Made by a program: the position numbers and the translations under genes. Source: Alphaproteobacteria bacterium (GTDB taxonomy: Bacteria; Pseudomonadota; Alphaproteobacteria; UBA7887). From it: a stretch of 33,568 nt of DNA. The number at the start of each line of letters is the position of its first letter. Positions within the stretch are counted from its first letter, which is position 1. The stretch is from positions 1 through 33,568 of the forward strand of contig JANQOH010000347.1 of NCBI GenBank assembly GCA_028289725.1. The letters are read 5' to 3'. Below the pieces are notes generated by a model. That model was not told the DNA's origin. It was given only the letters and a program-made list of their open reading frames with translations, and searched no databases. Below are positions 1 through 33,568 of the stretch, piece after piece.

Positions 1-1055
1 TCCGCGTTGCGATCGAGGAATTGTTTGGCGATGCCCGCACGGGCGACGCACGCCCAATTGACCTTCGCGAGGCATTGACCCTGGCGACTGAAAAAGTGCT
101 CGAGAGTGATGATCCGACCGCGGTGCTCGGTTCGAGCATGATTTTGCTGGTGACCGGCGCATCGCTCGCCAGCGATGTTGCGCAGCTGGAGGTGATGGCG
201 CACCGAATCGCGGTCGGCGGCGTTCCCATGAGCGTTGTGTCGGTGGGCCGCGGCGAAACGCTTGAACACATCGATCGCCTGGTCGCCGCCGGACAGGGCA
301 ACCGTCGTATTCTCGACACGGCGCGGGCGGCTGAAGCCGTGATTGACCGTGAACTCTATGCCGCCAGCCGCGCCGTGGCGCGCGCCTTGCGGTTGCGCAT
401 CCGGTTGGCGCCGGACATTCAACTAATTGATGTGCTGGGATCGGCACGCTTGGCAGAGCCCGATGCCCAACGTGTGCGTGAAGCCGAGCAATCGATCGAT
501 CAGCGCTTGGCGCGCAACTTGGGCATCGCAGCAGACCGCGGCGAGGACGAAGACGGCATTCAGATCGTCATCCCGAACTTCTATGCGGGCGATAGCCATG
601 TCGTTTTGCTGGATGTGATCGCGCCAGGCCCTGGTCCGATCGCGGACATACGCGTGCGCTACAAAGACGTCGTCCATTCGCGCAATGCCGTTGCCGAGGC
701 GAGCTTGTCCATTGGCGACGAGCGGCGCACGGCCGGACCGCTTGAGCGCAACGTGTTGGAAAACCTGGTTGCGTGGGAACTTTCACGACAATTGCGCGAC
801 GCCGGGCGCACTTTGGCGGCCGGCGACGTTGTCGGAGCACGCGGATTAATCGCCGCGTTGCGGTCGGACATTAGCGACCTAAGAAATCGCATCGCCGGAT
901 GGTCGAACGAAGCGGGTCTGAGCCGCGACCAAGCGGTCCTGGACGAATACGCCATCGCATTGAACGCGCAAACGCTCTCGGATCCCGCCCAACGCCGCAA
1001 CTTGGCCGACTCTTTGAACTACGCTGCGTTCCGCAAAACACAGCCCAAATTTTAA
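1..1055 (+). CDS. VWA-domain protein, C-terminal part (5' end outside window)
   Basis: The frame is open from the left edge to TAA at 1053-1055, so this is the 3' part of a longer gene. The visible protein starts inside a von Willebrand factor A fold: a hydrophobic strand with ILLVTG (codons near 160-175), then a strand with PMSVVSVGRG and a stretch on whether an amount remains in a list of registers. This resembles the second half of YfbK-like (Ca-activated chloride-channel-like) VWA proteins. The metal-site DxSxS motif would lie upstream of the window. The remaining ~200 residues include a beta-rich segment and a helical tail. The next gene follows at once, so the two are probably co-transcribed. 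VWA proteins of this kind usually bind partner proteins at the membrane; the specific role here is unknown. Confidence 0.75.
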   Translation, partial: RVAIEELFGDARTGDARPIDLREALTLATEKVLESDDPTAVLGSSMILLVTGASLASDVAQLEVMAHRIAVGGVPMSVVSVGRGETLEHIDRLVAAGQGNRRILDTARAAEAVIDRELYAASRAVARALRLRIRLAPDIQLIDVLGSARLAEPDAQRVREAEQSIDQRLARNLGIAADRGEDEDGIQIVIPNFYAGDSHVVLLDVIAPGPGPIADIRVRYKDVVHSRNAVAEASLSIGDERRTAGPLERNVLENLVAWELSRQLRDAGRTLAAGDVVGARGLIAALRSDISDLRNRIAGWSNEAGLSRDQAVLDEYAIALNAQTLSDPAQRRNLADSLNYAAFRKTQPKF

Positions 1056-1094
1056 TTGGATCGCGGCACGCCGCCGCGGACGGAGATTTGTACC

Positions 1095-4000
1095 ATGCGA
1101 TTCCTTGCCATTCTTTTCGCCTTTACGTGCGCGCTTTCGTTTATCGCTGAAGCACGCGATATCGCCCCGGTTGAGGGCGGTGAGGTTACGGTGCCGCTTG
1201 CGCAATATACCGCGCTCTTGCAACAACTCGCTTTGGAACCGCGACCGGCTCCGACATCACATGCTGTCGGGCAATCGGACATAGTCGTCAGCGTGAGTGA
1301 TCAGGACGGCCGTTTCGCGGCGACCGTCAACGCAACGCTTTCGATCGAAGTATTCGAAGATGAATGGACGCTCGTCCCGATCTTGCCGCCGGGCACGGCG
1401 CTGCGCCAGGCGACGGTGGATGGGTCGCCCGTGCAATTGGTTGAAGGCCCCGACGGCCTTGGATGGAGTACCAACCAAGCCGGCACCTACGGCATGACAT
1501 TGACCTATGGCGTGAATGCTGAGCGCTACGAAAACGGCTTCGTGCTCCCGCTCGCTGTTCCGCGCGCCGCCGCGACGCAGCTAAACCTTAGCTTGCCGGC
1601 ACCCGACTTGGACGCGACCGTGGTTCCCGCGGCCGATGTCCACACGAGCCAGGGCAGTGAAGCGACCCAAGTGACCGCCTCGATCCCGGCTACCTCGCTC
1701 GTCCTCGTGTCCTGGCAGTCGGCACACATCCGGCCCTATGCCGTTAGCCGAGCGCAGTACACCGGACAGTTGCGCAACGAAACACTGGAGTGGAAAGGCG
1801 TTTTCCAAGTCCAGCTGTTCGAGAGCGGTCGGATCACACTGCCGATCTTGCCCAGCAATGTGACGCTCAACAACCTGACCATCAACGGCGCGCCCGCGAC
1901 CGTCCTTGTTCAAGACGGTCACTTCGCAACTTTGGTCCAAGGCCGCGGACTGCACAGCATCGAAGCCGCGTTTCAGGTGCCGGTGGTGACCGACAATGGT
2001 CCGCCGCAGGCGCAATTTCACATCCCGCGCATTCCAGTCTCTCGCTTCGACCTCGTGTTGCCGGGCCAAAAAGACGTGAAAGTGACCCCCGGCGTCGATG
2101 TCGTCACGACGGAACAAGCGGACGGAACCAAAGCGACCGCGTTCATCCCGATGACCAATCTGGTCACGTTTAGCTGGACGGAAGCCATTCCGACGGATCT
2201 GCGCGGTCAGGTCCGGGCGAACGCCGACCTTTACCACACCGTTCATGCCGAGGAAGGCGTGCTGCACGCGCACGCCGTGATTGCCTACGAGATCACGCAT
2301 GGTGAAGCGGAAAGTCTGATTTTGTCACTGCCGGAGGTCGCGCAAGTGAACCGAATCGTGGCGCCATCCGGCGGTGTGTCTGATTGGGCGGTGACGGGGA
2401 CCGACGAAACCGGCCGAAAATTAATCACCGTATTCCTGGAAAGGGCGATATCCGGTGGGTATCAGCTCGAGGTCTCCTACGAGCTCTTGTTGGGCGCCGG
2501 GCCGGAAGCCATGGCCGCGATTGATATTCCGCTACTGCATGCCGAGGAGGTACGGCGGCAGCGCGGCATGATTGCCTTGCTAACGGGCGACGAGTTGACT
2601 CTCACACCGGTCACGGAAGTGCTTTTGTCCGCGGTCGGTGAGAATCAGCTTCCGCCGGCGATCCGCAATCAAATCGACCTGCCCGTCAGCCACACCTACA
2701 AATATACCAGCGCATTGCCGACACTGGTGGTGGCGGCCGCGGCGCCCGAGCGCAAACAAGGCCGATTTGACGCGCAAGTCGATACCCTGATCTCGCTCGG
2801 CGACGTCACGATGAAAGGGGCCGCGACGGTCGGAATCGAGGTCAAATCCGGCTCGCTCCTGGATCTCGCCCTTCGTGCGCCCGGCAACGTCAATGTGCTG
2901 GACGTGACGAGCCCATCTTTGCGCGCATACGAGGTCCAGGAAATTGATGGCGCACAACTCATTCAATTGGCGTTTACGCGCCAAATGGAAGGTCAGTTCC
3001 GTGTTGAGATCGTCTATGAGCGGATCATGGCGAGCGGCGCGACCGGCTCAATCGTGCCAACAATTTCCGTGGCGGACGCCGAAGTCGAACACGGCCGCAT
3101 TGCGATCGAAGCGACGACGGCGGTGGAGGTGCGCGCCAGTACGGTCGAAGGGCTGTCGAATCTCGAAATCAATGAGCTGCCCCAGCAATTGGTGCTGAAG
3201 ACGACAAACCCAATTTTGCTCGCCTTTCGCTATGTGAGTGCCGAGGCGCCGGTGAAATTGGGCCTAACCATCACGCGCCACCAAGAGATCGAAGTTCAGG
3301 TCGCGGCGATCGAGCAGGCCGAATATCAAACTTTGATCACGCGGGACGGATTGTCGGTGACGACCGCACGGCTCACCGTTCGCAATAGCCGTCGCCAATT
3401 CTTGCGGCTCGATTTGCCGCCCGAGTCCGAAGTGTGGTCGGTGTTTGTCAATGGGCGCGCGGAAAAACCGGCTTATGCCGGCGAGGATCCGGCCGGCGGC
3501 GCATCGGCGGTGTTGATTCGAATGATCAATTCCGCCGACGGTTTCCCCGTCGATATCGTCTATGCCACGCCTGTCGAGGCCATGACGGAACTTGGAACGA
3601 TTTCCAGTCGTTTGCCGCGCCCGGATATGGTGGTCACGAACAGCCGGTGGGACGTCTTTCTGCCGAAGGGCCCGCGCTATCGGATGCCTGATACCACAAT
3701 GGACTTGGTGGTCCGAGGCGTACACGCGAATCCGCGCCGCATGCAGGCCGAAGCACTGGCGCGCGCCGGGGCAGACGCTCAAGCGCAATTGGGCCAACCG
3801 CTTCGCATTACCGTGCCTACGCAAGGCATCCGCTTCGGGTTCGAAAAACTCTACGCCAACGAGTCCCCCGACGAAGCCGAGTTCACGGTTCGCTACGCCT
3901 CGGCGGGGGCAAACAAGATTGGGTTGGGCGCAAGTCTCTTGGGCATGGCTCTTCTGTGGGTCGGCATCATCGCCTTGGCTGGTCGCTGGTTACCGCTGCC

Positions 4001-4184
4001 GCGATCCGGTGTCGTCGGCGCGCTCGGCGGCGGCGTGACGCTCCTGATTGCGACCATTGGCTACCTCGGCACAAGTCCGGTGCCCGCATCGATCCTTGCC
4101 GTACTAACGGCTGTCGGGTTCGGCGGCTGGGCGTTGTTTTCCAGATTCCGCGCTTGGCGCCTTGGCCGCACCGTGGCGAATTGA
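1095..4184 (+). CDS. Large exported beta-repeat membrane protein of unknown function
   Basis: This encodes about 1029 residues. The frame opens at TTG 1056, but the ATG at 1095 gives a clean signal peptide (MRFLAILFAFTCALSFIAEA), so I prefer it. The protein is mostly beta-sandwich repeats. Two successive ~170-residue units align by eye, each with a pattern like 'tLPxLPxxVxLxxxtxxGxPaxlv... xGxGxhxxxxxFxVPv' and then a 'T..I..t.lv.fSW' ending. Weaker copies follow. The C-terminus (last ~75 residues) has about three hydrophobic segments and then a basic tail, so the repeats probably face the periplasm while anchored in the inner membrane. It lies directly after the VWA gene, which suggests a two-protein surface or periplasmic complex. 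I do not recognise a named family. Confidence 0.8.
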   Translation: MRFLAILFAFTCALSFIAEARDIAPVEGGEVTVPLAQYTALLQQLALEPRPAPTSHAVGQSDIVVSVSDQDGRFAATVNATLSIEVFEDEWTLVPILPPGTALRQATVDGSPVQLVEGPDGLGWSTNQAGTYGMTLTYGVNAERYENGFVLPLAVPRAAATQLNLSLPAPDLDATVVPAADVHTSQGSEATQVTASIPATSLVLVSWQSAHIRPYAVSRAQYTGQLRNETLEWKGVFQVQLFESGRITLPILPSNVTLNNLTINGAPATVLVQDGHFATLVQGRGLHSIEAAFQVPVVTDNGPPQAQFHIPRIPVSRFDLVLPGQKDVKVTPGVDVVTTEQADGTKATAFIPMTNLVTFSWTEAIPTDLRGQVRANADLYHTVHAEEGVLHAHAVIAYEITHGEAESLILSLPEVAQVNRIVAPSGGVSDWAVTGTDETGRKLITVFLERAISGGYQLEVSYELLLGAGPEAMAAIDIPLLHAEEVRRQRGMIALLTGDELTLTPVTEVLLSAVGENQLPPAIRNQIDLPVSHTYKYTSALPTLVVAAAAPERKQGRFDAQVDTLISLGDVTMKGAATVGIEVKSGSLLDLALRAPGNVNVLDVTSPSLRAYEVQEIDGAQLIQLAFTRQMEGQFRVEIVYERIMASGATGSIVPTISVADAEVEHGRIAIEATTAVEVRASTVEGLSNLEINELPQQLVLKTTNPILLAFRYVSAEAPVKLGLTITRHQEIEVQVAAIEQAEYQTLITRDGLSVTTARLTVRNSRRQFLRLDLPPESEVWSVFVNGRAEKPAYAGEDPAGGASAVLIRMINSADGFPVDIVYATPVEAMTELGTISSRLPRPDMVVTNSRWDVFLPKGPRYRMPDTTMDLVVRGVHANPRRMQAEALARAGADAQAQLGQPLRITVPTQGIRFGFEKLYANESPDEAEFTVRYASAGANKIGLGASLLGMALLWVGIIALAGRWLPLPRSGVVGALGGGVTLLIATIGYLGTSPVPASILAVLTAVGFGGWALFSRFRAWRLGRTVAN

Positions 4185-4635
4185 TCCTGCGTCTCCGGGC
4201 CGCCGAAACTTAATGAGGTGAAATTGCTGAAAAATGGGAACTTATTTCGATACCGAATGTTTTTGTGACAAGGCGGGGAATGCCCTTCGTCGCCAAAAGG
4301 TCCGGCAGCCCTCCGCATTATCGATTGGGCGATAGGACCGCAAAGATCTTTAGCGCTTGCAGCCGCGCTCTACTACCCGTCTCGGTAGGGCGCGGCTTTT
4401 TTTTGTTAAATCGTCAGGCGCGCCGTTGGGCCGCACTTTTCGGCGCCCAGCCTATTGACGGAAAGTCCGGAACGGCCACGGTTTGGTCGGGAACTTCAAT
4501 AGCTCTATAAAACCGGGCCGTTCTTGATTCCTTGCTGAATCTTCCGCACGCGGCTACCACCATAGTCATATCGCGCCGCAAGGTCGGCCAATCCCACCTC
4601 ATATTTCCGTATATTTTATCGAGTATCATCAAGAA
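4185..4635. other. Intergenic region with an intrinsic terminator; no gene seen
   Basis: About 450 bases between the beta-repeat gene and the DUF457 gene. The only clear element is the terminator at 4361-4404. Short open frames across it run through the hairpin and show no recognisable protein. A small untranslated RNA ending at the terminator is possible but unsupported. Confidence 0.5.
4361..4404 (+). terminator. Rho-independent terminator
   Basis: A 12-bp stem (GCCGCGCTCTAC at 4362-4373 pairs with GTAGGGCGCGGC at 4385-4396, one G-T wobble) has an 11-base loop and is followed directly by eight Ts (4397-4404). The A at 4361 can extend the stem into the T run. It lies 177 bases after the stop of the beta-repeat protein gene and faces the right way to end that operon. 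Confidence 0.9.
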
Positions 4636-5637
4636 ATGGATCCATTGACCCAAGGCGCGGTGGGCGCGGCGCTGCCGCAAGCGACGCGCAACCAGTTCCA
4701 TGTCGGTATCGCCGGCGCGCTTGGGTTTGTCGCGGGCATGGCGGCGGACGTGGACGTTTTCATCCGCTCCAAGTCCGACCCGCTTATGTTTCTCGAATAT
4801 CACCGCCAATTCACCCACTCGCTGATTTTTGTTCCAATTGGCGGCCTGCTCTGCGCGCTGGCTCTCCATTGGGTCATGGGTCAGCGGTGGAAATTGACGT
4901 TTGCGCAAAGCGTTCTGTTCTGCGCGCTGGGCTACGCAACGCACCCGCTGCTCGATACGGCAACGTCCTACGGCACCATGTTGTTTTGGCCGTTCAGTGA
5001 TGCGCGGTTTTCGTGGAGCATCATCTCAATTGTCGACCCGCTTTTTACCGTGCCCATACTCACTTTGGTCATCGTGGCCGGGCTCCGTCGAAAACCTGTC
5101 TTGGCGCGCATCGCTCTTGTATGGGCCGGAGTCTACTTGACCGTGGGCACGCTACAGCACAGGGCGGCCCACGAGATGGGTGAGGGGATCGCGGCCTCCC
5201 GCGGACATGCGCCGATCCGTCTTGAGGTCAAGCCAAGCTTCGGCAACATCTTGGTTTGGAAAACGATCTACGAAACCTCGGACCGGTTCTTCGTGGATGC
5301 CGTCCGCGTCGGCGTCGCGCCACGTGTCTTTCCCGGCGTTTCAGTTCCAACACTCGATCAGGTCCGGGACCTGCCGTGGCTCGACCCAAATTCGCAGCAG
5401 GCGCGCGACGTCGAGCGTTTCCGATGGTTTAGCGACGGCTTTGTGGCCAAGGATCCTGACCACCCTAACCGGGTCATCGATGTGAGATACTCAATGATCC
5501 CGAACATCGTGAGCGCACTTTGGTCGATCGAGCTCGATCCGGATGCGCTGCCTCAATCGCACGCGCGCTACCGAACCCACCGTGAACAGGCGCGTGAGAG
5601 TTTAGGCGCCCTTTGGCAAATGGTGTCTGGTGATTAG
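4636..5637 (+). CDS. Membrane-bound metal-dependent hydrolase, YdjM/DUF457 family
   Basis: This 333-residue protein begins MDPLTQGAVGAA, a typical start of the YdjM/DUF457 (LexA-regulated inner-membrane hydrolase) family. Family hallmarks are visible: a D-x-D with following residues in the first 60 positions (AADVDVF), HRQFTHSLIF near residues 56-65, and HPLLDTATSYGTMLFWPFS near residues 98-116. These His/Asp residues are thought to bind metal in an inner-membrane enzyme. About four hydrophobic segments occupy the first 180 residues and a soluble C-terminal domain follows. The substrate is unknown for the family. It stands alone, after a terminator and before a regulator gene; no LexA box was recognised upstream. 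Confidence 0.85.
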   Translation: MDPLTQGAVGAALPQATRNQFHVGIAGALGFVAGMAADVDVFIRSKSDPLMFLEYHRQFTHSLIFVPIGGLLCALALHWVMGQRWKLTFAQSVLFCALGYATHPLLDTATSYGTMLFWPFSDARFSWSIISIVDPLFTVPILTLVIVAGLRRKPVLARIALVWAGVYLTVGTLQHRAAHEMGEGIAASRGHAPIRLEVKPSFGNILVWKTIYETSDRFFVDAVRVGVAPRVFPGVSVPTLDQVRDLPWLDPNSQQARDVERFRWFSDGFVAKDPDHPNRVIDVRYSMIPNIVSALWSIELDPDALPQSHARYRTHREQARESLGALWQMVSGD

Positions 5638-5810
5638 GTTTCTCATGGAAAAGTCGGACCACACGTTATCAATCCTGCAGCGCCACACAGACAAACAAAT
5701 GCGAACAATGCTTTCGCCATCGCGCCGCGATCACGGCTTGCGCGTCAGATGTAGCCGGGAGACCCGTCCACGCCTCAGGCGTCAGTCGTTAATGGCCTTA
5801 TGTTTCAGCA

Positions 5811-6539
5811 ATGAGTGAATTGATCGCGACGGACTATCCGAATGCGGCGCCGCTTTCCGACACAGGCTCGGAAATGGCGACAAGTTCCCTCAAGATCATC
5901 ATAGCGAGATCCGGCACATTCGGCGTTATGGGACGCAAGCGAACGGCATTTGTCGTCGGCCCTCGAACCTCGCCACTTCGGGTTACGTACGCGCCCGAGG
6001 TTGATTGCCGCGAGTGGTCTTTGCCGCCTTGGATGTCGTCCGCCCTTCTTGACGTTCCCGGCGGCGAGCTTTCGGGGCGGGTTTTCGATTTGGCCGACCT
6101 TCCACTATCACCTTTCGCCAAGTCGCTGATGGAGAATGACGCCGGTTCACTTCAGATTGCGCGAGCTGCTCTTGCCGACCAGAGCGCGACGCGACGACGC
6201 TCGGATTCGATGATTGCCAATGCCGTATGGGACCTATTGCAAGAAGATCCGCATCGTTCCATACGCGCTGTCGGGGAACGCCTCGGCGTCAGTACGCGGC
6301 GACTCCAGCAGGCGGCCGGACGGGAACTCGGACTATCTCCGAAAGAAATCGGACGTCTGGTTCGCCACGACCGCGCAGTCAAAATGGTTCTCGGACGGGA
6401 TTTATCTCTTGCTAAGATTGCGCATGACGCTGGGTATGCGGACCAGAGCCATATGACACGAGAATTCGTGGAGTTCGGCGCAATCACACCCGCCCGTCTT
6501 AGAAAAGCGTCACACCACGGTGCAAAAGCGGTCCCTTAG
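5811..6539 (+). CDS. AraC-family transcriptional regulator with DUF6597-like N-terminus
   Basis: This encodes 242 residues. The C-terminal part (about 135-231) is an AraC/XylS double helix-turn-helix: the first helix pair near 151-172 (VGERLGVSTRRLQQ) and the second near 199-220 (LAKIAHDAGYADQSHMTREF), ending in the usual 'PARLR' tail. The N-terminal region contains FVVGPRTSPLRV, which matches the DUF6597 sensor domain seen in many AraC proteins, but it is shorter than usual at its start. An in-frame stop at 5790 rules out an upstream extension in this frame. A short palindrome (ACGCC-TCA-GGCGT, 5770-5782) lies just upstream and could be an operator. It probably controls the adjacent VOC gene; the effector is unknown. 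Confidence 0.85.
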   Translation: MSELIATDYPNAAPLSDTGSEMATSSLKIIIARSGTFGVMGRKRTAFVVGPRTSPLRVTYAPEVDCREWSLPPWMSSALLDVPGGELSGRVFDLADLPLSPFAKSLMENDAGSLQIARAALADQSATRRRSDSMIANAVWDLLQEDPHRSIRAVGERLGVSTRRLQQAAGRELGLSPKEIGRLVRHDRAVKMVLGRDLSLAKIAHDAGYADQSHMTREFVEFGAITPARLRKASHHGAKAVP

Positions 6540-6619
6540 ATTCGGATTTATTCAATACAGCCATCCGCAATACGCCGATGCTCGTCGGGACCGTTTTCAC
6601 AGCCTGAAAGAAGACTTTC

Positions 6620-6943
6620 ATGAAAGCATCTTATCTTGAGATTGGCGCGCCCGATGGCGAACGTGCCCAATCCTTCTTCGGAGATCTGTTCGGCTGGACA
6701 TTCAACCCGATGGCGGAGGGCGGATGGTTCAACTCCGGAGAAATCATATCCGGTTTACATGGAAACGATGACCGTCCGGCGATAATCGTCTACTTCGAAG
6801 TACCGGACCTTGAGGCGGCCATAACGAAAGTGCGAGCCCTGGGCGGAACAGCCGACGACCCAACGCCGGAAGTGCCGGAGTTCGGACGTTTTTCGACGTG
6901 TGCCGACCCCCAAGGCATCCGGTTCGGTTTACGACAGCTTTAA
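6620..6943 (+). CDS. VOC (glyoxalase/dioxygenase superfamily) protein
   Basis: This 107-residue single-domain protein has the VOC paired beta-alpha-beta-beta-beta layout. The start, SYLEIGAPDGERAQSFFGDLFGWTF, is the classic opening of glyoxalase-like proteins. VYFEVPDLEAAITKVRALGG and the ending DPQGIRFGLRQ form the second module. Members bind metal ions and act on, or sequester, small molecules including antibiotics and methylglyoxal; the substrate here cannot be told. It lies 80 bases after the AraC regulator gene on the same strand, so the two are likely a regulator/target pair. Confidence 0.85.
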   Translation: MKASYLEIGAPDGERAQSFFGDLFGWTFNPMAEGGWFNSGEIISGLHGNDDRPAIIVYFEVPDLEAAITKVRALGGTADDPTPEVPEFGRFSTCADPQGIRFGLRQL

Positions 6944-6953
6944 GGGGCCGACG

Positions 6954-6980
6954 CACGCCACTTTGCTTGACGGTGGCGTG
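6954..6980. terminator. Inverted repeat between convergent genes, possible terminator
   Basis: A perfect 8-bp stem, CACGCCAC (6954-6961) and GTGGCGTG (6973-6980), with an 11-base loop lies between the ends of the VOC gene (+) and the GNAT gene (-). No T tract follows on either strand, so if it terminates transcription it is not a canonical intrinsic terminator. Confidence 0.4.
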
Positions 6981-7048
6981 GACTTTGTCCGACGAACGGA
7001 TCGGACGCAGGCCGACGCCCCGATTGCTAAATCCACTCGTCCATAGCG

Positions 7049-7528
7049 CTAGGCGCGCCAGACAAGTTCGATCTCACCCTCAAGCCGACGCCCGGTCGGC
7101 GTGAATCCGAGGTTCTTGTACAACGGCAACGCGTTGCCGGGCTCATCATCCCTGGTTGTCAACGACACGCCCTTTAGGCCGACAAGGCCCGCGTAACCAC
7201 GTGCGAATTGGATAGCCTGGGTTCCAAATCCAAGCCCGCGATGGTCTCGGTCGACCATGACACGCCAAACATACAAACAATCGATTTGAAAGGGTTCGCG
7301 ATCCTTATCACTCTCGAACAACCGAGGATCGATGAGTGTTAATAGACCGACAGCCTGCTCGCCTGCGAACAGCCCAAAGCTCAAGGACTCATCGACAAAC
7401 GCGGCCTGGGCGATCCATTCCGGAACCGGGGCAATCAACCGTCTTTCCTTGTCGTGGATTTTCAGCCCCTGCACGTCGTCGATGTTTGCGCGACAAAGCC
7501 GAAGGAAGGCCAGTGAACTCTCTTGCAT
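7049..7528 (-). CDS. GNAT family N-acetyltransferase
   Basis: This encodes 159 residues. The central stretch VWRVMVDRDHRGLGFGTQAIQFA is the GNAT motif A with the acetyl-CoA-binding R-G-L-G-F-G signature, followed by SLTTRDDEPGNALPLYKNLGFTPTGR, a typical motif B ending. The N-terminal half carries the expected helices (RLCRANIDDVQGLKI). An AGGGACAG-type ribosome site lies a few bases before ATG 7528. It is the last gene of a closely spaced minus-strand set with the chorismate mutase and a small unknown protein. The acceptor substrate is unknown. Confidence 0.88.
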   Translation of the reverse strand: MQESSLAFLRLCRANIDDVQGLKIHDKERRLIAPVPEWIAQAAFVDESLSFGLFAGEQAVGLLTLIDPRLFESDKDREPFQIDCLYVWRVMVDRDHRGLGFGTQAIQFARGYAGLVGLKGVSLTTRDDEPGNALPLYKNLGFTPTGRRLEGEIELVWRA

Positions 7529-7537
7529 AGGCTGTCC

Positions 7538-7876
7538 CTATTTCTGCCCGCGCCGTGCCAAGTCTAGCGTGAGCGATAGTCCAAATTCGGTCCCTAAAGG
7601 GTCGGGGCGAAGACATGGCGTCACGTCGCGCAAGCGACGACGCATGTGGCGTTGATCCGAGGCGCGTGACCCAAGGCCGCCGCTGGGCCGGCCGGAGCCT
7701 ATCGCATCGATAATCCGCTCGACCCAACGGTCCGCCTTGTAATGGCACATCTCGATCCGGCTAATCAAAGCACGCGTTTGGCGGACGTTCTCAGTCAGGG
7801 GTGCGAGCGTCGCTTCGACGCGATCCAATTCCGCTGTCTCTCGATCGGTCGTACCGCAATTAACCCACCAAACCAT
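7538..7876 (-). CDS. Small hypothetical protein between chorismate mutase and GNAT genes
   Basis: The open frame runs to TAG at 7538-7540. I take ATG 7876 (112 residues); a TTG at 7933 would give 131. The predicted protein has a helical, charged middle (about residues 10-55, RETAELDRVEATLAPL...) and an Arg-rich C-terminal half. I recognise no family. The main support is position: with the longer start it would sit 18 bases after the chorismate mutase stop, and its stop is 9 bases before the GNAT start, an operon-like arrangement. Codon evidence is weak, so it may be non-coding. Confidence 0.38.
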   Translation of the reverse strand: MVWWVNCGTTDRETAELDRVEATLAPLTENVRQTRALISRIEMCHYKADRWVERIIDAIGSGRPSGGLGSRASDQRHMRRRLRDVTPCLRPDPLGTEFGLSLTLDLARRGQK

Positions 7877-7951
7877 CGGCGTCTCTCGCTGACCTCGGCT
7901 GACCAGCGTAGGCAAGGCCTCAGTTTCGATCAAACAACGAGAACGAGGCGA

Positions 7952-8485
7952 CTACCGGCAATTCGATGTCAAAGCTCGAGTTGCTATACGCCAAACTTCG
8001 CCCGAATACGCATTGGGCTTCGGGCACGAGCATGTTTCGTTTTCGCGACCAGCGGCAATACTATTAATTAGCCTTGAGTTTATCTCGTCAATTTGCGTGC
8101 GAATAACCGAAAGGCGCTCTGCCTGAGCTTCAATCGGCAACCTGCCGTTTTCCCAACCGGCGATGTAATCCCTCTGTATTAGTTTCGCCGCTTCAATCTG
8201 ATCAACAATAATGTTCTCTACATATTCCTTTGGTAAATTTTGCAACTGCACTGCGGTGGAAAATCGTTCAACAACTTTCTTTTCGCGATCACGATCCTCA
8301 ATAGGTAACCCCTGTTCGTACTTATACGCCGCAACATCCTTCATAACGGAAAGACGGTCTGCGATTACACGGCAGGTGCTGTCTGAATTTGAAATATTGC
8401 TGCGCTGAGTATATGGGCTGGAAGCGCACCCAGCCTGCCAAGCAAGAAGTATCGACAAGGCTGCATTGAGCATAGTTTTGTTCAC
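7952..8485 (-). CDS. aroQ: Periplasmic (gamma-class AroQ) chorismate mutase, probable lipoprotein
   Basis: This 177-residue protein converts chorismate to prephenate. I chose GTG 8485 because it follows a strong AGGGGGA ribosome site; the frame itself is open further upstream. The N-terminus is a signal sequence ending WQAGC, a plausible but imperfect lipobox. The mature part matches secreted AroQ proteins: ADRLSVMKDVAAYKYEQG, then LPIEDRDREKKVVE, then QIEAAKLIQRDYIAGW, all with the conserved Arg/Lys/Glu positions of this family (close to the Salmonella periplasmic enzyme from memory). Periplasmic chorismate mutases have no settled role. It heads a minus-strand set with a small unknown protein and a GNAT gene. 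Confidence 0.88.
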   Translation of the reverse strand: MNKTMLNAALSILLAWQAGCASSPYTQRSNISNSDSTCRVIADRLSVMKDVAAYKYEQGLPIEDRDREKKVVERFSTAVQLQNLPKEYVENIIVDQIEAAKLIQRDYIAGWENGRLPIEAQAERLSVIRTQIDEINSRLINSIAAGRENETCSCPKPNAYSGEVWRIATRALTSNCR

Positions 8486-8809
8486 GTGTCCCCCTAGACT
8501 TTCTTGGCGTGAGACTAAAGGCGCGGACCCCACCGTCGCGTCATAGCTCGGGGAGAGTAGGGTGGCGGGCCGTGCGATCCGAAAATGCGAACTATTCCTT
8601 CCCTATAGCACTACGATAACGCTAGCCTTGAATACGCGGTAGTTCCTGGTTTTGCGAAATGGCGCGCCATCAACAGGCAGTCGCGGCGCGCTGGCGGCAT
8701 TCGGCAAGATGCAACCTGTTCGACTCTCAACAATGAGAGCATTGCGCCGTACCATGAAGTTCATGGACCAGTTTGGGTCCGAAGAACGAGGAGCTGACGA
8801 GGAAAGACG

Positions 8810-9586
8810 GTGACGAAGACCCTGCAAAGCGAAGTGGCTTATGCGATGGAGGCGCCGGAGTGCCTGCTGCCGTATTTGCCATATCTGCTTCAGGACTTGC
8901 CCTCATTGAGCGGCGCAGAGGACGACGTTGTCGACGTGCTGAGCGAGGTCGGCTTCCCAAGTGGCGGCACTGTTTTGGATCTCGGATGCGGACGAGGCGA
9001 CATAGCAATCCGGGTGGCGCGGGCTTTCGGAGCCGAGGTCACAGGCGTAGACGGTTATCCACCGTTCATCGAGATCGCGCGGCAGTCGGCGAAGCAAGCG
9101 AGGCTGCAACAGCGCTGTAGATTTGTCGCAGGCGATCTGCGCAAGTCGCTGGCCAAACCCGCGCGCTTCGACGCCGTATTGATGATCGCGGTCGGACCGG
9201 TGCTGGGCGATTCTGCCAAGACTATAAGCATGCTGCGCACCGTCGTGCGCGATGGTGGCTGGATCATCATCGACGATGCATATCTGGATGACGGCGTGCC
9301 TTCATCGGCGGCCTACGAGGACTATGTCGAACGGGAAGCGATGGAGGCCGGGGTGACACAATTCGGCGACACAATCGTCGCGCGGCGGGTACGAAGCCCG
9401 GCCGGTAGGTCGTTCAATGCGCTTACGCTTGAGGCCATTCCCAAGCGCGCCAAGGCACTAGCAGAACGGCATCCGGAACTCTCGGATGCGATCAGCCATT
9501 ATGTCGCGAGACAGTTTGAGGAAGTTGCACTGATGGACGGCCCGATGGTCCCGACACTGTGGGCGATCCAGAAGACTTTCGCTTGA
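8810..9586 (+). CDS. Class I SAM-dependent methyltransferase
   Basis: This encodes 258 residues from GTG 8810, with a GAGGAAAG ribosome site just upstream. Motif I (VLDLGCGRGD, residues 55-64) binds S-adenosylmethionine. The acidic residue at the end of strand 2 follows (VTGVDG, 77-82), and VAGDLRKSL and the hydrophobic strand VLMIAVGPVLG mark later motifs. The substrate is unknown. Aryl polyene pathways can include a methyltransferase for the ring, but this gene is 4.7 kb from the pathway operon with several unrelated genes between, so a link is only speculative. Confidence 0.85.
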   Translation: MTKTLQSEVAYAMEAPECLLPYLPYLLQDLPSLSGAEDDVVDVLSEVGFPSGGTVLDLGCGRGDIAIRVARAFGAEVTGVDGYPPFIEIARQSAKQARLQQRCRFVAGDLRKSLAKPARFDAVLMIAVGPVLGDSAKTISMLRTVVRDGGWIIIDDAYLDDGVPSSAAYEDYVEREAMEAGVTQFGDTIVARRVRSPAGRSFNALTLEAIPKRAKALAERHPELSDAISHYVARQFEEVALMDGPMVPTLWAIQKTFA

Positions 9587-9794
9587 GATTACGCGGCACA
9601 TCGCTTCAGACTCCCAAATGTGCCTTATGCCGAACGTGGCGGACGAGCGCGCTTCGGGAAGCGTGGTTCTTTCTTGATGACATCTCGGAAGGACAATTGA
9701 ATGCCATCAAACTGTGGCTTTGTCCGCAGACCGGCCATCAATCCGGCGTAGCGGAACGTCACACAAACGGCGGCGAATGGCCCGATGCGGAATG

Positions 9795-10217
9795 TCAGCT
9801 AAGATACCTCACAAACACGACTTCGGGATCGTCCGGGTCCAAATGATCGATGACGCCTGCTTTTTGGTAACCGCGCGTTTCCAACAGCGCCTGCATGGGG
9901 CGATTGGATTGATTCGTGGAAGTGAAGAGCTGACGGGTTGTGGCGCTGGTCTCCGCCGCCTGAAAGAGGGCGGTAGCTAGACCTCGACGCCGCGCGCTAC
10001 CTTTCACCACCACAAGCGAAACAAAGTCTCTGCCAAAGAAGTGACGGTGCGACAAGACTAAATAGCCTTCTGGGAGATTACCGCGCCCTGCTACCCAGCA
10101 GCCGTCCTGTGCAATCGCCTGCGAAACGAGCGCGCGCCTATCCGCATCAACGCCTGCAACGGGATCAATGCGGGCGATGTCTTCAAGATCACTTTCGGTC
10201 GATAGTCGTGCCCACAT
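9795..10217 (-). CDS. GNAT family N-acetyltransferase
   Basis: This encodes 140 residues beginning MWARLSTESDLEDIARID, the usual GNAT opening. Motif A is FVSLVVVKGSARRRGLATALFQAAE, with the R-R-G-L-A acetyl-CoA loop, followed by TSTNQSNRPMQALLETRGYQKAG, a motif B pattern for RimI-like enzymes. The substrate cannot be told. It stands alone, convergent with the methyltransferase gene, with the tRNA-Ser gene upstream on the same strand. Confidence 0.85.
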   Translation of the reverse strand: MWARLSTESDLEDIARIDPVAGVDADRRALVSQAIAQDGCWVAGRGNLPEGYLVLSHRHFFGRDFVSLVVVKGSARRRGLATALFQAAETSATTRQLFTSTNQSNRPMQALLETRGYQKAGVIDHLDPDDPEVVFVRYLS

Positions 10218-10310
10218 ATTTGCAACATATGTACTATGCTCGAGTGATCGAAATCGGCGAGAATTTGTCGTTGCAGAAAGCTCCGAGAAGTAATGGCACG
10301 TTCTCGGGCA

Positions 10311-10401
10311 TGGCGGAGGGGGTGGGATTCGAACCCACGGTAGGGGGTTACCCTACAACGGTTTTCAAGACCGTCCCGTTAAACCACTCCGGCACCCCTC
10401 C
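10311..10401 (-). tRNA. tRNA-Ser (anticodon UGA)
   Basis: Read on the minus strand, the 91-base gene starts with acceptor GGAGGGG and ends with CCCCTCC, discriminator G and an encoded CCA. The anticodon loop is CTTGAAA, giving anticodon TGA, which reads UCA and related serine codons. The long variable arm (about 17 bases, TGTAGGGTAACCCCCTA region) and the T arm GTGGGTTCGAATCCCAC confirm a class II serine tRNA. No integrase gene or repeated 3' end is nearby. Confidence 0.97.
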
Positions 10402-10785
10402 AGTTTTAAATATCAGTAGGTTATTCGGATTTCCGACGAACCAAGAATGGCAACTGCACCCCTGTCACTCGCGGATATTTCTTCTAACGCAAGGCCAAGC
10501 GCAGCGTCTAGCCGTTCGGCTGCACCCTTCGAATGTTCCTCTCCAGCGACAACATGATTGATCTAGATACGCCGGGCCTCATGTGAGCGAAATCTGACGC
10601 CTCAAAGAATGCTCTGAATAGGCCCAAGTCATGCCATGAAGATTCTTTGGCGCGCCGTCCAGTGACGTCAATGGGGTCAGCGGCCATTGCTAGCGCGCAA
10701 CGGCAATGCGGGTTCTCGAAGCCTGCATTGGACAGGCAACTCGTACTGATCTCGCTTCGGAGATCACCGAATCCGCCGATGTCTC
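10402..10785. other. Intergenic region with one hairpin; no gene seen
   Basis: About 384 bases between the tRNA gene and the lipoprotein gene on the minus strand. A perfect 7-bp inverted repeat TGATCTC/GAGATCA with a 6-base loop (10747-10766) begins 20 bases beyond the stop of the lipoprotein gene and may end its transcript, but no T tract follows. The tRNA promoter should lie near 10402-10450 on the minus strand; I cannot define it. Confidence 0.4.
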
Positions 10786-11334
10786 CTAGTAATTGGTCTC
10801 AAAATACTCGCGCGTAATGAACGCGATGTAGTCGTGCAAATTGTCATCGCTTTTGCCAATGGACCATCCGCCGGCCATGGCATCCGCGTCACGTTGAATT
10901 CTGGGCGCCGCGATAACCTCCCCGCCTTCCTCCTCGCTAATCTTGAGATCCAAATCGATGTTCGAATCTCCGGCGAACGCTCCGACCCAAAAGCGGGCGC
11001 CGCCGCTCACGATCCTGATCGATACCAATTCAGGTTGAACAATAAGTTTGCCGGACCGTTCAGCGGGGTCCGCACGCGACCACATGTCGAATAGCGGAAG
11101 CAATTTTTCGCTGATGTGTTCTTCGAGTATTTTTGCCTCAACCACTTTATCTGCGTCTTCGGTGACAGCCGGGCTCAAGACAAACGGTTTGAGTTCATAA
11201 TCGGCGAAGGTAGCAAAGGCTTTTGTTGGCTTGGGGAGTCTCGCAGCCTCCTCAACCGCGACCGAATTAAGCTTCTCTGGGTCTGCGGCACACCCGGTGA
11301 GAAGTAGAACCACAATGGGGAGACATTTTTTCAT
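10786..11334 (-). CDS. Lipoprotein of unknown function
   Basis: The frame is open upstream, but ATG 11334 gives a standard lipoprotein signal: MKKCLPIVVLLLTGC with lipobox LTGC (an adjacent GTG at 11337 is also possible). The mature part, about 167 residues, is rich in acidic residues and mixed alpha/beta, with a clear strand ARFWVGAFAG and a C-terminal segment ending FITREYFETNY. I recognise no family. It is transcribed away from the plus-strand lipoprotein gene at 11719, with about 384 bases between them. It probably sits in the inner or outer membrane facing the periplasm. Confidence 0.75.
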   Translation of the reverse strand: MKKCLPIVVLLLTGCAADPEKLNSVAVEEAARLPKPTKAFATFADYELKPFVLSPAVTEDADKVVEAKILEEHISEKLLPLFDMWSRADPAERSGKLIVQPELVSIRIVSGGARFWVGAFAGDSNIDLDLKISEEEGGEVIAAPRIQRDADAMAGGWSIGKSDDNLHDYIAFITREYFETNY

Positions 11335-11718
11335 CACGGGTCCGCCAATTCGAAACGTCAATGATTTCAGACGGCTAAGGTGACCCGATCGGTTGGTTTT
11401 TTCAATATTTAATTGAACCAATGCATCGAACCACAACATTGAGGCTGGTTCCGCTGCGGCTTTAGCGAACGCCGGTGGCCCAAGAGGTGGACTGTTCATG
11501 CCAGGAACGGGTCAAGGGCGCACCGCAGCGCACTTGGCTGCAAGTTGAAAAGGGTCGTGGGGTGGGAATTTTCACTTTAGAGTTGTGCCGATTTTCCACT
11601 AGTCTATGCCCCAGCTTCGGTTGAATTGGGGCGACGTGCCTGGCGAGCACAGACAAATCGGAATTTCTCGGCCTTGCGCGACGGCGCTGGCTCAGCAACT
11701 GATCTGAGGAGACAATCC
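11335..11718. other. Divergent intergenic region
   Basis: About 384 bases between two divergent lipoprotein genes, so promoters for both should lie here. An imperfect hairpin, GCCCCA (11608-11613) with TGGGGC (11627-11632) and an inner TTC/GAA pair, lies upstream of the plus-strand gene and could be part of its leader. No further gene was recognised. Confidence 0.4.
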
Positions 11719-12177
11719 GTGAAAATAGTGTGGCGATTTTTCGTTGGTTCGTTGTTCGCAATGTCACTGGCGGCTTGCGAGCCATTGCTGATTCCCATGT
11801 ACGAACTCAGCAATCAACCGGTCGGGTCGGCGGCGACGCAAGACGAGGTGCGCGATGCGATCGAATCCGGCGCGGCGGCCGCGGGATGGGAAACGCAGGA
11901 AGCCGGCCCTGGCAACATTTTGGCGACTTACAACATTCGTGTTCATACAGTCGTTGCGGACATTCAATACTCAGCGTCGGGCTACAGCATCAACTACGAC
12001 ACGAGCAATCAAATGAAAGTCCACTGCACGGAGGACGAAAAGAAGAACAGCCGGATAAAGATCACGAGTTCGGATATCTGCCCGGGAGGCGCCAAGCCGC
12101 TGTACATTCACAAAGCGTATAAGCAGTGGGTCGATCAGCTGGATGCGTCGATCGCCCAGGCGCTAGCCGCGGGATGA
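11719..12177 (+). CDS. Small lipoprotein, paralogue of the one at 13132
   Basis: This encodes 152 residues from GTG 11719, with a GAGGAG ribosome site (11706-11711) at good spacing. The signal MKIVWRFFVGSLFAMSLAAC ends in lipobox LAAC. The mature protein shares a pattern with the lipoprotein at 13132: 'GW...e.gpG...atynirvHT...adiQYS..gYSInY..S', then 'IHkaYkqWvdqLd..Ia.aL'. It differs in an insertion of about 25 residues that carries two cysteines (HCTEDEKK... and SSDICPGG). These may form a disulphide. Its 3' end overlaps the convergent PPTase gene by 43 bases. I do not recognise a family and the function is unknown. Confidence 0.8.
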   Translation: MKIVWRFFVGSLFAMSLAACEPLLIPMYELSNQPVGSAATQDEVRDAIESGAAAAGWETQEAGPGNILATYNIRVHTVVADIQYSASGYSINYDTSNQMKVHCTEDEKKNSRIKITSSDICPGGAKPLYIHKAYKQWVDQLDASIAQALAAG

Positions 12178-12953
12178 TCTGAGGCGAACGCACGGCTTCG
12201 GGGGCGCGATTGGTTTGAGCGAATTGGCTTAAGGGTCAGCTCGGCGTGCGGGTCATAACCCATGCCTTGGCTGGCGGGCGGCAACGCGACTGCGATTCCG
12301 AGAGCATAGTTCGTCGCGCACACGCGCTGCTCCACTAGGAACTCACGGTCGTCCAATCGCACCCGCGTGACCACCGGGTTCACATTCGTGCCGCGGAGGG
12401 GCCGCTTGTGTAGAGTGGCCAAATCGACACCGGCTGCTTTCGCGATGGCCTCGCGCATCGTCCATATTCGATAGAAGGCATTGGCGCCGCCGGCACAGAC
12501 AGCGTCAATCTCGTCATCGGCAAAGGCGAAGGCGGCAAGTGCCTCCACATCTCTGTCGGGACGGCAATGTTCGACATCGATACCGACTGCGCGGTCAATC
12601 GAGACCGCGCAGGCAATCAAGCTCTGGCTATGCGAGACGCTCACAAACGGTCGCTCGGCAAGACCATGGGGCAAACAGGACTGAGCCCGGCGCGAACTGG
12701 CGTCGAAGCGCCAAGCCTTTCCCGGTATCTGAGTCACGGTTTCGATCAAGAAGCGCAGCGCGCAACGGGCCGTTAAGCTCTGAATTCGCCGGTTTGAGGA
12801 ACGGTATCGGGCGGCGCGCCGATGGTCCTCTGATGTCGCGAAAGATGTCCGAATACGCTCGGCTTCGCGATCGTGCACGTCCGAGACCGCGACGGCAATC
12901 TCACCCTGTTCGGACTCTCGATTCAGCGCGACTGAGCTCAATATTTCAAACAT
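12135..12953 (-). CDS. Sfp-type 4'-phosphopantetheinyl transferase
   Basis: This 272-residue enzyme transfers phosphopantetheine from CoA to a serine of carrier proteins. It starts at ATG 12953 after a TAAGGA ribosome site. Signature motifs are in order: FVSVSHS (103-109), the metal-binding VGIDVE (123-128, Asp126 and Glu128) and WTMREAIAKAAG (164-175), the WxxKEA motif with Arg in place of Lys. Length and domain order fit the EntD/Sfp superfamily. It lies between two paralogous lipoprotein genes and next to the aryl polyene operon, which encodes two ACPs; a third ACP lies at 32140. Activating these is the obvious role. Confidence 0.9.
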   Translation of the reverse strand: MFEILSSVALNRESEQGEIAVAVSDVHDREAERIRTSFATSEDHRRAARYRSSNRRIQSLTARCALRFLIETVTQIPGKAWRFDASSRRAQSCLPHGLAERPFVSVSHSQSLIACAVSIDRAVGIDVEHCRPDRDVEALAAFAFADDEIDAVCAGGANAFYRIWTMREAIAKAAGVDLATLHKRPLRGTNVNPVVTRVRLDDREFLVEQRVCATNYALGIAVALPPASQGMGYDPHAELTLKPIRSNQSRPRSRAFASDHPAASAWAIDASS

Positions 12954-13001
12954 TGATCCTTAGGGATAGTCAGATTTTGACAAGCGAAATGAAACTAACA
13001 A

Positions 13002-13031
13002 TTGTGACTTGGCTGGCATATGCAATATATA
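13002..13031 (+). promoter_or_regulatory. Possible sigma-70-like promoter upstream of the lipoprotein and pathway operon
   Basis: TTGTGA (13002-13007) is followed after 18 bases by TATATA (13026-13031), 100 bases upstream of the lipoprotein start in the divergent gap between it and the PPTase gene. The spacing and AT-rich setting fit a promoter, but many alphaproteobacterial promoters are weakly conserved, so this is only a candidate. Confidence 0.22.
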
Positions 13032-13131
13032 CGAAAAGAAAAAGAGACCGGTTCGGTCCGCGTCGGATTGCGTGGTTCTGTGTGAATGGTTTGAGAATTT
13101 GGAACACACTCGTCACGGCTGGGGGAATGCC

Positions 13132-13539
13132 ATGCGAAATTTGCAGTATCTTGTCGCGATCTTCGTCTCATTCGCGGTGCTTAGCGCGTGCACGCGAGAC
13201 GCACCGATTTACAATGTGAACAGCCACCCAGTGCCTCAGCCGGCGCAAGCCCTTTCGCTCACGGAAATCAAGAATATCATTATGTTGGCGGGAGCGGACC
13301 GTGGTTGGGTAATGGAGGAACAAGGTCAGGGAAGATTAGCCGGCACCTTGCTCGTAAGAACCCACACGGCAAAAGTAGACGTGCAGTATTCACAAACGGA
13401 ATACAGCATCCAATACAAAGACAGTGATAATTTACGCTATACGGGCTCAACAATTCATCGAAATTATAACAAGTGGATTATGAAACTTGAGCAGGACATC
13501 GAACGCGACCTCCAAAGAAAAGCGCTCCAACGGCAATAG
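13132..13539 (+). CDS. Small lipoprotein, paralogue of the one at 11719
   Basis: This encodes 135 residues. The upstream in-frame start at 13009 is unlikely; ATG 13132 gives the signal MRNLQYLVAIFVSFAVLSAC with lipobox LSAC. The mature part shares with the 11719 protein a GW motif (DRGWVMEEQG), RTHTAKVDVQYSQTEYSIQYKDS and IHRNYNKWIMKLEQDIERDL. It lacks the cysteine-bearing insertion. It is the first plus-strand gene before the aryl polyene operon and is probably co-transcribed with it, since the next coding frame starts at or overlaps its 3' end. Function unknown. Confidence 0.8.
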   Translation: MRNLQYLVAIFVSFAVLSACTRDAPIYNVNSHPVPQPAQALSLTEIKNIIMLAGADRGWVMEEQGQGRLAGTLLVRTHTAKVDVQYSQTEYSIQYKDSDNLRYTGSTIHRNYNKWIMKLEQDIERDLQRKALQRQ

Positions 13540-13594
13540 TCCGTCATTTGGTAGGGAGTCAGGTCGCGCGGATATTGGCACACCCATAATCGAT

Positions 13595-14311
13595 TTGACT
13601 GTGACTGCTTGGGCGGCTTGGACACCAGGCGTCGTGACGCAAAAAGATTGGCGCGCGTGGTGCCACGGGTGCCTGGACATGCCGGACGATGACAACAGCC
13701 AGCCCGACTTGCCGGAAGTGCCGATGATGATGCGCCGGCGCTTAAACAGAATGGGCCGGATGGCCGCCCGCGTCGCCTACGATGTCGGAGGGCTAGACGA
13801 AGCCGTCATTGCATATTGTTCGCGATACGGTGATAGCGTTCTGACCTTGTCGCTACTCGATGACATTGTCGACGGTGAATTACCATCGCCCGCGGGCTTC
13901 AGCATGGCGGTCCACAATGCGATCGCAGGCTGGCTATCGATTGTTGCAAAGAATAGGAATGCGCACACCGCGGTTGCGTCGGGTCCCGAAAGCCTTGCGG
14001 CCGGTTTGCTGGAGGCGTCCATGTTGATCACGGAGCAACCTGACCGCGCCGTGATGGTGCTTTATTGCCACGAACCCTTGGCACCGACCTATCGGAAATT
14101 TCAAAGCCCCAGTGATCGGCCCATTTCTTTGGCATTGATGGTCGGTCGAACGCAGACGCGCGCCGGCATTCATTTGTCAGCAAAGCCGCGAAATAGTGGC
14201 GGGAACGATGCGACAGAACCGGAAGCGTTGTCCTTTATCCGGTTTCTCCTGTCTGCTCGGCCAGAAGGGACGTTTGCCGGCGTAGGCCTTGAATGGATGA
14301 GGATGGCGTAG
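13595..14311 (+). CDS. Ketosynthase-like chain length factor (PF13723-type) of the aryl polyene pathway
   Basis: This encodes 238 residues from TTG 13595; the frame is open back to 13487 (TTG, overlapping the lipoprotein) and a GTG at 13601 is also possible. The start TVTAWAAWTPGVVTQKDWRAW and the run PMMMRRRLNRMGRMAARVA match beta-ketoacyl synthase N-terminal-like chain length factors. Where a true ketosynthase has its catalytic Cys, this has AVASGPESLAAGLLEAS, so it cannot condense chains on its own. In aryl polyene systems the homologue (ApeC) pairs with a full ketosynthase; the partner here should be the protein at 24751. It is the first gene of the operon core. Confidence 0.85.
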   Translation: MTVTAWAAWTPGVVTQKDWRAWCHGCLDMPDDDNSQPDLPEVPMMMRRRLNRMGRMAARVAYDVGGLDEAVIAYCSRYGDSVLTLSLLDDIVDGELPSPAGFSMAVHNAIAGWLSIVAKNRNAHTAVASGPESLAAGLLEASMLITEQPDRAVMVLYCHEPLAPTYRKFQSPSDRPISLALMVGRTQTRAGIHLSAKPRNSGGNDATEPEALSFIRFLLSARPEGTFAGVGLEWMRMA

Positions 14312-14313
14312 CG

Positions 14314-15108
14314 ATGTCGGCCGTGGCGCGTCAGGCTAACTATGCCTGGAGGCTATTCGGCACCGGGTCGGCGTTTCTCTTGTTCAGTCTGGGAGGCGCT
14401 TTGATGTCGGTGACGGTGTTTCCCCTCATCAATCTGGCCGTCCCAAACGATATCAGTCGCGTTTCCCTGACCCGGCGTGTCATCCGAGGTTCATTTCGGC
14501 TGTTTGTTGGCTTTCTTATCGGCATGGGCATTATTCGGTTTAGCGTGCGTGGCTCGGAACGTTTGCGCGAACTGAACGGCGCGATGGTGATTGCCAATCA
14601 TCCGTCATTGTTGGACGTGGTTTTGCTCATGTCGCTAATGCCTGAGGCGCAATGCGTCGTTAAGTCGAGATTATGGCGCAATCCGTTTCTCGGCGGCGTT
14701 GTGCGCGCGGCCGGTTACGTCAGAAATGACGGTGATCCGGAAGCACTGCTCGACGACTGTGTCGACGCGTTAAATGGCGGCCAAAACCTGGTCATTTTTC
14801 CCGAAGGTAGCCGGAGTGTCCCCGGGGAAAAGCCAAATCTCAAGCGCGGGTTTGCTCATGTCGCGTTGCGCGCGGAAGCTGATATTGTACCGATCGCGAT
14901 CTCTTGCAAACCAACCACGCTAACCAAGGGCGAACCATGGTACGCGATTCCGGAACGCCGCATTGTTTATCAATTTGAAGTCTTGGAGCCGATAGAAATA
15001 CGCGCGTATGCCAACCTCGACGTGCCAACGATCGCAGCGCGCAGGCTCTGCCAAGACGTCGACCGGATTTTCGAAAGAGAGCTGGGCTATGAGCGACCTG
15101 GAGCTTGA
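14314..15108 (+). CDS. 1-acyl-glycerol-3-phosphate acyltransferase-like (PlsC/LPLAT) enzyme
   Basis: This encodes 264 residues from ATG 14314; a GAGG site upstream favours this over ATG 14293, which would overlap the previous gene. Two hydrophobic segments (about 12-40 and 62-75) place it in the inner membrane. The acyltransferase motifs are present: NHPSLLD (H96-x4-D101) and FPEGSRSVPGE (near 167-177). LPLAT enzymes acylate glycerolipids. In aryl polyene operons such an enzyme is thought to help attach the polyene acid to a lipid or make its acceptor; that link is inference. Confidence 0.9.
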   Translation: MSAVARQANYAWRLFGTGSAFLLFSLGGALMSVTVFPLINLAVPNDISRVSLTRRVIRGSFRLFVGFLIGMGIIRFSVRGSERLRELNGAMVIANHPSLLDVVLLMSLMPEAQCVVKSRLWRNPFLGGVVRAAGYVRNDGDPEALLDDCVDALNGGQNLVIFPEGSRSVPGEKPNLKRGFAHVALRAEADIVPIAISCKPTTLTKGEPWYAIPERRIVYQFEVLEPIEIRAYANLDVPTIAARRLCQDVDRIFERELGYERPGA

Positions 15109-15361
15109 AATAAAATCTTTGATAATCGAGACGCTGAATCTGGAGGAAATTGGGCCTCAGGATATCGACAGTGCCGAGCCGCTTTTTGTGGAAGGTTTGG
15201 GCTTGGATTCGATCGACGCGCTGGAACTCGGTATGGCCATTCAGAAGACATACGGACTTAAATTCGATCCAGACAAGGACGACGTAAAATCGCATTTCGC
15301 GAGTGTCCGGAATCTGGCCCAGTTCGTTGCCGCGGGTACCGGAAAGGCCGCATCTGAATGA
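15089..15361 (+). CDS. Acyl carrier protein 1 of the pathway
   Basis: This encodes 90 residues. ATG 15089 overlaps the 3' end of the acyltransferase gene by 20 bases; longer frames give an unlikely N-terminus. The phosphopantetheine site is GLGLDSIDALELG, with Ser41. The four-helix ACP layout is clear (helix 1 DLELEIKSLIIETLNLEE, helix 2 SIDALELGMAIQKTYG). Its stop overlaps the start of the next ACP gene, so the two are translationally coupled. By family knowledge of aryl polyene systems, one ACP carries the growing chain and both may be loaded from the aromatic starter ligase at 16156. Confidence 0.92.
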   Translation: MSDLELEIKSLIIETLNLEEIGPQDIDSAEPLFVEGLGLDSIDALELGMAIQKTYGLKFDPDKDDVKSHFASVRNLAQFVAAGTGKAASE

Positions 15362-15603
15362 CACGGGACGAAATTTTCGCGACGCTGAAGAAATATCTCC
15401 ACGAAATCTTCGAAGTTGCGGAGTCCGACATCACGCTTGAATCGCGATTGGTCGAGGACTTAGACCTCGACAGTATCGACGCCGTCGACTTGATGGTGAA
15501 GCTTCAGGAATTGACGGGGCGAAAAATTCCTCCGGACGAGTTCCAGACCGTCCGGACGGTGGGCGATGTTGTTGAACGGGTTCATACGCTTCTCAGTGCG
15601 TAA
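15358..15603 (+). CDS. Acyl carrier protein 2 of the pathway
   Basis: This encodes 81 residues. ATG 15358 overlaps the stop of ACP 1 (ATGA). The attachment site LVEDLDLDSIDAVDLMVKL has Ser39. Helix 1 reads EIFATLKKYLHEIFEV. It differs clearly from ACP 1, so the two likely have distinct partners rather than being a recent duplicate. Family precedent is a pair of ACPs (ApeE/ApeF type) in aryl polyene operons. Confidence 0.93.
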   Translation: MTRDEIFATLKKYLHEIFEVAESDITLESRLVEDLDLDSIDAVDLMVKLQELTGRKIPPDEFQTVRTVGDVVERVHTLLSA

Positions 15604-16159
15604 GAAGCGGGTTCTCGGCATTGTCTTTGTCTGCGTCAGCATTCTCTACCCGTTTCTGGTTTATTTTGGTCTTAGCCACGTCGGCCCCTCAACGATCGTC
15701 GTGATTCTTCTGTGCCTGCTAGCCTGTCGAACGCTTTGGTCCAGCGAGGAGCGGGGCCTGCCCATCAGATCAACCTCTGTCATTGCCCTGGCCGGCATAG
15801 CGGGCCTGTTTCTAATCGATAGCGTGGCCGCGGTGCGCGCGTATCCGGTTTTAATCAATTTGGGGTTGGCGCTGGTATTCGCGCTATCGCTCATGAATCC
15901 GCCATCGGCGATCGAGAGGATCGCGCGTTTGACGGAACCTACCCTTGATGATTTCGGCGTTGCATATACTCGAAAAGTGACGTGGGTGTGGTTGGCCTTT
16001 TTCCTTGGCAATGGAACTATTTCGGTGTGGACGGCGGTGTACGGCACGCTCGATCAGTGGACGCTATACAACGGCGTGATTAGCTATCTTCTCATCGTAT
16101 TGCTCTTCGCTGGCGAGTATTTGGTTCGCCGCACAGTTCGGTCGCGTGCGAAAACATGA
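15596..16159 (+). CDS. Inner-membrane protein, COG4648-type, of the aryl polyene operon
   Basis: This encodes 187 residues from GTG 15596, overlapping the ACP gene by 8 bases. The start has Lys/Arg (MRKKRVLG) followed by a hydrophobic helix, and about five or six membrane segments are spread over the sequence. EPTLDDFGVAYTRKVTWVW and LGNGTISVWTAVYGTLDQWTLYNGVISYLL are typical of the small membrane protein found in aryl polyene and xanthomonadin operons (COG4648). Its biochemical role is not settled; it may act in translocation or as a scaffold for the acyl carrier step. It overlaps both neighbours, so it is clearly part of the operon. Confidence 0.85.
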   Translation: MRKKRVLGIVFVCVSILYPFLVYFGLSHVGPSTIVVILLCLLACRTLWSSEERGLPIRSTSVIALAGIAGLFLIDSVAAVRAYPVLINLGLALVFALSLMNPPSAIERIARLTEPTLDDFGVAYTRKVTWVWLAFFLGNGTISVWTAVYGTLDQWTLYNGVISYLLIVLLFAGEYLVRRTVRSRAKT

Positions 16160-17871
16160 GCGGTTACATACCGCTTGCAGAAATCATGAGCCGGCGGGGA
16201 TCGCCGGAGCGTACGGTGTGCCGCCGCGCCTCGGACCCGATCCCTCTGAAGCAACTGCAATCTGACGTCGCTCACAATTCGGTTCGGTTGAAGCAATGCG
16301 TGGAACCGGGCGCAGGCGTGCTGCTGACATGTTCCGATAGCTATTGGTTTGTGGCCGGGCTTTGGTCGGCACTTTACGCGGGTGCGCGTGTGATTTTACC
16401 ACCGAATGTTCAGCCTGGGACCATCGATGAGTTTCATCGTCGCGCCGCCGTTACGGTTCAGGACGCAGGTGCGCACAATGTTCCGAACAGGTTTGTTTGC
16501 GAACCGGGATCGCAGGTGGGTCATTTAGAGCCGTTGGATGCGGCCGACTGCCTATTGGAGTTCTTCACCTCGGGTTCGTCGGGAGAACCGAAATGCGTTG
16601 CGAAGACCCTCAAGCAGTTGGAGGTGGAAGTTAGAGACCTCGACGAGCAATGGGGGCGGGACGTGGGCGACGGATTGGTGCTCACGACCGTTTCACATCA
16701 ACACCTATACGGGCTTACGTTCGGTTTGCTCTGGCCGATCGCGTCTGGACGTCCCTTTGATGTCGAAATTCACCGGATTTGGGAAACCCTGATCAAGCGG
16801 CTTGAAGTCGGCAGCGTGATAGTGTCCAGCCCGGCCCACCTAAGCCGAATGCCGGACCGGCTTGCCGATCAGGTCAGCCAAGAACCTCAGACAGTCCTGT
16901 CCGCGGGCGCGCCACTACCGTGGTCATCCGCGCAGTCCTGTTTTGAGAATTTCGGGTCCTGGCCACTGGAAATATATGGCAGCACGGAAACCGGCGGCGT
17001 CGCCTATCGCCTGCGGTCGTCCGAGGATCCGGCATGGACACCCTTTCGCGGCGTCGAGGTTCGTCCGGGTGCGGAAGGCGTTCTAGCAATTCGGTCGAGC
17101 TATTTGCGTGATCCATCCTGGCATGATCTCGACGATAAAGTTGAGTTCGAGACCGACCGGACTTTCCGGTTAAAGGGCCGCACCGATCGCGTGGCAAAAG
17201 TTGAAGGAACACGCGTCTCTCTGACGGATTTGGAGGCACGCATCATCGCGCTCGCGGACTTCAGCGACGCGGCGGCCGTGGTAATCGACGGCCCGTCGCC
17301 AACGATTGGTGTCGCAGGTGCTTTAAGCGATGTTGGTCGCCGCCGGCTTGCGGAACTCGGACCATTCCGGTTTGGGCGCCGGACCAACGCAAATTTGCGG
17401 CAGCATTTCGAACCGGCAAGCCTACCACGAAGATGGCGCTATATTGACCGCATCCCGACAAACGAACAAGGCAAGCGCGTAACGAGCACCATCAGTAAGT
17501 TGTTCGAGATGAAACCGACCAAGAAACTCACGACGCCAGACGTAAAGGGTATTCGACGATCCGACGAGGGCATCGAGATCGATTTATTCATACCCGGCGA
17601 GATTATGTATTTCGAAGGGCATTTCCCGGACCTGCCAGTTTTACCCGGGATCGTCCAGCTCGATTGGGCTGTTATTGAAGCCAGACGGCATTTCGGGTTG
17701 AGCGCGCCAGTCACCAATGTACAAAATCTCAAATTCCGAAAACTACTTCGGCCTAATACCGACGTTACTTTGACGCTGCGCCATCGCGCAGAAGACGATC
17801 GATTTATCTTTGAGTATCGAGATGGCGAAACGGTCTATTCGTCCGGTCGCTTTGTTTTTGCCGCGACATGA
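16156..17871 (+). CDS. AMP-ligase fused to hotdog dehydratase (ApeH-ApeI-like)
   Basis: This encodes 571 residues from ATG 16156 (ATGA overlap). Residues about 1-450 are an adenylating ligase: P-loop FTSGSSGEPK (137-146), YGSTETGG (274-281) and the catalytic lysine in NEQGKR (Lys440). Residues about 455-571 are a FabA/FabZ-like hotdog domain with YFEGHFPDLPVLPG (485-498; His489) and FRKLLRP. In E. coli and Xenorhabdus aryl polyene clusters these are separate genes, ApeH and ApeI; here they are one protein. The ligase should activate an aromatic acid such as 4-hydroxybenzoate and load it onto an ACP. The dehydratase half removes water after ketoreduction, and may pair with the second dehydratase at 25943. 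Confidence 0.93.
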   Translation: MSGYIPLAEIMSRRGSPERTVCRRASDPIPLKQLQSDVAHNSVRLKQCVEPGAGVLLTCSDSYWFVAGLWSALYAGARVILPPNVQPGTIDEFHRRAAVTVQDAGAHNVPNRFVCEPGSQVGHLEPLDAADCLLEFFTSGSSGEPKCVAKTLKQLEVEVRDLDEQWGRDVGDGLVLTTVSHQHLYGLTFGLLWPIASGRPFDVEIHRIWETLIKRLEVGSVIVSSPAHLSRMPDRLADQVSQEPQTVLSAGAPLPWSSAQSCFENFGSWPLEIYGSTETGGVAYRLRSSEDPAWTPFRGVEVRPGAEGVLAIRSSYLRDPSWHDLDDKVEFETDRTFRLKGRTDRVAKVEGTRVSLTDLEARIIALADFSDAAAVVIDGPSPTIGVAGALSDVGRRRLAELGPFRFGRRTNANLRQHFEPASLPRRWRYIDRIPTNEQGKRVTSTISKLFEMKPTKKLTTPDVKGIRRSDEGIEIDLFIPGEIMYFEGHFPDLPVLPGIVQLDWAVIEARRHFGLSAPVTNVQNLKFRKLLRPNTDVTLTLRHRAEDDRFIFEYRDGETVYSSGRFVFAAT

Positions 17872-19562
17872 CCTTTAGCCCGTGCGCGGTCATACCGAGC
17901 CGCAATCATTACCTTGGCATCGAATTGTTGGTCGCGCGCCTTCGTGCCGAGGGGTTGCCGATTATCATTGTCGATGATGCCAGTTCCGAACCGGCGCGAT
18001 CCACGCTTGCCCAACTTGATAATGAGGATGACCAGATTTCGGTCATCCGAAACGACGTAAATCGCGGCAAGGGCGGCGCCGTCCTGCGCGGCATCGAAGC
18101 GGCTGTCGATCGTGGCTTCTCACATATCGTGCAAATCGACGCTGACGGCCAGCACGATTTGGAGGCCGTGCCCGCGCTTGTGGACCTGGCCCGCCATAAC
18201 CCCGATGCGGTGGTAAGTGGCGTACCGGTCTATCGCGATGGCCAGGCGATCGGACGACGGCTTGCGCGTTGGCTCACCCACGTCTGGATTTGGGTGGAAA
18301 CCCTGTCTTTTCAGATTCGCGACGCCATGTGTGGGTTTCGCGTATACCCGGCTTCGGCCGTTCTGGAGGTGGCGCGCGACGAGCCGCTGGGCCGGTGGAT
18401 GGATTTCGATCCCGAGATCTTGGTGCGCTTGTTTTGGCGCGGTGTCCCGATCGCGCCTCTTCCGGTGAATGTGAAGTACATCGAAGGCAATCCTTCTAAT
18501 TTCGCATTGATCCGTGACAACTGGCGGATCACCAGAATGCATTTTCGGCTCGTCTTTACGATGTTGGCGCGGCTTCCGACCATTTTGCGCAATCGGCCGC
18601 GCCGAATTCGTCAGACCGATGACCACTGGTCCGAATTCGAGGAACGCGGCCTCTATCTCGGGTTGAGAATTCTGGCTTGGATTTATCAATTGCTGGGCAA
18701 GCGCATATGCTTAGCCATCATGGCGCCGGTCGTGCTGTACTTTTACGTGAGTGGCGGGGCGCAACGCCGGGCGTCCGAAGCCTATTTGCGACGCATTGGC
18801 CAGGCCCGAGGCAACCCCTTTCGCCGTTTGCGTTTATCGAGCTTCAAACATTTCTTCCATTTTGCCGCCCTCTCTCTCGACAAGTTTGCCGCATGGACAG
18901 GCGACGTAAGCGGGGAGACGATCGTATTCGAAGACCTTGCCGCCATCGATCGCCTAACTGAGCGCGGTGAGGGCGTGCTGGCTCTCTGTTCGCATCAGGG
19001 AAATGTCGAGTTGAGCCGAGCAATGTCCCGGGCCCTTCATGCGGGGCTTGTGGTCAATATTCTGGTGCATACGAAGCATGCCGCGCGTTTCAATCGCCTC
19101 ATTCAGAAGTTCAATCCTGAGGCCGGCGTCAACGTGGTCCAAGTGACCGAGGTCGGACCGGATACCGCGCTCGACCTGAAACAACGGATCGAACGGGGTG
19201 AGTGGGTCGTCATCGCCGCAGACCGCACTGCGATTGCAAGCGCAGGGCACTACAGCATGGCGGAGTTTCTTGGCGCACCAGCGCCGTTTCCGCATGGCCC
19301 TTTCATCATTGCAAACTTACTGAAATGCCCCGTTTACCTGCTGTTTTGCATAAGGGAGGGCGCACGATATCGTTTGTACTTTGAGCCGTTCGCCGACCAA
19401 GTCAGATTGGCTCGTAGCAATCGGATTAACGATTTGAAGGCGCTGACGCGGCGTTTCGCGCAACGTCTTGAGCATTACTGCCTGTTGGCACCGCTGCAGT
19501 GGGGTAATTTTTACGATTTCTGGGCGGTTCCATCGAACGAACCCGAGAACGCCAAGGGATAG
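17868..19562 (+). CDS. GT2 glycosyltransferase fused to LpxL/HtrB-like acyltransferase
   Basis: This encodes 564 residues; ATG 17868 overlaps the upstream stop. Residues 1 to about 230 are a family 2 glycosyltransferase, with VDDAS (35-39) and DADGQHD (91-97) as the nucleotide-sugar and metal site. After a linker, residues about 260-560 match the lauroyl/myristoyl acyltransferases of lipid A: one membrane segment near 278-295 and the motif SHQGNVE (H376-x4-E381). This two-domain form is standard in aryl polyene operons (ApeJ-type). It is taken to glycosylate and acylate during assembly of the membrane-anchored pigment; exact acceptors are inferred, not seen. Confidence 0.92.
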   Translation: MTFSPCAVIPSRNHYLGIELLVARLRAEGLPIIIVDDASSEPARSTLAQLDNEDDQISVIRNDVNRGKGGAVLRGIEAAVDRGFSHIVQIDADGQHDLEAVPALVDLARHNPDAVVSGVPVYRDGQAIGRRLARWLTHVWIWVETLSFQIRDAMCGFRVYPASAVLEVARDEPLGRWMDFDPEILVRLFWRGVPIAPLPVNVKYIEGNPSNFALIRDNWRITRMHFRLVFTMLARLPTILRNRPRRIRQTDDHWSEFEERGLYLGLRILAWIYQLLGKRICLAIMAPVVLYFYVSGGAQRRASEAYLRRIGQARGNPFRRLRLSSFKHFFHFAALSLDKFAAWTGDVSGETIVFEDLAAIDRLTERGEGVLALCSHQGNVELSRAMSRALHAGLVVNILVHTKHAARFNRLIQKFNPEAGVNVVQVTEVGPDTALDLKQRIERGEWVVIAADRTAIASAGHYSMAEFLGAPAPFPHGPFIIANLLKCPVYLLFCIREGARYRLYFEPFADQVRLARSNRINDLKALTRRFAQRLEHYCLLAPLQWGNFYDFWAVPSNEPENAKG

Positions 19563-19572
19563 GCGAAACTAC

Positions 19573-19980
19573 ATGATTTCCGCAGATATCCAAGTCCGAG
19601 CCCACTTCTATCATTTGGATCCCATGAACATTGTGTGGCATGGCAATTATGCGACGTTTCTCGAGGAAGCGCGGTGCGAGCTACTCGAAAAAATCGACTA
19701 TGACTACGATCAAATGGCTGAATCCGGTTACCTTTGGCCAATCGTTGATATGCGAATTAAGTATGTTCGCCCGATCAAGTTCCGCCAAGATGTACGGGTT
19801 CGCGCCACGCTGAAGGAATTCGAAACACGCCTTAAGATCGACTATTTGATTAGCGATGCCGAGACCGGCGAACGATTGACCCGCGCCCATACGGTTCAAG
19901 TGGCCGTCGACGCGGCAACGCAGGAAATGTGCTTCGAGTCGCCCGCGGTTTTTCGTCGGAAGGTCGAAGCTCTTCTATGA
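19573..19980 (+). CDS. 4-hydroxybenzoyl-CoA thioesterase family protein
   Basis: This encodes 135 residues from ATG 19573. The frame is longer upstream, but this start places the signature VRAHFYHLDPMNIVWHGNY at the normal position, with the catalytic-type Asp16. EEARCELLEKIDYDYDQM and a central beta-strand set complete the single hotdog fold of YbgC/FcbC enzymes. It probably releases a product or edits a mischarged acyl group from an ACP or CoA. It corresponds to the thioesterase (ApeK-type) of aryl polyene operons. Eleven bases separate it from the previous stop; its own stop overlaps the next start. Confidence 0.9.
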   Translation: MISADIQVRAHFYHLDPMNIVWHGNYATFLEEARCELLEKIDYDYDQMAESGYLWPIVDMRIKYVRPIKFRQDVRVRATLKEFETRLKIDYLISDAETGERLTRAHTVQVAVDAATQEMCFESPAVFRRKVEALL

Positions 19981-20612
19981 GGCGCGCCGGGTATCACGTT
20001 TTCGCCGTAGCGGCGGTTTGCATTTTCGCGTCGGCCTTGTTGGCGGCGGGCCCCAGCCTTGTTGTAGAACCAGACCAGGTGTTGCGCGGACGCTTTGAGC
20101 AGCAACGTCAACTGAGTGGATTCGAAACGCCGTTGGTGTCGAATGGCCGGTTCGTTGTCGTGGGGGACCGTGGCGTACTTTGGCGAACCGAAGATCCGCT
20201 ACAGTTTGATCTGGTGATCACACCGTCTCGGTTCGTGCAAGTATTGCCGGGAGAACCGCCGGTGGATGTGGTGCCGGCCGAAGCGGCGACTATAGATATT
20301 TTTGGCATCATCACGGGATTGTTGCGCGGCGCGCCGGCCGACGAGATGGATGCGGCATTTCACATCGTGTCCACGGAAGTCGCCGGAACTTCGTGGGCTT
20401 ACGCGCTGACACCGAAGTCGGAATATCTGACCAAACAAATGGAAGCGATATCGGTTGCCGGTTCGGATTTTGTGGAGAATGTTGAGGTGCGGAAGCCGAA
20501 CGGTGACCGAGATACCCTTAGTTTCACCGATCACGTTTTGTCTGATCGATCCTTGACGGATGATGAAGCTGCACTGCTGGACATTGTTTACGGAAGCGCT
20601 GCAGCGCCGTGA
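19977..20612 (+). CDS. LolA-like outer membrane lipoprotein carrier protein
   Basis: This encodes 211 residues from ATG 19977, which overlaps the thioesterase stop. The N-terminal signal is MRRAGYHVFAVAAVCIFASALLAAG. The pattern LRGRFEQQRQLSGFETPLVSNGRFVVVGDRGVLWRTEDP is the defining start of LolA-type proteins, which hold a lipid in a half-barrel and carry it across the periplasm. SLSFTDHVLSDRSLTDDE-type acidic sequence follows near the C-terminus. In aryl polyene operons this protein (ApeL-type) is thought to move the lipid-linked polyene from the MMPL exporter to the outer membrane. Confidence 0.92.
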   Translation: MRRAGYHVFAVAAVCIFASALLAAGPSLVVEPDQVLRGRFEQQRQLSGFETPLVSNGRFVVVGDRGVLWRTEDPLQFDLVITPSRFVQVLPGEPPVDVVPAEAATIDIFGIITGLLRGAPADEMDAAFHIVSTEVAGTSWAYALTPKSEYLTKQMEAISVAGSDFVENVEVRKPNGDRDTLSFTDHVLSDRSLTDDEAALLDIVYGSAAAP

Positions 20613-22966
20613 GGCTGGCTTCGGCTCTCTTTTGGCTTGTTCTCGTCGGTGGCTCCTTGGTCCATGTCGCGGACCGATTTCGTGATGGTGTTGCGCTCTC
20701 ATCAGATCTGATGGCTCTCCTGCCGGAAGAAGATGGCCAAAGTGTTAGAGCGGCCGTCAGCCAAGCCAGCGCGGATAGTCTGTCACGAGACATCATGTTC
20801 CTATTTGGTCATGAAGACGCGGCTGTGGCCGAGTCTACGGCCGCCGCGTTTGCGCGCGCGCTTGCGGATAGCGATTTGATCTCGGAAACCGGTGATCAAA
20901 GCCGCCGCGCGGCTGAACAAGAACTGAGCGCGCTCTTGTTCAGACATCGCTCCGGGCTGCTCTCCGATACGGACCGTCTCGTTTTACGATCGGGCCAGGT
21001 TTCGGCTTTGTATCAGCGCGCGCTCGCGCAGATTTTTTCACCCATCGGGTCCGTCGATTCGCGACTCTTGCTTGCTGATCCGTTTCAGCTGTTTTTCAAT
21101 TACGTCGCCACGCTTGGCGCTCTCAGAGATAGTCTTGTTTCTTCGGCGGGCGGTACCGTATCCGGGTCCAATGGCAAGACCTATGCGGTCGTCTCGGCGA
21201 AGTTGGCGGGCGAACCCTACGCGCTTTCGTTCCAACGCCGATTCATGGCTTGGTTCGACTCATGGGAAGCGGCGCACACCGCCACGCTTTCGGGCGATGG
21301 ATCCGCAATCGAGATCTTGCGTGCCGGCGCGATTTTCTATGCCTACGAGGGAGCTCGGCAAGGTCTCAATGAGGCGACGGTCATCGGCGGTTTTGCGCTC
21401 GTCGGCGTAATCGTACTTGTCCTCCTGGCATTCGGCAGTTTGCAGCCGATCGGTCTCACCCTTCTGTCGATTTTGTCGGGTCTCATTGTTGCGCTGTCGG
21501 TCAACTTACTGGTTTTCGACAGCCTCCATTTCATCGCGGTGTTGTTCGGCGCCGGGCTCATTGGAATTTCGGTCGATTATTCCCTGCACTATTGCTGCGA
21601 GCGATTTGGTGCTGTCGCGAAACCGCGGGAACGACTCGACAATATATTGCCGGCGGCAACGCTCGGCTTAGTGACGTCCAGCATCGGGTTCTTGACGCTG
21701 GCATGGGCACCGTTTCCCGGTCTGCGGCAGATTGCGCTATTTGCCGCGATTGGCTTGGCGGCGGCTTATCTCACCGTGGTGATCTGGTTTCCTGTGCTCG
21801 ACCGATCACCAGATCGAAAAGCCAACGCTTGGCTGATGCGCGTGGCGACGGAGCCAAGAGCGCTTTGGCACGACGGAACGAGGCGCCTTTATCGGTATGT
21901 GGCCTTGGCCGTGCTCGCAGTTGCTGCGATCGTCGGCGGTTCCGCGCTCAATGTCTCAGACGATCTCCGACGGTTTCAGGCTTTGTCGGCCGATCTGGTC
22001 TCGCAGGAACAGGCGATCCGGGAAATCACAGGATTGGAACCAGGTCTGCAGTTTTACGTTGTTACCGGCTCGTCAGACGAAGAGGTTTTGGCGACAGAAG
22101 AACTCTTGCGCGAGCGATTGGCGGCATTGCGCGAGAGGGGTGGAGTCACGAAAGTCCTAGCGATCAGTCAATTCGTCCCGTCCGAGGCGCGTCAGGCCGA
22201 GAATGCGGCCCTTGTCCAACAACATCTAGGGACAGCTGCTCGAGAACGGTTAAGAGCCGACACAGGCTTGCCAATTGACATCGATGATGCGCCAGAAAAT
22301 GGCCCGGCCTTAACTCTGGATGAATTTCGTGCCCATGCCCCGCGTGCCCTCGTCGATCTGCTGATCCCCAACCTTGGCGTGGACCAACACGTGAGCATTG
22401 TTCTGCTCCGCGGCGTGTCTGATGTCGATAAGGCCCAGGCCGCCGCCGCGGACATCCCGGGCGTGGAGTATGTCGATCCGGCAGCCGACATCAGTGCCTT
22501 GTTCCGGACATATCGCAAGGTCGCGCTGATTTTGCTGGGCGTTTCGGTCTTGGTGATGGTGCCGGTCTTGGTGTGGCGCTATCGCCCACACGGCGCCTTC
22601 CGGATACTTCTGCCGCCCGTTGCGTCGGTCGTGATCGCGCCTTGCGTCGTCGCGTTGACCGGCGAGCCCATCACCTTCTTCAATGTGATGGCATTAGTGC
22701 TGGTGTTCGCAATCGGGATCGACTACGCGTTTTTTTGTCGCGAATCGCACCCGTCTCGGCTCAATATCAACGCCCTAGCCAATGGCTTGGCGGCAGCGTC
22801 GACGATTTTGTCGTTCGGATTGCTCGCATTCAGCGGAATTCCCGTGGTTCACTCGTTCGGATTGACCGTATTTGTCGGTATCTTGATCGCATTTTTGCTG
22901 GCGCCGCTCGCCGAACGGACGAACGGCAAGGACGAGGGTCTTGGTGGCAGCGCACGAAACACGTGA
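20609..22966 (+). CDS. MMPL/RND-type exporter
   Basis: This encodes 785 residues from GTG 20609 (GTGA overlap). The layout is one N-terminal helix, a periplasmic loop of about 240 residues, a bundle of six membrane helices, a second loop and another six-helix bundle, i.e. the usual 12-helix MMPL plan. Proton-relay-type motifs GISVDYSLHY (first bundle) and FAIGIDYAFF (second bundle) are present. Proteins of this group export lipids or polyketide-lipids; here it should extract the finished aryl polyene lipid from the inner membrane for the LolA-like carrier made by the preceding gene. Confidence 0.94.
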   Translation: MRLASALFWLVLVGGSLVHVADRFRDGVALSSDLMALLPEEDGQSVRAAVSQASADSLSRDIMFLFGHEDAAVAESTAAAFARALADSDLISETGDQSRRAAEQELSALLFRHRSGLLSDTDRLVLRSGQVSALYQRALAQIFSPIGSVDSRLLLADPFQLFFNYVATLGALRDSLVSSAGGTVSGSNGKTYAVVSAKLAGEPYALSFQRRFMAWFDSWEAAHTATLSGDGSAIEILRAGAIFYAYEGARQGLNEATVIGGFALVGVIVLVLLAFGSLQPIGLTLLSILSGLIVALSVNLLVFDSLHFIAVLFGAGLIGISVDYSLHYCCERFGAVAKPRERLDNILPAATLGLVTSSIGFLTLAWAPFPGLRQIALFAAIGLAAAYLTVVIWFPVLDRSPDRKANAWLMRVATEPRALWHDGTRRLYRYVALAVLAVAAIVGGSALNVSDDLRRFQALSADLVSQEQAIREITGLEPGLQFYVVTGSSDEEVLATEELLRERLAALRERGGVTKVLAISQFVPSEARQAENAALVQQHLGTAARERLRADTGLPIDIDDAPENGPALTLDEFRAHAPRALVDLLIPNLGVDQHVSIVLLRGVSDVDKAQAAAADIPGVEYVDPAADISALFRTYRKVALILLGVSVLVMVPVLVWRYRPHGAFRILLPPVASVVIAPCVVALTGEPITFFNVMALVLVFAIGIDYAFFCRESHPSRLNINALANGLAAASTILSFGLLAFSGIPVVHSFGLTVFVGILIAFLLAPLAERTNGKDEGLGGSARNT

Positions 22967-24176
22967 CGTCGCGGTCATCGGCGCCGGACCGGCCGGCGCG
23001 GTGGCGGCCGTCATGCTGGCGCGTCGCGGCACGGATGTTTTGGTTCTCGAAAGAGAAACGTTTCCGCGCTTCAGCATCGGTGAAAGCCTGTTGCCGCAAT
23101 CCATGCCGGTCTTGGAGCGTGCGGGCGTCATCGGTGCGGTAACCGATCACGGTTTCCAACTCAAAAACGGGGCATCGTTTCGGCGCGGCCCCAAGACCAG
23201 CGTGATCGATTTTCGAGAAAAATACACCGAAGGTTGGGGAACAACCTTCCAAGTCCAACGTGCGACGTTCGACAAAATTCTCGCCGATCAAATCGAACCG
23301 GTCGGCGGCGCGTTGCGTTTCGGCCAGACCATCACCGGCGTGGCGTTCGATGCGCGTTCCGCGGTGCTGAATGTACGCGACAGGGCCGGTCGTGATTACG
23401 AAGTCCGCGCGCGGTTTGTCCTCGACGCCAGCGGATTCGGGCGCGTGTTGCCAAGATTGCTGGGACTTGAAGAAGACGCGAAGCTGACCAATCGGCAAGC
23501 GTTATTCGTTCACGTTCGCGATCGGATCACCGATGAGCAATTCGACCGAAACAAAATTCTGATCACGGTACATCCGGACGAGCCCGATATTTGGTATTGG
23601 TTGATCCCGTTTTCGGATGGCACGTCCTCGCTCGGGGTGGTCGGGCGTCCGGCGCAAGTGGCGGCACGCGGCACTGGGCATCGTGACCAGCTTTGGGGAT
23701 TGGTGACCGAAGCTGTAGAACTGAAACAGCTGCTGAATGACGCTGAAGAAACTCGGGACGTCGGCAGCATTGCCGGATATTCGCGCCGTGCCTCGGCATT
23801 GCACGGACGGAATTACGCATTACTTGGCAATGCCGGAGAATTCTTGGACCCGGTTTTCTCGTCGGGTGTGACCATCGCGCTGAAATCCGCGGATTTGGTC
23901 GTCGATCCCGTTATGCGGCACTTAGCGGGCAAAACTGTCGACTGGGAAGAAGAGTATTCGAAATCTCTGCGCGTGGGCATCGACACATTTCGGCACTTTG
24001 TCCAGGCTTGGTATGACGGTTCGCTCCAAAAGATCATTTTCAGTACGCCTGGCGACAATCACTCCATTCAAAGAATGGTCGTGTCCGTTTTGGCAGGTTA
24101 CGCTTGGGATCAGAGCAATCCGTTCGTCTCCGAAACCGAGCGATATTTGTCGGCCTTAGCGGGCCAACTGTCCTAG
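22944..24176 (+). CDS. FAD-dependent oxidoreductase with flavin-halogenase motifs
   Basis: This encodes 410 residues from GTG 22944, behind a GAGGG ribosome site and overlapping the exporter gene. The FAD-binding start is VAVIGAGPAGAVAAVMLARRG (GxGxxG at 13-18), followed by FPRFSIGESLLP. GFQLKNGASF has a Lys74 at the position of the catalytic lysine of flavin halogenases. WYWLIP (217-222) fits the WxWxIP motif characteristic of those enzymes. GNAGEFLDPVFSSG near 292-305 is the second FAD motif. The nearest guess is a halogenase acting on the aromatic ring or polyene, as in brominated xanthomonadins. A hydroxylase or inactive homologue is possible; motif evidence is good but not proof. Confidence 0.85.
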   Translation: MAAHETRDVAVIGAGPAGAVAAVMLARRGTDVLVLERETFPRFSIGESLLPQSMPVLERAGVIGAVTDHGFQLKNGASFRRGPKTSVIDFREKYTEGWGTTFQVQRATFDKILADQIEPVGGALRFGQTITGVAFDARSAVLNVRDRAGRDYEVRARFVLDASGFGRVLPRLLGLEEDAKLTNRQALFVHVRDRITDEQFDRNKILITVHPDEPDIWYWLIPFSDGTSSLGVVGRPAQVAARGTGHRDQLWGLVTEAVELKQLLNDAEETRDVGSIAGYSRRASALHGRNYALLGNAGEFLDPVFSSGVTIALKSADLVVDPVMRHLAGKTVDWEEEYSKSLRVGIDTFRHFVQAWYDGSLQKIIFSTPGDNHSIQRMVVSVLAGYAWDQSNPFVSETERYLSALAGQLS

Positions 24177-24178
24177 AT

Positions 24179-24754
24179 GTGCGACTGACATTTTTTTCAT
24201 TAATTGGATTACTAATGATCGCGGGCTGCGTGAAGGATCCACCGCTTCCAAGTGCGCGGATCGCGCCCGGGGTGAGTTTCTCCTTGCCGCCCCTTACCGG
24301 CGACATGGCGTCGATAGAAGCCGCGCAGGCCGTGCTTGGTGAGGCGGGCGGATCGCCGGTTCAGTTCCAATCGCAAATCAAGGCGGCGGATGGAAAGGTC
24401 GTCGTGGTGATGGTCGATCCCCTCGGCCGGCGCGCGTTGGAAATCGAATGGAGCGCCGACGGCATCGCAATCGACGCCGCGCCGTGGCTGCCTGAGCAAG
24501 TCCGGCCTCTGAATGTTCTGGCCGACATTGTGATCGCGCACTGGCCCGCCGAGGCGGTGAGAGCGGGTCTGGCCGAGACCGGTGCACGCTTGCGCGTTGC
24601 CGGCAATGCGCGCGAGATTGCGATGGCGGACGACCTGCTCATGCAAGTTGAGTATGGGGAGGATTTTCAGCCCCCGTGGCATGGATCTCTGGTGGTTCGC
24701 AATTTCGCTTTAGACTATAGCCTTAAGATAATATCGACGCCGACAGGCCCATGA
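24179..24754 (+). CDS. DUF3261-like lipoprotein of the aryl polyene operon
   Basis: This encodes 191 residues. GTG 24179 gives MRLTFFSLIGLLMIAGC with lipobox IAGC, whereas longer frames lack a signal. The mature part has PWLPEQVRPLNVLADIVIAHWPAEAVRAGL and a C-terminal beta segment ending near YSLKI, typical of the DUF3261 lipoproteins found in these operons. It is expected at the outer membrane, receiving the lipid or anchoring the pigment. It begins 2 bases after the halogenase-like gene stop and overlaps the next start (ATGA). Confidence 0.8.
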   Translation: MRLTFFSLIGLLMIAGCVKDPPLPSARIAPGVSFSLPPLTGDMASIEAAQAVLGEAGGSPVQFQSQIKAADGKVVVVMVDPLGRRALEIEWSADGIAIDAAPWLPEQVRPLNVLADIVIAHWPAEAVRAGLAETGARLRVAGNAREIAMADDLLMQVEYGEDFQPPWHGSLVVRNFALDYSLKIISTPTGP

Positions 24755-25941
24755 ACGATCGGATCTACCTAAACGCGCTCGGCATCGTTTGCCCGCTCGG
24801 CAACGACAAAGCCGCTGTCGCCGCAGGCCTATTCGCAGGAGACGGTCACGGCTTGCGGATGTCCGACGCGCACATCCCGGGTCGATCCGTGCCAGTCGGC
24901 GCGCTAGCGGGCGAGTTGCCGGCCCTCCCGCCGGAATTCGGCAAGGTGAACAGCCGCAACAATCGCGTCTTGCTGGCGGCCCTAAACCAAATCGATGCAG
25001 AAATCCGGGAAGCCGTCGAACGGTGGGGCGCCGATCGCATCGGTATCGTGCTGGGTACGAGCACTTCCGGCGTGGCGGAAGGGCAGCGCGCTTTGGCAGA
25101 CTTGAGGGCCACCGGTGAGTGGCCCGAATGGTTCGACTATCAGCAACAAGAACCGGGTAGCCTTTCGGATTTTGCGGCGCGCTACCTGTCCATATCCGGG
25201 CCCGCTTACACGATCTCGACCGCTTGTTCGTCGTCCGGGAAAACTTTCGCCTCGGCCCGCCGACTGCTACGGCAAGGTCTGTGTGATGCCGTTATCGTCG
25301 GCGGCGCTGACACGTTGTGTGGCCTTACGCTGACAGGTTTTGCGGGGATGGAGGCGGTGTCGAACCGTGTCTGCAATCCATTTAGCGCGAACCGCGACGG
25401 CATTACGATCGGCGAAGGCGCAGCGGTTTTTCTGGTGACCCGCGAACCGGCGGCGGTTGAACTGCTGGGTGTGGGCGAAACTTCGGACGCGCATCATGTA
25501 AGCGCACCGGATCCAACAGGTGCGGGCGCGCGGGAGGCCATGAAGCTTGCTCTGGCCATGGCTGACTTGGCGCCGTCCGACGTCGCTTATGTCAATTTGC
25601 ACGGCACCGCGACGCCTTTGAACGACGCCATGGAATCCTTGGCCGTCTCAGAATTGTTCGACCGGACAACCCCGGTCAGCTCCACCAAGCCCTTGACGGG
25701 TCATTTGCTGGGCGCGGCGGGGGGCGTCGAGACCGCGTTTCTGTGGCTCGCGCTGCATCCGGATTTTGACGACCGGCTGCCGCCGCACCGTTGGGACGGT
25801 GTCGCGGACCCGGCGCTTCCTGCTCTCGAATTTGTCGACGAAACTCAGCCGATCCGAATTCCAGCGCGGACGACCATGGTGAGCAATTCGTTCGCGTTCG
25901 GCGGCAGCAATGTCAGCGTGCTGTTGGGGCGCGGCTGGTGA
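24751..25941 (+). CDS. Beta-ketoacyl-ACP synthase (ApeO-like)
   Basis: This encodes 396 residues from ATG 24751. The catalytic triad is Cys159 (STACSSSGK), His284 (NLHGTATPLNDAMES) and His318 (KPLTGHLLGAAGG), so it is a functional condensing enzyme. The N-terminus, IYLNALGIVCPLGNDKAAV, fits the thiolase-fold ketosynthases of aryl polyene pathways. By precedent (ApeO with ApeC) it should form a heterodimer with the chain length factor at 13595, a pairing that sets chain length. The adjacent second ketosynthase at 27119 may start or extend different parts of the chain. Confidence 0.93.
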   Translation: MNDRIYLNALGIVCPLGNDKAAVAAGLFAGDGHGLRMSDAHIPGRSVPVGALAGELPALPPEFGKVNSRNNRVLLAALNQIDAEIREAVERWGADRIGIVLGTSTSGVAEGQRALADLRATGEWPEWFDYQQQEPGSLSDFAARYLSISGPAYTISTACSSSGKTFASARRLLRQGLCDAVIVGGADTLCGLTLTGFAGMEAVSNRVCNPFSANRDGITIGEGAAVFLVTREPAAVELLGVGETSDAHHVSAPDPTGAGAREAMKLALAMADLAPSDVAYVNLHGTATPLNDAMESLAVSELFDRTTPVSSTKPLTGHLLGAAGGVETAFLWLALHPDFDDRLPPHRWDGVADPALPALEFVDETQPIRIPARTTMVSNSFAFGGSNVSVLLGRGW

Positions 25942-25942
25942 G

Positions 25943-26392
25943 ATGGACCCGAAGCGCTACAGCCTTGAGGACCTCCTGCCGCACGCGCCGCCGATGATCT
26001 TGCTGGACGAGGTCATCGACTATGACGGCGACACCCTGACCGCTGCGGTGACTATCCGCAAAAATAGCCACTTCCTGCAATCGGAAGGTGTCCCCTCGTA
26101 TGTCGGGATCGAATACATGGCCCAGGCCATCGCCGCCTACGGCGGTTTTGAGGCCTTGGACGAGGGCCGACCGGTGCGCGTCGGCTTCCTGCTCGGGACC
26201 CGGAAGTTTGAACCGAAAACCGCCCATTTTCGCGTGGGCGAACGCCTTGTTGTCCAGGTCTCGGCCATCTATAAGGAAGCATTGTCGTCGTTCTCTTGCC
26301 ACATTCAGATTAATGAGACGGTCGTGGCGGAGGCAAACCTTAGCGTGTATCAGCCGGCAGACTCATCGGAGCAGTCGCTGATCGACCATTGA
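25943..26392 (+). CDS. 3-hydroxyacyl-ACP dehydratase, hotdog type (ApeP-like)
   Basis: This encodes 149 residues from ATG 25943, one base after the upstream stop. The hotdog motif LLPHAPPMILLDEVIDYDGD is at the N-terminus and HFLQSEGVPSYVGIEYMAQAIAAYGG is the central helix with conserved Glu. It resembles FabA/FabZ-like dehydratases specific to aryl polyene operons, which act as a heterodimer with the partner domain (ApeI, here fused to the ligase at 16156). The partners remove water from 3-hydroxy intermediates, giving trans double bonds. A longer frame upstream overlaps the ketosynthase gene and is unlikely. Confidence 0.9.
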   Translation: MDPKRYSLEDLLPHAPPMILLDEVIDYDGDTLTAAVTIRKNSHFLQSEGVPSYVGIEYMAQAIAAYGGFEALDEGRPVRVGFLLGTRKFEPKTAHFRVGERLVVQVSAIYKEALSSFSCHIQINETVVAEANLSVYQPADSSEQSLIDH

Positions 26393-26396
26393 ACTG

Positions 26397-27122
26397 ATGG
26401 AAAAGCGGATACTGGTGACCGGCGCAAGCAAAGCGATCGGCCGGGCAATTGCGGTTCAGCTGGGACGTGACGGGTTTTCCGTTACCGCACATTGTCACCG
26501 CGATACGGAGGGGGCGACAGAAACCGTCGATGCGATTAAGTCGGACGGCGGGACGGCTCAAATGATCCAGTTCGATGTATCGACCCGAGACCAGTGTCGG
26601 GAAGTGTTGGAGCACGATGTCGCCGCACACGGTGCTTATTATGGGGTCGTTCTCAACGCCGGTATTGCTCAGGACGCCGCTTTTCCCGCGATGAGCGACG
26701 AGGCCTGGGACGCGGTCTTGGCCACCAATTTGGACGGCTTTTACAACGTCTTGCACCCATTGATAATGCCTATGGTTCGCGCGCGCGCGGGAGGCCGAAT
26801 CGTTGCTATGTCATCCATTTCCGGTTTGATGGGCAATCGTGGCCAAGTGAATTATAGCGCATCAAAAGCCGGGCTCATCGGCGCGGTGAAGTCTCTCGCG
26901 ATTGAATTGGCAAAGCGAAAAATCACCGTCAATTGCGTGGCGCCCGGACTCATTGACACGGAAATGATCCAGGATTTGCCGTTGGACGAAGTCTTGGCCA
27001 TGGTGCCCATGCGGCGCGTCGGCACGCCTGAAGAGGTCGCTGCATTGGTCGGCTTTCTTGCTTCGGACAAAGCGTCGTACATCACCCGGCAAGTGATCTC
27101 GGTTAATGGAGGCATGGCATGA
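26397..27122 (+). CDS. 3-oxoacyl-ACP reductase, FabG type (ApeQ-like)
   Basis: This encodes 241 residues from ATG 26397. It is a short-chain dehydrogenase: the cofactor loop is TGASKAIG (8-15), NAG at 87-89, and the catalytic Ser140, Tyr153 and Lys157 in MSSISGLMGNRGQVNYSASK. The glycine loop has Ala13 where TGxxxGxG normally has Gly, a small oddity. Length and motifs fit NADPH-dependent ketoreductases of fatty acid type. It reduces the 3-keto group made by the ketosynthases so that the dehydratases can act. It starts 4 bases after the dehydratase stop. Confidence 0.93.
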   Translation: MEKRILVTGASKAIGRAIAVQLGRDGFSVTAHCHRDTEGATETVDAIKSDGGTAQMIQFDVSTRDQCREVLEHDVAAHGAYYGVVLNAGIAQDAAFPAMSDEAWDAVLATNLDGFYNVLHPLIMPMVRARAGGRIVAMSSISGLMGNRGQVNYSASKAGLIGAVKSLAIELAKRKITVNCVAPGLIDTEMIQDLPLDEVLAMVPMRRVGTPEEVAALVGFLASDKASYITRQVISVNGGMA

Positions 27123-28348
27123 GCCGGCGTGTCGTGGTGACCGGCATGGCCGGTCTGACCGCGCTTGGAGAGGTGTGGTCCGATATTCGCGCCGCCATGG
27201 AACAGGGGCGGACCGGAACCCGAACCATGCCGGAATGGGACAAGTTCGACGGCCTTAGCACCCGGCTCGCCGCCCCGATCGAAGGGTTCTCGGTGGAAGG
27301 CCGGTATCCACGCAAAAAATTGCGCAGCATGGGGCCGGTAGCGCGCATGGCTGTATACGCCACGGAAAAGGCCTTGGAATCCGCTGGGTTGCTTGAGGAC
27401 CCGGTCGTGCAATCCGGTCGCATGGGGATCGCCTATGGTTCGTCATTTGGCAGCACGAACCCAGTTCTCGATTTCGCTGCTATGCTAACCGAAGGCACCA
27501 TGCAGAAACTGAACGGAACCAGCTACATCCGAATGATGAACCATACGGCCGCAGTGAATATTGGGGTATATTTCGGATGCACCGGACGTATAATTCCAAC
27601 CTCAAGCGCATGTACGTCGGGCAGCCAAGGCATTGGTTATGCCTATGAAGCAATCAAGTTTGGCCGCCAAGATTTGATGGTCGCGGGCGGCGGTGAAGAG
27701 CTTTGTCCGTCGATGGCGGCGGCGTTCGATGTTCTCTATGCGACCAGCGTTCAGAATGACAAGCCAGAGACAACGCCACGGCCGTTCGACAAGGATCGTG
27801 ATGGCCTGGTGGTTGGGGAAGGCGCGGCGACTCTCGTGCTGGAGGAATTGGAGCACGCAAAGGCGCGCGGCGCGACCATCTGCGCGGAAATTGTCGGTTT
27901 CGGCACAAATTCGGATGGCAATCATATAACCCAACCGGGCCAAGAAACGGTAGAGCAGGCGCTTCGCTTGGCACTGGCGGATGCGGATTTGCAGCCTGAG
28001 GCGATCCGATATGTCAGCGGCCACGGCACCGCCACCAAGCAGGGCGACATCGCTGAAAGCCACGCCACCGCAAATGTGCTAGGCGAAGGAACCGCGATCA
28101 ATTCGCTAAAGAGCTATTTCGGGCACAATTTGGGGGCATCTGGCGCTGTCGAAGCTTGGCTTGCTATCGAAATGATGCGGGACAATTGGTACGCGCCGAC
28201 GGCAAATCTTGAAAACGTCGATCCCGAGTGCGCGAACCTGAATTACATTATGGGATCCGGAATAGAAATGGACAATGAGTATATTATGACCAACAACCTG
28301 GCATTTGGCGGGATCAACACCTCAATCATCTTTAGAAAATCTCAGTAG
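27119..28348 (+). CDS. Beta-ketoacyl-ACP synthase, FabF type (ApeR-like)
   Basis: This encodes 409 residues; ATG 27119 overlaps the reductase stop (ATGA). The triad is Cys165 (SSACTSGSQGIG), His302 (GHGTATKQGD) and His336 (YFGHNLGASGAVEA). The start RRVVVTGMAGLTALGE is typical of FabF. It is more FabF-like than the ketosynthase at 24751, so it probably acts as a homodimer, perhaps for chain initiation or the first extension. It is the last gene of the plus-strand operon, ending 35 bases before the convergent PagL-like gene. Confidence 0.94.
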   Translation: MSRRVVVTGMAGLTALGEVWSDIRAAMEQGRTGTRTMPEWDKFDGLSTRLAAPIEGFSVEGRYPRKKLRSMGPVARMAVYATEKALESAGLLEDPVVQSGRMGIAYGSSFGSTNPVLDFAAMLTEGTMQKLNGTSYIRMMNHTAAVNIGVYFGCTGRIIPTSSACTSGSQGIGYAYEAIKFGRQDLMVAGGGEELCPSMAAAFDVLYATSVQNDKPETTPRPFDKDRDGLVVGEGAATLVLEELEHAKARGATICAEIVGFGTNSDGNHITQPGQETVEQALRLALADADLQPEAIRYVSGHGTATKQGDIAESHATANVLGEGTAINSLKSYFGHNLGASGAVEAWLAIEMMRDNWYAPTANLENVDPECANLNYIMGSGIEMDNEYIMTNNLAFGGINTSIIFRKSQ

Positions 28349-28383
28349 GCTCGCGGCGCGCTGGCCTTGCACTGTCTTCGTCG

Positions 28384-28929
28384 TCAATTCAATGAAATCG
28401 GCAGAGAATAATTGACGATGATGAACTCTTCTCCGGGGTTCGAATCGTAGATGTGTGCGTTTGAGAGATGGCCAAATTGCAGGCCCACGCGCGACTTGTT
28501 GTCGAAGCGATAGGCCAATTCGATTGCCGAGCGAAACTCAACCACGCCGCCGAGGTCCTTACCGCCGCCGTCATGATAGGCGCCAACGCTGATACTGGGG
28601 CTGAGGATCAAGCGGCTGCCGAGGTCGAAATCCGAATAGAACCCGACGTGCCCATATAAGGCACCATCCGATGTCGCGAAAACACCCGCTTGTGGCAGAA
28701 ATATCCACAAGCCGCGATTGAGCCGGAGCTGAAGGTCAAATTCCGCGGCAGTCTGGTCGTCGAATATGTCAAAGGCGCCAACCCCGAACGTAACGTAACT
28801 TGGATCGTCACCTGCGATCGCGGCTTCGGTCGAAGCGAGCAGCATTGTGGCGAAGAGAACCGCGGCCCAAGCCCTGCCACGACCACTTGCGGTTATGACG
28901 CGAGACAGGCAAATCGAAAACAGGCCCAT
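28384..28929 (-). CDS. pagL: Lipid A 3-O-deacylase, PagL-like outer-membrane protein
   Basis: This encodes 181 residues. ATG 28929 follows a GGAGA ribosome site, so I prefer it to ATG 28947. The signal sequence is long and ends near AAIAG. The mature part has alternating hydrophobic beta strands suited to an 8-strand barrel. GHLSNAHIYDSNPGEEF carries His154, Ser156 and Glu168, the spacing of the PagL catalytic triad (His149, Ser151, Glu163 in Pseudomonas), and the C-terminal end is a strand. It should remove a lipid A 3-O-acyl chain at the outer membrane. It is convergent with the pathway operon; a functional link to the pigment is unproven. Confidence 0.88.
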   Translation of the reverse strand: MGLFSICLSRVITASGRGRAWAAVLFATMLLASTEAAIAGDDPSYVTFGVGAFDIFDDQTAAEFDLQLRLNRGLWIFLPQAGVFATSDGALYGHVGFYSDFDLGSRLILSPSISVGAYHDGGGKDLGGVVEFRSAIELAYRFDNKSRVGLQFGHLSNAHIYDSNPGEEFIIVNYSLPISLN

Positions 28930-29343
28930 TCGGGTTCTCCATTCCAAAGCATAGAGTGTGGAAGGCGCCGCTCAGATTGTTGGTCGGACAATCGTGACGG
29001 GTTCAATGCAAAATCACGCCGACCGCAAACTATCCGATTCGAAATGACGAGACACCAGCGCGACCGGGACCCGCGGGTACGGACCCCGATGGGTCAGGCA
29101 AGAAGATTACATATGAGGGAGAGTGAAGCGCGGCTTTCCCGATTGGTGGGTGAGGCCAGTAGCTCACCGACGCGAATCTGTGATCGCCGTCACAAAGGGG
29201 CAGGTTGAGCGCCAAATTAGACCGTCAATTTGTGCCAAGTTGCCCGATCCAGACCATTTTTCATCAAGGGAAGAGCAAAAAGTCGAGGCCTGAGACGAGC
29301 GCGCTCCACATCGTCTGGTGCGCGCCGTGCTCGGCAAGGTGGT
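28930..29343. other. Divergent intergenic region; no gene seen
   Basis: About 414 bases between the PagL-like gene and the DUF3568-like lipoprotein gene, which diverge. A plus-strand open frame from 28690 runs across it but is out of phase with the real gene and lacks a recognisable protein. Promoters for both genes should lie here; none is clear. Confidence 0.4.
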
Positions 29344-29769
29344 ATGGTGAATAATCAGCAGATCATCAGTCATTCGCTGCGTTGCATCGCGGTGGTTTTT
29401 ATTTTCGGTCTTCAGGGGTGCGTCGCGCTTGCTATCACCGCCGGCGGCGTTGTCGGTGGCGCCGGCGTCGACCACACAATCAATGGCGTCGCCTACAAGA
29501 CCTTCAATCACACAGTCGACGAGCTGCGAGGTGCCACGCTTACGACCTTGTCCGATATGGACATGAAAGTGGTAAGCGACCAGGAGAACGATGAGGGTTG
29601 GGAAATCGCCGCGACCGCCGTTGAACGTGAAATCGACATCGAATTCGAACGGATCAGTTCAAGAACCACGCGCATGAGAGTGGTCGCCCACGAAGGCGTG
29701 ATCTTCTTGAAAGACCGCGCAACTGCGACCGAGATTATTGTCGGCACCACGGGCAACTTGCCGAGCTAA
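29344..29769 (+). CDS. DUF3568-like small lipoprotein
   Basis: This encodes 141 residues from ATG 29344, with AAGGTGG just upstream. The N-terminal signal ends in FGLQGC, a lipobox. The mature part follows the DUF3568 pattern: a Gly-rich hydrophobic segment (ALAITAGGVVGGAG), YKTFNHTVDELRGATLTTLSDMDMKVVS, a beta-rich middle and the end RATATEIIVGTTGN. Members are periplasmic, membrane-anchored proteins with no known activity. It is the next plus-strand gene after the aryl polyene operon and could share a function with the outer-membrane proteins nearby, but this is only context. Confidence 0.75.
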   Translation: MVNNQQIISHSLRCIAVVFIFGLQGCVALAITAGGVVGGAGVDHTINGVAYKTFNHTVDELRGATLTTLSDMDMKVVSDQENDEGWEIAATAVEREIDIEFERISSRTTRMRVVAHEGVIFLKDRATATEIIVGTTGNLPS

Positions 29770-30125
29770 TTGCCAAAAGAACGGTGCCCGTCGGCACGAA
29801 CGGGAAGACCCGATATCCATTCTATAGACCGCCCCGCTAAATCGCTCTGGGCGCCGCTCCGGCGGGCCGCGGGACGAGCACGTCACGGGATCTTTGACCT
29901 GCTGATACGATAGTCGCTTTGCGCCGATCTAAGAAATCGGAACACCCCATCGACACAGTGCTTGATAGGCGATAGGTCCAACCCGCAAATTGGCTGTACA
30001 GACACTGCAATTGTCACCAAATAGAAACCCATGACCCATACACGGTCCTTTGGGTAATCGAAAATTGGACAACGCGCGCCAAACCGGGACACGAGGGCAC
30101 CATCGATACGATCCAGTTTGAGTCA
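29770..30125. other. Intergenic region before the AMP-ligase cassette
   Basis: About 356 bases. A small 5-bp hairpin (GTGCC/GGCAC, 29784-29797) follows the lipoprotein gene but has no T tract. The reading frame of the AMP-ligase is open back to a stop at 29973 without any ATG, GTG or other TTG, so the coding start is uncertain. I saw no other gene here. Confidence 0.4.
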
Positions 30126-31571
30126 TTGGGTACGATCAGCGACCTAAGCACCGGAATAACGGTAGAGACGAACGCGCTAAAACGCCGGGTCGCCGCCGGC
30201 GCGACGGTGCTGGCGGAGCACGGAATCGGTCCCGGCGACCGGGTGATGATCGTTCACGGCGACAGCCCGGCTTTCTTCATCGATTTGCTGGCGGTTTGGC
30301 GGCGTGGCGCCTGCGCCGTTTGCACCAATCCGGGATCCAGTACGAATGAGCTGGAGAACCTGTGTGACTTTACCGAACCTTCGCTCATTTTGGTTTTGGA
30401 CGATGGCAAGACCGACTGGGATGCCCGATTGGGTTCGATTTCGATCGCGCGGCAGGCTCTCGGTACAGCGGCGCCAGTAAATCAAGCCGAGGCTCAGGAG
30501 CCGATGCCGGACGATCCGGCGTTAATTCTGTTTACGTCCGGTTCGACCGGCGTCCCGAAAGGCGTGGTTCACAGCTTTCGATCGCTTGGCGCGCGTCTGG
30601 ATCTGAATCGAAGGCATATCGGATTGGACGATATGGCGCGTACCATGTGCGTGCTGCCGACCCATTTCGGACACGGCCTGATCGGCAATTGCCTCACGCC
30701 GCTCTTGGCAGGATGTGATTTGTATTTGATGGCGGGCGACGCCCTTCGCGCGGCCAGCAAACTAGGCGCCCTGATCGATGAGCACGCGATGACCTTCATG
30801 TCGTCGGTGCCTGCCTTTTGGCGGCTCGCCCTCAAGGCGGGCCGCCCGCCGACCGCCGGAACGATGCGGCGCATTCACATCGGATCCGCGCCGCTGTCAG
30901 CCGATCTATGGAATCAGGTGATCGCCTGGTCCGGAACGAAGAACGTCGTGAACATGTACGGACTAACCGAAACGGCAAACTGGGTCGCCGGTGCCTCGGC
31001 ACAGGATTACGCACCGGAAGACGGCTTGATCGGAAAACTCTGGGGCGGGCGGGCCGCGGTTTGCGACGACGCCGGCCGACGGCATGAAAGCGGCGAAGGC
31101 GAATTGGTGCTGCAGGCGCCATCTTGCATGACAGGGTATTTGAAGCAGCAGGACCTGACAGACAGCGTCTTGCGGGACGGCTGGTTTCGCACTGGTGACG
31201 TGGGCCGTATTGAGTCCGACGGCACATTACGGCTGACCGGCCGGAAGCGCACCGAAATCAACCGTGCCGGTATTAAGGTGCATCCGGAAGAAGTCGACCT
31301 CATGATCGAACGGCACCCGGCCGTCGCGGAAGTTTGTACTTTCGGGGTACCGGACCCGGTGGCCGGCGAGATTGTCGGCGTCGCGGTTCGTTTGGAAGAC
31401 GGCGAGGATGTTAAAGAGCAGGAGTTAAGGTCTTGGTGCAGCCACCAGATTCGAAAAGAGGCGCGACCGGACCGGTGGTTCTTCGTGTCACAAATCCCAA
31501 GAACCGACCGGGGCAAAGTGAATCGCGCGTCGGTTCGCCAAATGTGCCTATCGGAAAACCAAAGAAGGTAG
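30126..31571 (+). CDS. AMP-forming acyl-acid ligase
   Basis: This encodes 481 residues from TTG 30126. The frame is open back to a stop at 29973, but no ATG, GTG or other TTG lies in that stretch and no strong ribosome site precedes this one, so the start is weak. Adenylation motifs are FTSGSTGVPKG (136-146), YGLTETANW (278-286), GRKRTEINRAGIKVHPEEVD (372-391) and the C-terminal catalytic lysine in DRGKVNR (Lys464). Compared with other ligases the N-terminus is about 20-30 residues short. It is followed by a GNAT and an ACP gene with overlaps. The substrate is unknown; it should activate a carboxylic acid and load it onto the ACP made by the third gene. Confidence 0.88.
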   Translation: MGTISDLSTGITVETNALKRRVAAGATVLAEHGIGPGDRVMIVHGDSPAFFIDLLAVWRRGACAVCTNPGSSTNELENLCDFTEPSLILVLDDGKTDWDARLGSISIARQALGTAAPVNQAEAQEPMPDDPALILFTSGSTGVPKGVVHSFRSLGARLDLNRRHIGLDDMARTMCVLPTHFGHGLIGNCLTPLLAGCDLYLMAGDALRAASKLGALIDEHAMTFMSSVPAFWRLALKAGRPPTAGTMRRIHIGSAPLSADLWNQVIAWSGTKNVVNMYGLTETANWVAGASAQDYAPEDGLIGKLWGGRAAVCDDAGRRHESGEGELVLQAPSCMTGYLKQQDLTDSVLRDGWFRTGDVGRIESDGTLRLTGRKRTEINRAGIKVHPEEVDLMIERHPAVAEVCTFGVPDPVAGEIVGVAVRLEDGEDVKEQELRSWCSHQIRKEARPDRWFFVSQIPRTDRGKVNRASVRQMCLSENQRR

Positions 31572-32140
31572 CGGCGAAACCCGGTCCGCCGGTCATCTTG
31601 GAGACGGAGAATTACCTGCTGCGCTCGATGCGGGAGGAAGATGTTTCCGAAAAATATATCGCTTGGGCCAAAGATCCCGAACTTATGGAAGGCCTGAACG
31701 CGCCGGCCCGATCGGTGAATCGGACGCAATTGAAGCGGTACATCAAGTCCTTTGATAATCGGACCAAATATCACCTAGGTGTCTTCACCGAACCGGGCGG
31801 CGTGCACATCGGATTCTTCACAATTTATGTCGACAATAAATTCCGGTCCGCGCAAACCAATGTGGTCATTGGGGACCGTGACTATTGGGGCAAAGGCGTG
31901 GTGCTGGAAACGCGTGCCGCCATCATCGATTTTCTGTTTGAGGTTGTAAAAGTCGACAAAGTCTGGGGCACGCCCTACGAACGGAATTTTCCTTCTATTT
32001 TCAATTACAAAGCCCAAGGTTTTACGTGCGAAGGTGTACTGCGCAAACATATCGTCAATGTCAAAGGTCAACGTATTGACCAGTATGTATTTGGACTATT
32101 GCGCGAAGAGTGGCTCGCGAGTCGGGAAACGGACGAATAA
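31544..32140 (+). CDS. GNAT acetyl/acyltransferase of the AMP-ligase cassette
   Basis: This encodes about 198 residues if it starts at GTG 31544, overlapping the ligase by 28 bases. A TTG at 31598 or a start inside the ligase (31433) is also possible; none has a clear ribosome site. The core begins VILETENYLLRSMREEDVSEKYIAW, the RimJ/RimL-type opening. The cofactor loop is DRDYWGKGVVLETR and the ending NFPSIFNYKAQGFTCEGVLRKH is typical. It probably transfers an acyl group, perhaps from the ACP of the same cassette, to an amine; this is inference. Its stop overlaps the ACP start. Confidence 0.8.
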   Translation: MPIGKPKKVAAKPGPPVILETENYLLRSMREEDVSEKYIAWAKDPELMEGLNAPARSVNRTQLKRYIKSFDNRTKYHLGVFTEPGGVHIGFFTIYVDNKFRSAQTNVVIGDRDYWGKGVVLETRAAIIDFLFEVVKVDKVWGTPYERNFPSIFNYKAQGFTCEGVLRKHIVNVKGQRIDQYVFGLLREEWLASRETDE

Positions 32141-32397
32141 TGACGAATCCACACGATATTGAAGCGCTTGAAACCGCCCGACGCTTGCTCGCGGCCGCGA
32201 CTGGTTGCGCCACCGCGGACGTTGGCGACGATGCGGCGATCGGCGCATTTGAGCCTTGGGACAGTCTTGCACATATGAGACTAATCATGGCGATCGAGGA
32301 AGAAACGGCTGGGGAAGTGCCGCCGGAGATGGTCGTCGCGTTCGGCACGCTAGCGGACATCGCAGCGTATCTAGAAAGCGCGCAAACGCCGGCCTAA
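32140..32397 (+). CDS. Acyl carrier protein of the AMP-ligase cassette
   Basis: This encodes 85 residues from ATG 32140, which shares a base with the GNAT stop (TAATG). The attachment site is EPWDSLAHMRLIMAIEEE, with Ser42. The helical layout fits a stand-alone ACP/PCP but the sequence is not close to the two pathway ACPs. The only PPTase in view (12135) could modify it. It is the third gene of the ligase/GNAT/ACP set and ends about 535 bases before the large repeat protein gene. Confidence 0.88.
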   Translation: MTNPHDIEALETARRLLAAATGCATADVGDDAAIGAFEPWDSLAHMRLIMAIEEETAGEVPPEMVVAFGTLADIAAYLESAQTPA

Positions 32398-32932
32398 TCT
32401 ATGCCCGTCATCGATGACGCGGGAGCACGGCGCGTACGGTCGAAGTGGATCAATTCGATCTGCTCGCATCGAGGCAAATAATTCCCGATACAGTCGATAT
32501 TCTTTAATATAACTCGCCTTTAAGGACCCAATATCCCGGATCAGGTTGGCTCGGTGAGGCGGCAATCTGGTCGAACAGCCAAATTCGCCCGACCGCGTAA
32601 CGATCCCGGCCCGCAAATACATTCGAAAGGTCTGCCGAGACGGGTCCGTTCCCGTCGGACGTTCGGCGCGCCTTTACCGTAGAAAATTTCAATAAAATGC
32701 GATGCATAGTGCATATGCATCATGCGGTCGCGTGGACTTCGGGGCAAAATCCCGACGCCTGAAGGATTCGCTAGGCGGTTTCGCGGTGGTTGAGCGGCAC
32801 CAAGACAACCGGGTCCAGAGGGGGAAGCAGGGCGCTTCGGCGCGAAATATTATAAAGCCAAATCAAGGCATTAACGTTTGATAGGGACCTAACAAAGAAG
32901 TCCCTTCGAACTGAAAAAAGGGCAAGCAAAAA
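32398..32932. other. Intergenic region before the repeat protein
   Basis: About 535 bases. It contains a 12-base palindrome GTCATCGATGAC (32407-32418) just after the ACP stop, the inverted repeat at 32701-32721, and a 6-bp hairpin AGGGAC/GTCCCT (32883-32905) just upstream of the repeat-protein start. Three short minus-strand frames overlap in 32371-32747; none looks like a real protein. The promoter of the large gene should lie in the right half. Confidence 0.45.
32701..32721. promoter_or_regulatory. Perfect 8-bp inverted repeat, candidate operator
   Basis: GATGCATA (32701-32708) and TATGCATC (32714-32721) are exact reverse complements separated by five bases, a 21-base dyad of the size bound by dimeric regulators. 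It lies about 212 bases before the repeat-protein start. No regulator gene is adjacent, and the matching factor is unknown. Confidence 0.4.
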
Positions 32933-33568
32933 ATGGCACTCGTACATGTCATCGACATCGCCACTGGGGAAGTAGTCGCAGCGTATCCGGTCCCGCCAGT
33001 CACGAACATTCCGGTTGAAGAAGGCCAGGAAGTTCAGTTCGTCGACATTCCATACGGCAACCCGGCAGCGCCGAACGTGATTGTCGAGGTGATCGGCGAT
33101 CAAGACGTCCAGGTGACAACCGATGACGGCACGGTGCTCATCGAAGGCCTGTTTGCGCTGTTGGAAGAAGGCGCGCAGGTCCGCATGGTGTTCTCGGACA
33201 CCGGCCAAACCTATGGCGACGGCCAATCGGCATTGACGGTTCCTGAGTTTGCCAGCCTTGACGCATTTGCGCCCACCGCGGCGGGCGGCACCGATGGCGG
33301 CGCGGGCGGCACGCCCAGCGGCACCGGCGGCCGCGGCAATGACGGTTCGATCAACCCGGCTGACTTGAATGAGCCGCATATCCGCGCGGTTGGTATTGAT
33401 GGCCTCATTCCACGCCCTGAATTCGATATCGAAACCGATATTGAAACCGACAACATTCAGCAGCCCGCAGAGCCGATCATCCTGACGCCCACCACCGCGA
33501 TGGTTTGGGAGAAGGGCTTGGACGGAAGCAGCCGCCCGCAAGAATTCATTTACGTCGCCGACGGCAAC
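32933..33568 (+). CDS. Large repetitive exported protein, N-terminal part (3' end outside window)
   Basis: ATG 32933 opens a frame that runs without a stop to the right edge (212 codons). An AAGGG ribosome site lies about 10 bases upstream. The start is MALVHVIDIATGEVVAAY, followed by an acidic beta-rich domain (to about residue 110), a Gly-rich linker (GGTDGGAGGTPSGTGGRGND) and the repetitive FDIETDIETDN. MVWEKGLDGSS then resembles the beginning of a 'V.E.GL..GS' Ig-like repeat of large type I-secreted adhesins. The sequence is acidic and has no Cys in this part, typical of such proteins. Start and type are clear; length, repeat number and function are unseen. Confidence 0.8.
   Translation, partial: MALVHVIDIATGEVVAAYPVPPVTNIPVEEGQEVQFVDIPYGNPAAPNVIVEVIGDQDVQVTTDDGTVLIEGLFALLEEGAQVRMVFSDTGQTYGDGQSALTVPEFASLDAFAPTAAGGTDGGAGGTPSGTGGRGNDGSINPADLNEPHIRAVGIDGLIPRPEFDIETDIETDNIQQPAEPIILTPTTAMVWEKGLDGSSRPQEFIYVADGN

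Follow-up and report, generated by a model that had tools for sequence, protein, structure and literature searches.

The locus described here raises the question of what two small, related lipoproteins are doing on either side of a phosphopantetheinyl transferase (PPTase) gene, at the edge of a pigment operon, and whether their tie to the aryl polyene (APE) genes is more than chance. The window, that is, the whole stretch of DNA that was analysed (33,568 nucleotides), corresponds to the full length of contig C232, which belongs to an alphaproteobacterial draft genome of 84% completeness. The relevant features, with the basis of each assignment, are as follows:

11719–12177, + strand: second, diverged ApeA-family lipoprotein, 152 aa, GTG start, lipobox with Cys20 (ApeA homology; profile)
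12025–12108 (approximate limits), + strand: insert region with C103 and C121, between the last beta strand and the C-terminal helix (alignment; model)
12135–12953, − strand: Sfp/HetI-type 4'-phosphopantetheinyl transferase (Pfam ACPS, PF01648, 1.5e-10; NCBIfam HetI-like, 1.3e-21, below the equivalog cut-off)
13132–13539, + strand: ApeA, envelope lipoprotein, first gene of the APE operon, 135 aa (homology to ApeA of E. coli CFT073; directly upstream of apeC)
13487–14311, + strand: ApeC, ketosynthase chain length factor (tblastn with E. coli ApeC, 2.8e-13; Pfam Ketoacyl-synt_2, 2.4e-47); the real start is probably downstream of 13487
14293–28348, + strand: remaining APE operon, namely ApeD, E, F, G, fused H-I, J, K, L, M, an FAD halogenase-like enzyme, N, O, P, Q and R (tblastn with E. 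coli Ape proteins; Pfam)

The lipoprotein pair

The two lipoproteins (11719 and 13132, both on the + strand) are paralogues, as had been proposed from the sequence in an earlier note: an alignment of 127 residues shows 26% identity (the E value of this single comparison is 7e-16), and their mature parts gave an alignment score of 140, whereas none of 2,000 shuffles scored above 67. Both reading frames are intact, and each protein carries a lipobox (LAAC in the 11719 protein, LSAC in the 13132 protein) with Cys20 as the mature N-terminal residue. All of the shared motifs named in that note were recovered: GW, RTHTAKVDVQYSQTEYSI in one copy and RVHTVVADIQYSASGYSI in the other, and the endings IHRNYNKW and IHKAYKQW. 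The extra segment in one copy, estimated there at about 25 residues, was located in the 11719 protein, where it comprises 24 residues and contains both cysteines. The PPTase gene does lie between the pair on the opposite strand. It converges on the 11719 gene, with which it shares 43 bp at the 3' ends, and a divergent intergenic region of 178 bases separates it from the 13132 gene. No further copy was found in the draft genome.

The 13132 gene is apeA

The protein encoded at 13132 is ApeA, the product of the named first gene of widespread APE clusters. It is 35% identical over 126 residues to ApeA of E. coli CFT073 (c1204 / C_RS05650, WP_000833175.1; E 8e-28), and its gene immediately precedes apeC, which is the position of apeA apart from the missing apeB. 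Both proteins are lipoproteins encoded at the 5' end of an APE operon and share the IH-x2-Y-x2-W ending, whereas the CFT073 cluster differs from the present one in having a single ApeA, no insert, ApeB between A and C, and no PPTase. The window holds a complete APE cluster: 17 E. coli Ape proteins were matched in order when searched against it by tblastn, ApeB being the only one without a match in the window. Among Alphaproteobacteria, ApeA proteins of Thalassospira (L060, L065) and others are up to 45% identical to the 13132 copy, and the gene order is the same (divergent PPTase, then apeA, apeC, apeD, apeE and apeF); unlike here, these loci hold one ApeA copy only.

The earlier note had suggested an APE-linked accessory role not previously described. 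The APE link stands, on homology, gene context and co-occurrence; the novelty does not, since apeA is named, the protein has been listed as a lipoprotein, and a deletion phenotype has been published, for E. coli only, in which ΔapeA cells keep their pigment and contain immature APE acids, the main mature APE lipid being missing (Johnston et al. 2021, PMC8253772). ApeA-type proteins are annotated as hypothetical in public records, and neither the two proteins nor 54 relatives matched any family in Pfam or NCBIfam, which is probably why the pair was taken for undescribed. Sequence searches of the PDB with the lipoproteins likewise gave no match.

Association of ApeA with aryl polyene genes

Widely occurring homologues with no tie to APE clusters or PPTases would have made the association one of chance, as the earlier note had pointed out; co-occurrence was found to be far above that level. 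When 385 genomes of the class, chosen regardless of APE genes, were searched with profiles, ApeA was present in 20, the APE dehydratase ApeP above its cut-off in 19, and both in 13, against 1.0 expected (Fisher 3.5e-15; the ApeA profile derives mostly from APE-linked members). Seven ApeA genomes were without ApeP above the cut-off, and in five of these APE or APE-like genes flank apeA; the other two (G065 and G106, 2/20 of the ApeA-positive genomes) have neither ApeP nor nearby APE genes. When named genomes were scanned with sequence patterns, 72 ApeA loci were obtained, of which 62 lay inside APE clusters, a share (86%) that is biased upward by patterns derived from APE-linked ApeA proteins; nine of the ten loci outside APE clusters were tested, and in all nine genomes ApeP was present elsewhere. 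The scan of the genome collection was built from four sequences. Taken together, a functional tie of the lipoproteins to the APE operon is strongly supported.

Four Shewanella loci (L115, L122, L124 and L125) carry ApeA homologues apart from any APE genes; in the three tested (L115, L122 and L124), ApeP was found elsewhere in the genome.

The 11719 gene and its insert

The 11719 protein is 30% identical to E. coli ApeA (E 1e-17) and matched the ApeA profile, which includes the 11719 sequence itself, with an E value of 5.3e-37. It retains the W, R, H, S, IH, Y, W and L core positions, among them every invariant position (W, S, I, H, Y, W, L) of the 54-member alignment; the invariance of IH-x2-Y is inflated by the way in which the relatives were found, the 11719 copy itself having been found otherwise. 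The loop from the conserved S to the I measures 33 residues in the 11719 copy and 9–11 in the other 53 aligned members. Because the core residues are kept, the short S–IH loop is treated here as a common and not a defining trait, and the long loop marks the 11719 copy as a variant member of the family. It is an old, diverged second ApeA, and the unusual part of the locus is this extra copy and its two-cysteine insert only; no description of the duplication itself, or of the disulfide-capable insert, was found in the literature consulted. No new system is revealed, the locus combining a known gene with an unusual, old second copy.

Second copies of ApeA occur sporadically in other genomes: in tandem in a deep-Baikal gammaproteobacterium (L174, G413), as two copies near the cluster edge at L031 (G184), on a different contig in G423, and as a truncated protein of 97 aa encoded 53 kb away in G353. 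The deep-Baikal locus resembles the present one in having more than one ApeA in a single APE-like cluster with a PPTase, and differs in that its copies are close together, in tandem and without the two-cysteine insert. In a further genome (G268) the single apeA (C1:880252-880649, − strand) is interrupted by a frame change or stop that breaks it into two parts.

Predicted fold

The model of the 13132 protein is confident (pLDDT 95); it opens with short strands and a helix, continues as a sheet of four strands and closes with a long C-terminal helix beginning at the IH motif. The model of the 11719 protein has its elements in the same order, with a confident core and an insert of lower confidence (pLDDT about 55–66). 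The earlier note had suggested testing for a lipid-binding fold, and the models speak neither for nor against one: in Foldseek comparisons with the PDB, KA1 domains scored best, BamC lower, and Bet v 1-like structures also appeared, yet all matches were weak (TM-score to the query at most about 0.5, no E value below 0.001; the known lipid-binding folds considered were KA1, the helix-grip fold of BamC, and LolA/LolB).

Origin of the second copy

It is quite conceivable, at somewhat less than an even chance, that the 11719 copy was acquired by transfer from another APE lineage and did not arise by duplication in place; its function might then still be the one proposed below. In neither of two trees (about 125–130 columns) was it placed beside the 13132 copy, and the G+C content of the latter gene is 0.49, against 0.58 for the whole window. 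The trees are, however, poorly resolved, and a sister pairing of 11719 and 13132 was not rejected (AU p 0.35).

That the 11719 copy survives only by chance from a duplication, without function or drifting, appears unlikely. Its long branch, the lack of any close relative among the sequences found, and the truncated copy in G353 would fit such a relic, but the gene has an intact frame, a ribosome-binding-like GAGGAG, a signal peptide and a lipobox, and its protein combines all of the invariant core residues with a confidently modelled core.

Proposed role

Very probably, a complete APE cluster with its own PPTase carries at its 5' edge a canonical ApeA (13132) together with a second ApeA (11719) that is old and diverged, both proteins being envelope-anchored helpers of late APE-lipid assembly. 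The PPTase would act in the cytoplasm by arming ApeE and ApeF, which are carrier proteins, and would have no direct business with the lipoproteins. ApeA would be exported and lipidated at Cys20; as there is no Asp at position +2, its probable destination is the outer membrane. There it may aid a late step, with ApeM, ApeL and ApeN as putative partners, in which the finished aryl polyene acid is joined or handed onto its lipid and lodged in the outer membrane; we infer both this site and the exact step. The second copy would most likely do a related job, as a partner or as a specialised version. Its long loop is predicted to lie beside the most conserved site of the family and could be pinned by a disulfide.

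A more specific version, in which the 11719 copy is a neofunctionalised, disulfide-looped partner of ApeA (for example, for a halogenated aryl polyene) and the two proteins form a two-subunit lipid-attachment or insertion factor, is speculative and has a low probability. For the proposed helpers of APE-lipid assembly, the analysis provides a family alignment, a confident fold, a measure of co-occurrence and the names of a few genomes in which second ApeA copies occur naturally; ApeA marks a step in that assembly, and its family has no Pfam or NCBIfam model in the libraries scanned.

The PPTase neighbourhood

In 12 of the 20 ApeA-positive genomes of the class, apeA has a PPTase reading frame directly beside it, so that this arrangement is common. 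In one genome (L024, G051) the single apeA lies on the far side of the PPTase, like the 11719 gene here, from which it follows that both slots are used in nature and that both are filled in the present genome. The E. coli and Vibrio clusters have no PPTase beside apeA; the E. coli APE cluster lacks a PPTase, and AcpT is used instead (PMC8253772).

A direct mechanistic link between the lipoproteins and the PPTase, as suggested by the wording of the earlier note, is highly improbable and was rejected: the neighbourhood does recur across Alphaproteobacteria, but the PPTase is predicted to be cytoplasmic and the lipoproteins periplasmic, and ApeA is often encoded without an adjoining PPTase, as in many APE clusters, among them those of E. 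coli and the Vibrio loci. The neighbourhood is attributed to both genes being needed by the same cluster.

Other features of the window

Scans for promoters and terminators gave no signal above chance. ApeH and ApeI, which are separate genes in E. coli, are fused at 16156–17871 (AMP-binding and ApeI-like dehydratase). Between ApeM and ApeN, at 22941–24176, an FAD-dependent tryptophan-halogenase-like enzyme is encoded, which suggests an altered head or chain of the aryl polyene. Outside the cluster, an open reading frame of 1042 residues without a Pfam match was found at 1056–4184, and a tRNA gene lies immediately beyond the cluster at 10314–10401 (− strand). A DUF4410-like lipoprotein, below the Pfam cut-off, adjoins the cluster at 10786–11331 (− strand); in another genome, a homologue of it is encoded about 1.5 kb from apeA (L030:11676-12137).
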